Assembly: GCA_002897635.1 (NCBI GenBank) | Contig: BDTD01000018.1 | Location: forward strand, 124,001-188,000 | Direction of reading: 5' to 3' | DNA length: 64,000 nt | From: a bacterium BMS3Abin11 | GTDB taxonomy: Bacteria; Pseudomonadota; Gammaproteobacteria; BMS3Bbin11 | Shown: piece by piece, positions 1-64,000 of the stretch | Numbering within the stretch: the stretch's first letter is position 1 | Layout: each line of letters begins with the position of its first letter | The notes under the pieces: generated by a model | What the model was told of the DNA's origin: nothing | Database searches by the model: none | What the model saw: only the letters and a program-made list of their open reading frames with translations | Made by a program: the position numbers and the translations under genes

Positions 1-20
1 ATTTTGAGCTGACTCACCAT
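1..20 (-). CDS. Start of the next Bat-operon gene (probably BatD), partial
   Basis: On the minus strand an ATG at 20-18 opens a frame (MVSQLK...) that leaves the window. It overlaps the TGA stop of the BatB-like gene in an ATGGTGA junction, the tight coupling used throughout this operon. In Bat operons the gene after the VWA/TPR proteins is usually BatD (large membrane-anchored protein, oxygen-tolerance family). Identity is inferred from position only, because six codons carry no family information. Confidence 0.4.
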
Positions 21-1897
21 GGCAGGATACCGGGAACAATTTCTGCTTCTTCCAGTGGTGCAGGAAAACCTTCTTCCATTTCAAACAGACGCTTCCATAG
101 TAATATCTGGAGATCTTCCAGCTCACGCATACGCAGTCGGGCAGCGGTAATGTCCTGGTGCCATTGGGATCGTTTATTACCAGCGATAAGGCCAGGTGAT
201 GAACTTCCATTTTGTGCCAGACGCACATGTGCCAGGCCTTTAGCCAGTAGCTTCGATAGTTCCTGCGGTGGAATATCGGGTAGTGGGAGTTCGGTATTCT
301 TCCTTTCTTCTTCATTATCGAATGTCATGGATCCCTGGTTATTGATGTCCAGTCCCTGTTCTGCACGAGCGCTGCGGGGACCTGTGCCCATGCGACTGGC
401 CAGGCCCTGTTGAATCTGATCCTCGATAAGTTGCTGCAATGATAAGCTGAGGCTGAGGTTAGCTATCGATGCTTCATGTGATGGTCGATACAGCAGGGAA
501 TCTCTATAAAGCGCTGCGGCCAGCGCATAGTCACCGGTCATAAAGGTAGCATTTGCCAAATTATAGATAGCGCTGCCGCGTTGCTGATCGTTGTTAGCAA
601 GAATGATAGCCTGATTAAATTGTGTGATCGCCTGTGAGTACTCAGCCAGTCGGTAAAAGCTATTACCTTCACCAAACCGACCGAGGAAACCGGGTATCTG
701 ACGATAGAAATTTGCCGCCTGATCAAATCTTTCTGCAGCATAGCTCTGGTAAGCCATGTTAGCCTGTTCAGATGAATATTCTGAGGCAGATGCTTCATTT
801 GTCTGTAACAAAGAGGCAAGTATCAACAGGCACATCGGTACCAGCATTTTAGGGTGGCTAACAGGTTGCAAACGGTAAGGCATCAGGCAAATAAACAGCA
901 GTATGATGGCAGGGAACAGGAACCATGGGTAGAGTTCCCGCCAGATCGTTTCATCGTTGCTGATTTCGTCACCGAGAGTGACAGATCCAGCGGCTATACC
1001 CTGCCGGTAAAGATATTGCCAGTCACTGTCGTCATTCTGGGCAATGATAAAGCGCCCCTTTCCTGCGCTTGCAAGATCGGCAAGTAAGGTCTCGTCCATG
1101 CGTGAAATAACCGGGCGGCCTTCATGTTGCAACCACCCGCTTTCATTATCGGGGGTGGCATCACCTTCCGGGCTGCCGAGGCCGAGTATATACAGGGGTA
1201 TCGATGCCTTGTTCAGGCCGCTGATAGCCGTCCGGAGTTGCTGCAATGAATCGCTGTTGCTGGAAATATCACCGTCTGTTAGCCAGAGAACGGTAGATTT
1301 GGTATCAAATGACGCCGTCTCTATTTCTTTCCTTGCCAGTGTGAGAGCATCGCTTGCCTGACTGCCATAGGTCGGTAGAGGAATCGAATCGATGAACTTT
1401 AAATAATATTTTACTGCATTGATGTCATGGGTAAATGGCAGTAGTAGATGTGCACGGGAGGTGTAAAGGATGATGCCAATACGGCTATTGGTCGCGCTTT
1501 GCAATAATTCGTTGATTTCAATTTGTGCCCGTCGTAGTCGATTCGGCTCAACATCACGCGTTCGCATGGAACGCGAAACATCGACCACGATCATGATATT
1601 CATGTCCGGGGTATCTGCCGAAGCAGGCTGTTCAAGCAATAGCCGTGGACCGGCCATTGAGATTGCCAGTAACAGCCAGCTGATAATGTATAAGGTATTG
1701 CGTGTGAATATCAAAGAATGTTGCTTTTTAACGCAGTACCAGCCAGTCCATGCCTGTAATTCAGGGTCAGCGTATCTTGATAGCTTTCTTTTATTAGACA
1801 GCCTTCGCATTGCCAGCAGAATAAAGGGCTGTAATGCGAGTAGGAACCACAGGGGTTCCCGCCAGTACACACTCTCCATCCAGGCCATGTCGATCAT
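14..1897 (-). CDS. BatB/BatC-like VWA domain and TPR protein, membrane anchored
   Basis: A 627-residue membrane protein. Hydrophobic segments lie near residues 13-30 and 68-83. A von Willebrand A domain follows with a complete MIDAS motif (DVSRS at 106-110, later LTDGD), which binds a divalent metal and ligands. Two more hydrophobic segments sit near 320-370, then TPR-like helices (about 380-490) and a charged tail. This is the BatB architecture with a BatC-like TPR region fused at the C-terminus, as in many proteobacteria. The start overlaps the BatA stop by ATGA. Bat proteins have been tied to aerotolerance and stress fitness, but their biochemical role is unsettled. Domain assignment is secure; function is inferred. 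Confidence 0.85.
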   Translation of the reverse strand: MIDMAWMESVYWREPLWFLLALQPFILLAMRRLSNKRKLSRYADPELQAWTGWYCVKKQHSLIFTRNTLYIISWLLLAISMAGPRLLLEQPASADTPDMNIMIVVDVSRSMRTRDVEPNRLRRAQIEINELLQSATNSRIGIILYTSRAHLLLPFTHDINAVKYYLKFIDSIPLPTYGSQASDALTLARKEIETASFDTKSTVLWLTDGDISSNSDSLQQLRTAISGLNKASIPLYILGLGSPEGDATPDNESGWLQHEGRPVISRMDETLLADLASAGKGRFIIAQNDDSDWQYLYRQGIAAGSVTLGDEISNDETIWRELYPWFLFPAIILLFICLMPYRLQPVSHPKMLVPMCLLILASLLQTNEASASEYSSEQANMAYQSYAAERFDQAANFYRQIPGFLGRFGEGNSFYRLAEYSQAITQFNQAIILANNDQQRGSAIYNLANATFMTGDYALAAALYRDSLLYRPSHEASIANLSLSLSLQQLIEDQIQQGLASRMGTGPRSARAEQGLDINNQGSMTFDNEEERKNTELPLPDIPPQELSKLLAKGLAHVRLAQNGSSSPGLIAGNKRSQWHQDITAARLRMRELEDLQILLWKRLFEMEEGFPAPLEEAEIVPGILPW

Positions 1898-2928
1898 CTG
1901 ATGATACTCCGACTTAATCGATAAAACTGGTAAATGGAAAGGATCAGCAGACTGAAAATTAGCGGGATCGGATAAAGTGGTATGCTGAAGTAACGGGGAG
2001 GAAGTTCTTTCTTGTATTTTTCGCGTAGATCAATGTCCTGAATGGCATCTTCCAGTGTTTTCTCATCTCCGGCCTGGTAGCTCTTGGCCCCGGTAAGCTC
2101 GGCCATTTTTTTCAGTAATTTTATATCGGCTGGGTGGTAGATCAGGCCGGCAAGTTCGTCTTCGGCAGCATCATAACTGGCAGCACCTATGGCTATGGTG
2201 TACATCGGTAAACCCGATTCTTTGGCAAGTTTTGCTGCCGTAATCGGAGAAATGCTGTCGGTAGAGTCACCGGTATCGGTAAATAGTATCAGCAAGCGCC
2301 TTCTGTCAGGATCGTCACCGGCCTGTTTGACGGCCAGCGCAATGGCTTCACCGAGTGCATTAAAGCGACCCGCCATGGTGGTTTTGAGTCGCGACAGCAT
2401 GCGTCGGGTTAGTGACTGATCGTCATTTAATGGAACGAAGGTGTATGCCGATTCACCAAACACAATTATGGAAATTCTGTCATCCTCTAGCCGTTGTACA
2501 AAACGGTCTAGAAAACTTTTAAGAAAGCTCATGCGGTCAATGCGTTTGCCATCAAGAATATAATCTCTCAACAACATGCTGACCGAGGCATCGACAATAA
2601 ACGTGATATCCCGCTGATTGGGTTGATCAGGGATGCGACTGCCTGTTTTTACCGGTTGAGCTAAAGCGAGAACCAGGCTGGAAAGTACCAGGCCTGTGAC
2701 GATCATGTCCAGCGCATGGATTTGAATTAAAACACGCTGTTTTATTTGCAGGTGAGCAAGCAATGGCAGGCGAACGCGCAGGTCAGCACTGGGGCTGATA
2801 AAACTGACAGGCTGAGAGGATTCATCCTGCCTGTTTGCAGACTTTTTCCATAGTAGTGCACTCAGGACAAGAACGGGTAATAACCAGAGCCAGGCAGGTG
2901 AAAGAAAGGCCAACTCCATGCTGGTCAT
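1894..2928 (-). CDS. BatA-like VWA domain protein
   Basis: A 344-residue protein with N-terminal membrane segments (about 8-26 and 73-90), a VWA domain with MIDAS motif DASVS at 113-117 and the later LFTDTGD loop, and a C-terminal membrane helix ending in basic residues. This is the classic BatA layout: a periplasm-facing VWA domain between two membrane anchors. ATGA overlaps join it to the DUF4381 gene upstream and the BatB-like gene downstream, so translation is probably coupled across the three. It likely forms a membrane complex with its neighbours, served by the MoxR ATPase. The family is clear; the ligand is unknown. Confidence 0.87.
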   Translation of the reverse strand: MTSMELAFLSPAWLWLLPVLVLSALLWKKSANRQDESSQPVSFISPSADLRVRLPLLAHLQIKQRVLIQIHALDMIVTGLVLSSLVLALAQPVKTGSRIPDQPNQRDITFIVDASVSMLLRDYILDGKRIDRMSFLKSFLDRFVQRLEDDRISIIVFGESAYTFVPLNDDQSLTRRMLSRLKTTMAGRFNALGEAIALAVKQAGDDPDRRRLLILFTDTGDSTDSISPITAAKLAKESGLPMYTIAIGAASYDAAEDELAGLIYHPADIKLLKKMAELTGAKSYQAGDEKTLEDAIQDIDLREKYKKELPPRYFSIPLYPIPLIFSLLILSIYQFYRLSRSIIR

Positions 2929-3383
2929 GGCCAGTTCTTCAGCCAGAAAAAGGCATCATCAAACATTTGCTTTGTATTCGTGATTTTACTGTTGCTACTG
3001 GCAAAACGGAGAAGGGAAAGATCATTGATGAATAGCTGCCAGCGTTCGTGATGCGGCTCAAGTTCAGGGGGCAGGGTGGTCAAGGCAGTGATACCGTTAA
3101 TAGTCAGGCCATCAGAGAGAATCTGGGCTAGCCGATAGGCTGTGTCACGATAAATGCCTGCATTACTAACATCTAGTTGTTCCAGCCTGTTTCGTAAGCG
3201 CCGCAAGCGCCGTTCGGCCTGTGAGCGAGAATTATTAAAATGTCGAACTGCATAAGTCGTCAGAGTAATCAGCAGAATGATCAGCACAAAAGCAGAAATA
3301 ATGACAGGGGCGCTGCTTTCAGGCGGTGCTACAGGCGGCTCAATATCCAGCAGGCCATGTACGGTTTGGAATGATTGTTCCAT
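2925..3383 (-). CDS. DUF4381 membrane protein of the Bat operon
   Basis: A 152-residue protein with a short proline-rich N-terminus, one transmembrane helix (about 25-47), a very basic stretch with arginines (about 55-70) and a soluble helical C-terminal domain ending FFWLKNWP. This matches DUF4381, a family found almost only between DUF58 and BatA genes in MoxR-Bat operons of gammaproteobacteria. It overlaps BatA by ATGA. Its function is unknown; a structural role in the membrane complex is likely from context. Assignment rests on size, topology and position. Confidence 0.78.
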   Translation of the reverse strand: MEQSFQTVHGLLDIEPPVAPPESSAPVIISAFVLIILLITLTTYAVRHFNNSRSQAERRLRRLRNRLEQLDVSNAGIYRDTAYRLAQILSDGLTINGITALTTLPPELEPHHERWQLFINDLSLLRFASSNSKITNTKQMFDDAFFWLKNWP

Positions 3384-3388
3384 CGAGT

Positions 3389-4396
3389 TTATATCTCGAT
3401 TATTTGTTCAATACGATTATCATTTGTCATGATGCTCTGACAGGGAATGGCAAGTGATCTGAAAAGCTGCTGTTTAGACTCCAGAAAACTAGATGCTAGC
3501 CTATGGTATTGCGAACTGGATTGTTTATTTGAGCTATTAATTCCAATAACCGACTGGTGTTGAGATTGAGTAAGTAAATTCCCGCATTCGGGCAATTCCA
3601 CCTCAACAGGATCAATAATATGTATCGCCTGCAGGCGGTGCATCATCGACAGTTCCAGCAGGCTGGAGCGACAACTGTCATCAAGATCATAAAAATCGCT
3701 AATCAGTATCACATTACTACCCTGGGCAAGCATCGGTATCATTAGTTTAATAACATGCGAGAGTGATTCCTCGTTTCTGTTGCCGGATAGATGGGAGGCC
3801 TGTGCTGAAGCAGGTGGTGGACAGGGTTTGTTTGCCGCATGAATGAAATTAAACACACCCGCTTCATCGAAGGATTCAGTAATCCAGGACAGTTTTGGTT
3901 TTTCGTCTGATTCGAGCAATACCCCCGCCACCGGTGTATTTTGCAGATGGGCATCAAAGGCCATCACAGCCGCTGCCCGAACTGCCTGCGTAACTTTGAG
4001 CCGGCAGCGAGTACCAAACCGCATGTCCTGTCGTCTATCGACTACGATAAAGACCCCGGGTTTTCGCTCTTCACGAAAGACCTTCATATGCGGTTCACCC
4101 GTACGTGCGGTGATGCGCCAGTTCATGAAGCGCAGTTCATCACCTGGGAAATAGGGTCGGCTTTCATCGTAATCCATACCGTAGCCGCGATAGACAGAGC
4201 GGGCGTCACCCAGCGTACGGTGTTCTACTTCATGCCGGTAATCGATAGTACCGTTTTGCTGTTCTACCCGGGCCCTCAGTTTAAGGATTTCATTGCGGGA
4301 TAATAGGGCTGCGTCAAACCGCTGACGGAGTTTGTTATAACGCGGCCACCAGCTACCGGGATTCAGTCTCTTTAATCCAGCATTCACAGAAATCAT
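3389..4396 (-). CDS. DUF58 domain protein
   Basis: A 335-residue soluble protein. The signature region GDELRFMNW followed by a T-R-x-G-E-P stretch is typical of DUF58, a family with a degenerate VWA-like fold (VDRRQDM) encoded beside MoxR ATPases. The frame can be extended upstream to 4474, but that would overlap moxR by 74 bases. The ATG at 4396-4394, 4 bases after the moxR stop, gives the N-terminus expected for the family and is preferred, although no strong Shine-Dalgarno sequence precedes it. It is probably a partner of the MoxR ATPase. Molecular function is not established. Confidence 0.83.
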   Translation of the reverse strand: MISVNAGLKRLNPGSWWPRYNKLRQRFDAALLSRNEILKLRARVEQQNGTIDYRHEVEHRTLGDARSVYRGYGMDYDESRPYFPGDELRFMNWRITARTGEPHMKVFREERKPGVFIVVDRRQDMRFGTRCRLKVTQAVRAAAVMAFDAHLQNTPVAGVLLESDEKPKLSWITESFDEAGVFNFIHAANKPCPPPASAQASHLSGNRNEESLSHVIKLMIPMLAQGSNVILISDFYDLDDSCRSSLLELSMMHRLQAIHIIDPVEVELPECGNLLTQSQHQSVIGINSSNKQSSSQYHRLASSFLESKQQLFRSLAIPCQSIMTNDNRIEQIIEI

Positions 4397-4400
4397 GTGA

Positions 4401-5363
4401 TCAGGGAATTGGTATTTGCTCGAGTATATATTCAATGATGTCATCACGGCTGACGTTTGCAGCACGTGCGGCATAACCGAGAATTAATCGATGACGAATA
4501 ACATCAGGGGCTATCTCAATGATATCTTCTGGTATGACATATTCACGTCCACGCAGATAGGCTGTCGCACTGGCTGCTCGTAGCAAAGCAATAGATGCGC
4601 GTGGTGATGCTCCAGCAATCAGAAAATCCTTCCAGTCGCTATTCAAATCGTAGAGATTTCGGGTCGCACCGGCCAGCGCAACAATATACTTTTCCAGTAT
4701 TTCCTCAACATGAATCTCGGCAACTTCACGGCGAGCGGCAAGTACTGTTTCAGGATGTAATGGTGAACTCATAGATTCCTTATCTTCACCATAATGCTGT
4801 TCGCGATCTTTTTTTAGAATGACTAGCTCATCCTCCGCTGAAGGGTAATCAATTACGATGTGTAATAAAAAACGATCAAGCTGGGCTTCCGGGAGCGGAT
4901 AGGTGCCGGTCTGTTCCAGTGGATTTTGCGTAGCCATAACGATAAACAGATCAGGCAGGTTCCGGGTCGTATCACCGACAGTTATCTGATGTTCCTGCAT
5001 GGCTTCAAGCAGGGCTGACTGAACTTTCGGCGGAGCCCGGTTAATCTCATCTGCCAGCACGATTTCATGGAATAGCGGGCCTTTGACAAAGCGGAAGCTA
5101 CTTTCCCTGGGGTCATAGATATCTGTGCCGGTTAGATCACCCGGCATCAGGTCAGGTGTGAACTGGATGCGCTGGAAGGAGGCATGAACACCGCTTGCAA
5201 GGGTATTTACCGCGAGGGTTTTTGCCAGGCCGGGTGGGCCTTCAAGCAGGATGTGACCTCCGGTCAGCAGTCCAGTCATCAGCCTGTCCAGCAGGGTATC
5301 CTGGCCGATGATGACCTGTTGCATATGTTCGCGAAGCTTAATGAATTCGGGTTGTGTTTCCAT
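4401..5363 (-). CDS. MoxR-family AAA+ ATPase
   Basis: A 320-residue AAA+ protein. Walker A is GPPGLAKT at 42-49, Walker B is VLADEINRAPP near residues 103-113, and the MoxR-typical QNPLEQTGTYPLPEAQ sensor segment and C-terminal lid follow. MoxR ATPases act as chaperones that mature or remodel VWA-containing partners; here those are the BatA- and BatB-like proteins. It is the first gene of the minus-strand operon moxR-DUF58-DUF4381-batA-batB. The 27-base gap to the ArsR-rhodanese gene upstream, on the same strand, leaves room for read-through from that regulator's promoter. Confidence 0.93.
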   Translation of the reverse strand: METQPEFIKLREHMQQVIIGQDTLLDRLMTGLLTGGHILLEGPPGLAKTLAVNTLASGVHASFQRIQFTPDLMPGDLTGTDIYDPRESSFRFVKGPLFHEIVLADEINRAPPKVQSALLEAMQEHQITVGDTTRNLPDLFIVMATQNPLEQTGTYPLPEAQLDRFLLHIVIDYPSAEDELVILKKDREQHYGEDKESMSSPLHPETVLAARREVAEIHVEEILEKYIVALAGATRNLYDLNSDWKDFLIAGASPRASIALLRAASATAYLRGREYVIPEDIIEIAPDVIRHRLILGYAARAANVSRDDIIEYILEQIPIP

Positions 5364-5390
5364 ATTGGCCTGGATGTTTGAAAATATTGT

Positions 5391-6050
5391 TCATTGTTCT
5401 ACCGGCATGCCATCATGCTTCCATTCCGGAAAACCGTCTTCCATTCTCCTGGCAGTTCTTCCATGTTTCCTGAGTTCAGCGACGGCATCAAAGGCAAGGA
5501 TGCAATAAGGACCCCGGCAATAGGCCACTATCTCCTGTTCAGTTCCCAGTTCATCAAGATGTTTCTGCAAGTCACTGAGAGGAATATTTTTCGCGCCGGG
5601 GACATGTCCGGCATTGAATTCTTCATGCGGTCTGACATCAATAATTGTGACCAGTCCATCATCGACACGTTCCAGCAGCTCTTTACGTGCGATGGGTTCG
5701 AGATTATCTTTAATAGTGAGGTAGCTATCAACTAAACGACCTACATCGGCCAGTTCGCGTTCGGCAACACGGCGCAGGCTGTTGAGAAGTTCAACTATAT
5801 CGTCGCTGCTAAGTTTATAAAATACTTTAAGTCCCGCCTTACGGCACCTGACTAGCCCGGACTGGCGTAACTGCTGAAGATGCTGGGAGGTGTTCGCCAC
5901 CGATAAACCGGAAATTTTTGCCAGTTCATCGACACTGCGTTCTCCCTGCGCCAGAAATTCCAGTAGTTCGAGACGATTGCCGTTGGCCAGTGCCTTGCCG
6001 ACGCGGGCAAACTGGCTGAAAAGATCGTGTTTAAAGTTCCCGCTTGACAT
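5391..6050 (-). CDS. ArsR-family regulator with C-terminal rhodanese domain
   Basis: A 219-residue fusion. The N-terminal half is an ArsR-type winged helix (NRLELLEFLAQGERSVDELA, then recognition helix SVANTSQHLQQLRQSGLV). The C-terminal half is a rhodanese domain (IDVRPHEEF, GHVPGAKNIP) with an apparent active-site loop CRGPYC. Such fusions probably sense sulfane sulfur or thiol-reactive species through the rhodanese cysteine; the inducer here is inferred. A TTG at 6077 could lengthen the protein by nine residues, but it lies inside the palindrome at 6072-6091, so the ATG at 6050 is preferred. The gene diverges from the oxygenase gene at 6178. Confidence 0.88.
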   Translation of the reverse strand: MSSGNFKHDLFSQFARVGKALANGNRLELLEFLAQGERSVDELAKISGLSVANTSQHLQQLRQSGLVRCRKAGLKVFYKLSSDDIVELLNSLRRVAERELADVGRLVDSYLTIKDNLEPIARKELLERVDDGLVTIIDVRPHEEFNAGHVPGAKNIPLSDLQKHLDELGTEQEIVAYCRGPYCILAFDAVAELRKHGRTARRMEDGFPEWKHDGMPVEQ

Positions 6051-6071
6051 AATTTTTGAAGTCGTTATCCT

Positions 6072-6091
6072 ATTCAAGTAATTAATTGAAT
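6072..6091. promoter_or_regulatory. Candidate operator of the ArsR-rhodanese regulator
   Basis: A perfect inverted repeat, ATTCAA-N8-TTGAAT, lies 21 bases upstream of the regulator's ATG in the divergent intergenic region, with a further AT-rich GAATTAAT copy at 6096-6103. ArsR-type sulfur sensors (SqrR, BigR, YgaV) are known to bind related ATTC...GAAT sites. From here the regulator could repress its own gene and the plus-strand operon starting at 6178. Binding is inferred. Confidence 0.5.
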
Positions 6092-6177
6092 AAATGAATT
6101 AATGTTAGTATTATAGTCATTATTGAACTAATTCCTCAACAAGTTTACGAACAGGTAAACAATTCAGGAGCTAAGTT

Positions 6178-7050
6178 ATGAAGATGGAAGAATTTATTAT
6201 GACCAATGAAAAGCAGATAAGAATGGGCTTTTTCCTTGGTGTGCTGGTCATAATGGCCTTATGGGAGATCGCCGCACCGCGACGCGGGCTTACAGTGTCG
6301 AAAACTATGCGCTGGGTGAATAATCTGGGTCTGGTGTTTTTTAATTCATTTATTCTGCGCGTATTGTTTCCAGCAGCAGCCGTCGGCGTCGCTGTGATGG
6401 CTGGTCAGCAGGGCTGGGGACTGTTCAATGTCTACGAACTGCCACTTTATGTCTCTGTCGTTGCATCGGTCGTTATTCTGGATTTCGTTATCTATGTCCA
6501 GCATGTCATGGTACATGCCATTCCGGTCCTATGGCGCCTGCATCGGGTCCATCATGCTGACCCTGATATCGATGTGACGACGGGGGCACGCTTTCATACG
6601 CTGGAAATTATCCTTTCGATGCTGATCAAATTTGCCACCATCCTGCTGCTAGGCCCGCCAGTGGTTGCCGTTATCCTGTTTGAGATCATTCTTAATGTTA
6701 CCGCTATGTTCAACCACAGCAACGTTGGTCTGCCGCCAGCCCTCGATCGTGTTCTACGTTGGATTGTTGTGACACCCGATATGCACCGGGTGCATCATTC
6801 GGTTGAGGATGACGAAGCCAATAGTAACTTCGGTTTCAGCCTGACATGGTGGGACCGTTTATTCGGTACCTATCGCGATCAGCCGCGTAACGGGCATAAA
6901 GGGATGACTATCGGTATCCATAAATATCATGATACAAAAGATATTTCATGGATTACCGGCATATTGCTGCTTCCATTCCGTGGCAAAATTTCCGAGTACA
7001 CTATAAATCGTCGTCAATGGAGTGGTGCAGAAGAGGAGAAAAGCGGATGA
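6178..7050 (+). CDS. Sterol desaturase / fatty acid hydroxylase family membrane oxygenase
   Basis: A 290-residue integral membrane protein with the histidine clusters of the family: HVMVH (near 111), HRVHHAD (near 121), FNHSN (near 180) and HRVHHS (near 203), which would bind a diiron centre. Several hydrophobic segments precede and separate them. Members hydroxylate or desaturate lipids using oxygen; the substrate cannot be read from sequence. CAGGAG lies 7 bases before the ATG, which makes the start secure. It is the first plus-strand gene behind the ArsR-rhodanese operator and overlaps the next gene by ATGA, so the two are translationally coupled. Confidence 0.88.
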   Translation: MKMEEFIMTNEKQIRMGFFLGVLVIMALWEIAAPRRGLTVSKTMRWVNNLGLVFFNSFILRVLFPAAAVGVAVMAGQQGWGLFNVYELPLYVSVVASVVILDFVIYVQHVMVHAIPVLWRLHRVHHADPDIDVTTGARFHTLEIILSMLIKFATILLLGPPVVAVILFEIILNVTAMFNHSNVGLPPALDRVLRWIVVTPDMHRVHHSVEDDEANSNFGFSLTWWDRLFGTYRDQPRNGHKGMTIGIHKYHDTKDISWITGILLLPFRGKISEYTINRRQWSGAEEEKSG

Positions 7051-8009
7051 AGAGTAAATGGATCCGTCTTGGACTATTTCTTGTTCTGGCGGCAGGTATA
7101 GCGGTGGCTGTTGCCTACCGTGATCAGTTTAATGCTGAGGCACTGGAAAACTGGGTAAAGGAGGCTGGACCTGCTGGACCTGTTATCTATATTCTGATCT
7201 ATGCAGTGGGGACCGTGTTTTTTTTACCTGGGTCAGTATTAACACTAACGGGTGGGGCTCTGTTTGGCCCGGTATTGGGAACCTTCGTCAATCTTACCGG
7301 TGCTACTCTGGGTGCCCTGGGCTCCTTCCTTATTGCTCGTTATCTGACCCACGACTGGGTAGCAAACAAGACAGGAGGACGTATCAAGGCATTGATGAAT
7401 GGGGTAGAAAATGAGGGCTGGAGGTTTGTCGCTTTTGTCCGACTGGTACCCCTGTTCCCGTTTAACATTTTGAATTATGCACTGGGTTTGACACCAATTA
7501 AACTTCTCCATTATTTCGTGGCGACCTATATCTTTATGCTGCCTGGAGCGATTGCCTACACCTATCTTGGTTATGCAGGCCGTGAAGCAATCGGGGGTGG
7601 TGAAGGTCTGATCCAGAAAGGGTTGCTGGCGCTAGGTTTACTGGCCCTCGTTGCTTTTCTGCCTCGTATAATCGGTAAGATGCGTCAGGGGCCGACAATC
7701 GATATTCCAGAACTTAAAAAACGCCTGGACTCCGGGGAAACATTGGTACTTGATGTGCGTACTGCTGAGGAATTTGTTGGTGAGCAGGGTCATATTGAAG
7801 GAGCACTGAATATTGCTGTTGAAGAATTGCCAAAGCGAATTGATGAATTAACTGATTACATTGAACAACCAATTGCAATTATATGCCGAACTGACAGGCG
7901 TTCAGCTAAGGCTGCATTACTTCTGGCTGAACATGGCTTCCATGATGTACATGTCGTGCGTGGTGGAATAACCAGGTGGATTGAAGCTCATCAGGCGGTG
8001 GTTCGCTGA
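7047..8009 (+). CDS. TVP38/TMEM64 (DedA-like) membrane protein fused to a rhodanese domain
   Basis: A 320-residue fusion. Residues about 1-215 form a multi-helix TVP38/TMEM64 membrane domain with the family motif around FLPGSVLTLTGGALFG and FVRLVPLFPFNILNYALG. Residues about 225-315 form a rhodanese domain (LDVRTAEEF, GHIEGALNIA) with an active-site cysteine in ICRTDRRSAKAA. The frame opens further upstream, but the ATG at 7047 that overlaps the previous stop (ATGA) and follows AAGAGGAG is clearly the start. Topology suggests a membrane platform carrying a cytoplasmic sulfur-transfer domain. The transported or sensed molecule is unknown. Confidence 0.88.
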   Translation: MKSKWIRLGLFLVLAAGIAVAVAYRDQFNAEALENWVKEAGPAGPVIYILIYAVGTVFFLPGSVLTLTGGALFGPVLGTFVNLTGATLGALGSFLIARYLTHDWVANKTGGRIKALMNGVENEGWRFVAFVRLVPLFPFNILNYALGLTPIKLLHYFVATYIFMLPGAIAYTYLGYAGREAIGGGEGLIQKGLLALGLLALVAFLPRIIGKMRQGPTIDIPELKKRLDSGETLVLDVRTAEEFVGEQGHIEGALNIAVEELPKRIDELTDYIEQPIAIICRTDRRSAKAALLLAEHGFHDVHVVRGGITRWIEAHQAVVR

Positions 8010-8059
8010 ACTACAAATTTAACTACACAACTGCCGACATGCCGGCAAAGGAGAGCAAC

Positions 8060-8287
8060 ATGGATATAGCAGATATTTTAATTCACGTTCATCCGGACTT
8101 AGTGGCTGAACAACGGGAAAAGGTTGAAGAGGCGCTGCGCTCTAATGAAGGCATTGTATCGGTTCATTTCAGTTCGAAGCATGTTCATGAGCTTACTGTA
8201 GCCTATAATCCTGATGTGATTAATTCGGCAACAATACTGGAACAGATACGGCAATGGGATGCAGCAGCGACAATGGCGGGTCTGTAA
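8060..8287 (+). CDS. Small HMA-fold-like protein lacking the CxxC metal site
   Basis: A 75-residue protein with the alternating pattern of a ferredoxin-like (HMA/CopZ) fold: a first strand ILIHVHP, helix, SVHFSSKHVHELTVAYNP strands, and a final helix SATILEQIRQWD. The usual MxCxxC metal loop is replaced by HVHPDLVAEQ, leaving only histidines. The start was moved from the ATG at 8039 to that at 8060 because AAAGGAGA at 8047-8054 is correctly spaced for the latter. It may bind a metal through histidines or be a protein-interaction module of the surrounding redox operon. Function is unknown. Confidence 0.7.
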   Translation: MDIADILIHVHPDLVAEQREKVEEALRSNEGIVSVHFSSKHVHELTVAYNPDVINSATILEQIRQWDAAATMAGL

Positions 8288-8479
8288 GTCATATGGGTAC
8301 CTGGTGACGGCATCGGTGATGCTGTCAACGTCCTACGATTGTATAATTAACCGACACCGGAACATACACGTTGTATTCCTGGAAGATGGTGCTACATGTG
8401 TTTGTTCCCTCGTTTCCTCTCACGGAATAACTTTGAGAGACTACGTCCACAAAAGCTTTAGCGAGCAGGAGCACGCTGT

Positions 8480-9691
8480 ATGAAAAAAAGGTCTGTCGTC
8501 ATCATCATTGCATTTGTCATTATCCTAATTGGTTTTTTTACGTGGCGTTTTATTCGTCCGATGGAAATATTTGTCGTTGATGATCGCTTTGCCTGGCCTG
8601 TTGATACATCTAAGGTGCCGCCTGTGCTGGGTGACCTGAGTGCAGAGACTTGCGGTTCGTGCCATACGGAATTTTATCAGGAATGGCGTACAACAATACA
8701 CAGTCAGGCCTGGACCGATCCGTATTTTCAGGCTGACTGGAAGTTTGAAGATAAACGAGATAGTTGCCGTCTGTGTCACACTCCACTCGATCGTCAGCAA
8801 CCACAGACTGTTCTGGGTTATCGGGATGCATCTAAATGGGACCCAGTGCTTGAGGATAATCCGAATTTTGATCCCAAACTTCAACACGAGGGTGTGACCT
8901 GCGCCGCCTGTCACTACCGTGAGGGGAAAATAGTGGGCGTACTCGACAATGTCAATGCACCACATCCGGTAAAGAAGCTGGATAATCCGAATGAAGTCTG
9001 CGTTCGCTGTCATGTAGTCGACGGCAAGCGCTGGGATACCTTTTACCGCTTTCCTCCCTGTGGCACGGTGACTGAAATTCAATCGAACAGTGGTGCGGTG
9101 AGCCGGTCTGGTGAAACAATAGTGAAAGATATCGCTTCATTGGGCTGTGTCGATTGCCACATGCCAGCGATTAAGCGGCCACTGGTAGAGGGCGGTGTTG
9201 TGCGTAATGCACGGCAGCATTTATGGCGTGGTGGACATGATCCAGAAATGGTCAGGAAAGCCTTTACGGCGAGCCTGTTTGAAGAAAAATTAAAGGAGAA
9301 AAATAAAAGAAAGTTCACCTTCAAAATCACCAATACAGGAGCTCGCCACTATCTGCCTACGGGTACACCGGATCGATATCTATCAGTCAATATGAGGCTA
9401 CTTGATTCGCAGGGAAAGATACTAAAGGAAGAGAATCATAAACTTATACGGAATATGATGTGGCGGCCGTTTATTATTGATCTGTCCGATACGCGTCTTG
9501 CTTATGGTAAGCCGCGTGAGTACTCCATGGAATATTCAACTGGCGAATTTAACAATGTCGCTGCCATGGAGGTGAAAGTACGCTATCACCTGGTCAATGA
9601 GAACAGGGTTAAGCGAATAAACTATCAAAGTCAGGAACCTATTGATTATGAAGTGTTCTCAAAGCGTATCGATCTTTCAGAAGCCGAATGA
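8480..9691 (+). CDS. Membrane-anchored pentaheme c-type cytochrome
   Basis: A 403-residue protein with an N-terminal membrane helix (about 5-23) and five CxxCH heme-attachment motifs: CGSCH, CRLCH, CAACH, CVRCH and CVDCH, all within residues about 55-230. The C-terminal 170 residues lack hemes and look beta-rich. The layout resembles cytochrome c554-type multiheme proteins, with an uncleaved anchor putting it on the periplasmic side. CAGGAG precedes the ATG. It sits 10 bases before a flavoprotein disulfide-reductase-like gene in the same operon, so electron exchange with the quinone pool or a periplasmic acceptor is plausible. The substrate is unknown. Confidence 0.86.
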   Translation: MKKRSVVIIIAFVIILIGFFTWRFIRPMEIFVVDDRFAWPVDTSKVPPVLGDLSAETCGSCHTEFYQEWRTTIHSQAWTDPYFQADWKFEDKRDSCRLCHTPLDRQQPQTVLGYRDASKWDPVLEDNPNFDPKLQHEGVTCAACHYREGKIVGVLDNVNAPHPVKKLDNPNEVCVRCHVVDGKRWDTFYRFPPCGTVTEIQSNSGAVSRSGETIVKDIASLGCVDCHMPAIKRPLVEGGVVRNARQHLWRGGHDPEMVRKAFTASLFEEKLKEKNKRKFTFKITNTGARHYLPTGTPDRYLSVNMRLLDSQGKILKEENHKLIRNMMWRPFIIDLSDTRLAYGKPREYSMEYSTGEFNNVAAMEVKVRYHLVNENRVKRINYQSQEPIDYEVFSKRIDLSEAE

Positions 9692-9701
9692 GTAAAAATA
9701 A

Positions 9702-11126
9702 ATGAAAAAGTTTGACCTGGTGGTTATCGGTGGTGGGACAGGCGGACTTATTGTCACCAGTGTTGCCGCACAATTAGGTCTAAAAGTGGTAATGATCGAA
9801 CGACGTGACAAGCTCGGCGGAGATTGTTTACAGACAGGATGTGTGCCAAGTAAAACTCTTATTCATGCTGCAAAAGTCGCTTCATTAATGCGGCGGGCAG
9901 ATGAATATGGACTTAAAGCCGTCGAGCCAGAGGTTGACCTTGGCCGAGTCAGCGACCACGTTCAGTCCGTCATTGATCAGATTCAGGTGCATGATGATCC
10001 TGAGCGTTTTCGAGACTATGGTGCGGAAGTGATATTTGGCCACGCCTGCTTCACCGATCCGAACACTGTTGAGGTCAATGGTCAAAGCATAGAGGGTAAA
10101 CGCTTTGTTATCGCTACCGGTTCCAGTCCTTTTATACCGCCGATTCCGGGACTCGATGAGGTACCGTACCTGACTAATGAAAATATATTTTCCCTTCGAC
10201 AATTGCCTGCGAGACTGATTGTACTAGGCGGCGGTGCGATCGGGGTGGAGATGGCACAGGCATACGCCAGGCTGGGCAGTCATGTGACGATCGTTGAACG
10301 GCTGCCGCATCTGCTGCCGCAGGAAGATCCTGAGATTAGTGACATACTGGCTGAAAGCTTAAAAGAGGAAGGCATAGACATCCTTACCACCACATCGGCG
10401 GAGCGTGTCAGCAAGACAGATGATATCTATCATATGCGATGCAGTCGTAAAAATGAGAGCGAGATTGAACTTGAATGCGATGCTTTGCTGGTGGCTGTCG
10501 GCAGAAGACCCAACGTAGAAGGCATGGGGCTGGATGCTGCGGGAGTTGAATACGATAACAGGGGCATCAAGGTCGACAGACGATTGCGCAGCACAAGCAG
10601 GCATATCTTTGCCTGCGGCGATGTGGCCGGGCCTTACCCGTTTACTCACATGGCGGAATACCAGGCTGGTATCGTTATCAGCAATGCCATATTTCGTTTC
10701 CCGAAGAAAATCAGTTACCGGGTAGTCCCCTGGGTAACCTACAGTGATCCGGAACTGGCCAGGGTAGGCATCACAGAACAACAGGCAAAAGAGCAGGGCA
10801 TGGAAGTAGATGTCCTGAGATTCCCTTTCAGCGGTATTGACCGAGCCCTGGCAGAGGTCGAGACTGTCGGTGAGATGAAGTTGATCTCCCGCAAGGGTAA
10901 AATACTTGGTGCAACAATACTTGGCCCACATGCAGGTGAGCTGATTCATGAAATTGTACTGGCCATGCAGGCTGGACTGAAGATAGGCGACATTTCAGCT
11001 ACTATTCATGCCTACCCGACATTGGCACAGATTAGTCGTAGAACAGTGAATACCTATTACGGTAAAAAGCTGTTCAGTGACCGCACCCGAAAGGTGGTAG
11101 GCTGGATAAATAGACTGTTGCCATGA
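9702..11126 (+). CDS. Mercuric-reductase-like FAD/NAD(P) disulfide oxidoreductase
   Basis: A 474-residue class I pyridine nucleotide-disulfide oxidoreductase. It has an FAD-binding GGGTGG near residue 10, a redox-active disulfide CLQTGCVPSKT near 43-53, an NAD(P)-binding GGGAIGVEMAQ near 176, a second FAD motif FACGDVAG near 305 and the dimerisation domain with an HAYPT motif at the end. There is no N-terminal HMA domain and no C-terminal vicinal cysteine pair, so mercury reduction itself is doubtful. In many bacteria this subfamily is fused or adjacent to TVP38 proteins, as here. It probably reduces a small thiol, disulfide or quinone partner; the substrate is unresolved. Confidence 0.87.
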   Translation: MKKFDLVVIGGGTGGLIVTSVAAQLGLKVVMIERRDKLGGDCLQTGCVPSKTLIHAAKVASLMRRADEYGLKAVEPEVDLGRVSDHVQSVIDQIQVHDDPERFRDYGAEVIFGHACFTDPNTVEVNGQSIEGKRFVIATGSSPFIPPIPGLDEVPYLTNENIFSLRQLPARLIVLGGGAIGVEMAQAYARLGSHVTIVERLPHLLPQEDPEISDILAESLKEEGIDILTTTSAERVSKTDDIYHMRCSRKNESEIELECDALLVAVGRRPNVEGMGLDAAGVEYDNRGIKVDRRLRSTSRHIFACGDVAGPYPFTHMAEYQAGIVISNAIFRFPKKISYRVVPWVTYSDPELARVGITEQQAKEQGMEVDVLRFPFSGIDRALAEVETVGEMKLISRKGKILGATILGPHAGELIHEIVLAMQAGLKIGDISATIHAYPTLAQISRRTVNTYYGKKLFSDRTRKVVGWINRLLP

Positions 11127-11137
11127 ATGATTTATTT

Positions 11138-11286
11138 AACCGCACAGGACGCAAAGGAATGCAGAGATAAAAAATGTGATTATAATTGGTGCGTCTCTTG
11201 TATAAAATTATGGGTAAGCAGGTGGGCGAGACTCTTTCCACAAATTAACTGTCTTTCTCTGCGTTCCTTTGTGTCCTCTGTGGTTA
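11138..11286. repeat. Inverted-repeat element, copy 1 (cacaggacgcaaagg type)
   Basis: Arms of about 29 bases (11138-11166 and 11258-11286) pair as an imperfect inverted repeat around a 90-base centre. The right arm reads CTCTGCGTTCC then TTTGTGTCCTCTGTGG. A related copy lies at 19749-19891. It fills most of the gap between the flavoprotein and ArsS-type genes and may fold into a long hairpin in the transcript. It has no coding content. Confidence 0.7.
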
Positions 11287-11316
11287 ATAACATATCTTTA
11301 AGGATTACAAAATTAC

Positions 11317-12276
11317 ATGCTAGCAACTTTACCATTACTTGAAGAAACCGATTTTCCAGATATCAAACGGGAGAAGCTGGAAATTTTGCAAGTTAATCTT
11401 GGCTATCTTTGTAACCAGAGTTGTCTGCACTGCCATGTTGATGCCGGTCCGAATCGAAAGGAGCAGATGAATCGGCAAACGGTAGATGATCTGATCAAAT
11501 TTCTGCAAAACACAAATATCCGGACACTGGATATTACCGGCGGCGCACCAGAGATAAATGAACACTTTCGTTATCTGGTGAAGGCTGCCAGAAGACATGG
11601 GGTGCATATAATTGATCGTTGTAACCTGACCATACTGAATGAACCTGGGCAGGAAGATCTCGCAGAATTTTTAGCCTCACATCGGGTTGAAGTTGTCGCT
11701 TCCATGCCCTGTTACCTTAAGGATAATGTTGATGCGCAACGTGGCAAGGGTGTTTACCGATCAAGTATCACCGGCCTGCACAAACTCAATGAGCTTGGAT
11801 ATGGAAAACCAGACACAGGGTTAACGCTGAATTTGATGTATAACCCACAGGGCCCGTCACTACCTCCTCCACAAGATACACTGGAAGCAGATTATAAACG
11901 TGAATTACAACATCGAGAAGGCGTGGAATTTAATAGTCTTTTTGTTTTAGTCAATATGCCCATCAAACGCTTCGGTAGCATGTTGATATCAAAGGGTCAG
12001 TTCCATGAGTATATGCAACTGCTTAAAGATACCTACAAGGCATCAAATCTGAACGGCATTATGTGTCGTACTCTGATCAGTGTGGACTGGCAGGGCTACG
12101 TTTATGATTGTGATTTTAATCAGATGCTGGAACTTCCGTTGCTCATTCATGGTCGAACAAGAACACATATAAACCAGATTAGTATTGATGCCCTGATGGA
12201 GAACCCCATCGTCATTAGGAATCATTGTTATGGTTGTACGGCTGGTCAGGGTTGTAGTTGTAGCGGGGCGTTGTAA
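11317..12276 (+). CDS. arsS: ArsS-type radical SAM protein (arsenosugar biosynthesis)
   Basis: A 319-residue radical SAM enzyme. The 4Fe-4S/SAM motif CNQSCLHCH (CxxxCxxC) is near residues 32-40, and the C-terminal cysteine-rich tail CYGCTAGQGCSCSGAL is characteristic of the ArsS/DUF3641 family. ArsS acts after ArsM to convert dimethylarsenate toward arsenosugars by adding a 5-deoxyadenosyl group. An arsM gene follows 1.4 kb downstream with two glycosyltransferases between, which supports this role. The start ATG follows an AAGGAT-containing leader. Family membership is strong; the exact product made here is inferred. Confidence 0.87.
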   Translation: MLATLPLLEETDFPDIKREKLEILQVNLGYLCNQSCLHCHVDAGPNRKEQMNRQTVDDLIKFLQNTNIRTLDITGGAPEINEHFRYLVKAARRHGVHIIDRCNLTILNEPGQEDLAEFLASHRVEVVASMPCYLKDNVDAQRGKGVYRSSITGLHKLNELGYGKPDTGLTLNLMYNPQGPSLPPPQDTLEADYKRELQHREGVEFNSLFVLVNMPIKRFGSMLISKGQFHEYMQLLKDTYKASNLNGIMCRTLISVDWQGYVYDCDFNQMLELPLLIHGRTRTHINQISIDALMENPIVIRNHCYGCTAGQGCSCSGAL

Positions 12277-12379
12277 AGGCAGGGGGAAAGATTGAAGGGG
12301 AAAGGTAAAAGATTGAGGACTACGGGCTAAGGACTATTATAAGGATTATGATTTGGGGAGTATGTGATGAAGGTCAAAG

Positions 12380-13054
12380 ATGAAAATTTCTATCATTATA
12401 CCCACGCGCAATGAAGCAGAGAATATAATCAGGCTGTTACAGTCATTGCAGGTGTTTCGTAAAAGCGGCCATGAGTTAATTTTAGTTGATGGTCATAGTG
12501 AAGATGAAACTGCCAGTATTGCCGGGCCATTGGTCGACAAGCTGATAAAAACATCAGCCAGCCGGGCCCTGCAAATGAATACCGGTGCCGACGAGGCGAC
12601 AGGAGATGTTTTGTGGTTCCTGCATGCTGATAGTGTAGTTCCGGAACAGGCGGATAAGCTGATCATCAATGCGGTGACGATGGAGACTTATACCTGGGGC
12701 CGATTTGATATTCGCTTAAGCGGTCGACAGCGGCTCTTGCGTCTTGTGGAATCGAGTATGAATCTGCGGTCACGGTTAACCGGTATCGCCACCGGTGATC
12801 AGGGTGTTTTTGTTAGTCGTGGGCTGTTCTACAAGGCCGGTGGTTTCCCACAGCAGCACCTGATGGAAGATATTGCCCTGAGTAAGCATCTGAAAAAATT
12901 CCAGGCTCCAATTTGCTTACGTGAAAAGCTGGAGACTTCAAGTCGACGATGGGAGCAACGTGGCATTATTCGTACTATTTTACTGATGTGGCGACTTCGG
13001 ATGGCATATTCTCTCGGAGTACCTGCGGACAAACTGGCAATGCACTATGATTGA
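12380..13054 (+). CDS. Family 2 glycosyltransferase, rSAM-associated type 2 (TIGR04283-like)
   Basis: A 224-residue GT-A fold enzyme with the N-terminal SIIIPTRNEAENI strand-loop, an LVDGHSEDET motif, a DxD-like HADS near residue 75 and the GDQGVFVSR segment typical of the transferase type named TIGR04283. These genes accompany ArsS-like radical SAM enzymes and the TIGR04282 transferase, and are proposed to act in arsenosugar synthesis. AAGG lies 6 bases before the ATG. The sugar donor and acceptor are not known. Confidence 0.85.
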   Translation: MKISIIIPTRNEAENIIRLLQSLQVFRKSGHELILVDGHSEDETASIAGPLVDKLIKTSASRALQMNTGADEATGDVLWFLHADSVVPEQADKLIINAVTMETYTWGRFDIRLSGRQRLLRLVESSMNLRSRLTGIATGDQGVFVSRGLFYKAGGFPQQHLMEDIALSKHLKKFQAPICLREKLETSSRRWEQRGIIRTILLMWRLRMAYSLGVPADKLAMHYD

Positions 13055-13062
13055 TCAAGGCA

Positions 13063-13701
13063 ATGATTAATAAGGATTTCAAATACCCGTCTGCAACAAT
13101 TCTTGTCTTTGCTAAAGCCCCTGTGGAGGGAAAAGTGAAGACCCGACTGGCGAGCAGTATCGGTGATGAAGCGGCCCTACGTTTCCATGAACAGATGCTT
13201 GAGCGTACGCTGGAGATGGTGTGCAAATACAAGCTTGCCAGTGTGGAATTGCATGTTTCAGGAAGTCCTGATCACCCGCTGATTCAGTCATTGGCCAAAC
13301 AATACGGTATCATTGTCAGACTACAGCAGGGGAGCGACCTGGGTGAGAGGATGCATTATGCTCTTGAACAATCTCTCCTTGGTAGCCGCTACTGCGTATT
13401 AATAGGAACGGATTGTCCGGCGATGAATGTTGACTATCTGGCCAACGCGCTTACTGCACTGGTGCGAGGGCAGGATGTAGTATTGGGGCCAGCAGAAGAT
13501 GGCGGCTACGTGCTTATTGGAGCGCGACAGCTAAGCAGAGACTGGTTTAGTGATATCGCATGGGGTAGTCGTCAGGTACTCGAACAGAGTCGGCAGAAGA
13601 TAATGGCCAAAGGTGTACAGCTTGAAGAATTACAAACTCTCTGGGATGTGGATAAGATAACAGATTTTCAGCGTTGGCAGCTACAAACTGGCACGTGCTA
13701 G
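13063..13701 (+). CDS. TIGR04282-like glycosyltransferase (DUF2064), arsenosugar cluster
   Basis: A 212-residue nucleotidyl/glycosyl-transferase-like protein. It has a FAKAPVEGKVKTRLA phosphate-binding start, LIGTDCPAM near residue 112 and LGPAEDGGYVLIGA near 140, all hallmarks of DUF2064/TIGR04282. The frame also opens at a TTG at 13051 that overlaps the previous stop (TTGA). The ATG at 13063 is chosen as the more usual codon, but neither has a good Shine-Dalgarno sequence. The gene is paired with the TIGR04283-like transferase and presumably acts in the same arsenosugar or related pathway. Confidence 0.82.
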   Translation: MINKDFKYPSATILVFAKAPVEGKVKTRLASSIGDEAALRFHEQMLERTLEMVCKYKLASVELHVSGSPDHPLIQSLAKQYGIIVRLQQGSDLGERMHYALEQSLLGSRYCVLIGTDCPAMNVDYLANALTALVRGQDVVLGPAEDGGYVLIGARQLSRDWFSDIAWGSRQVLEQSRQKIMAKGVQLEELQTLWDVDKITDFQRWQLQTGTC

Positions 13702-13721
13702 CATTAAACTTACGTAAATAT

Positions 13722-14552
13722 ATGGTAACTATTTCGGAGAGTATCTTGAGCCAGCTTAAAGAAGACGTAATACGCCAGACAGTGAGAAAAGCCTATGCAG
13801 AGGTAGCTGAAGCAGATACCAGCGGGGGCTGTTGCGGAGAAGCAAATTCCTGCTGTGGTGTTTCAGATGATGAACAGATCAACGCCATCATTTCAACCCG
13901 TCTGGGATATACGCAGGACGATCGGGATACTGTGCCTGGTGGTTCGGACATGGGACTGGGATGTGGTAACCCGCGTGCGATCGCCAGCCTGAAAGTTGGT
14001 GAGGCTGTTCTGGATCTGGGTAGTGGGGGGGGCTTTGATGCATTCCTGGCGGCACAGGAAGTGGGTGAAACCGGCCATGTTATCGGTGTTGATATGACCC
14101 CGTCTATGATAAGCAAGGCAAGAGCTAATGTAGAAAAGGCTAAATATTCACAGGTGGAGTTCCGTCTCGGTGAGATCGAGCATCTACCTGTTGCCGATAG
14201 CAGTATTGATGTCATTATCTCCAATTGTGTGATCAATTTGTCTCCTGATAAGTCACTGGTGTTTAAAGAAATGTTTCGCGTGCTGAAAAACGGTGGCAGG
14301 CTGGCGATCTCCGATGTGGTGGCGAGCGTGGAACTGCCTGAATCCATGCGCAATGACCCTTACCTGCACTCTGCCTGTGTAGGGGGCGCAGCAACAATTG
14401 AATCTCTTGAGAAAATCATACAACAGGCTGGTTTCATTAATATAATTATCCAGCCTAAGGATGAATCACGTGAATTTATCCGTGATTGGGTGCCTGGATC
14501 AAAAGCGGAAGATTATGTGGTGTCAGCGACTATAGAAGGAATTAAGAGCTAA
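13722..14552 (+). CDS. arsM: Arsenite S-adenosylmethionine methyltransferase ArsM
   Basis: A 276-residue class I methyltransferase. The SAM motif is VLDLGSGGGFD near residue 97. Arsenic-binding cysteines appear in GLGCGNPRA, SNCVINLSP and SACVGGA, matching the conserved ArsM cysteines, with an additional N-terminal pair cluster GGCCGEANSCCG. It methylates As(III) stepwise. A TTG at 13746 has a well-spaced CGGAGAG (13735-13741), whereas the ATG at 13722 lacks one, so the true start may be 13746 (268 residues). It is the last enzyme gene of the arsenic set. Confidence 0.92.
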   Translation: MVTISESILSQLKEDVIRQTVRKAYAEVAEADTSGGCCGEANSCCGVSDDEQINAIISTRLGYTQDDRDTVPGGSDMGLGCGNPRAIASLKVGEAVLDLGSGGGFDAFLAAQEVGETGHVIGVDMTPSMISKARANVEKAKYSQVEFRLGEIEHLPVADSSIDVIISNCVINLSPDKSLVFKEMFRVLKNGGRLAISDVVASVELPESMRNDPYLHSACVGGAATIESLEKIIQQAGFINIIIQPKDESREFIRDWVPGSKAEDYVVSATIEGIKS

Positions 14553-14669
14553 GCCCGTGCTCTTCACATTTCTCATATTCTTTCTATACATTTAAGGGCA
14601 CCCTTAAGCTGTAATACCTGACAAATATAGGATCAATAATAAGCGAACAAACAAAGGAGAAAAAGATTT

Positions 14670-15263
14670 ATGCTACATCATGTTGTTGGAGTGTTTACCC
14701 ATCCTAAAAAAGAGTGGGAGACTGTTCGCGATGAACAATGTAACCTCAAAGACTGTTATCTCAAACATGTTTTGCTGCTTGCCGCGATTGCTCCAATAAG
14801 CCTCTTTATTGGTGCTTCGCAGGTAGGCTGGACCATTGTTGGTAAGACACATCTACTGACGATATCCAGTACCCTGCCAATGGCCATTGGGTTCTATTTG
14901 TCTTCTCTGATTGGTGTCTACATTATGGGTCGTGCGATTCACTGGATGGCTACCACTTTTGATGCTGAGGTAAGCCTGGAAAAATCCGTGTTGATTGCAA
15001 CAACCATTGCAACGCCACTATTTCTTAGTGGCATCATCGTGATAATCCCTGTTGTGTGGTTGATTATGCTGGTTGGAATGGTTGCGTCAGGTTACACCGT
15101 TTACCTGATGTACACGGGTATTCCAATTGTTTTAAATATCGAACCGGAGCGTGGGTTTATTCTGGCGAGTGGTGTGTTAACGGTTGGTCTGGTGACTATG
15201 GTGGGTGTGCTCGTTACGACGGTTATATTATGGGGTATGGGGTTTGGGCCGCAACACGCATAG
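14670..15263 (+). CDS. Yip1-family membrane protein
   Basis: A 197-residue protein with five hydrophobic segments after a short amphipathic start (FTHPKKEWETVRDE), the typical opening of bacterial Yip1-domain proteins. AAAGGAG lies upstream of the ATG. It follows arsM by 117 bases and may be the last gene of the island, but could have its own promoter. Bacterial Yip1 proteins have no established biochemical role; a membrane-organising or transport-accessory function is possible. Confidence 0.75.
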   Translation: MLHHVVGVFTHPKKEWETVRDEQCNLKDCYLKHVLLLAAIAPISLFIGASQVGWTIVGKTHLLTISSTLPMAIGFYLSSLIGVYIMGRAIHWMATTFDAEVSLEKSVLIATTIATPLFLSGIIVIIPVVWLIMLVGMVASGYTVYLMYTGIPIVLNIEPERGFILASGVLTVGLVTMVGVLVTTVILWGMGFGPQHA

Positions 15264-15270
15264 CCCTTGC

Positions 15271-15675
15271 TTAGCCCTTTAAATCAATCCTGTCTATGAT
15301 AGGACAGCCATCAGCAGAACCTCTACAGAGATTTAATAATAATTGCAGTTCATTACGTAGTATTGTTAATTCTTCAAGGTGACACTCAATGTCGCTCAGC
15401 TTGTTGGCGGTTAGTTCCCGAACCTCATTTTTTGCGTGTTGAGGGTCTTCACGCATTTTCAGCAGATTAGCAATCTCTGCCAGACTGAAATTCATTTTCT
15501 GAGCACGTTGTATGAAGCGCAGGCGTGAAAGATCACGGTCATCATATTGGCGAATACCGCTGTCTGTTCTAGCGACAGGGGGCAGGAGTTTGATTTTTTC
15601 ATAATAGCGTAGAGTGTCAGCGCTGATACACAGTTGCTCCTTAACATCACCAATGCGGTAGAATCGGTTGTTCAT
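15271..15675 (-). CDS. MerR-family transcriptional regulator
   Basis: A 134-residue protein with a MerR winged helix (YRIGDVKEQLCISADTLRYY), a long dimerisation helix (about 80-115) and a C-terminal loop CRGSADGC that resembles the metal-binding loops of CueR/ZntR/MerR proteins. A cysteine in the HTH region (near 16) is also present. It converges on the Yip1 gene with a 7-base gap. Its own promoter carries the diagnostic 19-bp spacer and dyad. The effector is most likely a thiophilic metal or a redox signal; which one cannot be told. Confidence 0.87.
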   Translation of the reverse strand: MNNRFYRIGDVKEQLCISADTLRYYEKIKLLPPVARTDSGIRQYDDRDLSRLRFIQRAQKMNFSLAEIANLLKMREDPQHAKNEVRELTANKLSDIECHLEELTILRNELQLLLNLCRGSADGCPIIDRIDLKG

Positions 15676-15706
15676 GAGATATGGCCTCGTGAATACTTAT
15701 GATAAA

Positions 15707-15737
15707 AGTATACTACCTGTAGCCAACTCCAGGTCAA
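15707..15737 (-). promoter_or_regulatory. MerR-type promoter with 19-bp spacer and operator dyad
   Basis: Read on the minus strand, -35 TTGACC (15737-15732) and -10 TATACT (15712-15707) are separated by exactly 19 bp, the abnormally long spacer of MerR-controlled promoters. A dyad fills the spacer, ACCTG-t-AG-N4-CT-c-CAGGT at 15715-15734. It would drive the MerR gene itself (start 15675), indicating autoregulation. Confidence 0.75.
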
Positions 15738-15856
15738 GAAATTTCATGTGTTTTCATTTTTTCAGGGTACATCCATAAATACTGGTAAATGTTAGATTGT
15801 GGTTCAGAACCTGTAATATGGGACAGGGATCGCGCGTTTACTCAATGAAATTTTGA

Positions 15857-16014
15857 AGGAGCGTTGCCCACGGCGCAATGATTTTAGGTAAAAGATGAAA
15901 GACTCGGGACAAAGGATAAAAAATCATGAAAATATCAACTTCCAGTTCTTTCGTCTTTTGTCCTTCGTCCTGGGTCCTTTGTCTAAAAAACTTTGCGCCG
16001 AGGACAAGGCTCCT
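15857..16014. repeat. Nested inverted repeats upstream of the glutamate-synthase-like gene
   Basis: Outer arms (15858-15878 and 15993-16013) match at 18 of 21 positions as an inverted repeat (GGAGC...CGGCGCAA against TTGCGCCG...GGCTCC). Inside them lies a second inverted pair built from GGGACAAAGGA-type words (about 15886-15924 and 15949-15991). The same inner words recur at 63200 and 63530. The rest of the 434-base gap 15676-16109 holds the MerR promoter and nothing else recognised. Confidence 0.7.
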
Positions 16015-16109
16015 ACAAATGAATAGAGATATCCCTGTGGCTTGAGCAGGGAACTAGAGCAGCTTTTTAACGGTCAACAGAATTATAATTACATGTGGAA
16101 ACGAAGAGT

Positions 16110-17693
16110 ATGACAGTAAAACAGGTGTTTATTCTTATCTCGATTGTCAGCACGCTACTAATTCTCCTCATCAGCCAGTACTGGCCACCAATGTACTGGG
16201 TTTTTGTTATTGTTTTGCCACTGATTTTTCTTGGCATCTATGACATTGTTCAGAAAAAGCACACACTACTCAGGTTATATCCGGTAATTGGACATGGCCG
16301 TTTTATACTTGAATCTGTGCGCACCGAGATACAGCAATATTTCATTGAAACAGATATCAATGGCACGCCCATCAGCAGAGAGTTTCGCTCGCTGGTCTAT
16401 CAACGAGCCAAAGGCAACAATGATACCCGCCCATTCGGCACACCATTTGATGTCTATCGCAGTGGTTATGAATGGGTCAATCATTCACTCAATCCTAAAG
16501 TGGTAACTAACCATCATCCGCGAGTTATTTTTGGTGGCCCACATTGCAAACAGCCTTATGCTGCATCGCCACTCAACATCTCAGCAATGAGCTTTGGTGC
16601 GTTGAGTAAAAATGCGATATCAGCTCTTAACAAAGCGGCAAAACAGGGTACTTTTTTTCATAACACCGGTGAAGGTGGAATCAGCCCGTACCATCTGGTT
16701 GGAGGTGCTGATCTGGTCTGGCAGATAGGCACAGGTTACTTTGGTTGCCGTAATGAGTATGGGTTGTTTGATGCTGATAAATTTACTGAAAGGGCTACCT
16801 ATGACGTTGTAAAAATGGTCGAAATCAAGCTTTCCCAGGGAGCCAAACCCGGGCATGGTGGGATTCTTCCAGCAGCAAAACTGACACAGGAAATTGCAGA
16901 TATAAGACATGTTCCCATGGGGCAGGATGTTATTTCACCTTCTGTCCATAGCGCATTCGATAGCCCTATTGGCCTGATTGAATTTGTTGAGAAATTACGT
17001 GAATTATCTGGCATGAAGCCAGTCGGTTTCAAACTTTGTATCGGCAGTCCTGTAGAGTTTCTGTCTATTGTCAAGGCAATGTTGGAGACAGGCATTACGC
17101 CTGATTTCATTACCGTTGATGGTGGAGAAGGGGGGACGGGCGCTGCACCTATAGAATTGACGAATTCTGTCGGTATGCCTCTGCGTGATGGTTTAATTTT
17201 TGTGAATAATGCTCTGATAGGTGCTGGTTTGCGTGAACATATCAAGATCATTGCTTCCGGTAAAGCGTTATCTGCTTTCCACATGTTACGGTTGATGGCG
17301 CTCGGTGCAGATACCATTAATTCAGCTCGTGCAATGATGTTTGCACTGGGGTGTGTTCAGTCACGTAGTTGTAATACAGACCGTTGCCCCACTGGTGTAG
17401 CAACGCAAAATCCGGCACGCTTCAAGGCACTGGATATTGAGGATAAATCAAAGAGGGTAGCCAATTATCACGCTGCGATGATAAGAAATCTTGTCGAGCT
17501 CATTGCTGTAGCAGGTATTGAGTCACTCGAACAACTTGAACCCCGGCATATCAATCGCCGGGTGAGTGGTACTGTTGTCAAAACCTATAACGAGCTTTAT
17601 CCATGTATTACCTGTAACTGTCTGCTGACCGAGTCAGATATTCCTTCAATTTGGCAGTCTGGCTGGAAACAGGCTACTGCAACAGCATGGTAG
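16110..17693 (+). CDS. FMN-binding glutamate synthase family protein, membrane anchored
   Basis: A 527-residue protein with two N-terminal membrane helices (about 5-50) and a GltB-type FMN/glutamate synthase domain: NISAMSFGALSKNA, GEGGISPYH, KPGHGG, DGGEGGTGAAP. A 3Fe-4S cysteine cluster follows, in SRSCNTDRCPTGVA. It lacks the amidotransferase and C-terminal domains of true GltB, as is usual for this stand-alone family. A GTG at 16095 would add five residues; the ATG at 16110 is preferred. Such proteins probably act as membrane-associated FMN oxidoreductases; the substrate is not established. The stop overlaps the DUF3047 start. Confidence 0.86.
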   Translation: MTVKQVFILISIVSTLLILLISQYWPPMYWVFVIVLPLIFLGIYDIVQKKHTLLRLYPVIGHGRFILESVRTEIQQYFIETDINGTPISREFRSLVYQRAKGNNDTRPFGTPFDVYRSGYEWVNHSLNPKVVTNHHPRVIFGGPHCKQPYAASPLNISAMSFGALSKNAISALNKAAKQGTFFHNTGEGGISPYHLVGGADLVWQIGTGYFGCRNEYGLFDADKFTERATYDVVKMVEIKLSQGAKPGHGGILPAAKLTQEIADIRHVPMGQDVISPSVHSAFDSPIGLIEFVEKLRELSGMKPVGFKLCIGSPVEFLSIVKAMLETGITPDFITVDGGEGGTGAAPIELTNSVGMPLRDGLIFVNNALIGAGLREHIKIIASGKALSAFHMLRLMALGADTINSARAMMFALGCVQSRSCNTDRCPTGVATQNPARFKALDIEDKSKRVANYHAAMIRNLVELIAVAGIESLEQLEPRHINRRVSGTVVKTYNELYPCITCNCLLTESDIPSIWQSGWKQATATAW

Positions 17694-18361
17694 AGCGTCC
17701 TCGTTTTAGCTTTTTGATATGGCTGGTAATTCTTATGTCAGGCAGTTATTCCATTCCTCTTTATTCCGACACATTAGTCAGTCAGGAAATTTCAAACTTT
17801 CGCATTAAGGGGTTGGAAGACTGGGGAGAAAAAAGCTTCAAGGGCAATACATCATATCAAGTCGTTGACCTGGATGGAGAGCAGGTGCTGCAGGCCCTTA
17901 GTCTGGCAAGTGCATCAGGGCTATATAAAAAACATCATATCAACCTGAAAATAACCCCTTACCTGAACTGGCGCTGGCGAATTGAAAACAGAATCGATAG
18001 CGGGGATGAAGCAACCAGATCCGGTGATGATTATGCTGCGCGTATCTACCTTATTATAGATGGCGGATTATTGTTCTGGAAGACAAGTGCACTTAGCTAT
18101 GTCTGGGCGAATGCAGCGGTTAAGGGATCAATATGGGATAATGCCTATGCAGGTAAGTCAGTTAAGATGCTTGCTTTAAGATCGGCAGGTGATGCCACAA
18201 AAAAATGGCTGACAGAAAAGCGAAATGTTTATGAAGATCTGAAGAAAGTCTTTGGCAAGGAGATAAGCACTATTAATGCAGTGGCAGTTATGACAGACAC
18301 CGATGATAGTGGCAGTAAAGCAAAATCATATTATTCCGATATCTTCTTTTCAGTAGACTGA
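17687..18361 (+). CDS. DUF3047 exported protein
   Basis: A 224-residue protein with an N-terminal signal peptide (hydrophobic 8-24) and a beta-rich domain with the DUF3047 features LNWRWRIE, GDDYAARIYLI, WANAAVKGS and AVMTDTDDSG. The ATG at 17687 overlaps the previous stop (ATGGTAG), so the two genes are co-translated. The long upstream extension inside the preceding gene is rejected. DUF3047 has no known function; the fold looks like a periplasmic carbohydrate-binding-like sandwich, which is only a guess. Confidence 0.8.
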   Translation: MVERPRFSFLIWLVILMSGSYSIPLYSDTLVSQEISNFRIKGLEDWGEKSFKGNTSYQVVDLDGEQVLQALSLASASGLYKKHHINLKITPYLNWRWRIENRIDSGDEATRSGDDYAARIYLIIDGGLLFWKTSALSYVWANAAVKGSIWDNAYAGKSVKMLALRSAGDATKKWLTEKRNVYEDLKKVFGKEISTINAVAVMTDTDDSGSKAKSYYSDIFFSVD

Positions 18362-18363
18362 TG

Positions 18364-18396
18364 GAATTCGAATTCCGGGGACAGTATACCTAATTG
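18364..18396. repeat. Possible REP/RAYT-associated sequence fragment
   Basis: The stretch contains GAATTCCGGGGACAGTATAC followed by CTAATT. I recall closely similar words flanking REP-associated tyrosine transposase genes in many proteobacteria. No transposase frame is present next to it, so this would be an orphan end. Assignment rests on memory of the motif. Confidence 0.35.
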
Positions 18397-18513
18397 TATT
18401 TTGCCTGTTGCGGGAATACGGAATACTAGAATGAATTACAATATAGCTATCGGATATTTGAAAAATTTTGTAAAATCTGGCAATCACTATTAATACCCTA
18501 ACTGGAGTAAAGA

Positions 18514-18840
18514 ATGGATTTACCTATCGTCCTCGATAAAGAAGGATATCTGATCAACCCTGAAGACTGGAATGAAGAAGTCGCGGAAGAACTGGCCATC
18601 TCTGAGGGTATAACAATGAATGCAGAATATTGGCCGGTACTGGGTTTTATGAGGGAGTATTTCTTTGAGAATGGTGTGGCACCGGATGTCAGACATACCG
18701 TCGAATATCTTGTGAAAAAAAATGGCTATGACAAAAAAGAAGCTAAGACATATCTCTTCAAATTATTTCCCTATGGCTATGTCAAGCAGGCGTGCAAACT
18801 GGCTGGAATGAAACGGCCGCGGGCATGGAGCACGGGGTAG
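18514..18840 (+). CDS. DsrC/TusE-family protein with only the upstream cysteine
   Basis: A 108-residue protein of the DsrC fold (GYLINPEDWNEEVAEELA, AEYWPVLGFMREYFFENG, YLFKLFPYG). DsrC proteins carry sulfur on two C-terminal cysteines. Here the upstream one (CysB) is present in KQACKLAGMKRP, but the penultimate one (CysA) is replaced by tryptophan in RAWSTG. It therefore cannot form the DsrC trisulfide cycle and differs from TusE, which keeps CysA. A regulatory or alternative sulfur-relay role is possible. The gene stands alone between 150-base flanks; ACTGGAG precedes the start. Confidence 0.88.
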   Translation: MDLPIVLDKEGYLINPEDWNEEVAEELAISEGITMNAEYWPVLGFMREYFFENGVAPDVRHTVEYLVKKNGYDKKEAKTYLFKLFPYGYVKQACKLAGMKRPRAWSTG

Positions 18841-18932
18841 TATAGGGGGCATCTGATAATTTATAAGAAGCCCGTTATTGCGGGCAAAGTGCGGCAATCT
18901 TTTTGTTCAGGTTCAGTCATTCAGAGCTCGCT

Positions 18933-18957
18933 TCGTCACTACGTTAATCGTAATGAC
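18933..18957. other. Hairpin between the DsrC-like gene and cysZ
   Basis: CGTCACTACG and CGTAATGACG form a 9-of-10 stem with a 5-base loop. It lies between two convergent genes, where a bidirectional transcript end is expected, but neither strand has a following T-run. A second, shorter stem (GCCCG...CGGGC) lies at 18871-18886. Confidence 0.4.
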
Positions 18958-18978
18958 GTGTAAATTAGGAAAACTATT

Positions 18979-19716
18979 TCAGTTTTCACTTTCCAGTTCT
19001 TTTATCCAGTAAACTGTGGCTCCGGCTACTGCTGCCGGCATGACTAACAGATTAAGAAAGGGTACAAAGGAACAGAGTGTCGCCATACCACCGAAGCCCA
19101 TGCTGGTGAGGCGTCGCTGGCGCAGGCTGACGCGAACTTGTTTGAAGCGAATACCATGATTATCCATCGGGTAATCGGTATATTCCAGTGACAGTATCCA
19201 TGCCATGAAATAGGCCCAGAAAAAAGGCGCTGCAAGATTTAACACAGGAATAACAAACAGGATCAGCAATGGAATTGCCCATAATATAAAGTAACTGATT
19301 TTACCCAGTTCGTTTATTAATGCTGGTATGATCTCTTTGACAAAACTACCGCTATCAAAGGGTGTGTAGGCTTCGCCTTTCAGATGTGCTTCCACGCGTT
19401 CGGCCAGAAAACCGTTAAACGGTGCACCAATTAGATTCGCAATAATCGTAAAGGTGAAATACCAGATAAGTAGAAAGCTAATTGCCAGCAACGGCCAGAG
19501 CAAATAGCGCAGACCGCTGGCCCACCAGCTGTCACCAGATGGCAGGAATCGTTCTATCAGCAGCTCAAAATAACCGATGCCGACATAGGCCAGCACAATA
19601 AATACCACAAGAGTGATAAGTATGGGCCACAGAGTAAATGGGCGGATGCCCGGTTTCCAGATTAGAGCCAGGCCTTTAGTAAAATAACCGGCACCGGTAA
19701 AAAGATTGCCTTTCAT
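18979..19716 (-). CDS. cysZ: CysZ/EI24-family membrane protein (sulfate transport)
   Basis: A 245-residue integral membrane protein opening with NLFTGAGYFTKGLALIWKPG, the signature start of CysZ. It has hydrophobic segments near 30-50, 70-95, 135-165 and 205-235 and a conserved NLIGAPFNGFLAERVE segment. CysZ mediates proton-driven sulfate uptake for cysteine synthesis. The longer frame (to 19773) begins inside an inverted-repeat element, so the internal ATG at 19716 is taken. It stands alone on the minus strand. Confidence 0.86.
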   Translation of the reverse strand: MKGNLFTGAGYFTKGLALIWKPGIRPFTLWPILITLVVFIVLAYVGIGYFELLIERFLPSGDSWWASGLRYLLWPLLAISFLLIWYFTFTIIANLIGAPFNGFLAERVEAHLKGEAYTPFDSGSFVKEIIPALINELGKISYFILWAIPLLILFVIPVLNLAAPFFWAYFMAWILSLEYTDYPMDNHGIRFKQVRVSLRQRRLTSMGFGGMATLCSFVPFLNLLVMPAAVAGATVYWIKELESEN

Positions 19717-19748
19717 GGAAAATTGTAGTTTATGTGTTAAAAGATTGT

Positions 19749-19891
19749 AACCACAGAGGACACAGAGGTACACAGAGGTTTATTCATCGTCTTTTTATGC
19801 TAAGAATTTGTTTTAATTGCAGAAATTCGGTAAATGAGCTGTCTATAATATAATTATTTTTTCCTCTGTGTACCTCAGTGTCTTCTGTGGT
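19749..19891. repeat. Inverted-repeat element, copy 2 (accacagaggacacagagg type)
   Basis: Arms at 19749-19778 and 19863-19891 (ACCACAGAGGACACAGAGG and its near complement ending TCTTCTGTGGT) enclose 84 AT-rich bases. It is related to the element at 11138-11286. It occupies the whole gap between cysZ and the kinase gene and covers the region upstream of cysZ. Confidence 0.7.
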
Positions 19892-19911
19892 AAAAAATAT
19901 TCAGGTGTTGA

Positions 19912-21183
19912 TTATAACCTGCCTGCAGCAAGAAGTGCGCTGCCGTAAGCGGCTTGTGTTTGTTTTGCCTGCAGGAAGGGACGATCAACTATCCGTTGCC
20001 TTATCCTGGTCCAGGCCGGGTTGGTAGCACCGCCGCCGCAGGATCGAACGGATAAAACGGGTTCGTTTGCCAGTTCTTCAAGAAGTTCGTATCCCTGTTT
20101 TTCAATCCGTGCGATGCCTTCAAATATGGCCTGCAGGTATTCTGATCTATTATCGGGTACAGGCTGCATGATGGGCATTTTGTCAGGGTCAGGGAAGGGA
20201 AATCGTTCACCTTTTGATGGTAGGGGATAGTATTTTAGCCCTGTATCCTGATCTGGTTTTATTTGTTCTGACAGGCTGAGCAGTTCGCCAATAGAGAAAT
20301 TCGCTTTCAACACGGCCCCACCTGAATTCGATGCGCCGCCTGCCAGCCAACGTTGTTGATCCAGGCGATGGCTGTATATTCCATGGGTATTTGAGTTGAT
20401 GGACTTATGTGTACAGAGTTTAAGTACCAATGTGGAGCCCAGTGAGGTGACGGCCTCACCCGGCTGTCCTGCACCGCTGGCGAGAAAGGCAGCGATGCTG
20501 TCTGTAGTCCCCGCATGCAGTCGCGTGGATTCAGGAAGACCAAGTTGGCTGGCCACACGGGGTGATATGTCTGCTACAGGCATACCGGGAGGAAGAACAT
20601 GTGGAAACTGTCCCTTACCCATATCAATTTCTGTCAGCCATTCAGGCCAGGTCAGGGTTTCAGGGTCAAAGCCCAGTTTCAGGGCATTATTCCAGTCGCT
20701 GATACCAGGACTGCCTGTAAACTGTGACAGCACCCAGTCTGCCTGTTGCTGGATGAAATATCCACCTACGGGAGTATAGTTCTGGAACAGCCAGACTGCC
20801 TTGGCAAGAGCGCTGGTCCGGTTGAAGGCAGGGACAGCAGGGGCTATGCCGCATAATTCTTTGACCAGTTCGGCAGGTCGCACGTCGTTATACATCAATA
20901 CTGGGCTGACGGGCCTGTTTTGGACATCTGTCAGTAAAGTAGTGCCGGATGTGCCATCTATTGAAATTGCCTGCAAACCGGCCAGATCATATTTGGAGGA
21001 TAGTTGCTCCAGGCAGTCAAGCACGGCTTGCCACCAGTCCTCAGGCTGTTGGCTTAGCATTTTCTGCTTACTGAAACTAACAGGTAGAGTAGTGCTAGAG
21101 GAAGCCAGGATCTGGCCATTATCGCTAATCAGGGTTGCCCTGACACCGGAGGTGCCGATATCCAGACCCAGGAAGCTATCCAT
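19912..21183 (-). CDS. FGGY-family carbohydrate kinase
   Basis: A 423-residue kinase of the ASKHA fold. Its N-terminal phosphate motif is GLDIGTSGVRATLI; later come ISIDGTSGT, the central HAGTTDSIAAFLASG and the C-terminal SCGGGATNPAW adenosine motif. It is shorter than typical xylulokinases (about 480-500) and resembles the compact D-ribulose/D-xylulose kinase-like group of cyanobacteria and proteobacteria. The sugar substrate is not determinable. The 20-base gap to queF on the same strand suggests one transcript. Confidence 0.86.
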   Translation of the reverse strand: MDSFLGLDIGTSGVRATLISDNGQILASSSTTLPVSFSKQKMLSQQPEDWWQAVLDCLEQLSSKYDLAGLQAISIDGTSGTTLLTDVQNRPVSPVLMYNDVRPAELVKELCGIAPAVPAFNRTSALAKAVWLFQNYTPVGGYFIQQQADWVLSQFTGSPGISDWNNALKLGFDPETLTWPEWLTEIDMGKGQFPHVLPPGMPVADISPRVASQLGLPESTRLHAGTTDSIAAFLASGAGQPGEAVTSLGSTLVLKLCTHKSINSNTHGIYSHRLDQQRWLAGGASNSGGAVLKANFSIGELLSLSEQIKPDQDTGLKYYPLPSKGERFPFPDPDKMPIMQPVPDNRSEYLQAIFEGIARIEKQGYELLEELANEPVLSVRSCGGGATNPAWTRIRQRIVDRPFLQAKQTQAAYGSALLAAGRL

Positions 21184-21203
21184 AACCGGAAATAAATCCT
21201 GTA

Positions 21204-21602
21204 TCAGTCGCTGAATTGTGGATCTGAGGGTATGGTTCCTTGCCAGTCTGGTTTAGAATATTGCGCGGTGACAGTGGTATAGATTCCACCTCTCACATAG
21301 AAGCGGGCACAGAGTCTCAGGTAGCGTGGGGAAGCCGCAGTCACCAGGTCATCAAGGATAGTATTGGTGACGGCTTCGTGAAAGGTGCCTTCATCACGAT
21401 ATGACCAGATGTAAAGTTTTAGTGCTTTCAGTTCGACACAGAATTTATCCGGGATGTAGTCCAGATATAGCGTGGCAAAATCCGGCTGACCGGTCTTCGG
21501 GCACAGACAGGTAAACTCCGGCATGCGGATGCTGATGGTATAATCACGATCTGAATTGGGGTTATCAAATACGTCGAGTTCTTTACCTGGTTTTGTAGAC
21601 AT
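21204..21602 (-). CDS. queF: NADPH-dependent 7-cyano-7-deazaguanine reductase QueF (short type)
   Basis: A 132-residue unimodular QueF. The catalytic cysteine lies in [14 protein letters not shown] (near 38-40), followed by the QueF motif [22 protein letters not shown], shown here as separate blocks ELKALKLY and GTFHEA. It reduces preQ0 to preQ1 in queuosine synthesis; queG, a later enzyme of the same pathway, is at 53121-54233. The longest frame starts at 21674, but the ATG at 21602 gives the family's usual length. It diverges from smc with an 80-base gap. Confidence 0.92.
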
Positions 21603-21682
21603 GAATTGGTTTCCAACGATTATTAGATTGTTACACATGACAGACATTATTTTAGCCGATTTACAATGACACATGGAACGGA

Positions 21683-24600
21683 ATGCGTCTAAAGAAGATT
21701 AAACTCGCAGGCTTCAAGTCCTTCGTTGATCCCACATCTATAGAGTTTCCTCATCTCCTGACCGGTGTCGTCGGCCCTAATGGTTGTGGAAAATCAAATA
21801 TTATAGATGCAGTGCGCTGGGTGATGGGCGAATCTTCAGCCAAAAATCTGCGTGGTGAGAGTATGGAAGATGTTATTTTTTGTGGCTCTCAGGCACGAAA
21901 GCCGGTGAGCAAGGCATTTGTCGAACTGATTTTTGACAATACTGTGGGGAAGAAAGCAGCCGGTGACTATGCCCGTTATGCAGAAATATCTATCCGGCGT
22001 GAATTAAGCCGCGACGAGCGTTCGGATTATTTCCTCAATCGTACCCGCTGCCGTAAGAAAGACATCACAAGTATTTTTTTTGGTACGGGTCTCGGTCCGC
22101 GTGCCTATTCCATCATTGAACAGGGCATGGTGACCCGGATAATTGAGTCCAGGCCCGAAGACCTGCGGGTCTTCGTTGAAGAGGCAGCTGGAATATCACG
22201 TTATAAAGAGCGTCGGCGTGAAACAGAGAACCGCATACATCATACCCGGGAAAACCTTTCTCGGGTTGATGACATACGCTCAGAACTGGAGACCCAGCTG
22301 GCGCGGCTGAAACGTCAGGCCAGTGCTGCGCGACGCTACAAAGAGCACAAGCTGGAAGATCGCAAGCTGCAGGGTGAGTTGTTGACCTTGCGTTGGAAGG
22401 GACTGACTGAGCAGATTCAATACGAGGAAGTTGAGCTTGGCAAACGCCAGACCGAACTCGATGGACAATTGGCAAAACAACGAGAAACCGAGACCGGTAT
22501 CGAGAAAAAACGCCAACAACTGCACGACCTAAATGAATCGCTGAATCAGGCACAGGGGAATTTCTACCAGACCGGTGCTGAGGTGACCAGGCTGGAACAG
22601 TCAATAAAACATGTGCGTGATACCTATCAGGAGAAGCTACGCGAGAAGTCACAACTAGGGGTTAGCATAGGAGAAGCGCAGAGTAATTACCTCAACGATT
22701 GCAAACAGGAAAAGACCCTGACAGAAAAATTGCAGTTGTCAGAGTCCACGTATGCAGAATTACTGCAAAAAAGTGAAAAAATAACTGCCAGCCTTGCAGA
22801 AGCGGAAACTGTTATGCGTGACTGGCAACAGCGCTGGGAGAGTTTTTCCACCAGCGCAGCCCAGCCTGCACGTGAAAAAGACGTACAGAGTGCCCGCATA
22901 ATACAGATCAATGATCACTTACAGCACCTGCAACGGCGGCGTACCCGCCTGGAAGATGAGAAACAGTGGCTTTCTGCTAATATTCAGAAAGATAACACTA
23001 CTGAACTGCGGCAACAGCTGGAAAAACGGCTGGTTGCCTGTACAGAAGTAAGTGCGGCGATTGAACAACTCGATAAAGAAATTTCAGGTATACGCCAGCA
23101 GATAGAGAAAGCCAGTAGCGAACTCAATCAGGCAAAAGTCAGCCAGCAGCATAATACTTCCCGGCTGGAAACACTGCGCGAGCTGCAGGATGCGGCGCTG
23201 GGTCAAAAAGACCAGTCTTTACCGCAATGGCTGCAACAAACAGGTCTGGTAGATACAATACGACTGGCAGATGCCATACAGGTAGAAGCCGGATGGGAAA
23301 ATGCTGTTGACCGGGTGCTTGGAAGTGCCCTGAAAGCAGTCTGTCTGCATGATCAGAAACTACCGTTTGTTGCACTCGATGAACTTGCCGGAAAAGGCTC
23401 TACCTTCTTCGAACATAAGGCCAGTGGCAGCACGTCTGAGCAAACATTGCTGCTATCATGTATCTCTTCGACAGATGTAGATCTGAATGCGCGTCTGGCA
23501 AATATATATATAGCTGAGAATATTGAGAAAGCGATTACTATGCGGTCTGAACTGCCTGTTGAGGCTGTCACTGTCACGCGTGATGGCACGCTGGTTGGTC
23601 ATGACTGGCTGTCACTGACAGGGGGGCAGGATGATGAAGCGGGTGTCATGGCACGTCAGGCCGAGATAGAAAAACTGGCCGGTCATCAGGAATCATCGAA
23701 ATCAGGTGTCGAAGAGTTGGCTGCGCGTTTTAATGTTTTACAGAAAAAATTGTCTGAGAAAGATGCGCTAAGGCATGATAATCGGCAACAATTGGACCGT
23801 GAAACCGCTAAAAACAATGAGGATAATGCGCAGTTGCATCGGCTGGAGGCCAAGCTGGATCAGGTTCGCAGGCGCTTAACACAGGTGGAAAATGAACTGA
23901 GCGAGATTGACGAACAGGTGGTCAATGATCAGTCAGAACTGACCACTTCAGACGGTATATTACGCGATGCAAGTCGTAATGTAGACGAGATTGAACAGCA
24001 GCGCGAAGAGCTGCTCGCTGCACGAACAGCACAGCAGGTAGCACTGGATAAAGAGCGTCAGGAAGCACGCAGTACAAATGAGTCATTGCATCATTTACAG
24101 CTTCAACGACAGGAGTGGGAAATAAGCCGGCGTTCGCTGCAGGAAAGTGTCCGACGTGGCCAGCAGCAGATTGAGCTGCTTAAGCAGCGCGAAAAGGATC
24201 TCAACAGCATACTGGCAGACGGAGAACTGCCAGAGCGGGAGATGCAGGCGCAGCTGGTGGATTTGCTGCAGCAAAAAGTTGAGCAGGAAACAATACTAAA
24301 GAATTTCCGTGAGCAGGCCAATGGTCTTGATCAGGAAACCCGTGAAATGGCACTGCAGCGCCAGAACGAAGAACGTGCCTGTACGTCTTTAAGAGAAGCG
24401 CTGGAGCAGGAGAAAATGAAGCGTCAGGAACAATTTGTGCGCCGTCAGACGCTGGAAGAACAACTGGATGACCTGGAGCTGGAAGTAGAAGAAATACTGG
24501 CCAGTCTACCGGCAGAGGCCGATTTCACGGTGTGGGAAGAAAAGCTGGAGGCTATTACCCGCAAAATTACCCGTTTGGGTGCCGTCAATCTGATGGCGAT

Positions 24601-25189
24601 AGAGGAATTTGAAGAGCGGTCCGAACGTAAGGATTATCTCGACAAACAGCATGCAGACCTGTCTGAAGCCCTGTCTACACTGGAAGGGGTTATGGGAAAG
24701 ATAGATCGTGAGACGCGCACACGTTTCAAGGAAACCTTTGACTTGATCAATGACGGGTTCCAGCGCTTTTTTCCTAAGCTTTTTGGCGGCGGTCATGCCT
24801 ATCTGGAACTGACAGGCGATGATCTGCTGGATGCTGGTGTCGCTGTTATGGCGCGTCCACCCGGGAAACGAAATAGCACTATCCATTTGTTGTCCGGTGG
24901 CGAAAAAGCACTGACTGCCGTGGCCATGTTGTTTTCGATTTTCGAGCTCAATCCGGCGCCATTTTGTCTATTGGATGAGGTTGATGCACCACTGGATGAT
25001 ACCAACGTATCACGTTACTGTGAGACACTGAAATCTATGACGGATCACACACAACTGATCTTTATCACACATAACAAGGTGACAATGGAATCCGCCGGAA
25101 CATTGATAGGTGTCACCATGGCTGAAGCAGGGGTATCACGGATTGTCAGCGTAAATCTCAATGATGCAGAGCAGCTGGTGGCCAGTTAA
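21683..25189 (+). CDS. smc: Chromosome segregation protein SMC
   Basis: A 1168-residue SMC ATPase. Walker A is GPNGCGKSN near residues 31-39. Two long coiled coils (about 165-500 and 660-1000) flank a hinge (about 515-650). The ABC signature LLSGGEKAL is near 1070 and Walker [13 protein letters not shown] near 1092. It condenses and segregates chromosomal DNA as a dimer with ScpA/ScpB, whose genes are not in this window. It is followed without a gap by zipA, the usual order in many gammaproteobacteria. Confidence 0.97.
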
Positions 25190-26380
25190 ATGGAATTACG
25201 TACTGCCTTATTTTTAATTGGTATGATAGTGATCGTTATCATCGCTTTTATCTCATACCACAGATCTCGGCAACAGACCTATAAATTGCCTAAAAAGATG
25301 CATCGTTTTGGTCATAAAAACGATGATGAAGTTGATCCATTATTTGAACCACGGCAGGGGCCATTGGTCACAGCCAGGTCTTCATTAAATGAGAAAAGTG
25401 TACCGAAGATGGAGGGATCAGATGAAGTAAATTATCAGAATAAGCAGGAAGTAGATCCGGCACCGTTAGTTATTGACGAAAGTGACATGAGGGAACCTGA
25501 AAGTCTTACTCTAAACCTGCAACCATCAAACCAGATGGTTGATCAGGGTCCACAAAAAGCAATTGAATATGTTGCCCTGATTCGGGGTGTTGAACCAATC
25601 ACCCGGGATCGGGTATTGGGTGTCTATCGTCTACATGAATATACGATGGAAAAGCCGAACAGGATTTATGGATTCAATATCGCAAATGGACTGTGGCGTA
25701 ACCTTGAACAGGAAGAGCAAAGTTCAGAATATCGAGATATTTGCCTTACCATACAAATGGCTGACCCTGAAGGACCAGTTTCGGAGTCTGAACTGCATCG
25801 CTTTTCGCAAATGAGTCTCGAGGTTGCTGAAGAGTTAGATCGGCCTATTGTCTTTTCCATGGACTTTGATGAAGGGATCACCCACGCGCAGGAACTGGAT
25901 CGCTTTAGAAAAGAAATGGATACCATACTCATAGTCAGCATTATTGCGCGTAGTGAACATGGCTTAACTATGGCGGCTATTCATCGTGAAGCAGAGAAAT
26001 TGGGCTTGCGCTACAGTAAAGAAAAAATATATGAGCGTATTCGTATGAATGCAGATCATCAGGTAGACGTATTGTTCAGTATGGCGAACATGTTCAAGCC
26101 GGGTGAATTAGTAAAAGATAATTCTGATATGCATACCAGTGGCCTGACATTGTTTATGCGTCTGGTATCTGTGACCAGTCCAGTTGACGTATATACAGAT
26201 ATGATTAAAACTGCTACAGGCCTGGCGAAGCGCCTGAATGCTATTCTAGTTGATCAGGAGACGCACCCTGTAAATGAAAGCATGACTGTCAGCCAGACTA
26301 AAGCAATCATGAAAATAGCCGGCAGCATGGATGCGCGAAATATTCCTGCCGGCAGTGAACTGGCTAAGCGTCTGTTTTAG
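25190..26380 (+). CDS. zipA: Cell division protein ZipA
   Basis: A 396-residue bitopic protein. It has an N-terminal transmembrane helix (about 5-23), a charged and proline-containing linker (about 25-245) and a C-terminal FtsZ-binding domain (about 255-390) with GLTLFMRL and the DMIKTATGLAKRLNAILVD block. ZipA tethers FtsZ to the inner membrane early in division. The ATG directly follows the smc TAA, so coupling is likely. The linker is longer than in Escherichia coli and has an acidic middle section. Confidence 0.9.
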   Translation: MELRTALFLIGMIVIVIIAFISYHRSRQQTYKLPKKMHRFGHKNDDEVDPLFEPRQGPLVTARSSLNEKSVPKMEGSDEVNYQNKQEVDPAPLVIDESDMREPESLTLNLQPSNQMVDQGPQKAIEYVALIRGVEPITRDRVLGVYRLHEYTMEKPNRIYGFNIANGLWRNLEQEEQSSEYRDICLTIQMADPEGPVSESELHRFSQMSLEVAEELDRPIVFSMDFDEGITHAQELDRFRKEMDTILIVSIIARSEHGLTMAAIHREAEKLGLRYSKEKIYERIRMNADHQVDVLFSMANMFKPGELVKDNSDMHTSGLTLFMRLVSVTSPVDVYTDMIKTATGLAKRLNAILVDQETHPVNESMTVSQTKAIMKIAGSMDARNIPAGSELAKRLF

Positions 26381-28429
<2,049 letters not shown>

Positions 28430-28457
28430 TGCCTATTCTCGGCTACAGGTACGTAAA

Positions 28458-29228
28458 ATGACTGGAAAATCAGATAAATCAATACGCAAGGGTATCTATA
28501 TTCTGCCCAATTCGCTTACCACCGGCGCACTATTTGCTGGTTTTTCAGCAATCATACAGGCAAGCAAGGGTGATTTTGAACTGGCGGTGATTCTTATTTT
28601 TGTTGCCATGGTGCTCGATGGCCTCGATGGACGTGTAGCACGTATGACAAATACTACCAGTGAATTTGGTATCCAGTATGACAGCCTGTCAGACATGGTT
28701 TCATTTGGTCTGGCACCCGCACTGGTGGTTTATGAATGGTCTTTAAATTCCATGGGTAAGCTTGGTTGGTTGGTCGCATTTATCTACACAGTGGCCGCAG
28801 CTCTAAGACTGGCACGTTTTAATACCCATGCGGCCGATGAGAAATCTTTTTTTCAGGGACTACCCAGCCCCTCTGCGGCAGCTATCCTGGCCGCTTTCAT
28901 CTGGGTGGTTAATGACTACGGCATGTCAGGAGTAGATTTCAAAATACCTATTTTGTTGCTGACCCTGGCGGCTGCCATCCTTATGGTTAGCAACGTGCCG
29001 TTCCGCAGCTTCAAGGATTTTGACCTGAAAAGCAATGTCCCTTTTGTCGTAGTCCTGGGTATAGTTATTGCCCTGGTAGTGATTGTTTATGACCCGCCCA
29101 GGGTCTTGTTCGCGGGTTTCTTTATTTACCTTGTTTCTGGGCCGGTTACTGCTTTGTTGCAACGGAAGAAGAGGAAGGAAGATCTGGAAGGCGAGGATGG
29201 TGATAGTTCTGGGGAAGATTCGGACTGA
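28458..29228 (+). CDS. pssA: CDP-diacylglycerol-serine O-phosphatidyltransferase
   Basis: A 256-residue integral membrane enzyme with the CDP-alcohol phosphotransferase motif: DGLDGRVAR near residues 56-64, then the spaced glycine and two aspartates in GIQYDSLSD. It has about six further hydrophobic segments and an acidic C-terminal tail. It makes phosphatidylserine from CDP-diacylglycerol and serine. The frame opens at 28413, overlapping ligA; the ATG at 28458, preceded by ACAGGT, gives the usual N-terminus RKGIYILPNSLTT and is preferred. Confidence 0.9.
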   Translation: MTGKSDKSIRKGIYILPNSLTTGALFAGFSAIIQASKGDFELAVILIFVAMVLDGLDGRVARMTNTTSEFGIQYDSLSDMVSFGLAPALVVYEWSLNSMGKLGWLVAFIYTVAAALRLARFNTHAADEKSFFQGLPSPSAAAILAAFIWVVNDYGMSGVDFKIPILLLTLAAAILMVSNVPFRSFKDFDLKSNVPFVVVLGIVIALVVIVYDPPRVLFAGFFIYLVSGPVTALLQRKKRKEDLEGEDGDSSGEDSD

Positions 29229-29320
29229 ATTATTTTTTATTAGAAGGTTTTACGTTTTACGGTACGTAATATCATAAATCGATGTTGCAATACTCCTGGA
29301 GTGTGTGTCATAGTCAAAAC

Positions 29321-29431
29321 ATGTTACAGGCAAGCCAAAAATTCACTGAGTCGTTAAAAGCAGCAACACCCGTTGCCGCAGTCTCCTTGCTTGCTGGTTT
29401 CACTCTCCTCAGCACTCTGCTACTGCGCTAG
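29321..29431 (+). CDS. Candidate leucine-rich leader peptide upstream of leuA
   Basis: A 36-codon ORF, MLQASQKFTESLKAATPV then AAVSLLAGFTLLSTLLLR, ends 117 bases before leuA. Nine codons are leucine, three of them consecutive (CTG CTA CTG) two codons before the stop. That is the arrangement expected of a leucine-responsive attenuation leader such as LeuL. No good Shine-Dalgarno sequence lies close to the ATG. The hydrophobic C-terminal half could alternatively be a small membrane protein. Regulation is inferred. Confidence 0.45.
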   Translation: MLQASQKFTESLKAATPVAAVSLLAGFTLLSTLLLR

Positions 29432-29432
29432 T

Positions 29433-29526
29433 TCAGCGCATATACTCTTCCTACATAAGCTTTAATTATTTACTCCGTTTTTATATGGAGTGCATGTTAA
29501 TCTTGGCGCTGAAAATATTCAGTGCC
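29433..29526 (+). promoter_or_regulatory. Possible alternative-pairing leader before leuA
   Basis: CAGCGC at 29433-29438, just after the leader ORF stop, can pair with GCGCTG at 29506-29511. That second word can instead pair with CAGTGCC at 29520-29526 (GGCGCTG, 8-base loop). The right-hand stem ends 13 bases before the leuA Shine-Dalgarno sequence. There is no T-run, so control, if any, would be at translation or through a weak terminator. The remainder of the 320-base gap 29229-29548 shows nothing else. Confidence 0.3.
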
Positions 29527-29548
29527 AAAAGCAATTCAGGATACAGAG

Positions 29549-31099
29549 ATGAGTGATTCATTAATTATATTTGATACGACCTTGCGTGACGGTGAGCAGA
29601 GTCCTGGCGCGTCGATGACGCGTGATGAAAAAGTACGTATCGCACGCAGTCTGGAGCGTATGCGGGTAGATGTTATAGAGGCCGGGTTCCCGGCGGCCAG
29701 CCGTGGTGATTTTGAAAGTGTTCATGCTGTTGCTTCAGTCGTAGAAGAAAGTCGGGTATGTGCTTTGGCACGCGCCATTGAAAGTGACATACAGGCGGCT
29801 GCAGATGCCATTAAACCGGCGGAAAAGAACCGTATCCATACCTTTATCGCCACATCTCCCATACATATGCAGGAAAAATTGCACATGACAACGGAGCAGG
29901 TGCTGGAGCGTGCTGTCTGGGCAGTAAAATTTTCTCGCCAGTTCACCGATGATGTTGAGTTCTCTCCAGAAGATGCAGGTCGATCCGATGAAGATTTTCT
30001 GTGTGAGGTGATTGAGGCTGTTATCTCTGCCGGCGCTACGACCATAAATATTCCAGATACTGTGGGCTATAATTTGCCAGGGCAGTTTGGTCTGTTGATT
30101 GCTAATTTACGGAAGCGTATTCCGAATTCGGATAAAGCAATCTTTTCTGTTCATTGTCATAATGATCTCGGTATGGCCGTTGCCAATTCACTGAGTGCTG
30201 TTCTCAATGGCGCGAGACAGGTTGAATGCACCATTAATGGCCTCGGTGAAAGGGCGGGAAATGCCGCGCTCGAAGAGATAGTCATGGCAGTAGAAACCCG
30301 CCAGGATGTGTTCGACTGTAGTACCGGCATAGATACCACCCAGATCGTGCCAACCAGTCGTCTGGTATCCAATATTACTGGTTTTACCGTGCAGCCGAAC
30401 AAGGCGATTGTTGGCGTCAATGCCTTTGCCCATGAGTCGGGTATCCACCAGGATGGCGTGATCAAAAAACGCGAGACTTACGAAATCATGCGTGCTGAAG
30501 ACGTTGGTTGGGCGCATAATCGCATGGTTTTGGGTAAGCACTCCGGTCGAAATGCCTTCCGTACCCGACTCAAAGAGTTAGGTGTTGAAGTCGAAACTGA
30601 ATCCGCACTCAATTCGGCCTTTGCCCGATTTAAGGAACTTGCTGACAAGAAACATGAAATATTTGATGAAGATCTGCAGGCACTGGCAACCGAGGTATCA
30701 ATTGATCAGGAGAACGAAACAGTAAAGTTGGTTGCATTGAAAGTGTGTTCAGAAACTGGCGAGACACCCGTAGCGGATGTAACACTGAATGTTGATGGTA
30801 CGGATATGTCAGCAACTATGCCGGGTGGTGGTCCTGTTGATGCGGCCTTTAAAGCAATAGAAGCTATCATTAATTATGGTTGCAAATTACTGCTTTATTC
30901 GGTGAACAATATTACTACCGGTACTGACTCGCAGGGTGAAGTGACTGTTCGTATTGAGAAAGATTCTCGCATAGTTAATGGCACGGGCGCCGATACCGAT
31001 ATTGTCATTGCTTCAGCCAAGGCTTATCTAAATGCCATGAACAAGATGAAGATCAACCTTGACCGTTCGCATCCACAATCTTCCCAGCCTCCAATCTGA
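29549..31099 (+). CDS. leuA: 2-isopropylmalate synthase
   Basis: A 516-residue enzyme. The catalytic domain opens with [15 protein letters not shown] (metal-binding aspartate near 14) and contains the conserved [11 protein letters not shown] metal site near 200 and [10 protein letters not shown] near 232. The C-terminal LeuA dimer domain (about 365-505) is where leucine feedback occurs. It condenses acetyl-CoA with 2-oxoisovalerate. A GTG at 29522 would lengthen it, but AGGA is well placed for the ATG at 29549. The leader ORF at 29321 suggests an added transcriptional or translational control. Confidence 0.96.
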
Positions 31100-31105
31100 G
31101 TGTTA

Positions 31106-31813
31106 ATGAATCCAGTGACTGATCTGCGTAGACAAGCGCTCGAAGATATGGGTATAGATGTCTGGCTGCTTCGGCATAACAGCAAAGTTGCTGGGCCTAC
31201 TACAAAGGGGCTGCTTGATGCTGCTGGAGATGAGAATGAGGATGGCTGGAGCTTTTTACAAAAGGAGGTGCAGGCATGTCAGCGCTGTGCTCTGTTTAAA
31301 AGCCGTATACAGACAGTATTTGGCAGCGGTAATGTCCGGGCCGAATTACTGCTAATTGGTGAAGCACCGGGAGCAGAGGAAGATCGACAGGGACAGCCAT
31401 TTGTTGGCAAGGCAGGAAAACTACTGGATGCAATGTTATTTGCTATAGGTCTGGAGCGTGATCAGGTTTACATCTGTAACGTTTTGAAATGTCGGCCACC
31501 AAATAACCGCAACCCGCAGCCTGCTGAAGTTGAATCCTGCGCATCTTTTCTTAGTGCACAGATTGAGTTCATAAAGCCAAAAGTCATTCTTGCTCTAGGG
31601 CGCTTTGCTGCCCACAGCCTGCTACAGACAGAAGCGCCTGTTTATAAAATGCGTGAAAGCAATAATATTCTACCAGGAACCGAAATACCTGTTGTGGTGA
31701 CCTATCATCCCGCAAGTCTATTGCGAAATCCTGAGCAAAAAGCACTGTCATGGCAGGATTTGTGTAAGGTGAACCAATTGTTGGAGACTATTGCTGGAGG
31801 CGAAAGGGTTTGA
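31106..31813 (+). CDS. Family 4 (4Fe-4S) uracil-DNA glycosylase
   Basis: A 235-residue protein of the SPO1 polymerase-like UDG family. The active-site block is [20 protein letters not shown] (glycine-glutamate-alanine-proline-glycine). Cysteines that ligate a 4Fe-4S cluster are in [16 protein letters not shown] and SCASF, and the second catalytic motif is TYHPASLLR. It removes uracil from DNA. The N-terminal 60 residues are a variable extension. A GTG at 31100 is an alternative start. The gene follows leuA closely and overlaps rimI by TTGA. Confidence 0.9.
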
Positions 31814-32271
31814 CGAAGGGGGTACATTCAGCAGGCATTCGCCCGATGCGGGAGATTGATTTAGCAGAGGTTCTGGCAATAGAAAATGTGTCCTATGATT
31901 TCCCATGGACGGAAGGGATTTTCCGGGATTGTTTGAAAAAACAGTATCCCTCTATGCTTTTCGTTCAGCAAAAAAGAATTCTTGCTTACGCAATTTTTCA
32001 ATTTATAGTTGATGAGTGCCATCTGCTCAACCTTTGTATCCGACAGGAAGAAAGGAGGCAGGGGTTGGCAACGAAGATGGTTCAGTATTTAATGAATCAG
32101 GCCCGACAAAATGATATGGGTTCGATCTTTCTTGAGGTGAGGGAATCCAACACAGCAGCAATAAAACTTTATGACAAACTGGGTTTTAATGAAATAGGTT
32201 TGCGAAGAGATTATTACCCAGGTAGTAGCGGACGTGAAGATGCGCTGGTTCTGGCGCATGAGATAGTTTGA
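31810..32271 (+). CDS. rimI: Ribosomal protein bS18-alanine N-acetyltransferase RimI
   Basis: A 153-residue GNAT acetyltransferase. The acetyl-CoA binding loop RRQGLATKMVQYL is near residues 84-96 and the C-terminal LEVRESNTAAIKLYDKLGF block is diagnostic for RimI. It acetylates the N-terminal alanine of bS18. It starts with TTG overlapping the preceding stop (TTGA); GGAGG at 31796-31800, nine bases upstream, supports this unusual start. TTG is the only reasonable codon before the conserved domain. Confidence 0.9.
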   Translation: MTKGVHSAGIRPMREIDLAEVLAIENVSYDFPWTEGIFRDCLKKQYPSMLFVQQKRILAYAIFQFIVDECHLLNLCIRQEERRQGLATKMVQYLMNQARQNDMGSIFLEVRESNTAAIKLYDKLGFNEIGLRRDYYPGSSGREDALVLAHEIV

Positions 32272-32287
32272 ATGCAGTTTTCAGTTA

Positions 32288-32513
32288 AATCAAAACACAC
32301 TCTCGCAGGGATCGCAGAGTGTGCAGGGAAATCAAAACATTTTTCCTGATTAACTTGATTTATGTAGGAGATATTTTTCTTGTAGGTGCGAATTCATTCG
32401 CACACGAACCTCTATCGTAGTCACCTTGTTCGAATGAATTCGAACCTACAATTATTTACTTTTGATTTCCCTGCACACTCTGCGACCCCCGCGAGAGAAA
32501 AATCTTTTGATCT
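32288..32513. repeat. Nested inverted repeats between rimI and the TRAP genes
   Basis: Outer arms of about 50 bases (32288-32337 and 32459-32513), containing CGCAGAGTGTGCAGGGAAAT and its complement, enclose 121 bases. In the middle lies a second element at 32381-32450 with TGTAGGTGCGAATTCATTCG and inverted partner arms. A relative of the inner element is at 40262-40313. It separates two convergent genes and may act as a transcript barrier. Confidence 0.78.
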
Positions 32514-32519
32514 TATCTC

Positions 32520-33794
32520 TTAAGGACCTAGAAACACCAGGCTCAATGATGGAACGTAGGTGATGACCAGCACGGCGAAAAGTAGAATAAAGAAAAATGG
32601 CAGGGTGGCAATATACAATTCCATCACGGGTTTATTGAAGCGGTAACTGGCAATAAACAGATTCATGCCTACCGGTGGCGTGAAATAACCCAGCTGCATA
32701 TTCGCCAGAAAAACAATACCGAGGTGGACTGGGTTAATACCATAGCCGACGGCGATAGGTAAGATGATCGGGACGATTATGATTAGTGCAGAGAAAATAT
32801 CCAGCATCATACCCAGGCCCAGTAAAAATATATTAAGTACGATAAGAAAAGTCCACTTGTTATCAATATATGCGCGAATGGTTTCAAACAGGCGGGTAGG
32901 GACATCGGCATCAACCATGTAATTAGTCGATGCCAGTGATACGCCCAAAATCAGTAATATCGCACCGACCAGAACCATAGATTCACGGATGATTAAAGGC
33001 AGATCTCGTATTTTTACTTCACGGTTTATCAAGACCTCGACGATTAGTACATAAACTACAGTGACTGCAGCCGCCTCTGAGACTGCGATATAACCACCAT
33101 ATATTCCACCCAGTACCAGGAAAGGCAGAGGGATTTCCCAGATGGACTCGCGAATTGCCGCAAAGATTTCCTTACTGTCCAGCTTACTTGTAAGCTGGCC
33201 TTTAGGCTGTTTCCACATGCTCCAGCCTGAAAGCAAAATGACCATCAGCAAGCCTGGCAGGATGCCAGCGAGAAACAGATCATCAATATTTACCGGGGTA
33301 TCCAATGATGCCTGCTGTGCAACCACGCCATAGAGAATCAGTGGCAGTGAAGGGGCAAATAACAGACCCAAACTGCCCGAGGTGGTAATCAGACCCAGAT
33401 TAAATCTCTCTGGATAGCCCGCCTGCTGTAATGCTGGATAAAGCAGGGCACCAAGCGCTACTATTGTGACACCAGAGGCACCGGTGAATGCAGTGAAAAA
33501 TGCGCAGGCTGTCAGAGCAACAATGGCCAGCCCACCAGGCATCCAGCCTAGCAGAGCATGGGCCATTCGAACCATGCGTGCGGGCGCCTGGCTTTCACCG
33601 AGCAGATAGCCGGCAAAGGTAAATAATGGGATTGCCAGCAGTAACGGCATCTCGGCGAGACGATATATTTCTATGGTAACTACCTGAAGATTAATTTCCT
33701 CGCTGTGAAATCCCCAAAGTGCGCCTCCTGCGATTATACTGAATAGTGGGGCGCCAAATAATGCCAGCAACAATAGAAGAATTGCGATGATCAC
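32520..33794 (-). CDS. dctM: TRAP transporter large permease DctM
   Basis: A 424-residue membrane protein with about 12 hydrophobic segments. It has DctM signatures near the start (PLLLAIPLFTFAGYLL), in the middle (ITTSGSLGLLFAPSLPLILYG) and near the end (LANMQLGYFTPPVGMNLF). It is the transport subunit of a tripartite ATP-independent periplasmic transporter that uses an ion gradient. The start overlaps dctQ by ATGA. Gene order on the minus strand is tatT, dctP, dctQ, dctM. The substrate is probably an organic acid, but is not determinable. Confidence 0.93.
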   Translation of the reverse strand: MIIAILLLLLALFGAPLFSIIAGGALWGFHSEEINLQVVTIEIYRLAEMPLLLAIPLFTFAGYLLGESQAPARMVRMAHALLGWMPGGLAIVALTACAFFTAFTGASGVTIVALGALLYPALQQAGYPERFNLGLITTSGSLGLLFAPSLPLILYGVVAQQASLDTPVNIDDLFLAGILPGLLMVILLSGWSMWKQPKGQLTSKLDSKEIFAAIRESIWEIPLPFLVLGGIYGGYIAVSEAAAVTVVYVLIVEVLINREVKIRDLPLIIRESMVLVGAILLILGVSLASTNYMVDADVPTRLFETIRAYIDNKWTFLIVLNIFLLGLGMMLDIFSALIIIVPIILPIAVGYGINPVHLGIVFLANMQLGYFTPPVGMNLFIASYRFNKPVMELYIATLPFFFILLFAVLVITYVPSLSLVFLGP

Positions 33795-34282
33795 TGACCA
33801 TCATCTCCCTTTAATGCCTGTATAAGGAGAGCGGCTACCTGAAGGGTATAACGCAGAGCAATTACAGCAAAGCCGAAAGGAATAATCGATTCAGTCAGCC
33901 AGGCGGGTACCGAGGCAAATGCTGTTACACCTGAATGCCATTCATCAATCAGGAAACGAAATGAATACCAGGCAATGATCGCGGACACAATCGCAGCAAA
34001 TGAACGGGTAATGATATTGCTGATAATTTTTAATTTTGCCGGCAAGATGCGGGTGAGGACATCGACACTGATCTGTTTATCCTGACGGGTAGCGACCAAG
34101 GCCCCCAGTAAACCTGTCCACAGTACAAGAACCCGCAATAGAGGATCTAGCCAGAACACCCCAGTATCAAATAAGTTTCTCATTACAATCTGACTGAAGG
34201 CCAGTGTCACCATGGCCAGCAGGATGAAGACCAGCAAACTGTCTTCTATATTGTGAAGAATTTTAACTCCGCGCTGCAGCAT
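33791..34282 (-). CDS. dctQ: TRAP transporter small permease DctQ
   Basis: A 163-residue protein with four hydrophobic segments and the DctQ-typical VLVLWTGLLGALVATRQDKQ stretch near 50-70. It forms the membrane complex with DctM and is joined to it by an ATGA overlap. A 143-base gap separates it from dctP and holds a 10-bp inverted repeat that could adjust relative expression. Confidence 0.9.
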   Translation of the reverse strand: MLQRGVKILHNIEDSLLVFILLAMVTLAFSQIVMRNLFDTGVFWLDPLLRVLVLWTGLLGALVATRQDKQISVDVLTRILPAKLKIISNIITRSFAAIVSAIIAWYSFRFLIDEWHSGVTAFASVPAWLTESIIPFGFAVIALRYTLQVAALLIQALKGDDGQ

Positions 34283-34345
34283 GGAATGTTCCTAGACTGG
34301 ATATCTCATAGGGATGCAGAGTTTTGGGAACCTGGCGAACTTTGT

Positions 34346-34394
34346 TAATATACGATGATTCTTTATTATATTCATATGCTTAAGTCGTATATTA
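34346..34394. other. Inverted repeat between dctP and dctQ
   Basis: TAATATACGA (34346-34355) and TCGTATATTA (34385-34394) form a perfect 10-bp stem with a 29-base loop in the dctP-dctQ gap. It could protect the upstream dctP message, giving more binding protein than permease, or be an operator. No T-run follows, so it is not a standard terminator. Confidence 0.45.
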
Positions 34395-34425
34395 GAATCC
34401 CTGTGAAATATCCAGCCAAGGGTGT

Positions 34426-35457
34426 TTACCTTGCTACAGAAGAGTTTGTACCTGAACGATATTTTGCTAGCATTTTTTTCAGCTTTTGATAAAGCTCGGG
34501 TGTGGCTGCCTTGCTGCCTGTTTCCTCAATCACCTCATCGGCGAGACGATCCCAGTAGGCGATTTCGCTTTCATCAGGTTTCACAAATTTTGTTCCCATC
34601 TTTTGTAAAGCCTGTCGGGCATTCTTGTTGTCCTTACGGTTGATTTTATCCAGCGCAGAGAAAGTTTTTGCAATGACGTTTTTTATAATCTTCTGGTCAG
34701 CAGCGTTTATCTTATTAAAACTTTTATTGTCGACAATCAGCACGCCAACAAGATATGCCAGTGGAAAATCGGTGACGCTGCGAATTCGAGTGTGCCATTG
34801 AAATGCCAGGGCACCTGTAGTTGTTGAGCCGATAGTATCTATAAGGCCTGTTTGCAGGCCTGTGTAGACATCTGCCAGCGGCAGGGAAACAGGATAAACG
34901 CCCATTTTTCTGAACAGTGCATCATCCAGTAGATCGTCTTCTGGTATCCACAGTTTATGTTTTTTCAGATCAGCCACATTCTTTATTGGGCTATTGGACA
35001 TCAGGTAAGCAAAACCACCTTCAGAGATTCCAAGTATGGTAAATCCTTTTTTTTTCATACCCTTTTTAAGCAAGGGGTCGAAAACAGGGCGAACATAATC
35101 GATTTCATTATAGTTTTTGAATACCATAGGCAAGCTGTAGATCTGCATGTCAGGATAGATGCTTGCCAGGCTGCCTCCTGTCAGGGCGCCACCCTGCAAT
35201 TGACCGAGGCGAATTTTTTTCATCACGCTCTTGTCATTGCCCATGACGCCACCTGGGTAGAATTTCAATTTCACCCGGCCACTGGTTTTTTCACTGATCT
35301 CCTTTGCTGCAGCACGCATGTTCTTCATCCATGAAGTGCCATCAGGCGCAAGTGTCGCAATTTTTAATGTCATTGCATGGCTGTTGCTAAATGATAAAAA
35401 TATTGCAATAACAAGAAAAAATTGTGTGAATCGCTTAGATATGTGTATAAATGGCAT
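34426..35457 (-). CDS. dctP: TRAP transporter substrate-binding protein DctP
   Basis: A 343-residue periplasmic binding protein with a signal peptide (hydrophobic 11-25, cleavage near SHA-MT). It has the DctP-family features IATLAPDGTSWMKNMRAAAK, KFYPGGVMGND and PLADVYTGLQTGLIDTIGST. It captures the solute for the DctQM permease. The closest class by appearance is the TatT-associated binding proteins, which fits the neighbouring tatT gene. GGAAAG lies upstream of the ATG. The ligand is unknown. Confidence 0.9.
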   Translation of the reverse strand: MPFIHISKRFTQFFLVIAIFLSFSNSHAMTLKIATLAPDGTSWMKNMRAAAKEISEKTSGRVKLKFYPGGVMGNDKSVMKKIRLGQLQGGALTGGSLASIYPDMQIYSLPMVFKNYNEIDYVRPVFDPLLKKGMKKKGFTILGISEGGFAYLMSNSPIKNVADLKKHKLWIPEDDLLDDALFRKMGVYPVSLPLADVYTGLQTGLIDTIGSTTTGALAFQWHTRIRSVTDFPLAYLVGVLIVDNKSFNKINAADQKIIKNVIAKTFSALDKINRKDNKNARQALQKMGTKFVKPDESEIAYWDRLADEVIEETGSKAATPELYQKLKKMLAKYRSGTNSSVAR

Positions 35458-35526
35458 ATTGTCTTTCCAAAACTTTTGTGTAGTGTTATCGATAATTTCT
35501 ACTTTTTGCGATGTTTTTAGAGTGAA

Positions 35527-36375
35527 TCAGAAGAAATCATCGGATTCATTCAATAACTTCTGTGCCTGTTCGCGGGCAAGTGTATTTACCAGTGTCATGC
35601 CGGGTGAGACCACAGGGGAAGCCAGAACTTCATTCAGCAATTTATCATAAAGCTGTTTGTCAAATACTAAGCGCGCATAGTACTGAGCATACAGGGTTTT
35701 AGCCATCAGGTTTTTCCCTTCACTGTACCTTATGGCCTGTTTAAAATATTTCTTTGCAAGTTCCGGTTTACCACCCATGGCTGCAGGCAGGAAGGAATTG
35801 AGGACGCCTAGATAGAGTTGTGCATTGCCATTGTCCCAACTGGGGTCGAGCTCGACTACTCGCAGCATGATGGCTTTAATTTTGGGGATGTCAGCAATTG
35901 CTGTCCAGTCCTCTGTTCTGCTTTGTATCCAGCCGGCCCATGCAATTCCCCATGTATTGAGTACCGGCAGATTATTTTTTTTAACCTTCTGCAGTGCTTT
36001 TTCAAAGTCTGGAAAGTGGTTTTCCGATATATTACAGAGTTTTGGTAATTTAATGCAGAAGGCATGCAGGGCATACTGGCGTGATTTTTCAGTTAAACGT
36101 CTGGCACGTGCCGGCTCGGTAGTAAAAGCGCTTGCATAGGAGCCATATAATTTGCTGCCGGAAATCAGAAGATCCACATCGTCAGGTGACCCCTGAATAA
36201 AGCTGTCTATCATGATTAGATAGGCAGGGGCACCCTGGCGTACGGTGTCAGGATCATTCTGGTTTTGAATTGCCATACTGAGGTTGTCCGCCAGGTCCTT
36301 TGTTGCAGAGCTGACTAGAGTGTTGCAAGCACTTAGTGTAAGGAATGCGAATAAAAGGAGTACTAACCGTATCAC
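35527..36375 (-). CDS. TRAP-associated lipoprotein TatT
   Basis: A 282-residue lipoprotein with lipobox LSAC (cysteine near 17) and an all-helical TPR-like body (about 50-265), including LDPSWDNGNAQLYLGVLNS and a GGKPELAKKYFKQA repeat. This matches the TatT component known to pair with certain DctP proteins in bacteria, where a trimer may funnel ligands such as hydrophobic molecules. It is the first gene of the tatT-dctP-dctQ-dctM operon, with only 69 bases to dctP. Confidence 0.84.
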   Translation of the reverse strand: MIRLVLLLFAFLTLSACNTLVSSATKDLADNLSMAIQNQNDPDTVRQGAPAYLIMIDSFIQGSPDDVDLLISGSKLYGSYASAFTTEPARARRLTEKSRQYALHAFCIKLPKLCNISENHFPDFEKALQKVKKNNLPVLNTWGIAWAGWIQSRTEDWTAIADIPKIKAIMLRVVELDPSWDNGNAQLYLGVLNSFLPAAMGGKPELAKKYFKQAIRYSEGKNLMAKTLYAQYYARLVFDKQLYDKLLNEVLASPVVSPGMTLVNTLAREQAQKLLNESDDFF

Positions 36376-36493
36376 TGCTGAGATCTCTTTTTCCGGAGCG
36401 GTGATTATACGGGCTATCTTTGGATCTCGCCAGAAGTGGAAGGGATATTACGCTGAACTGCAGGATCCCCTGGCTGAAAGGGGGAGGGTTGAT

Positions 36494-37945
36494 TCAGTAG
36501 CGCCAGATTTTTAGTTTCTGACCACTGAATAACATATCACTGGCATTAATTTTGTTCCATTCGGTCAGTTCATTGAGCGTTACTTTGTAGCGTCTGGATA
36601 AGGACCAGAGGGTATCTCCTTTTCTGACAGAAATGATTTTTGGCGTATGTTGGGATGTATTGTTAGCTGTTTTTGATTTTTTACCGCTGAATGATGTTGC
36701 CTGGTAGCGATGTTTTCCATTTCGGTAGCCCCTGGATACGGGTATCAATAGATCCTGCCCAATAGTTATACGATCACTTTTCAGATTATTAGTTTTCTTT
36801 ATTGATGCAACACTAAGTCTATAATGGTGTGCTATAAGGCCCAGACTGTCACCTTTTTTGACTTTAAAGTGTGCCCAGCGTACGCGTTTATGCTGGGGAA
36901 TACCGGCTATGGCATCAGCAACCATTTCTGATGTGGATGCGGTGACAAGCAGGCGGTGCGGGCCGGCCGGATCGGTTGCCCAGCGCTTGAAACCGGGGTT
37001 TAGCATTTCCAGCTCTTTGACTGGGATGTTGGTGGCATCTGCGACGACACCAAGATCTATCTGGCTGTTCAGGCGGATAACACTAAAATAGGGTTCATTC
37101 GGGACACTGGCGATTTTTAGCCCATATTTCTCAGGGTCTTTTATAATATTGCTAAGAGCGATGAGCTTGGGCACATAGCGGCGCGTTTCATTACGAAGCT
37201 TGAGTGAAGTGTAATTAGTTGGTTTTCCAGCACGTTGGTTAACTGCGATTGCACGTGAGACAGTTCCTTCACCTGCATTGTAACTGGCCAGCGTCAATGC
37301 CCAGTCACCACCAAAGTCCCTGTTCAGCTTCTCCAGATAATCGAGTGCTGAGCGGGTTGATGAATAAATGTCCTTGCGTCCATCATACCACCAGTTCTGT
37401 TTCAGTCCGTAGTGCCGACCAGTAGCCGGGATAAATTGCCACAGTCCCACGGCTTTAGCACTGGACAGGGCATCCGGCTTATAGGCACTCTCGATAGCTG
37501 GCAACAGGGCAATTTCCATCGGCATGTTGCGACTTTCTACCTGAGTTGAAATGTAATACAGGTAGGGGGTTGCCCTTCTGACTAATCGCTCGATATATTC
37601 CGGGCGTGATGAATACCAGCGTTCATATTCAGCAATATGCCGACTTTTTATAGGTGGCAGAGCGTATCCTGCCCGAATCCGATCCCACAGATCTGGAAAA
37701 TCTGCTGTAGTAAATGTGACCTCTTTCGGGAGGTATTCTCTGGGTGCGGCGGTATGTCTGGTGACAGTTTTCGGGACAGATGGGTACTGATCTGGTGCGT
37801 CAGAACCACCGAAAAGCTCTGTAAGACCAGGTTCTGTGCGCTTAGATTGTGTTTCTTTTGTCTTTGTGCTTGCACAGCCAGCAAGAAAAAGTACGCTGGA
37901 AAGGAGCAGGGTAATTAGTGTGCGGGTTTTGGAATTATTTTTCAT
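36494..37945 (-). CDS. mltD: Membrane-bound lytic murein transglycosylase D
   Basis: A 483-residue lipoprotein with a signal peptide and lipobox LAGC (near 23). The SLT domain (about 125-250) has the catalytic glutamate in LLPAIESAYKP, then AVGLWQFIPATGRHYGL and LTLASYNAGEGTVSRA. Two LysM domains follow (VKKGDSLGLIA near 360 and VRKGDTLWSLS near 440). It cleaves peptidoglycan glycan strands. A TTG one codon upstream is possible; ATG 37945 is used. It diverges from the YafS-like gene across a very AT-rich gap, with no gloB between them. Confidence 0.93.
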   Translation of the reverse strand: MKNNSKTRTLITLLLSSVLFLAGCASTKTKETQSKRTEPGLTELFGGSDAPDQYPSVPKTVTRHTAAPREYLPKEVTFTTADFPDLWDRIRAGYALPPIKSRHIAEYERWYSSRPEYIERLVRRATPYLYYISTQVESRNMPMEIALLPAIESAYKPDALSSAKAVGLWQFIPATGRHYGLKQNWWYDGRKDIYSSTRSALDYLEKLNRDFGGDWALTLASYNAGEGTVSRAIAVNQRAGKPTNYTSLKLRNETRRYVPKLIALSNIIKDPEKYGLKIASVPNEPYFSVIRLNSQIDLGVVADATNIPVKELEMLNPGFKRWATDPAGPHRLLVTASTSEMVADAIAGIPQHKRVRWAHFKVKKGDSLGLIAHHYRLSVASIKKTNNLKSDRITIGQDLLIPVSRGYRNGKHRYQATSFSGKKSKTANNTSQHTPKIISVRKGDTLWSLSRRYKVTLNELTEWNKINASDMLFSGQKLKIWRY

Positions 37946-38218
37946 CAAAACACTGTCCAGGTTCAGCTATCATAAAGGTATATTTATTTACCTGATAACA
38001 GCATAGACTGCACAGATATTTTTATTCGTGCTAAGCAGTTTATCCTATCTCTCATGTATATTCTAGAAAATAATTTAAATATGATATATAAGATATTGTT
38101 TATACATGATTAATTAATTAATAAATCTACATAAATATTGCTTTAATTATGTAATCAATCATGTTTTATTTATTGTTACAGTTCTTTGAGTATAGCCACA
38201 TTAAACGAAAAGACCAAA

Positions 38219-38989
38219 ATGAGTAGTTTTCCTGACTGGAGCAGAACGGGCCTTGGACGATCACTGTTTGCAGCCGAGCAGAATGCGCTGAGTAAATTTT
38301 TACCTGCTCTCAAAGGTGATATTGCTGTTCAGTATGGCTATGCCGGCACATCATCACTCCTTGAGACGAGCAATATTGAACAAAAAGTTCTTTTGCTGGC
38401 CAGTGAAAACCCCAAAGCTGATATTTTTCCATCGGAGTCCTTTGATGACTTGCAGGCTCTTTATATAGATGCGGGTCCAACCCTTCCTTTCCTGTCGTCA
38501 TCCGTCGATCTATGCCTGTTGCCACATATGCTGGATTTTTCTAATTACCCGCATCAATTGCTACGCGAAAGCAAAGACATCCTTGTCAGTGGCGGCCACC
38601 TGATTATTCTTGGTTTTAATCCTTATAGCTTATGGGGGATAAGAAAGTTTTTCTCGAGAGCAAATGCTCCATGGAATAGCCATAATTATTCCGTCTACAA
38701 AGTCAGGGACTGGCTCAGTTTGCTGGATTTCCATGTCAGTGGCGGTATGATGCTGTACTATTCTCCACCCATCCAGAATCAGCAGTTGCGAGAGCAATTT
38801 TTGTTCATGGAGAATGCTGGTGACCGCTGGTGGCCTATGCTGGGCGGTGTTTATCTACTGGTTGCGCGTAAACGGGATGTAGGGATGACAGTCATAGATC
38901 TTGGTGCAAAGGCCAGAAAGAGAGATTTTCTGAATGTTGCTGAGCCGGTAGCGAAAAGAGGTGTGAAGTACAGGGAGAGTGAACAATAA
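38219..38989 (+). CDS. YafS-like SAM-dependent methyltransferase family protein
   Basis: A 256-residue protein with the pattern of the YafS group: a degenerate SAM-binding strand ([13 protein letters not shown]), [24 protein letters not shown] and [17 protein letters not shown] followed by a C-terminal [12 protein letters not shown] strand. The first glycine-rich motif is weak, so SAM binding is uncertain. A TTG at 38186 extends the frame; the ATG at 38219 is preferred. Adjacency to rnhA and dnaQ is the conserved context of yafS. Substrate unknown. Confidence 0.8.
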
Positions 38990-39438
38990 TGTCTGAAGTT
39001 ATTATTTATACCGATGGCGCATGCCGTGGTAACCCCGGGCCTGGTGGCTGGGGGGCTATTCTTGCCTATGGTAATAAAAAAAAACAGCTATCTGGCTCTG
39101 AAAAAGAAACAACGAACAACAGGATGGAGTTAATGGCTGCGATCAGAGCGTTGGAGAGCCTGACCCGGTCCTGTAACATAAATCTTTATACCGATTCACA
39201 ATATGTGCGCAAAGGCATCCTGGAATGGATGGCAAACTGGAAAAAGCGTGGATGGAAAACAACGGCCAGGAAACCGGTAAAAAACCAGGATTTATGGATA
39301 AGACTGGATGCGGCTATAGAGCATCATGATATCGAATGGCACTGGGTAAAGGGGCATTCCGGCATAGAGGGGAATGAGATCGCTGATAGTCTGGCCAACG
39401 AGGCAATAGACAAAATGTTAAACGGTGCTGAATTATGA
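38989..39438 (+). CDS. rnhA: Ribonuclease HI
   Basis: A 149-residue RNase H. Catalytic residues appear in [17 protein letters not shown] (aspartate near 9), [13 protein letters not shown] (glutamate near 47), LYTDSQYV (aspartate near 69) and the C-terminal [14 protein letters not shown] (histidine and aspartate). It degrades RNA in RNA-DNA hybrids. It overlaps the YafS-like gene by one base (TAATG) and dnaQ by ATGA. In Escherichia coli rnhA and dnaQ are divergent; here they are co-directional. Confidence 0.96.
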
Positions 39439-40145
39439 GACAGGTTATTCTTGATACCGAAACGACCGGACTGGACCCTCACAAGGGGCATCGCATTATA
39501 GAAATTGGTTGCGTTGAGCTGATTGACCGTAAACGTACCGGAAATGAGCTGCATCAATACTTACAGCCGGATCGAAAGGTTGACGCCGGTGCTATAGAAG
39601 TTCACGGCATCACCAATGAATTCCTGGAAGATAAACCAAAGTTTGCAGATATCGTTGATGACTTTCTTGCCTATATCAAGGGTTCACAACTCATCATTCA
39701 TAATGCGCCGTTTGATGTTGGATTTATTAATGCCGAGTTGAAGCTGACAGGCAGGGATCTTGGTGATACCAGTAAATATTGTGAAGTGATTGATAGCCTG
39801 GTGATGGCAAGGCATATGCGCCCTGGACAGAAAAATTCACTGGATGCTCTGTGTCGGCATTTTAATATTGATAATTCCCAGCGGGAGCTACATGGGGCAC
39901 TTCTGGATGCAGAACTGCTGGCAGAAGTATATCTTGCCTTAACCGGCGGGCAGTCAGCTCTATTTCTGGAAAATGAACCTGGAAAACAGGCTCATACAGA
40001 AAAAATCATGCGCCAGCTGGATGCGAATCGGCCTGTTTTACCAATCATCCATGCCAGTGATGAAGAGCAGCTTCAGCACGAAGCCTGGCTGGATGAACTG
40101 GACAGTAAAACGGCTGGTAAGTGTTTGTGGCGTATGGAGTGCTGA
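39435..40145 (+). CDS. dnaQ: DNA polymerase III epsilon subunit
   Basis: A 236-residue DEDDh 3'-5' exonuclease: motif [21 protein letters not shown], motif [16 protein letters not shown] near 98 and motif [18 protein letters not shown] near 160. The C-terminal 55 residues bind the alpha subunit. It proofreads for the replicative polymerase. The ATGA overlap with rnhA couples translation, and a clear terminator follows. Confidence 0.95.
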
Positions 40146-40160
40146 CTGTTGTACTGCCAT

Positions 40161-40186
40161 TCAGAGACAGCTGTCCTGAGTTTTTT
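40161..40186 (+). terminator. Rho-independent terminator after dnaQ
   Basis: TCAGAGACAG and CTGTCCTGAG form a near-perfect palindromic stem directly followed by TTTTTT, 16 bases after the dnaQ stop. Confidence 0.8.
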
Positions 40187-40261
40187 GGTTCAATCTGTAC
40201 GTCTCAGCAAGCCTGAACGGGGTTTTAAGATCAGCACCAAAAGCAATATCGGTGGCAACAT

Positions 40262-40313
40262 TGTAGGTCCGAATTTATTCGGACACAACTGTGCGAATGA
40301 ATTCGCACCTACA
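40262..40313. repeat. TGTAGGT inverted-repeat element, second copy
   Basis: Arms TGTAGGTCCGAATTTATTCG and CGAATGAATTCGCACCTACA form a hairpin with a short centre. It belongs to the same family as the inner element at 32381-32450 and is located between the convergent dnaQ and TraB/GumN genes. Confidence 0.8.
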
Positions 40314-40364
40314 AAAGAATATACTTCATGACTGCGGAACCACCCAGTTTAAGGAAATTAAAAC

Positions 40365-41402
40365 CTATTCATGCAGCCCAACCCGCGATAGCCGATAACC
40401 AGCCTGACTGAGTTTATTGAGCAATCCCTGTTTACCGGGCAAGTGCAAGGCCCCAACGGCAATAAAAGTATTTCCCGCATGCAGCCGTTGTTGAAGACGA
40501 TCAAACATTTTCTGGTTGCGATCATAAATCAGCCTGCTCTTGATTAGTTCAGCAAGCTTTTTGTCCTTTGGCTCCTGATCTTTACTGACTTGCACGAGTT
40601 TTTCCAGATCACCGCTTAAATAGGCATCAAGCAGCTCTCTATAGGCCTGGTTTTTTTCTGTTAATGTGCTCATGGTAGAGCGTAACAGGTTCACCTGGTC
40701 TGTTAATATTAAATCATCAAAGACCGATAGTTGTTCATCGATAGTCTCCAGGCCCTCTATTCTAATATCTGAATTCCTCGCGATGTTTGCGAGCTTTTTG
40801 TCGAGGAAGGTCCCTGAGTTATTTTCCGGTCTGATCAACAACAGCATTACGGCCCAGGGCTTGAGAACTGAAAGAATATCGCCAGGCAGCTGATTACCTG
40901 ATTCGGTAAGTGCTAGCACCACTTCATTGAATTCTGCTTCACCAATTACCTGTTTCAGGTTCCTGCCGTCTGTGAACAGCATTTTTCGTAGTATATTAAC
41001 CGAACCACTGGCATTTAATTCAAGTTCCAGCATCAGTGTATCTGCTGCAGTCAGGCGGCGCACCACGCTGTCGGGGATTGCCATCACTTTTTTATCATCT
41101 ATGTGTATTGTGCCGAAAATGTAACTGCTACGGATGCCGCTATTTGTATCCGGCTGTTTTATTCGCCACAGCATAGGACCGCCAACCTGCTGGTCGGTAT
41201 GTGTTTTACCGAAATGGTCAGGCTGTGATACAGGAAAGGCTCTGTTCCGTTCTCCTTTGCTGCGGTCTATATAACGTATATCAGGTTGTGAGTATTGGGC
41301 AGTTTTATCGGCAATAGCTGGGGCAGGCCACGCTAGCTGAAGAGCCATTATTGCTAACAATAGCGCCTTTGCAAGTTGCCGGGAGAAAAAATAATTTTTC
41401 AT
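40365..41402 (-). CDS. TraB/GumN family exported protein
   Basis: A 345-residue protein with an N-terminal signal peptide (hydrophobic 11-30) and the TraB/GumN (Tiki-like) domain. SYIFGTIHIDD near 95 and FIAVGALHLPGKQGLL near 315 supply the paired histidine-containing GTxH and GxxHLxG motifs of this metal-dependent hydrolase-like family. An alpha-helical middle part separates them. Members have been proposed to be proteases or polysaccharide-linked hydrolases; the activity of bacterial ones is largely untested. It stands alone, with a miniature element upstream. Confidence 0.83.
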   Translation of the reverse strand: MKNYFFSRQLAKALLLAIMALQLAWPAPAIADKTAQYSQPDIRYIDRSKGERNRAFPVSQPDHFGKTHTDQQVGGPMLWRIKQPDTNSGIRSSYIFGTIHIDDKKVMAIPDSVVRRLTAADTLMLELELNASGSVNILRKMLFTDGRNLKQVIGEAEFNEVVLALTESGNQLPGDILSVLKPWAVMLLLIRPENNSGTFLDKKLANIARNSDIRIEGLETIDEQLSVFDDLILTDQVNLLRSTMSTLTEKNQAYRELLDAYLSGDLEKLVQVSKDQEPKDKKLAELIKSRLIYDRNQKMFDRLQQRLHAGNTFIAVGALHLPGKQGLLNKLSQAGYRLSRVGLHE

Positions 41403-41462
41403 TGGGAAAAGTGATTAAATCCAGAATGCTTCGGTGTATTGTTTATAATACCCTAAATTGAT

Positions 41463-41729
41463 TTAAGGAACCTCTGATCACATGCCATGTCTCTGCGAGA
41501 CCTGAAGCGTGCAGCTACAAAGCGTGCTTCGCAGTGAATGGCCCGGTCCTTTGCAGAAGCACAATGCCGTAGATGTGCGCTTCAGGTCTCGCCCTCCGGG
41601 GCTTACAGGCTGATTCACACTCAGCGTTGCAGCTTTTCACCAGGCCCAGGCATGCTTTTAAAGCAGCGCCTTGATTGTGAATCAGCCTGTAAGCCAGAGA
41701 TATGGCATAATTGATCAGAGGTTCCTTAA
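41463..41729. mobile_element. Miniature inverted-repeat element with three-armed palindromic structure
   Basis: A 267-bp element bounded by perfect inverted termini TTAAGGAACCTCTGATCA and complement, which extend imperfectly to about 34 bases (ATGCCAT and TCTCTG shared). Inside are two further inverted pairs: 41495-41518 with 41569-41592, and 41600-41620 with 41677-41695. It holds no ORF. TTAA at both ends may be the target duplication. It fills most of the gap 41403-41743. Related termini occur at 47266-47433. Confidence 0.82.
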
Positions 41730-41743
41730 GGAGTACACCACAA

Positions 41744-42481
41744 ATGCCAGATCTTTCTGTTGTAATACCTGTGCAGAATGAGGAGGAAAATATTCGCTTG
41801 CTAATTGAGGAAGTCAGGCAGTCTCTGGATGGTGTGCTTGATTATGAGCTGATCTATGTCAATGATGGCAGTAGCGATGCAACACTGCAGATTCTTGAAG
41901 AATACCGTGCAGGATTCCCGTTATTGTATGTTATTAGCCATAAAATGGGGGCAGGTCAAAGTACCGCGCTTCGGACCGGCATAAATCAGGCTAAATCTTC
42001 GGTTATTGCTACACTGGATGGCGACGGGCAAAATGATCCTGCTGATATCCCGGCGCTGTATCAGGCACTCGAAAAACATGCAGATTCTGGCGTGGTGCTG
42101 GTAAATGGATACCGCAAAAAGCGCAAGGATACATATATCAAGCGCGTATCCTCACGGCTAGCTAATGGAATACGTGGATGGTTGCTGAATGACGATACAC
42201 CTGATACGGGTTGCGGCCTAAAAGTTTTTAGTCGAGAGGCCTATCTGGCTATCCCATTTTTTGATCATCTACACCGTTTTTTACCAGCGATGATGATTAA
42301 CGGGGGTGGCAAAGTGATGTCTGTCGAGGTGAATCATCGGGAGCGACAGCTTGGCTCATCCCACTATGGTTTTTTTGATCGCCTGTGGGTGGGTATTTTC
42401 GATATTATGGGTGTAATCTGGCTTAAATCACGCACGACACATCCTGTCGTCATGAAGGACTCAGATGACGACACACATTAG
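41744..42481 (+). CDS. Family 2 glycosyltransferase (dolichyl-phosphate mannosyltransferase-like)
   Basis: A 245-residue GT-A enzyme with SVVIPVQNEEENI at the start, YVNDGSSDAT near 40, the DxD equivalent LDGDGQNDP near 95 and TGCGLKVFSREAY near 158. It resembles DPM1/ArnC-type transferases that load a sugar on a polyprenyl phosphate. The start is set by AAGGAG at 41728-41733, whose first bases are the terminus of the miniature element. Next to it lies a LAB_N protein, so a lipid or lipid A sugar modification is likely. Confidence 0.88.
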   Translation: MPDLSVVIPVQNEEENIRLLIEEVRQSLDGVLDYELIYVNDGSSDATLQILEEYRAGFPLLYVISHKMGAGQSTALRTGINQAKSSVIATLDGDGQNDPADIPALYQALEKHADSGVVLVNGYRKKRKDTYIKRVSSRLANGIRGWLLNDDTPDTGCGLKVFSREAYLAIPFFDHLHRFLPAMMINGGGKVMSVEVNHRERQLGSSHYGFFDRLWVGIFDIMGVIWLKSRTTHPVVMKDSDDDTH

Positions 42482-42497
42482 ACACTAGAGTAGGTAG

Positions 42498-42836
42498 ATG
42501 AATAATACTATTTCGATCATTGAAATTTTTGGGATGATCCTGGTCATCACGCCCTGGAAAATTATAGGTTATGTTGGCGTGATTCTTTTTGCCAGCCGTT
42601 GGTTTGTGCAGTTGTGGGTCTCTCGACGCTCACGCAGGGTCGTGATGCCGCGTCTGTTCTGGTATATGAGCATCGCCGGTAGTTTGATGCTGCTCAGTTA
42701 CTTCATTTTCGGCAAAAATGATTCGGTCGGGATACTGTCAAATTCATTTCCATTTCTGATTGCCAGCTACAACCTCTATCTGGATGTAACGCATAAAAAC
42801 CGGGAAAATAACTCCGACCAGGTAGCCAGCTCCTAA
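42498..42836 (+). CDS. Lipid A disaccharide synthase N-terminal domain (LAB_N) membrane protein
   Basis: A 112-residue protein with three hydrophobic segments and the LAB_N motif ASRWFVQLWVSRRSRRVVMP followed by FWYMSIAGSLMLLSYFIF and FPFLIASYNLYL. Such small proteins pair with DPM-like glycosyltransferases in lipid glycosylation, as here, 16 bases downstream of one. It is probably the membrane partner or flippase-like element of that pair. It ends one base before the convergent bufC end. Confidence 0.86.
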   Translation: MNNTISIIEIFGMILVITPWKIIGYVGVILFASRWFVQLWVSRRSRRVVMPRLFWYMSIAGSLMLLSYFIFGKNDSVGILSNSFPFLIASYNLYLDVTHKNRENNSDQVASS

Positions 42837-43604
42837 TCAGTTTTGGGTTACACCGAGGATAATGCCTTTCTGTTTAAGTCCTTCAAGTATTTCTAGACCG
42901 CTTTGTAGTATTGACGCTGCATCGGCAACTCCCAGTTCTTTAGCGATTCCATTCAATACCTCTGCGCCGCTAACCGCATCATCTTGCTCGAGTTGCTGTA
43001 ACAATTTCGCTGTGACGGGATTGATTTCTGTAAACTGAACATCATCATCGGTATCTCGATAAACAATGATACAGACAGCTTGCTCAGCAGGTTGCTCAGG
43101 CCGGAAATCGGGTCTGATTTGATGTACGGGCCAGGAATAGGTCAGTAGCCATGCCAGTGGTGATATCACGGGATGGCCATCCAGTAGTGATGATTCTGTA
43201 TCAATCTGCTGCAGATCAGGGTTCTCCTGTGAAATTGATAAGGCCAGCTCTATCCACTCGTAGTGTGCCAGTTCAAACATAAAAGGTGGGTCAATGTCCC
43301 GCAACGTGTGTTCTGTCTGAAGATAGTCAATAAATTCGCGCGATATTTCCAGAAAATAGGGTGACTGACAATGGTGTAGAGCATAAAAGCTGCGTGCCAG
43401 TTCAAGCCAGGCATCTTCTTCGTAGAGACTCTTCAGAACAGGAAAAGTGCTGTTAAGAAAGCCCTTAACATTGTTGAAGAAAAGGTCTCTGTAGATACCC
43501 ATGCGCCTGTCTTCGATACCATCTGGTGCCGGGCTGTTATCTGGGTCGCGAATGTGGGCAGCGAACTGAAAAAGCTGTTTTCTCAATAATTCAGGCTGTA
43601 GCAT
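42837..43604 (-). CDS. bufC: DUF2063 protein BufC (bufferin maturation partner)
   Basis: A 255-residue protein. The N-terminal HvfC/BufC domain has FAAHIRDPDNSPAPDGIEDRR then YRDLFFNNVKGFLNSTFPV, the diagnostic start of DUF2063, and a C-terminal winged-helix-like part. It works with the DUF692 enzyme and is thought to deliver the precursor peptide. It overlaps bufB by 14 bases and is the last gene of the bufA-doxX-bufB-bufC operon. Confidence 0.87.
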   Translation of the reverse strand: MLQPELLRKQLFQFAAHIRDPDNSPAPDGIEDRRMGIYRDLFFNNVKGFLNSTFPVLKSLYEEDAWLELARSFYALHHCQSPYFLEISREFIDYLQTEHTLRDIDPPFMFELAHYEWIELALSISQENPDLQQIDTESSLLDGHPVISPLAWLLTYSWPVHQIRPDFRPEQPAEQAVCIIVYRDTDDDVQFTEINPVTAKLLQQLEQDDAVSGAEVLNGIAKELGVADAASILQSGLEILEGLKQKGIILGVTQN

Positions 43605-44460
43605 GGTATGCCTCGCTGTCAGCAGTTTTTTTGTATTGTTGCTGGTGTTTTTTTATCTGTTTGATTTCTCTCATTAATTCCTTATATGGAGGAATATTGA
43701 AATCTCTTTCCAGCAGAGTAGGGAGTACACCAAAATGTTGATAGGCCGCATCAAGCAATGTCCAGACCGGGTCGATAACATCTGCGCCATGGGTATCAAT
43801 AATCAGGTCATCTGCCTCATTATAGTGCCCGGCAATATGGACATAAGCGATACGTTCACCTGGTAGCGAGCGGAGAAATTCAGCAGCATCATAGCAATGG
43901 TTGACTGAGTTGACGTAGATATTGTTAACATCAAGCAGTAATTTGCAGTCAGCTTCATCGAGTATGGCCTTGATGAAATCGATTTCATTCATCTCTTTGC
44001 CGGGTGCGGCATAGTAAGAAACATTTTCGATAACCAGCTGTTGCTCAATGATGTCCTGTACCTGTTTGATACGATCAGCAACGTAATGCACGGCTTCCTC
44101 AGTAAACGGAATTGGCATCAGGTCATAGAGATGACCATCATCTGAACAGTAGCTCAAATGTTCGCTATAACAACGAGCCTGGTGTTCCTTCATGAACTGT
44201 TTTACTTGCCTGATAAAGGTAAGATCAAGCGGTTCCGGGCCTCCGATTGACAGAGACAGCCCGTGCAGGTTGAAAGGGTAACGTTCAGTAAAATACCGGA
44301 ATTGTTTAGCAAAACGACCACCCAGGCCAATCCAGTTTTCCGGCGCAACTTCCATGAAGTCGACAGGAATTGAATCCTGTTCAAGGAATTCATCCAGCAA
44401 ACTACGGCGCAGGCCTATGCCGGCACCCTGCACAGGGTGTTGATTGTTGATTGTATCCAT
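43591..44460 (-). CDS. bufB: DUF692 multinuclear iron oxygenase BufB
   Basis: A 289-residue TIM-barrel MNIO enzyme. Metal-binding and signature blocks are GIGLRRSLLDEFL, YSEHLSYCSDDG, LVIENVSYYA, LLDVNNIYVN, YVHIAGHYNE and DTHGADVIDPVW, ending LLERDFNIPP. MNIOs oxidise cysteine residues in short peptides, in bufferins giving thiooxazole-type groups that bind copper. The ATG directly follows the DoxX stop (TAAATG). The bufferin substrate is encoded upstream at 45217-45579. Confidence 0.93.
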   Translation of the reverse strand: MDTINNQHPVQGAGIGLRRSLLDEFLEQDSIPVDFMEVAPENWIGLGGRFAKQFRYFTERYPFNLHGLSLSIGGPEPLDLTFIRQVKQFMKEHQARCYSEHLSYCSDDGHLYDLMPIPFTEEAVHYVADRIKQVQDIIEQQLVIENVSYYAAPGKEMNEIDFIKAILDEADCKLLLDVNNIYVNSVNHCYDAAEFLRSLPGERIAYVHIAGHYNEADDLIIDTHGADVIDPVWTLLDAAYQHFGVLPTLLERDFNIPPYKELMREIKQIKKHQQQYKKTADSEAYHATA

Positions 44461-45060
44461 TTAGTTGCTTGCCTCAGGCATGAAATGTTTTCTGATCCAG
44501 TAATCCACACTGAAATATCTTCCGCCACCGATGAAAAACAGCACCAGAAGCATTATAAAATAAGTGGCTGCAAATTCTATCCCATTATTAAGAATAACCA
44601 GACCACCATCTTGAGTCAGCCAGCTATAATTTCCTTGTTCTTTCAGGATGCCTTTGGCCACATTCAGGCGCTCAATGGCACCGATGGTACGCTCGGTGGA
44701 AAATATGCCAGAACCTTCTGCAATTGCCAGCCAGCCATGTTGCCAGTGAACTGTTGCAGCGACTGCCATGGTGACCATCAGGGGTATCGATATCCAGCGC
44801 ACAGCCAGGCCTATAGTCAGGAGAATTGCGCCCAGCAGTTCTGAACCTGTTGCCAGAGCGGCCAACAGTTCTGGCATTGGCATCCCCATACTACCGAACC
44901 AGGCGACAGTACCATCGAAGCCCTGGAATTTATTGAAACCGGCCATCCAGAAAATGGGTACCAGGTAGAGTCTTAGTGCGAGGGGGCCAAGAAAATCGAT
45001 TGCGTGCGTATAATCCAGCAGGCGTTGTAGAGGGAGGAATATCTTTACAAAAAAAATCAT
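44461..45060 (-). CDS. DoxX family membrane protein of the bufferin operon
   Basis: A 199-residue protein with four predicted membrane helices and the DoxX signatures RLYLVPIFWMAGFNKF, ELLGAILLTIGLAVR and MVTMAVAATVHW. DoxX-type proteins are frequent members of bufferin and related MNIO operons, and may act in membrane electron transfer or quinone contact. It follows the bufferin gene after a terminator-like hairpin and is translationally joined to bufB. Confidence 0.85.
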   Translation of the reverse strand: MIFFVKIFLPLQRLLDYTHAIDFLGPLALRLYLVPIFWMAGFNKFQGFDGTVAWFGSMGMPMPELLAALATGSELLGAILLTIGLAVRWISIPLMVTMAVAATVHWQHGWLAIAEGSGIFSTERTIGAIERLNVAKGILKEQGNYSWLTQDGGLVILNNGIEFAATYFIMLLVLFFIGGGRYFSVDYWIRKHFMPEASN

Positions 45061-45125
45061 TATGTGTCTCCGGAATGTTTTTTATCTGACCTGGGAGATG
45101 ATTGATAGTTCACTTTTGTGGCCAA

Positions 45126-45157
45126 AATAAAAAAAGGCAGACGATTTCTCGCCTGCC
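45126..45157 (-). terminator. Terminator-like hairpin between the bufferin gene and doxX
   Basis: On the minus strand GGCAGGCGA-GAAA-TCGTCTGCC (45157-45136) is followed by TTTTTTTATTTT. With one G-U pair this is a strong intrinsic terminator. It lies 60 bases after the bufA stop and 66 before doxX, so it should end most bufA transcripts and pass a fraction to the enzymes. Confidence 0.85.
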
Positions 45158-45216
45158 CTTAATTTATAAACCTTGAATTAGAAATTCTGATTTATAAATG
45201 ATGTCTACGAACAGAC

Positions 45217-45579
45217 TTACAAGCCTGAGCCACCACATTTACCCTCGCCACATTTACCTTCTTTCTTGGTTTTGGCAGCATTCATATTATTCATATCTTT
45301 CATGCCTTTGTCTTCTTCCATGGCCTTGTCGCCACATTTACCTTCTTTTGTGTCTTTGGCATTATTCATATTGCCCATATCTTTCATGCCGTGACCATCT
45401 TTCATGGCTTTGCCGCCGCACTTACCTTCGCCTGCTTTGTCTGCAATCATATAACCGCTTTCCATGGATGTCATGGCAAAAGGACTGGCGGCAGAAGCCG
45501 TATTGATTCCAGCAACTGAACCGATCAGTAAAGAACCAACGGCAGCAGCAACAGTTTTCTGTTTGATTGGGTTAATCAT
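45217..45579 (-). CDS. bufA2: BufA2-like bufferin precursor (copper-binding RiPP)
   Basis: A 120-residue exported protein with signal peptide (KQKTVAAAVGSLLIGSVAG, cleavage near ASA-AS). The mature part has four EGKCG motifs. Two long Met- and Lys-rich repeat units (KAMKDGHGMKDMGNMN and KAMEEDKGMKDMNNMN) separate the first three, and the last two are adjacent (EGKCGEGKCGG). In bufferins the EGKCG cysteines are modified by the DUF692 enzyme and sequester copper in the periplasm. The upstream 24 codons of the frame are rejected; GAGG precedes the ATG at 45579. Confidence 0.88.
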   Translation of the reverse strand: MINPIKQKTVAAAVGSLLIGSVAGINTASAASPFAMTSMESGYMIADKAGEGKCGGKAMKDGHGMKDMGNMNNAKDTKEGKCGDKAMEEDKGMKDMNNMNAAKTKKEGKCGEGKCGGSGL

Positions 45580-45693
45580 ATTTTCATATTCCTCAATTTT
45601 TGTAACGTATTTTAATATCAGCCATCTTCTGTGATGACAGGTAAAAGGCACTCATTCAGGGACTACATAGTCGACCCTGCGGCTCCTTGTTCC

Positions 45694-45723
45694 TATATGA
45701 GGGTACCACCACAAAAAAGTTCC
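45694..45723 (-). promoter_or_regulatory. Candidate ECF (RpoE-like) promoter of the bufferin operon
   Basis: On the minus strand GGAACTT (45723-45717), a 16-base spacer and TCATATA (45700-45694) resemble a group IV sigma-E promoter (GGAACTT-N16-TCnnA). It lies about 115 bases upstream of the bufA start. Known bufferin genes are often under ECF sigma factors, but no sigma or anti-sigma gene is nearby here. Confidence 0.4.
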
Positions 45724-45800
45724 CGATTGCGAATCATTTTTATTAAGGTACCGAGAGATTCGCAGCTCTGACGGTTAGCCTGATACACATAATGCGTTGT

Positions 45801-47243
45801 TTACAATGCGGGTAAATCAATATTATTCAATATATCAACAGGTCTCTTTCGCTGCGCATCAGACCAGCTGAGTATTGCATAAAAGCTTCGTATACGATTG
45901 ACGTAGGCAACGGGTTCATAACCCCGAGCGTAGCCGTAACGTGTTTTTTTATGCCATTCAGGCCTGGCCAGTAGTGGTAAATATTTCCTGACATCCAGCC
46001 AACTGTCCGGGTCGTCTCCGGCTTTTTGTGTCAGAATACGTGCATCCTCCAGATGACCGATACCAATATTATAGGCGGCCAGGGCGAACCATAATCGGTC
46101 AGGATGTGGAATTCGTGTTGGCAGGCTGTCAATCAACAACTTAAGGTATCGTGACCCACCTTCTATACTTTCTTCTGGGTTGCGACGATCACTAATCTTT
46201 AGCCTTTTAGCCGTCGCATTGGTGAGCATCATAATTCCCCGAACACCTGTCGGTGATACGGCATCAGCATTCCAGTGCGACTCCTGATAGGCCTGAGCTG
46301 CCAGTAGACGCCAGTCTATGCCTGCTTCCTCTCCAGCCCTGCGGAACATATCCTCATACTCGGGTAAGAGGTTACCTATGCGTTCCAGGAATTTCTTGGT
46401 ATTAACATAATTGAATTTTGAGCTAGGGCCATAATAGCGGTCGAGCAATCGATCCAGTTTACCGCTGGATTTCATTTCTTTCAGAAAGTCATTTGCCGCA
46501 TCGATCAATGAGTGATCACTGGAAAATGTAAACATCCAGGCGAGCTTGTCATCAGGCGGAAGGGAAAAGGCAATATTCAGGTCAGGATAATACTGGCGTA
46601 CCACGGCAACAATGTTAGAATCTGCAACTGTTAGATCCAGTTTTTTCTCCCAGACACGTATAAGCAGATTTTCCGGAGTTTCATCTGCTGTTTCCTGCCA
46701 ACTGAGTTCAGGATATTTCTCTTTTAATTTTTCCAGTCGTTCTACATGACTACTGCCGCTTGTAATCATGATATTTCGCCCAACCAGGTTAGCTGCACTA
46801 TGCGGTCTTTTTTTTCCACCGCCACGAAATATAACCTGTTGTTTGATAGTCTGATAAGGTGCGCTGAATGAAAACTGTTTCTTTCTATCCTCAGTGATTG
46901 TCAGGCCCGCTGCAGCCATATCTACATGAGCTGCCTTGAGTTCAGGCATTATCTTATCAAACTGATCCGCCAGCCTTATTTCCAGTTCGACACCGAGATT
47001 GTTTGCAAATGCCCTGGCGAGTTCATACTCAAAACCACCCTTTCCCTGATTATCTTCGTAGTATGTAGTGGGGCCATTGAATGTGATGACGCGAAGTTTT
47101 CCTGCTGACAGTATTCGTTGAAGATGATTTTCATCCCAGGTGAATTCGAGAATGAGTACTGGGATTGATAGTAATACAGCAACCAGAATCCCGATTATTC
47201 GAATGCGCTGCAGACGTTTTTTTTGCTGGTTAGGTTCGCTCAC
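45801..47243 (-). CDS. mltF: Membrane-bound lytic murein transglycosylase F
   Basis: A 480-residue protein with an N-terminal membrane or signal helix (about 15-35), a solute-binding-like domain (about 45-270: LRVITFNGPTTYYEDNQGKG, DMAAAGLTIT) and a C-terminal SLT domain (about 295-420). The catalytic glutamate is in AAQAYQESHWNADAVS, then GVRGIMMLTNATA and AAYNIGIGHLEDA. MltF cleaves peptidoglycan and is regulated by muropeptide binding. It stands alone, with a miniature element just upstream of its start. Confidence 0.94.
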   Translation of the reverse strand: MSEPNQQKKRLQRIRIIGILVAVLLSIPVLILEFTWDENHLQRILSAGKLRVITFNGPTTYYEDNQGKGGFEYELARAFANNLGVELEIRLADQFDKIMPELKAAHVDMAAAGLTITEDRKKQFSFSAPYQTIKQQVIFRGGGKKRPHSAANLVGRNIMITSGSSHVERLEKLKEKYPELSWQETADETPENLLIRVWEKKLDLTVADSNIVAVVRQYYPDLNIAFSLPPDDKLAWMFTFSSDHSLIDAANDFLKEMKSSGKLDRLLDRYYGPSSKFNYVNTKKFLERIGNLLPEYEDMFRRAGEEAGIDWRLLAAQAYQESHWNADAVSPTGVRGIMMLTNATAKRLKISDRRNPEESIEGGSRYLKLLIDSLPTRIPHPDRLWFALAAYNIGIGHLEDARILTQKAGDDPDSWLDVRKYLPLLARPEWHKKTRYGYARGYEPVAYVNRIRSFYAILSWSDAQRKRPVDILNNIDLPAL

Positions 47244-47265
47244 GCTATTTTTGCGGGGATGTGAA

Positions 47266-47433
47266 TTAAGGGTACCTCTATTAATTCATGAATTATCATA
47301 TTGTGTCCAAAACCTGCCATCTCTGCGTTAAGAATCTTCGTAATAGCTAGCTGATAAGTGCGATCCTTGCCTTGATATGACAGGTTTTGAATCACAGTCT
47401 GACATATCCAGAATTAATAGAGGTACCCTTAAG
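47266..47433. mobile_element. Miniature inverted-repeat element, TTAAGGGTACCTCT type
   Basis: A 168-bp element with 22-bp perfect inverted termini (TTAAGGGTACCTCTATTAAT plus TC) and further matching inside the arms (CAAAACCTG then CAT, near 47309 and 47380). It carries no ORF. TTAA lies at both ends, as in the element at 41463-41729, and both share GG-x-ACCTCT after it. It is located 22 bases upstream of the mltF start codon. The remainder of this gap up to 47511 shows nothing else. Confidence 0.82.
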
Positions 47434-47511
47434 CTAGTGAGTAGTAAAGGTACATTCTAATATGAGAACTTAGCACATGAGTAATCATGGGCAGAAATCT
47501 TTTTTTAGGCA

Positions 47512-47541
47512 TAAAAAAGGCCATTGGTTGATGGCCTTTTT
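47512..47541. terminator. Bidirectional terminator after the TusE-like gene
   Basis: AAAAAAGGCCAT-TGGTTG-ATGGCCTTTTT forms a strong stem with A- and T-runs on either side, able to terminate on both strands. It is 20 bases after the end of the minus-strand TusE-like gene. Confidence 0.85.
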
Positions 47542-47561
47542 ATTGGTCCTGTATTGTTTTA

Positions 47562-47897
47562 CTAACTGCAGCCTTTCGGCCTTGGCAGACCGGCAATCTT
47601 GTTGGCACATTTTATCAGGCCGGTTGGAAATAGCGAGTAGATATATTTCTGATCGCTTCGATCTTTGCCATACTTTTTCTTCATTAGTTTTGAAAATGCG
47701 CGTGGCTCAGCGACTTTGCCGTTGTCGATAAAATATTCACGAGCTTCATGGATGATGACCCAGTGTTCTTGTGTGAGTTCTGGCACTTTTTCACTGACAG
47801 CTATTTTTTCAGCCAGCCCTTCACTCCATTCATCAGGACTTAGTAACCAGCCGGCTTCACTGAGCTCAATTATCTGTCCGTTTATTTCTGTTTGCAT
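47562..47897 (-). CDS. TusE-like DsrC-family sulfur carrier protein
   Basis: A 111-residue DsrC-fold protein (GWLLSPDEWSEGLAEKIA, LTQEHWVIIHEAREYF, IYSLFPTG). The C-terminus KIAGLPRPKGCS has the penultimate cysteine (CysA) and asparagine in place of CysB, with an extra cysteine two residues earlier. That is the cysteine pattern of TusE, the last protein of the tRNA 2-thiouridine sulfur relay. The start at 47897 is preferred over 47930, since GGGGT precedes it and it gives TusE length. tusBCD are not in this window. The gene is bracketed by miniature-element ends. Confidence 0.86.
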   Translation of the reverse strand: MQTEINGQIIELSEAGWLLSPDEWSEGLAEKIAVSEKVPELTQEHWVIIHEAREYFIDNGKVAEPRAFSKLMKKKYGKDRSDQKYIYSLFPTGLIKCANKIAGLPRPKGCS

Positions 47898-47964
47898 TGG
47901 TAAAACCCCAAAAGAATAATAGTTGACCAATTATATCAAGAATAAGCCGTGCAGTATAGAAGCC

Positions 47965-47992
47965 TATCCAGAATCAATAGAGGGATCCTTCA
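47965..47992. mobile_element. Solo end of a TTAAGGGTACCTCT-type miniature element
   Basis: TATCCAGAATCAATAGAGGG followed by ATCCTTCA matches the right arm of the element at 47266-47433 with a few changes and the same orientation. No partner arm was found downstream, so it is a decayed or truncated copy. Confidence 0.55.
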
Positions 47993-48083
47993 ATCCTGAA
48001 ACTTTTTCCTAATCTACTGGTACAGATCATAAACTCTCGCTAAAATCACGTCAGCATTTTTGAATTACTTGGAATGCTTTCTA

Positions 48084-48198
48084 TGGCGGTGATGGTTGGC
48101 CCCCTTAACGACGATATGCTGTGAACCCGGTCAGATCTGGAAGGAAGCAGCCGCAGCAGCAGATTCGGGTGTTAGGGCAAGGCTGTCCTGATCCGCCA
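48084..48198 (+). ncRNA. ffs: Signal recognition particle 4.5S RNA
   Basis: A stretch of about 115 bases holding the invariant SRP domain IV core GGTCAGATCTGGAAGGAAGC and the matching distal strand (GCAGATTCGGGTGTTAGGG). The 5' end TGGCGG pairs with the 3' end CCGCCA, closing a long hairpin of the size of Escherichia coli 4.5S RNA. It binds Ffh to target membrane proteins. It lies directly upstream of dnaX. Confidence 0.93.
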
Positions 48199-48256
48199 CC
48201 ATTCAGTGTTTTATGATGCTCTTGCAGGGTGCATCAGGATTGTTTCCGGATGTGTT

Positions 48257-49927
48257 ATGTCATATAAGGTTCTTGCACGAAAATGGCGTCCAGGCAGCTT
48301 TAGTGATGTTATTGGTCAGCAGCATATACTCCAGTCCCTGTCACACGCTCTCGATACCGACCGGCTGCATCACGCTCTGTTATTTACCGGCACACGAGGT
48401 GTAGGCAAAACGACTATTGCGAGAATACTGGCCAAGGCGCTGAATTGTGAGCAGGGCATCAGTTCCACGCCATGTGGGAAATGTGATTCCTGCATAGCCA
48501 TAGATGAAGGCCGTTATATTGATCTGATCGAGGTTGATGCGGCATCGAAAACTAAAGTCGATGACACGCGTGAATTACTGGATAACGTCCAGTATCTTCC
48601 TACCACCGGTCGTTACAAGGTTTATCTCATTGATGAAGTCCATATGCTTTCTCGAAGCAGCTTTAATGCGTTACTAAAGACACTAGAAGAACCACCGGAA
48701 CATGTCAAATTTTTGCTGGCCACTACAGATCCACAGCAATTACCAGTCACGGTGTTATCGCGTTGCCTGCAATTTAATCTTAAGCGACTAAGTATTTTAG
48801 AAATAAAATCGCAACTCGTCCGCATCCTTGAGACGGAAAAGATAGAAAGCGATGATGTGGCGTTAGATTTACTGGCGACGAGTGCGGACGGTAGTATGCG
48901 GGACGGGCTTAGTCTGCTGGATCAGGCCATCGCTTTTGGTGCGGGTAAAGTGTTCGGTGAAGATGTCAGAAGCATGCTTGGCAGTATCGAGCAGCGCTAC
49001 ATCCATGCGCTGATTGAAAGTCTTGCGAATGATGATGCGGATGCTTTGTTCCATGCTATAGATGATGCAGCAGACCGCAGTCCAGATTTCATGATGGTAT
49101 TGAATGAGATGCTTGGTATTTTATATCATCTTTCACTTGTTCAGCTGGCCCCAGCTATTATCGAACAACGCAGCCTGGACAGGGAATGGCTGGAAAAAAC
49201 CAGCAACAAATTCAGTGCCGAACAATTACAACTGTTTTATCAGATATGTCTGACAGGTAAGAGGGATCTACCACTGGCACCTGATTCCAGAACGGGTTTC
49301 GAAATGCTGATGCTGAGAATGCTGGCTTTCCAGCCCGGCCCGACTGCACCGGCAGTTACTACTACTCACATTACAGACGGGACGCAAAGTGGGCACAAAC
49401 CGCCGGTAAGTCATCGGCACGGTCGTCAGCATAGTAAGCAACACAATGGTCAGAAGCCTGTTGCCAGGCAATCACCCACGCAGGACAATACTGTTTATTC
49501 TCAATCCGAATCAGGTGCGAAGTCTCAAACTACGGCAGTACCTCTTGCTGGCAAAGACTGGGCAAGGTTGGCCAGATCACTTTCTGTGACGGGGCTTACA
49601 AAACAACTGGCTTTACATATGGCACCGGAAATTTGGGATAAAAAGCAACTTGAACTTGTTATTGATGCCGAACAGGAAGCAATCTATTCATCGGCAAGGG
49701 AAAAAGAGCTGATTCATGCATTGCAAAAAAAATTGGGTGGTAATATTCAGGTAAGCATACGAATTGATACCCCCGTGACTGAGACACCCGCACAGCAAAA
49801 ACAACGACAGACCAGAGAACGCCAGCAGGCGGCAGAACAATCCATAATGTCGGACAAGTCAGTGACTAAAATGGTCGAGGCATTTGGCGCAAGTATTTCA
49901 CCGGCATCAATCAGGCCGGTTCCTTAA
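48257..49927 (+). CDS. dnaX: DNA polymerase III subunits tau/gamma
   Basis: A 556-residue clamp-loader ATPase starting [15 protein letters not shown]. Walker A is GTRGVGKT near 45-52, a four-cysteine zinc site is CGKCDSC near 73-79, Walker [10 protein letters not shown] is near 125 and the sensor region [15 protein letters not shown] follows. A low-complexity linker (about 370-435) leads to the tau-specific C-terminal domain. The ATG at 48257 is chosen over an upstream codon at 48206 that lies just after ffs. An A8 run at 49725-49732 could allow a frameshifted shorter product. Confidence 0.95.
49726..49732 (+). other. Candidate slippery heptamer in dnaX
   Basis: In the dnaX frame the codons CAA AAA AAA TTG place A-AAA-AAA in the correct X-XXY-YYZ phase for -1 slippage. 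The -1 frame then reads ATT GGG TGG TAA and stops at 49741-49743. The shortened product would have about 493 residues. Confidence 0.3.
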
Positions 49928-49946
49928 CATAATCAGGAGCATTAAT

Positions 49947-50270
49947 ATGAAAGGTGGTTTAGGTAATATAATGAAGCAGGCTCAGGCTATGCAGGAAAAA
50001 ATGCAACAGGCACAGGAAGAACTGGCACATACTGAAGTAGAAGGCAGCGCCGGCGGTGGACTGGTAAGCGTTACCATGACCTGTCGCCACGATGTACGCA
50101 AGGTTGTTATCGATGACGAGTTACTGAGCGAGGAAAAGGCTGTACTTGAAGACCTGGTCGCAGCAGCGTTGAATGATGCAGTGCGCAAGGTTGAATCAAC
50201 GACACAGGAAAAGATGTCCGGTATGACCGCAGGCATGGGATTGCCGGATGGAATGAATCTTCCTTTCTGA
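49947..50270 (+). CDS. ybaB: YbaB/EbfC nucleoid-associated protein
   Basis: A 107-residue protein of the YbaB/EbfC family. It has an N-terminal [20 protein letters not shown] helix, the [20 protein letters not shown] strand pair, and a C-terminal Met/Gly-rich tail [16 protein letters not shown]. It forms a dimer that binds DNA. AGGAG precedes the ATG at 49947. The longer upstream frame overlaps dnaX and is rejected. The order dnaX-ybaB-recR is conserved. Confidence 0.95.
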
Positions 50271-50284
50271 TTTTTCCCGTTTAT

Positions 50285-50914
50285 ATGTCTACCGCCCATG
50301 CCATTGAAAATCTTAGAGCAGCGCTTGCCTGTCTACCCGGTGTCGGTCCAAAATCTGCTCAACGCATGGCATACTATCTGATAGAGCGAAACCGGGAAGG
50401 CGCGAGGGGAATCGCATCTGCACTTATGCATGCACTGGAATCAATACAACATTGCCGGCGCTGCAACAACCTCAGTGAAGCTGAACTCTGCCCTCTTTGT
50501 GCTTCACCGTCACGTAAGCACTCGCAACTGTGCATCGTTGAAACGCCGGCAGACCTTGAAGCCATAGAACAGACAGGAAGCTACAAGGGTTGCTATTTTG
50601 TACTGATGGGAACCATTTCTCCACTGGATGGTATCGGTCCTGATAATCTTGGTGTTGACCGTCTACTTGAAGTGCTGGAGGAATTTGTTATTGAAGAGAT
50701 AATCCTGGCAACTAACCTCACCGCAGAGGGTGAAACGACAGCGGAATATCTTATCGACCTGCTTGCAGGAAAGGAGGTCGCCAGAGATATAAATATTACC
50801 CGCATTGCTCGCGGTGTACCGGTGGGTGGAGAGCTGGAATATATTGATCGCAACACGGTTGCACGTGCAATAAATGAGCGACAGAGAGTAGGGCAACCGG
50901 GAAAACCAGATTGA
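50285..50914 (+). CDS. recR: Recombination protein RecR
   Basis: A 209-residue protein with a helix-hairpin-helix (LACLPGVGPKSAQRMAYYL), a C4 zinc finger (CRRCNNLSEAELCPLC, about 57-72), a Toprim domain (about 80-175: CIVETPADLEAIE) and the C-terminal Walker B-like ARGVPVGGELEYID. It acts with RecF and RecO in gap repair. It is 14 bases after ybaB. The 201-base gap that follows shows nothing recognisable. Confidence 0.95.
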   Translation: MSTAHAIENLRAALACLPGVGPKSAQRMAYYLIERNREGARGIASALMHALESIQHCRRCNNLSEAELCPLCASPSRKHSQLCIVETPADLEAIEQTGSYKGCYFVLMGTISPLDGIGPDNLGVDRLLEVLEEFVIEEIILATNLTAEGETTAEYLIDLLAGKEVARDINITRIARGVPVGGELEYIDRNTVARAINERQRVGQPGKPD

Positions 50915-51115
50915 GTATATTTAGCTGCGGGTAACGTAATCGCTGAATTTGTAGAATGAATCCTTCAGCTACTTCACTACTTCATTCAGGCCGTTTTCAT
51001 ACAGATCTGCTTTTTGTATATTTTTACATCCATCATTTGTAAATAGCTGCTCATACGGCTATTGCTATCGAGGAGTTTCTTATCGTTTTATGTCTCTCCT
51101 GGAATCAGGGGCTCC

Positions 51116-52363
51116 TTAATGTTCACCTGAGGACTGAAGGTGCTTAATACGAATGGATGCCGGTGGATGAGAATCATAAAATGCTGAGTGGATCGGGTCT
51201 GGTGTAAGGGTATTGGCGTTGTCCCGGTACAGTTTAAGCAGGGCGCTGATCAGATCTCTGGCATCAGCATTTTCTTTTGCGTAGTCATCGGCCTCAAACT
51301 CGTGTTTGCGTGAGAACCACGCACTGACCGGGTGGATGAAAAACATGAACACGGGGCCTGTCATCATAAATAACATTAAGGCAGCGTGGTTTGAGGCGGT
51401 AGTCATTCCCAGACCCTGATAGAACCAGCCCTGCTGCATCAGCCAGCCGAGTAGCGCCAGCGCAAGCAGGCTGATGAGGAAAAATATACATATACGTTTG
51501 ATAATGTGGTGGCATTTAAAATGTCCCAGTTCATGCGCCAGTACGGCCACAATTTCATCGGCACTGAGGGTATCTAGCAGGGTGTCAAAGAATACGACGC
51601 GTTTGGATTTCCCCAGCCCGGTAAAATAGGCGTTGCTGTGCGCTGATCGGCGCGAGCCATCGACAACAAACAATCCCTGAACCTTGAAACCGGTGCGTTG
51701 CATCAGTGCGGTGACGCTTTTGCTGACAGATTCATCTTGCAGTGGTTCAAATTTGTTGAACAAAGGTGCTATCCAGACAGGATAGATAACCATGGCAAGC
51801 AGATTGAAAGCCATCCAGATCAGCCACAGATACAACCACCAGAGTTTACCACTGGTCTGCATTAACCACAGGGCGACAAAGAGCAATGGCACGCCAATGA
51901 TCAGAAAAAGAATGATTCGTTTGATTAAATCCGTAAAATACAGGGCAGGGGTGGTCTTGTTGAAGCCAAAGCGGGCTTCAAGTCCGAAGGTTTTATAAAG
52001 GGTGAACGGCATGTCCAGTACTGCACCAATGAATATTGTCGCAATAATGAAGAACACGCCAATCATCAACGGTTGCTCCAGCAGCTGCCGGCTCAGGTCA
52101 TCAATTAGTTGCAGTCCACCGCCGAGGGTGAATACAAGCAGGATAAATGCTGAATAGAAGCCAGCAATCAATCCCAGACGAGTGCGTGCAATGGTGTAAT
52201 CTGCTGCTTTTTGATGAGTACTGAGGTCAATCTGCTCACTGAAGGCATCAGGTACTGCATCACGATGTTGCTGTATATTCCGTATTTGACGTCTGCTTAA
52301 CCAGAATTCAGTAATTAGCATTGCGGCTAGCGCGAAAAGAAAAAGAATGGTCAAAGTATTCAT
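51116..52363 (-). CDS. M48-family CaaX-protease-like membrane metalloprotease
   Basis: A 415-residue protein of the Ste24/M48 type. The zinc site is HELGH near 277-281, with a third ligand in HEFEADDYA near 337, and about seven hydrophobic segments surround it. Ste24-like bacterial proteases cleave membrane or exported proteins; the substrate here is unknown. The gene stands alone, facing the orn gene in the opposite direction across a 177-base gap that carries an inverted repeat. Confidence 0.9.
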   Translation of the reverse strand: MNTLTILFLFALAAMLITEFWLSRRQIRNIQQHRDAVPDAFSEQIDLSTHQKAADYTIARTRLGLIAGFYSAFILLVFTLGGGLQLIDDLSRQLLEQPLMIGVFFIIATIFIGAVLDMPFTLYKTFGLEARFGFNKTTPALYFTDLIKRIILFLIIGVPLLFVALWLMQTSGKLWWLYLWLIWMAFNLLAMVIYPVWIAPLFNKFEPLQDESVSKSVTALMQRTGFKVQGLFVVDGSRRSAHSNAYFTGLGKSKRVVFFDTLLDTLSADEIVAVLAHELGHFKCHHIIKRICIFFLISLLALALLGWLMQQGWFYQGLGMTTASNHAALMLFMMTGPVFMFFIHPVSAWFSRKHEFEADDYAKENADARDLISALLKLYRDNANTLTPDPIHSAFYDSHPPASIRIKHLQSSGEH

Positions 52364-52391
52364 ATATGTTTTTCTAACTTAATTATTGAGC

Positions 52392-52452
52392 AGTTCCAGG
52401 TTCCAGATTCCAGGTTTAAAGGCTCAAGACCTGGAATCTGGATCGTTGAACT
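52392..52452. repeat. Inverted repeat of CCAGATTCCAGG type
   Basis: CAGATTCCAGGT and its complement ACCTGGAATCTG form arms around TTAAAGGCTCAAG, with extra repeated words (TTCCAGGTTCC) at the left. It is the same family as the longer array at 60396-60478. It lies between the divergent protease and orn genes. Confidence 0.65.
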
Positions 52453-52540
52453 TGAAACTATCTATTCCAGTAGACCGGATAATACATTATCCTTTCAGTC
52501 AAACTGATACTTTCCCCACGAAACGACAGGATATTTTTCT

Positions 52541-53089
52541 ATGCCACAGGATCCCAATGCACTGGTCTGGATTGATCTGGAAATGACAGGTCTGGATCCG
52601 GATACAGACAGAATTATTGAAATTGCCACCATCATCACAGATTCAGATCTGAATGTTCTGGGTGAAGGGCCTGTCATGGCCATCCACCAGTCCGACGAAT
52701 ATCTTGACGGCATGGATGAATGGAATACCCGAACGCATGGTAAAACTGGCCTGACCGAACGGGTAAAAGCATCTAAAATTACAGAATTGAATGCGGAGAA
52801 TGAAACACTGGAATTCATCCGTGAGTTTTGTCCACGCAACAAATCTCCCTTATGTGGCAACAGTATCTGTCAGGATCGCCGTTTTCTCTACCGTTATATG
52901 CCGCAACTAGAATCCTGGCTACATTACAGAAATCTTGATGTCAGCTCAGTGAAAGAACTGGCAAAGCGCTGGCACCCTGAGATCTATAATGGTTTCAGCA
53001 AGAAAAATACCCATATGGCACTGGATGACATCCGCGAGTCGATTGATGAACTCAAATATTTCAGGCGCACCTTCCTGAAGCTGAAATAA
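52541..53089 (+). CDS. orn: Oligoribonuclease
   Basis: A 182-residue DEDDh exonuclease: motif [21 protein letters not shown], motif [15 protein letters not shown] near 104 and motif [21 protein letters not shown] at the end. It degrades nanoRNAs, including pGpG. CAGGA lies nine bases before the ATG. Length and motifs match the family throughout. Confidence 0.96.
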
Positions 53090-53120
53090 GTCAGGGCACA
53101 ATTGTGATATGTGTGGTGTA

Positions 53121-54233
53121 TCATTCCCTGTCTTTCTGCTGTGCTATGGCCCAGCCGATGTGTTCTGCAACTATCCCAGATGCTGATGGTAGTTTTTCTT
53201 CCAGTACTTTTACAATGACAGGGTCAAAAGCTGCATTACCCAGTGCAATAGCAATATTTCGCTGCCAGGGTCGATAGCCGATGCGTCGTATAGGAGAACC
53301 TTCCAGGTTTTTCATAAATTCGGACTCGTTCCAGCTAAATAGATCCAGCAGGGCTGTGTCATCCAGTCCGTGTCGAGGCTGAAAGTCAGCTTCTTTCGAC
53401 AGCTTTCCAAAGCGGTTCCAGGGGCAGCAGAGCTGGCAGTCATCACAGCCATATATGCGGTTGCCGAGCAGCGGGCGGAGTTTTTCCTTTATGACACCCC
53501 TGTATTCAATGGTCAGGTAGGAGATGCACAGCCGGGCATCGACCTGATAGGGTGCGATGATGGCCTGTGTCGGGCAGATATCGATGCAGGTCTGACAACT
53601 GCCACAGTGTTCTTCAACGACGGTATCGATGGGCAAGGGCAGATCAGTATAGATCTCACCAAGAAAAAACCAGGATCCGGCCTTTCGGTTAATCAAATTG
53701 CTGTGCTTGCCGATCCAGCCTATACCTGCTTTTTCCGCCAGTGCTTTTTCAAGTACCGGGGCTGAGTCGGTGAAAACCCGGTAGTTAAACCCTTCCAGTC
53801 CGGCCTGGATACGCCGTACCAGTTTCTGCAGACGTGAACGTATCAGCTTATGATAGTCGCGTCCCAGGGCATAGCGTGAAATGTAGGCGCGATCTATTTT
53901 CTTTAGTTGACCTACGGCTGTTCTTACCACATGCGGCAGATAGTCCATGCGCACTGAAATGACACGAGTGGTTCCGTGGATCAACTCACCAGGCCGGCTA
54001 CGTTTAAGGCCATGCCGGGCCATATATTCCATTTCGCCGTGATGATTCATGCTTAACCAGTTCTGTAGGTAATTTTCTGCTTTCTGCAGAGAGATATCCG
54101 TAATCCCTACCTGCTGAAAGCCCAGTTCCTGCCCCCACAGGCGTATTTGTTGTGCCAGATCAGCCAGTTCGACAGGTAATAGCTCATCAGCAGGATGTGT
54201 CTTGGGTTTCATTTGTCGTATGATACCGGCCAT
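53121..54233 (-). CDS. queG: Epoxyqueuosine reductase QueG
   Basis: A 370-residue cobalamin and 4Fe-4S enzyme. Two ferredoxin-like cysteine clusters are CGSCQTCIDICP near 202 and CDDCQLCCPW near 257, after an N-terminal B12-binding region with DSAPVLEKALAEKAGIGWIG. It makes queuosine from epoxyqueuosine in tRNA. Its ATG at 54233 and the nnrD ATG at 54232 share the CATG palindrome on opposite strands; an internal ATG at 54212 is an alternative. queF, from the same pathway, is 32 kb away. Confidence 0.95.
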   Translation of the reverse strand: MAGIIRQMKPKTHPADELLPVELADLAQQIRLWGQELGFQQVGITDISLQKAENYLQNWLSMNHHGEMEYMARHGLKRSRPGELIHGTTRVISVRMDYLPHVVRTAVGQLKKIDRAYISRYALGRDYHKLIRSRLQKLVRRIQAGLEGFNYRVFTDSAPVLEKALAEKAGIGWIGKHSNLINRKAGSWFFLGEIYTDLPLPIDTVVEEHCGSCQTCIDICPTQAIIAPYQVDARLCISYLTIEYRGVIKEKLRPLLGNRIYGCDDCQLCCPWNRFGKLSKEADFQPRHGLDDTALLDLFSWNESEFMKNLEGSPIRRIGYRPWQRNIAIALGNAAFDPVIVKVLEEKLPSASGIVAEHIGWAIAQQKDRE

Positions 54234-55101
54234 GGACTCTACTCAACAAAAATTATTTTCTGATATCGGTAAGCCTCGACAGGCTGATCTGGCAGAATGC
54301 CAGGGCTGGTTACCGGTTCGAGCCGAGGATTCACATAAGGGAAGTAATGGCAGGGTGTTGATCGCAGGCGGTGGATGGGCTATGGCCGGCGCTGCCTGTC
54401 TTGCAGGCTGGTCGGCGTACATTGCTGGGGCGGGGTTGGTAAGAATTGCCTGTATTCCTGATAATGTGACTGCAATTACCGCTTGTCGTCCTGAATTACT
54501 GGTGAGTGGCATTCACGCGACGAAACAGCTGAAAAACCTATTTCTGCAATCTGATGTTGTTGCCCTCGGGCCGGGCCTGGGACAGAGCGGCTGGTCACGA
54601 AATATGTTTGAGTATTTTCTTGAGCACAGAAGTCCCGATATCATTGATGCCGATGGCCTGAATCTGCTGGCGAAATCACCTGAAAGAAGACAGCACTGGA
54701 TATTAACACCGCACCCCGGTGAGGCGGCAAGGCTGCTTCAGTGCCAGATACGTGACATTCAGGCAGACAGAGTTGCAGCGATTAAGGAACTCGTAAAACA
54801 ATATGGTGGCATCTGCATCCTGAAGGGAAAAAATACGCTGTTAGCTACTAATAAAGGGGAGCTGTGGACCTGTCCATACGGCAATGCGGTGCTTGCTGTG
54901 GCAGGGACAGGTGATGTGTTGACGGGATTGCTGGCTGGGTTTCTGGCACAGGGCATGGCAGCAGAAAAGGCTGCAGTGACCGCTGTAGTATTACATGCCT
55001 GTGCCGGGGATGTTCATGCTGCCGAGCATGGAGGTGCTGGCATGCTGGCTTCTGATTTAATGCATCCCATACGACGATTAAGAAATGGTTATTCAGTGTA
55101 G
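54232..55101 (+). CDS. nnrD: ADP/ATP-dependent NAD(P)H-hydrate dehydratase (NnrD domain only)
   Basis: A 289-residue YjeF C-terminal-type enzyme: NGRVLIAGGGWAMAGAACL near 40, ALGPGLGQ near 116, DADGLNLLA near 143, LTPHPGEAARLL near 160 and the AGTGDVLTGLLAGFLAQG motif near 225. It repairs hydrated NADH and NADPH. In most gammaproteobacteria it is fused to the NnrE epimerase; here the N-terminal domain is missing and no separate nnrE was found. Start candidates 54202, 54220 and 54232 all lack a good Shine-Dalgarno sequence. Confidence 0.92.
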   Translation: MDSTQQKLFSDIGKPRQADLAECQGWLPVRAEDSHKGSNGRVLIAGGGWAMAGAACLAGWSAYIAGAGLVRIACIPDNVTAITACRPELLVSGIHATKQLKNLFLQSDVVALGPGLGQSGWSRNMFEYFLEHRSPDIIDADGLNLLAKSPERRQHWILTPHPGEAARLLQCQIRDIQADRVAAIKELVKQYGGICILKGKNTLLATNKGELWTCPYGNAVLAVAGTGDVLTGLLAGFLAQGMAAEKAAVTAVVLHACAGDVHAAEHGGAGMLASDLMHPIRRLRNGYSV

Positions 55102-55134
55102 CGTTGCTCCTACGAAAATCGGTAAGAAAATAGA

Positions 55135-55632
55135 ATGAATAAAGGTGTATCTGATGAGCTTGTTCTTTCATTAGAAAATGTCGAAGCCACAGAGAAACTG
55201 GGGGCTGTGCTGGCCGATGTAATACCAGAAGGCGTGCTTGTATTTTTAACAGGTGACCTCGGTACCGGTAAGACTACTCTGGTTCGGGGGGTGCTAAGAG
55301 CTCTGGGGTATCAGGGAGCGGTAAAAAGTCCAACCTATACTCTGCTTGAGGAATACTCTCTTTCTGGCAGGGAAATCATACATTTTGATCTTTACCGTCT
55401 CATCGACCCGGAGGAGCTCGACCTTATCGGTATAAGAGACTATTTCAATGGTAAGACCCGCTGTTTTGTTGAATGGCCTGACCGGGGAAGGGGTTATTTA
55501 CCGCCTGAGGATCTGGTGATACGGATTTCACACAGGGTAACTGGGCGAGAGGTCAGGATATCTGCCGCAAGCGACAGTGGCAGAGAGATAATTGGGTCTA
55601 TTCAGACTGCACTTTGTCAAGGATCCGGTTAA
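55135..55632 (+). CDS. tsaE: tRNA threonylcarbamoyladenosine biosynthesis protein TsaE
   Basis: A 165-residue P-loop ATPase. Walker A is TGDLGTGKTTLVRG near 38-51, followed by KSPTYTLLEEY and IHFDLYRLIDPEEL. It supports TsaB and TsaD in making t6A in tRNA. Its last 35 bases overlap the convergent DUF302 gene on the opposite strand. It normally sits directly before amiC; here two minus-strand genes intervene. Confidence 0.95.
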   Translation: MNKGVSDELVLSLENVEATEKLGAVLADVIPEGVLVFLTGDLGTGKTTLVRGVLRALGYQGAVKSPTYTLLEEYSLSGREIIHFDLYRLIDPEELDLIGIRDYFNGKTRCFVEWPDRGRGYLPPEDLVIRISHRVTGREVRISAASDSGREIIGSIQTALCQGSG

Positions 55633-56056
55633 CAGCAGTCTCCCATTCTGAAAATTCTTTATTCATCTTTATCTTCGGGAAAAATTCATTCAGTTTTGCC
55701 GGATTTAAAGTGACAAGGATGGTTTCATCACCTTCGGCAAAAATGGTGATTTTCAGCGGCAGGAAGGGAATGAGCTCAGGCTGCCTTTTCACGATGTCAT
55801 GCACCGTCTTTTCTTTCATGAAGAAAACTATCCGGTATTCTGCCGTTTTATAGCCAGATGCGGCCAGTCCTACATCGACGCGTTGAACACGGGTAACCTT
55901 AAAGCCTTCTTCAGCAATGGCGGTCTGCAGGGTATTCATGGCTTCCGGGAAAGACGCACTGACACGACGCATAATCAAATCGTCGGCGATAGCAGATAGT
56001 GGAATAGTCAACGTAACAAGTAAAATACTGACGAGTAATTTGCGATAATTATTCAC
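55598..56056 (-). CDS. Exported DUF302 domain protein
   Basis: A 152-residue protein with a cleavable signal peptide (hydrophobic 7-22, SAIADD) and one DUF302 domain (about 35-130): GFKVTRVQRVDVG, YRIVFFMKE, LPLKITIFAEGDETILVTLNPAKL. DUF302 has a small alpha/beta fold of uncertain function, common in sulfur-oxidising bacteria. It is co-transcribed with the cytochrome c-DUF302 fusion (overlap of 4 bases, ATGA) and lies convergent to tsaE. Confidence 0.85.
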   Translation of the reverse strand: MNNYRKLLVSILLVTLTIPLSAIADDLIMRRVSASFPEAMNTLQTAIAEEGFKVTRVQRVDVGLAASGYKTAEYRIVFFMKEKTVHDIVKRQPELIPFLPLKITIFAEGDETILVTLNPAKLNEFFPKIKMNKEFSEWETAVNRILDKVQSE

Positions 56057-57090
56057 ATCAGTGCCTCATCAATCATTCCTTCGTAGACTGATTTTAATTC
56101 TGTGCACATATTGTCAAGTTCACTATTGTTAAAGATTTCGCTCATTCGTTTGGGGTTGATATACATCACTAAAACTTTGTCGCCATGTTTGACAACGGTA
56201 ACACGGCATGGGAGAAATAATCCTACACGTGGATCAATCTTAAGGGCCCGATCAAGGATATTGAAGTTGCAGGAATAGATGATTACCTGTTTCTTGTCTT
56301 CTTTTCCCTTTTCAGTCAGGCCTGTGTCCAGATTTTGAACACGGATCAGGCGAAAATTCATGCTGACAACAGCATTTTTCAGGCTATTAACTGTTTCATC
56401 AAGTGAGTATGGGGACTCTTTAATAATGACAGGCGGTTCGTCCTTTTTGCTATTCGCGCTGGCGGTCGTTTGTGTTTCAAAAGAACGGATGTAGGCTACG
56501 ATGTCATCGATGTCTTTTTCACTTAGACCTTTGTCGAGAAACGATACCATTGGTGTGCCCTTTCTACCTTTGATGAGAGTCCTTTTAATCATCTCATCTG
56601 GGGCTGAGGCGAGAAATCCTGTATTGTTCAGGGCTGGCGCAAGTATAGGTTGGCTACGGGGGCGAGACATAGTGACACCTGTTCCTTCGCCTCCTTTACC
56701 TGATTTACCGTGACAGGACGCACATTGTGCCTGAAACAGCTTTTCACCATTTATTGCATTCCCCCTGACTGGCTGCGTCGAGTAATTGGGTGGCAGGTTG
56801 TCAGACCAGGTTCTTATAAAATGGATAATAGAATCAACTTCATCATCGCTAAGATTCTTAAAAGCGGGCATGATCCGGCCAGGGCGGCCTTTTCTGATAG
56901 TCTTGAAAAAATAGTCATTGGATGCCGTTGCCAGAAAATCAGGCAATGACAGCGGCACGCCCACGCCACCGTTGCCATCATAACCATGACAGGCTGCACA
57001 ATTCTGCACATATAGGTGCTGGCCATCATCCGCTGCATAACTAACCGATGACAACATGATGAAGAAGGCCGAAATGATAATTCTGAACAT
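56053..57090 (-). CDS. Diheme cytochrome c fused to a DUF302 domain
   Basis: A 345-residue exported protein: signal peptide (1-19), then two class I cytochrome c domains with CAACH (near 32) and CASCH (near 123), likely methionine ligands in GRIMPAF and GTPMVSF, a linker, and a C-terminal DUF302 domain (about 225-335: FRLIRVQNLDTGL, VTVVKHGDKVLVMYINPKRM). The two hemes suggest electron transfer to or from a partner bound by the DUF302 domain. An FNR/Anr-like site lies 59-72 bases upstream of the start codon. Domain pairing is clear; the role is unknown. Confidence 0.86.
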   Translation of the reverse strand: MFRIIISAFFIMLSSVSYAADDGQHLYVQNCAACHGYDGNGGVGVPLSLPDFLATASNDYFFKTIRKGRPGRIMPAFKNLSDDEVDSIIHFIRTWSDNLPPNYSTQPVRGNAINGEKLFQAQCASCHGKSGKGGEGTGVTMSRPRSQPILAPALNNTGFLASAPDEMIKRTLIKGRKGTPMVSFLDKGLSEKDIDDIVAYIRSFETQTTASANSKKDEPPVIIKESPYSLDETVNSLKNAVVSMNFRLIRVQNLDTGLTEKGKEDKKQVIIYSCNFNILDRALKIDPRVGLFLPCRVTVVKHGDKVLVMYINPKRMSEIFNNSELDNMCTELKSVYEGMIDEALM

Positions 57091-57148
57091 TTACCTAACC
57101 TCGTAACTCTGATAGCGGTTATTATATGTCTAAAATTAATTACAGACA

Positions 57149-57162
57149 TTGATCATTGTCAA
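57149..57162. promoter_or_regulatory. Candidate FNR/Anr box upstream of the cytochrome c-DUF302 gene
   Basis: TTGATCATTGTCAA matches TTGAT-N4-ATCAA at 9 of 10 positions. It is in the divergent gap between the cytochrome gene (start 57090) and amiC, at a distance suited to activation of the cytochrome gene under low oxygen. Regulation is inferred from the motif. The rest of this gap shows nothing else. Confidence 0.5.
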
Positions 57163-57379
57163 AAAAGTAAGTACCTGGGGATCTCTGATTTTTTCTGGAC
57201 GAAGCAGGTTGTGATTAAAATGTTCATTTGTGAGACTTATACGCATGAAAAAATGTGCCGTCATACTTGAGAATGCGGGTAACCAGTAAGTCTTTTGGTT
57301 TATATCAATATCAATTCACTGAATTCCGGCATTCACAGGTATGATGAGTTTGTGGGGCAACAGTGAGCATCAATATTTT

Positions 57380-58540
57380 ATGAAGCAGTTTATTTTATTC
57401 CTTATTAGTATCAGCCTGTTGCTCCCACTATTTGCTACTTCATCAGCCAGTGTCAGTGTAAAGAATCTGCGTGTATGGAATGCCCCGGATAATACGCGCG
57501 TAGTCCTTGATCTGAGCAGCAGTATAGATTACAGGATTACGCCTTTTTACAATCCGGACCGAATTGCCATCGATATTAAAAATGCCAGGCTAAGTAAAGG
57601 CATTCCACATGAGATTAAAAATAACCCCTACATTAAACGCTTTCGCTACGGAAATTATTCGAAAAACATCACTCGTATTGTCCTTGATCTGAAAAAACCT
57701 GTTCGCGTGAAGAGCTTCACGTTGAAGCCGAACAATGTTTATGGTTATCGGCTGGTGGTGGATTTGTTTGATAAAAAAAAGACGGTTGCAGCAAAGATCA
57801 TTCGTCCTCCAGCAAAACGCACGGGTATTGTTACTATAGCCATTGATGCCGGTCATGGCGGTGAAGACTTCGGCGCTTCAGGCAAGAAGAAAACGCGTGA
57901 GAAAAAGATAGTTCTGTCTATTGCAAAGGAACTTAAAAAACTTGTTGATAAGGACCCTGCCTTACGATCGCATATGACGCGTACGGGTGATTACTATGTG
58001 TCACTGAGAAGGCGTACAAAACAGGCACGAAGGGCCAATGCGGATCTTTTTATTTCTATCCACGCCGATGCCTTTCGTCGTTCATCAGCACGCGGCGCAG
58101 CGGTATTTACCTTATCCAATAGTGGTGCAAGCAGTGAGACAGCGCGCTGGTTGGCAAACAAGGAAAATGCCGCTGATCTGGTGGGTGGTGCATCAATCAG
58201 TGATCGCGAGGATGTCGTAGCCGGAGTGCTGCTGGATATGCAGATGGACAAAACCCTGGAATATAGTCTCAGTTTTGGTGGACAGGTGCTGAAAGAAATG
58301 CGAAAAATCACAAAACTGCATAGCAAGACAGTACAACAGGCGGGTTTTGTTGTCCTCAAGTCACCGGATATACCTTCTGTACTGATAGAAACCGGTTTTA
58401 TTTCCAATCCATATGAAGAGCGCAAGCTGAAAAGCCGCAAATACCAGAAACAGGTTGCCACGGCGATCTATAAAGGCATAAAGCAATTTATCAGTCATGA
58501 AAAAGTCGCATTCATGAAACCCGCGTCGACAAGGAAGTAA
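57380..58540 (+). CDS. amiC: N-acetylmuramoyl-L-alanine amidase AmiC
   Basis: A 386-residue periplasmic amidase: signal peptide (MKQFILFLISISLLLPLF), AMIN domain (about 25-125) for septal targeting, then an Amidase_3 domain (about 150-370) with zinc-site blocks IAIDAGHGGEDFGASG, FISIHADAF and SVLIETGFISNPYEE. It cleaves the peptide from muramic acid at cell separation. ATGs at 57341 and 57344 give a longer N-terminus; the one at 57380 gives a standard signal peptide and is preferred. Neither choice has a strong Shine-Dalgarno sequence. Confidence 0.93.
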   Translation: MKQFILFLISISLLLPLFATSSASVSVKNLRVWNAPDNTRVVLDLSSSIDYRITPFYNPDRIAIDIKNARLSKGIPHEIKNNPYIKRFRYGNYSKNITRIVLDLKKPVRVKSFTLKPNNVYGYRLVVDLFDKKKTVAAKIIRPPAKRTGIVTIAIDAGHGGEDFGASGKKKTREKKIVLSIAKELKKLVDKDPALRSHMTRTGDYYVSLRRRTKQARRANADLFISIHADAFRRSSARGAAVFTLSNSGASSETARWLANKENAADLVGGASISDREDVVAGVLLDMQMDKTLEYSLSFGGQVLKEMRKITKLHSKTVQQAGFVVLKSPDIPSVLIETGFISNPYEERKLKSRKYQKQVATAIYKGIKQFISHEKVAFMKPASTRK

Positions 58541-58544
58541 GCTG

Positions 58545-60392
58545 ATGGAAAACAGCGAGGGAATTAACCAACCACCGACTATTCGCCAGTTGCCAAATCA
58601 GCTGGTGAATCAGATTGCAGCGGGTGAAATTGTCGAGCGACCTGCATCCATACTTAAAGAACTGCTGGAAAACAGTCTGGATGCCGGCGCAAAAAAAATC
58701 GTAGTCGAACTGGAGCATGGTGGATTGCGACGAATCTCAGTGCGTGATGATGGCCATGGTATCCGTCACGATTGCCTGACACTGGCAATGGGCAGGCATG
58801 CCACCAGCAAGATCCAGAATCAGAATGATCTGGTCAATGTAATGACCATGGGGTTTCGTGGTGAAGCTCTGCCCAGCATGGGTTCGGTATCCCATATGAC
58901 TATTACCAGTCGTGTACTGGGTAGCGAGTACGCCTGGAAACTTGTCTGTGAAGGCAATGAAGACCTTCCTGCTCCTGAGCCTGCGGCTCATCCTCAGGGT
59001 ACCAGCATTGAAATCTGTGATCTTTTCTATAATACCCCTGCACGACGTAAGTTTCTGCGTACAGAGAAAACTGAATACAAACACCTGGATCGTCGTTTTC
59101 TTGAGCAGGCCCTGGCTCGGCCCACCGTTAGCTTCCGACTTTTCCATGACGGACGGGCCGTGTACTCGATGGAGGCTGCTGAAGATGGGGTGGGGCGCAA
59201 CAAGCGTTTGGCCAATGTGTTGGGCAAAGAGTTCATCGAAAATTGTTTTTTTATTGATCAGCAAATTGGTGAACTGCGCGTGCATGGCTGGTTTTCACAG
59301 CCTGCCTACTCAAGGAGCCAGCGGGATCAGCAGTTTTTCTACGTAAACCAGCGTTATGTTCGGGATAAGCTTCTGATGCATGCAGTGACTCAGGCCTATC
59401 GGGATGTGCTGCACCATCAGCGCCAGCCTGCTTTTGTTCTGTTTCTCGGTTTGCCGCCGGATCAGGTTGATGTCAATGTACATCCGGGCAAACATGAAGT
59501 CAGGTTCCGTGAGGACAGGCAAATCCACGGTTTTATTTCCCAGTCACTGAAAAAGGCACTGACCGATACCCGTCCTGGTGCAATGCCTGTAAATCCATCC
59601 TCAGATTTGACGCCAGCAAATAGAGGAACGTTTCAATTTGCCCAACACCGATTCGATTCGGCAGACAGGCCATTTTCTGTACAGGAGCAGATGGCAGGAC
59701 TGGAAAAACTCTATTTTGATGCAGGTAATGCAGATTCTACTAAAATGGGAGAAGAAGGCGGACAGGGTGTTACCGAAGATCAGCAGGCAAATGAATTTCC
59801 CTTATCTGATTTTCCGTTAGGGTTTGCCCTTGCACAGCTGCAGGGTATTTACATACTGGCAGAGAATGAAAAGGGCCTGGTCATAGTCGATATGCACGCA
59901 GCGCATGAGCGAATCAGCTATGAAAAACTAAAGTCCCAATTCGATAAAGAGCAGCTGGTTAGACAGCCCCTACTAGTTCCGGTCCACCTGGCCTTAAGTC
60001 AGGAAGAGATATCTATATCAGAAATAAATATTAGTTATTTCAATAAGATTGGCATTGATATTGAAGTAATTACTGAGACAAGTGTCGTGATTCGCAGTGT
60101 ACCTGAGATGCTTGCCAGGGCGGATATCCCAACCTTAATTCGGGACATTCTGTCGGATCTCGCCCAACATGGCCGCTCTAGCAGAATGGGAGACTACATT
60201 AATGAAATTCTCTCTACCATGGCCTGTCATGGTTCAGTAAGGGCGAACCGCTTGCTGACCAGAGAAGAAATGAATGCACTGTTACGGGAAATGGAGCAGA
60301 CCGAACGCAGCAACCAGTGTAATCATGGGCGACCGACCTGGAAGCAACTCACTATTAGAGAGCTGGATAAAATGTTTATGAGGGGGCAGTGA
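58545..60392 (+). CDS. mutL: DNA mismatch repair protein MutL
   Basis: A 615-residue GHKL ATPase: RQLPNQLVNQIAAGEIVERP (near 15), ELLENSLDAGAKKIVVEL, DDGHGIR, GFRGEALPSMGSVSHMTI and FYNTPARRKFLR. A variable linker (about 340-425) and the C-terminal dimerisation domain (LAQLQGIYILAENEKGLVIV, DMHAAHERI) follow. It has no DQHA(X)2E endonuclease motif, so repair should use a separate nicking enzyme. AAGGAAG precedes the ATG, 4 bases after amiC. Confidence 0.96.
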   Translation: MENSEGINQPPTIRQLPNQLVNQIAAGEIVERPASILKELLENSLDAGAKKIVVELEHGGLRRISVRDDGHGIRHDCLTLAMGRHATSKIQNQNDLVNVMTMGFRGEALPSMGSVSHMTITSRVLGSEYAWKLVCEGNEDLPAPEPAAHPQGTSIEICDLFYNTPARRKFLRTEKTEYKHLDRRFLEQALARPTVSFRLFHDGRAVYSMEAAEDGVGRNKRLANVLGKEFIENCFFIDQQIGELRVHGWFSQPAYSRSQRDQQFFYVNQRYVRDKLLMHAVTQAYRDVLHHQRQPAFVLFLGLPPDQVDVNVHPGKHEVRFREDRQIHGFISQSLKKALTDTRPGAMPVNPSSDLTPANRGTFQFAQHRFDSADRPFSVQEQMAGLEKLYFDAGNADSTKMGEEGGQGVTEDQQANEFPLSDFPLGFALAQLQGIYILAENEKGLVIVDMHAAHERISYEKLKSQFDKEQLVRQPLLVPVHLALSQEEISISEINISYFNKIGIDIEVITETSVVIRSVPEMLARADIPTLIRDILSDLAQHGRSSRMGDYINEILSTMACHGSVRANRLLTREEMNALLREMEQTERSNQCNHGRPTWKQLTIRELDKMFMRGQ

Positions 60393-60395
60393 AAA

Positions 60396-60478
60396 GAAGT
60401 TCCAAGATCCAAGTTCCAAGATCCAGGTCTTGGGTCTTTAAACTTGGATCTTGGAACTTGGATCTTGGAACTTGAAAC
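60396..60478. repeat. Tandem and inverted TTCCAAGATCC repeats at the 5' end of miaA
   Basis: Left half repeats the word TTCCAAGATCC, right half its complement GGATCTTGGAA, each in tandem, around GGTCTTGGGTCTTTAAAC. It has the same kind of words as 52392-52452. It spans the mutL-miaA gap and includes the first codons of the miaA frame. Confidence 0.8.
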
Positions 60479-61413
60479 CCGAAACTAACAAACCAACCAC
60501 AATCTTCCTGATGGGCCCAACTGCCGCTGGCAAAACTGGCATGGCTATGCGGATTGCAGATACTTTACCTGTCGGTTTGATCAGTGTTGATTCCGGGCAG
60601 GTTTATCGTGGGATGGATATCGGTACTGCAAAGATCACGGCGAAGGAAATGATGGACTACCCGCATGCCCTGATAGATATACGTGAGCCTTCCGAACCCT
60701 ATTCAGCGGATGAGTTTCGTACTGATGCCTCGCAGTTGATGAATGACTTTCAGGTTCAGGGCAGGGTTCCATTGCTGGTGGGGGGAACCATGTTTTATTT
60801 TCGGGCGCTGCAGTATGGTCTGCCGGATTTGCCTGCAGCAGATGAAGCTGTGCGGGAAAAACTGCTGCTTGAGGCGAAAGAAGACGGTTGGCAGGCCCTG
60901 CATGATCGACTGTCTGAGATAGACCCTGAATCCGCGGTGCGGATAAATCCCAATGACAGGCAGCGAATACAGCGTGCGCTTGAAATCTACCAGCTTAGCG
61001 GCGTCACTCCTACGCAACACGTCAGGAACAGCATGCAGGAGATTCCGTGGAAAATTATCAAAATTGGGATATGGCCGTCTGTGAGAACCCTGCTGCATGA
61101 AAATATTGAAAAAAGGCTGAGCCAGATGTTCGAACAGGGTTTTCTTGATGAAGTAAGGGTGTTACAGGCACAGGGGCTGGATAGCAGCCTGCCTGCCATG
61201 CGTACAGTAGGATACCGTCAGGTTCTGGAGCATCTTGATGGAAAAACCAGTTATGAAGAAATGCGACTGCGCTGTCTTTACAGCACACGTCAACTAGCAA
61301 AACGACAGCTAACCTGGCTCAGGAATGATCCAGGGCTGAAGTGGTTTGACAGTAAAGATGAAGATTATCCTGAAAAAGTCTTGGAATTTATTCGGAAAAA
61401 GACTAGTGTTTAG
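60451..61413 (+). CDS. miaA: tRNA dimethylallyltransferase
   Basis: A 320-residue enzyme in this frame: Walker A GPTAAGKT near 22-29, then DSGQVYRGMDIGTAKI, LIDIREPSEPYSADEF, LLVGGTMFYFRALQYGLPD and the C-terminal RQLAKRQLTWLRN. It adds the isopentenyl group to A37 of tRNAs. No ATG or GTG lies before the conserved start; only TTG at 60451 or 60472, both within the TTCCAAGATCC repeat. GGA-containing words of the repeat may serve as ribosome binding site. The first about seven residues (ELGSWNL) are repeat-derived. Confidence 0.92.
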   Translation: MELGSWNLKPETNKPTTIFLMGPTAAGKTGMAMRIADTLPVGLISVDSGQVYRGMDIGTAKITAKEMMDYPHALIDIREPSEPYSADEFRTDASQLMNDFQVQGRVPLLVGGTMFYFRALQYGLPDLPAADEAVREKLLLEAKEDGWQALHDRLSEIDPESAVRINPNDRQRIQRALEIYQLSGVTPTQHVRNSMQEIPWKIIKIGIWPSVRTLLHENIEKRLSQMFEQGFLDEVRVLQAQGLDSSLPAMRTVGYRQVLEHLDGKTSYEEMRLRCLYSTRQLAKRQLTWLRNDPGLKWFDSKDEDYPEKVLEFIRKKTSV

Positions 61414-61644
61414 GCTCTCGCCTGCTGATAATATGCATACATTACACAGAGTGTGTAAGGCTAGCAAAGGGAGAGGAGATGAGGGGGGGGACTTAACTTA
61501 CTTTTCGGAACCTGGCCGAAGCTAACGTGTCGGTGTGATGGTCCCCGAGAAATCTTTTCTAGTCACGGGATGCGAGCTTATGGAAGGTAGAGCAAAATCC
61601 TGGGCAACACTGAAAACAATAAATAATTATTAAGGAGTAACAAA

Positions 61645-61896
61645 ATGTCACAAACAAAAGGGCAAACACTACAAGACCCATATCTAAATGCACTCCGTAA
61701 GGAAAGGGTACCCGTTTCTATTTTCCTGGTGAATGGTATTAAGTTGCAGGGGCAGATAGAATCCTTCGATCAATTCGTCGTGCTACTAAAAAATACAGTC
61801 AGCCAGATGATTTACAAACACGCCATTTCAACGGTAGTGCCTTCTCGAGCAGTAAAACTCCAACTCGATGAGTCGGATAGTGCCGGTAATCAGTGA
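61645..61896 (+). CDS. hfq: RNA chaperone Hfq
   Basis: An 83-residue Sm-like protein: [38 protein letters not shown] and the Hfq-defining [15 protein letters not shown]. It promotes pairing of small RNAs and messages. AAGGAG precedes the ATG. The 231-base gap upstream, separating it from miaA, includes a G-run (GGGGGGGG at 61484-61491) and probably holds its promoter, which I cannot place with confidence. Confidence 0.97.
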
Positions 61897-63190
61897 ACTG
61901 ACAGAAGATTCAAGACAACGATCTATAGCAGATCTATCGATAAATGATGGTGCAGAACCGGCCGTCCTTGTACACATTCATTTTAACCGCCAGCGTGATG
62001 AGGAATCTCTCGCGGAGCTGGATCTGCTTGCCCGTTCTGCTGGCGCCTTGCCGGTAGCACGGGTTACTGGTAGTCGGCGAAGTCCGGACCCTGCGTTATT
62101 TGTCGGCAAGGGCAAGGCTGAAGAGATACGCCGGATACTGAAAGATTCCGGCGCAGAGCTGGTGCTGATCAACCATATCATCTCACCGGTACAGGAAAGA
62201 AACCTCGAACGTGCCCTGGAGTGCCGTGTTATTGATCGCACTGGCCTGATTCTGGATATCTTTGCTACAAGGGCGGAAAGTCACGAAGGGAAGTTACAGG
62301 TAGAGCTTGCCCAGCTTCGTTATTTATCGACACGTTTGATCAGAGGCTGGACCCACCTTGAGCGGCAGAAAGGTGGCATAGGCCTCAGAGGGCCGGGTGA
62401 AACCCAGCTGGAAACCGACCGTCGATTACTGGGTCAGCGGATTAAATCCCTGCGAACGCGTCTGGAAAAGGTCAGAAAACGCCGCTCACAACGGCGTAAA
62501 GCCAGAAAGAAGATACCTGTCTCAACAGTTTCTCTTGTGGGGTACACCAATGCTGGAAAATCATCAATTTTCAATTATTTGACCGGCGCCGGGGTGTATC
62601 AGGCCGATCAGCTGTTTGCTACTCTGGATCCGACCATGAGACGTCTGGATCTACCAAATGCCGGACATATTATACTGGCCGATACCGTTGGATTTATTAG
62701 CCACCTGCCGCATACTCTGGTAAAGGCCTTTCATTCTACGCTGGAAGAGGTCAGCGATGCGGCTTTACTGCTGCACGTTGTAGATCGCTCATCCGATCGC
62801 AGAAGTGAAAATATCGAACAGGTGAATGAAGTCCTGAAGGAGATTGATGCCGCCGATATTCCTGTCATCATGATTTTTAACAAAGTAGACCTGGTGGATC
62901 GTGAGGCAGGTCTGGAAAGAAATAAGGATGGCGTTATAACTAAGGTCTGGCTGTCAGCTAGTACCGGTGAAGGAATGGAGTATCTGCAGCAGGCAGTGGA
63001 TGAGCATTTCAGCCGTTTACGTTTTCGCCAGACCATTACAGTTCCTGTAGCAGAAGGCGCTTTGCGCGCGAAAATATTCCAGCGATTCAGTGTCCTGCAT
63101 CAGTCTATGCATGAAAATGGAGACTGGGAAATGGAAATAGAGGGAAGCCAGGCAGATATGGCCTGGCTGCATCGGGAGACGACAGACTAA
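61868..63190 (+). CDS. hflX: Ribosome-associated GTPase HflX
   Basis: A 440-residue GTPase: N-terminal HflX domain ([27 protein letters not shown]), coiled segment [15 protein letters not shown], then a G domain with [13 protein letters not shown] (G1), [16 protein letters not shown] (G3) and IFNKVDL (G4). It splits stalled ribosomes. The start ATG overlaps hfq by 29 bases; no ATG, GTG or TTG occurs between the hfq stop and the conserved domain, so this start is favoured. Confidence 0.95.
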
Positions 63191-63258
63191 TGATTCGAGA
63201 CGTAGGATACGGGACGAAGGATCAGAGGCTTCATCTTCTTTAACCGCATAGCGTAAAT

Positions 63259-63515
63259 CTCGGGTGGCTTGCCCCCGAGCTGGATAGTGTAAACTGGGTG
63301 TTTTCCCAGTTTGCATTATCCTGTTTATGGAACTTCAGAGAAATACGCATCATGTATACTGCTTATGGACAAAAAGTTATTTCGTTAAGTCTATTGGTAA
63401 TGCGGATGAAAAGACAATTTGGAAGTATGTCCAGAATCAGTTGATAGAACTTGATAGAAAAGAAGAACCAGCTAAGCGATGGGAGCTGTTTAAAACTCGG
63501 TAGCTTGCTGCCGAG
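63259..63515 (+). mobile_element. Internally deleted IS200/IS605-type element
   Basis: Two related hairpins, CTCGGG...GCTTGC...CCGAG at 63259-63279 and CTCGGTAGCTTGCTGCCGAG at 63496-63515, bound a short element. Between them is a further long hairpin (63281-63321) and a deleted tnpA frame. Subterminal hairpins are the hallmark of IS200/IS605 ends. Outside, GACGAAGGA-type words at about 63203 and 63536 form a looser inverted pair. It separates hflX from hflK; the rest of the 441-base gap shows nothing else. Confidence 0.65.
63327..63503 (+). pseudogene. tnpA remnant (IS200/IS605 transposase, internal deletion)
   Basis: A 58-residue frame that starts MELQRNTHHVYCLWT, like the N-terminus of IS200/IS605 TnpA, then jumps to KSYFVKSIGNADEKTIWKY and VQNQLIELDRK, like its C-terminal region. 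The central part with the HUH motif is missing; an intact TnpA is about 130-150 residues. The stop codon TAG lies within the right-end hairpin. It could still be translated but cannot be catalytically active. Confidence 0.6.
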
Positions 63516-63631
63516 ATATTTATCCTTAATCCCGAGTCCTTCGTCTTTTTTCATTTTTTTAACTATGCCACAGCGGGAATTCAAGATAGAATCCCTCTCC
63601 CTTGAATAGTAAATTAGGAGTGACCCAAGCT

Positions 63632-64000
63632 ATGCCATGGAATCAGCCTGGTGGCTCAGACGGAAAAGACCCCTGGGGAAACAGGAATAACCAGGACGGT
63701 CCGCCGGATCTCGACGAGATCGTGAAAAATCTTCAGAAGAAATTTAGCAGCCTTTTCGGTGGTGGTAAAGGAAGCGGCAGTGATACTGGCAGCGGTGGTG
63801 GCGATGGTAAATCGTTTGGTTTAGCTGGTGTGCTTGTGGTACTGGTTTTATTAGTGGGTGCCTGGCTGGCTACCGGTATTTATACTATCCAGCAGGGTGA
63901 AACTGGCGTGATATTGCGATTTGGAAAATATCAGGAAGTGACCTCTGCGGGGTTGCACTGGCGTTTTCCAGCACCAATAGAAACAAAAATTGTTGTCAAT
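63632..64000 (+). CDS. hflK: FtsH protease modulator HflK, N-terminal part
   Basis: The first 123 codons of hflK, cut by the window edge. N-terminal MPWNQPGGSDGKDPWG and the following glycine-rich DLDEIVKNLQKKF stretch, a transmembrane helix (about 65-84) and the start of the SPFH domain (TIQQGETGVILRFGKYQEV, GLHWRFPAPIE) identify it. HflK forms the HflKC complex that modulates FtsH. TTAGGAG lies 11 bases before the ATG. Normally directly after hflX, it is separated here by the IS200/IS605-type remnant. Confidence 0.94.
   Translation, partial: MPWNQPGGSDGKDPWGNRNNQDGPPDLDEIVKNLQKKFSSLFGGGKGSGSDTGSGGGDGKSFGLAGVLVVLVLLVGAWLATGIYTIQQGETGVILRFGKYQEVTSAGLHWRFPAPIETKIVVN

Follow-up and report, generated by a model that had tools for sequence, protein, structure and literature searches.

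In marine food chains, organic arsenic occurs mainly as arsenosugars and arsenolipids. The activities of homologues of ArsM, which makes dimethylarsenic, and of ArsS, which adds a 5'-deoxyadenosyl group, are established, and to our knowledge only these first enzymes of the pathway are biochemically known so far. A second group of described systems, the sulfane-sulfur repressors SoxR, sHdrR, BigR and SqrR, sense their signal via two conserved cysteines in the ArsR domain, and relatives of SoxR and sHdrR also adjoin TauE-type exporters (PMC12423496). Judging from gene content and genome comparison, we propose that a locus in the window, the 64 kb stretch of DNA analysed here, is probably an operon for the biosynthesis of arsenosugars, possibly of arsenosugar lipids, in which positions 6178-11126 would form the promoter-proximal half with accessory membrane and redox enzymes.

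The initial annotation had described 5391-11126 as a redox cassette of unknown substrate. All six genes proved to be open and profile searches verified their expected domains, including the redox slot. REG, an ArsR-rhodanese regulator (5391-6050, minus strand), carries a helix-turn-helix (PF01022) and a rhodanese domain (PF00581). Divergent from it, on the plus strand, lie FAH, a membrane protein of the di-iron fatty acid hydroxylase/sterol desaturase family (6178-7050; PF04116) with intact histidine motifs; a TVP38/DedA-type VTT membrane domain (PF09335) fused to a rhodanese (7047-8009), whose ATG overlaps the FAH stop codon; a small His-rich HMA-like protein without CxxC (8060-8287; weak PF00403); CYT, a membrane-anchored pentaheme cytochrome c with five CxxCH motifs (8480-9691); and FADO, an NAD(P)H-dependent disulfide oxidoreductase (9702-11126; PRK06370/MerA-like). 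Three starts were corrected to positions later than those of the longest open reading frames, namely ATG near 6050 for REG, 7047 for VTT-rhodanese and 8060 for the HMA-like protein. The divergent gap holds the palindromic operator TATTCAAGTAATTAATTGAATA (6071-6092, no strand) of the form TATTCAA-N8-TTGAATA, which scores 30.4 bits and is the sole match of its position weight matrix above 12 bits in the window.

The cassette does not end at 11126, as had been assumed, since the same-strand run reaches 14552. It continues with arsS, encoding the arsenosugar radical SAM enzyme (11317-12276; TIGR04167, 460 bits, cut-off 300), two adjoining arsenosugar glycosyltransferases, GT1 (12380-13054; TIGR04283, 267 bits, cut-off 182) and GT2 (13051-13701; TIGR04282, 198 bits, cut-off 134), and the arsenite methyltransferase ArsM (13719-14552; PRK11873, 345 bits, cut-off 263), all on the plus strand. 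The arsS gene is the one TIGR04167 match above cut-off in the whole genome, and the translation of ArsM contains the three catalytic cysteines (GLGCG, SNCV, SACV). An NF038099-type ArsM above cut-off was not found in the genome; the ArsM of the locus scores 110 bits against a cut-off of 400. Along the run, no terminator-like site on the plus strand precedes 15548. A single transcript is only putative, since a gap of 190 bp with a repeat-like element (11138-11287, no strand) separates FADO and arsS; the 3' end of this element recurs with 3 mismatches at 19747-19771 on the minus strand as a partial second copy. Whether the following gene for a Yip1-domain membrane protein (14670-15263, plus strand) belongs to the run is uncertain; it is present in G194, a genome of the same genus, and absent from G057. 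The genome search also located soxB and dsrA in the source assembly of this sulfur oxidiser, which comprises 2.67 Mb in 38 contigs. As the run continues into arsS, both glycosyltransferase genes and arsM, the formerly unknown substrate is likely an organoarsenic compound.

A neighbourhood search had been set beforehand as the refutation test for the claim of a conserved unit. REG divergent from FAH followed by VTT-rhodanese forms a conserved core that extends far past close relatives, so this claim stands. The proposed set of five families holds for this core but not as a fixed set, as the genes for the HMA-like protein and CYT are optional in relatives. In most module-bearing genomes the core lies apart from arsS. 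The 80 arsS neighbourhoods of the class show several gene orders and contain GT2 (56), GT1 (55), VTT (20), FADO (19), FAH (19) and REG (9); VTT-FADO fusion frames lie close to arsS in five loci.

Genome-wide, FAH is a consistent partner of arsS. Among 274 genomes of the class, 99 of the 113 with a member of the FAH clade also carry arsS (OR 22, p = 8e-27), and the association persists with one genome per family (63/69, OR 34, p = 1.7e-18), in organisms that do not oxidise sulfur (OR 23) and in genomes without REG (OR 24). FAH and arsS lie no more than 12 kb apart in 29 of 106 genomes, where 0.9 would be expected. Strong FAH matches without arsS occur in 14 genomes, some of which are incomplete assemblies. 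The presence of FAH together with arsS across many bacterial families suggests that it may account for steps still missing from an arsenic pathway about which little is known.

The whole module likewise co-occurs with arsS, in 42 of 47 genomes, although much less strongly than FAH. It is also tied to sulfur oxidation. Hardly any genome outside the sulfur oxidisers has the ArsR-rhodanese version, as 45 of the 47 genomes possess soxB or dsrA (OR 39; OR 57 among genomes with arsS), in agreement with the sulfur theme suggested initially. The cassette might thus be a module of sulfur oxidisers for the response to and detoxification of sulfane sulfur, consisting of a persulfide-sensing repressor, rhodanese, membrane transport and a redox output, that simply happens to adjoin arsS in some genomes. 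Two of its proteins contain rhodanese domains, DsrE-like, cysteine desulfurase and TauE genes occur among the neighbours, and the ArsR-type precedents SoxR and sHdrR fit such a role. We nevertheless consider this explanation rather unlikely. Within sulfur oxidisers the module still tracks arsS (OR 11, p = 8e-7; one genome per family, OR 12, p = 3e-4), FAH follows arsS even where sulfur oxidation is absent, FADO and VTT are found near arsS in loci lacking REG, and two operator sites beyond the REG/FAH gap precede runs containing arsS.

One of these two sites lies upstream of FADO-arsS in G090, where REG is on a separate contig and the gene order from operator to arsS was taken from a 2 kb locus and contig coordinates; the other lies upstream of a run with HMA, FADO and, further on, arsS (L055). 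The initial annotation knew of no described pathway for these genes; at this locus they join known arsenosugar genes, and elsewhere copies of the operator stand ahead of runs that contain arsS. Further sites without adjoining REG precede stand-alone FAH genes in G001 and G247 and a TauE gene in G083. Operator-like sites in G034, G091, G137, G186 and G187 were set aside for their low scores (13-22 bits) and mixed neighbours.

REG itself retains the active-site cysteine in its rhodanese loop (CRGPYC), and all 135 distinct relatives have C-R-G-P-[HYF]-C or CRGAHC at this position. In an alignment of REG proteins the two loop cysteines are the invariant ones and none is conserved in the helix-turn-helix domain; the BigR model NF040642 scores 43 bits (cut-off 155). 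The loop and the distribution in sulfur oxidisers suggest that REG may respond to sulfane sulfur. REG relatives without adjoining FAH or VTT follow sulfur oxidation and not arsS, so the ancestral signal was more likely sulfur than arsenic. The REG tree shows 19 or more changes of arsS linkage, so the linkage does not go back to a single inherited arrangement.

Another explanation is that a cassette for metal or metalloid resistance and an arsenosugar operon are two functionally separate neighbours, joined by a shared role in arsenic tolerance. The core stands alone in many genomes, plasmids of Alphaproteobacteria place it near copper or other metal-resistance genes, and FAH of G001 is flanked by mer-like genes. 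On a Roseibium plasmid without arsS, the genes for REG, FAH and VTT-rhodanese occur together with the operator (24 bits) next to a copper ATPase gene, which counts against an exclusively arsenical role. Still, two separate units appear improbable given the operator copies ahead of arsS-containing runs and the arsenosugar genes that lie on both sides of the core or inside it in mixed orders, as in L100, in the order GT1-FAH-GT2 in L039, L072 and L107, and as GT-FAH-arsS-TIGR04282 on a Thiodictyon plasmid.

Detoxification of mercury or tellurite with FADO as the reductase is very unlikely. The best PDB match of FADO is a mercuric reductase, and it shares the flavoprotein disulfide reductase family and the active-site CxxxxC (CLQTGC) with MerA and dihydrolipoyl dehydrogenase. 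However, it scores below the MerA cut-off (TIGR02053, 403 versus 454 bits), lacks the C-terminal cysteine pair, ending in ...WINRLLP, and the run in the window has no mer transport genes. We therefore rejected FADO as a mercuric reductase.

For the arsenosugar operon favoured here, the analysis shows which genes are present, how they are conserved and linked, with what they co-occur and which operator precedes them, whereas the enzymatic steps and the ligand are inferred. REG would repress the run from TATTCAA-N8-TTGAATA and release the DNA when sulfane sulfur or a thiolated arsenical is bound at its rhodanese loop (C-R-G-P-[HY]-C). ArsM would produce dimethylarsenic, to which ArsS would attach the 5'-deoxyadenosyl group. 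The glycosyltransferases, FAH and the VTT protein could act afterwards on an intermediate associated with the membrane, which FAH would oxidise in an O2-dependent step, while the VTT protein would carry the product across the membrane. FADO may draw electrons from NAD(P)H and use them to maintain arsenic in the trivalent state or to reduce As-S bonds. Sulfur oxidisers might use the rhodanese domains, with the HMA-like protein and CYT if present, to handle sulfur before it thiolates the arsenical. It is possible, and we propose this more tentatively, that FAH, together with VTT and FADO, supplies the missing arsenosugar or arsenolipid steps after ArsS and that sulfur oxidisers place the pathway under an ArsR-rhodanese repressor reading sulfane sulfur or thiolated arsenic at this operator. 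The tracking of arsS by FAH across families and a defined operator and regulator provide named candidates for the later steps that are testable by single deletions, and would connect the arsenic metabolism of vent symbionts and purple sulfur bacteria with their oxidation of sulfur. Searches of the literature for the gene set, and for a hydroxylase together with arsenosugars, found no paper describing the combination; regarding a possible selenium link, PMC5322559 contained nothing relevant.

The individual proteins resemble described families to different degrees. FAH belongs to the same Pfam family as the ornithine lipid hydroxylase OlsE (PF04116, 107 bits, cut-off 31) and shares its His-rich di-iron motifs, invariant over 14 relatives, but it falls below the cut-off of the OlsE model (97 versus 475 bits). 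A sequence-profile search found no solved relative of FAH, and comparing its well-predicted structure (pLDDT 83) with the PDB library gave nothing significant. The VTT-rhodanese protein retains the active-site cysteine (CRTDRRS). Unlike HMA metallochaperones, the HMA-like protein has no CxxC metal site and stays below the Pfam cut-off (PF00403, 21.5 versus 24.8 bits). The last heme of CYT and the region following it weakly match pentaheme cytochrome c552 (PDB 5ze8, NrfA-like; E = 1.5e-10), whereas CYT is membrane-anchored and shares about 60% identity with the members of its own family. For its long C-terminal region the profile search found no solved relative, and an AlphaFold model was discarded for low confidence (pLDDT 55). 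REG resembles SoxR, sHdrR, BigR and SqrR in its ArsR fold, its sulfur-oxidising hosts and its rhodanese or TauE-type neighbours, but these repressors hold their sensing cysteine pair inside the ArsR domain, while REG has its cysteines in the fused rhodanese loop. The arsenosugar genes arsM, arsS, TIGR04283 and TIGR04282 are already known and all four exceed curated cut-offs here; the locus differs in its ArsM of the general PRK11873 type and in the preceding FAH, VTT-rhodanese, HMA-like, CYT and FADO genes under an ArsR-rhodanese regulator. In comparison with these systems, the conserved ArsR-rhodanese core, its palindromic operator, the co-occurrence of FAH and arsS and the confinement to sulfur oxidisers appear to be new.

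The six genes at 5391-11126, described in the initial annotation as a membrane redox cassette of unknown substrate, are real and carry the domains assigned to them. However, the annotation missed that the same-strand run continues into arsS, the arsenosugar radical SAM enzyme gene (11317-12276; TIGR04167, 460 bits), the arsenosugar glycosyltransferase genes TIGR04283 (GT1, 12380-13054) and TIGR04282 (GT2, 13051-13701) and an arsenite methyltransferase gene (13719-14552), all above curated cut-offs. No terminator-like site was found on the plus strand between 5300 and 15548. Comparison with relatives suggests that three of the six genes start later than first drawn. The VTT-rhodanese gene, encoding a membrane domain fused to rhodanese, has an ATG that overlaps the stop codon of the PF04116 hydroxylase (FAH) gene. 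The HMA-like protein has no CxxC and scores under the Pfam cut-off. The flavoprotein disulfide oxidoreductase (FADO) has the CLQTGC active site but not the Cys pair found at the C terminus of MerA, and it scores below the MerA cut-off. The 190-bp gap between its gene and arsS holds a repeat-like element (11138-11287) ending in GTTCCTTTGTGTCCTCTGTGGTTAA, an imperfect second copy of which lies at 19747-19771. The pentaheme cytochrome has a distant paralogue elsewhere in the genome (C5:41473-42297), with which it shares 28% identity. Upstream of the ArsR-rhodanese regulator (REG), the minus strand at 14-5363 carries MoxR AAA ATPase, DUF58 and VWA/TPR (BatA/BatB-type) genes, an ordinary aerotolerance-type operon. 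The genome has both soxB and dsrA, a gene content that marks the host as a sulfur oxidiser.

In a class-wide sample of 274 genomes, in which most families are represented by one or two, REG occurs in 77 and arsS in 138. REG loci, whose carriers include Sedimenticola, Thiodiazotropha, Endoriftia, Thiohalobacter, Solemya symbionts and some beta- and alphaproteobacteria, most commonly show REG divergent from FAH, followed by VTT-rhodanese and a variable slot. This slot is filled by the pentaheme cytochrome plus FADO, by a NapH/GltD-like flavo-FeS protein alongside octaheme and pentaheme cytochromes, or immediately by arsS. The flavo-FeS protein is a fusion of about 810 aa (NapH-like FeS membrane part, GltD-like flavoprotein) accompanied by 2-heme, octaheme (distant hydrazine-dehydrogenase/HAO family) and pentaheme cytochromes (L205:1131-6518, L168:5784-8014, L243, L227, L236, L251, L284), although not every locus has all four genes. 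arsS was present in 17 of 18 genomes scored positive for the pentaheme cytochrome, some with partial cytochromes. Conversely, 80 arsS neighbourhoods contained GT2 (56), GT1 (55), VTT (20), FADO (19), FAH (19), REG (9), the pentaheme cytochrome (2) and the HMA-like protein (2); the nine with REG represent nine different families, including that of the window. Gene order varies (REG|FAH-VTTR-DsrE-arsS; REG|FAH-VTTR-NifS...HMA-FADO-MT-arsS; FADO-arsS-GT1-GT2, then REG|FAH-VTTR, where VTTR is VTT-rhodanese), and VTT-FADO fusion ORFs of 704-736 aa lie near arsS in five loci (L035, L037, L045, L058, L097). Some FAH/arsS clusters include a DsrE-like protein of about 115 aa (L063:9133-9483, L075:11440-11790, L100:14679-15017). 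On a mobilizable plasmid of Roseibium sp. Sym1, REG, FAH and VTT-rhodanese occur together with a 24-bit operator (L357:6233-8842), adjoining IS66 and a copper ATPase; arsS is absent from this plasmid, which speaks against a purely arsenical role.

Co-occurrence was counted from genome lists entered by hand, with no species tree. The module, defined as REG next to FAH, to VTT-rhodanese or to both (47 genomes), was associated with arsS (42/47, OR 11, p 1e-9) and with soxB or dsrA (45/47, OR 39). These links are separate, since each persists inside the other's positive genomes: module versus arsS among sulfur oxidisers (OR 11, p 8e-7; one genome per family, OR 12, p 3e-4) and module versus sulfur oxidation among arsS-positive genomes (OR 57, p 3e-11). 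REG without the module was associated with sulfur oxidation (OR 7.5) but not with arsS (OR 1.7, p 0.23). The FAH clade (≥330 bits, 113 genomes) tracked arsS (99/113, OR 22, p 8e-27; fourteen genomes had FAH without arsS). The association held for non-sulfur-oxidisers (OR 23), for genomes lacking the module (OR 24) and with one genome per family (63/69, OR 34, p 1.7e-18). Of the 106 genomes with both genes, 29 have FAH no more than 12 kb from arsS (expected 0.9), and the eleven families whose two members differ in both genes, collated by hand, all do so in the same direction.

Almost every module locus has TATTCAA-N8-TTGAATA in its REG/FAH gap (79 gaps, 70 of them distinct). The copy at 6071-6092 is the sole PWM match in the window, and 1.45 Mb of reversed sequence, serving as control, gave none. 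In 52 genomes scanned whole, matches gather at REG, usually at one place per genome; AT-rich genomes show a few extra matches, where the control scores too. High-scoring sites outside this gap precede FADO-arsS (G090, 25.8 bits; "unlinked" here means separate contigs, as the assembly is a draft), HMA-FADO-...-arsS (L055, 32.6 bits), a stand-alone FAH (G001, 30.7 bits) and a TauE-family gene (G083, L349, 28.4 bits); a weaker one precedes FAH in G247 (20.5 bits). In L055 (L055:6399 and L055:3192-6371), the site is an additional REG operator within the cluster, adjoining cysteine desulfurase and TauE-family genes. MerR-, MerT- and MerP-like genes (L355:205-1369) are divergent from a stand-alone FAH bearing the operator.

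Judged from gene content, the back half would perform arsenic methylation and deoxyadenosyl transfer, by analogy with ArsM and ArsS, whose activities were established in other organisms in work cited by PMC8552651 and PMC12159101. The FAH oxygenase might act on a membrane-associated intermediate that VTT would move, with FADO as the putative reductant. The rhodanese domains, together with the near-confinement of the REG-controlled version of the operon to sulfur oxidisers, would fit sulfane sulfur or thiolated arsenicals acting as a signal or a hazard. A quickly built tree of 135 REG proteins shows at least 19 switches in arsS linkage, an approximate count because some loci scored as "unlinked" lie on short contigs. 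Whether or not the module is present, 134 of these proteins have the rhodanese loop C-R-G-P-[HYF]-C, and the remaining one has CRGAHC. Unlike SoxR, sHdrR and BigR, which share a conserved Cys pair in the ArsR domain, REG has no such pair.
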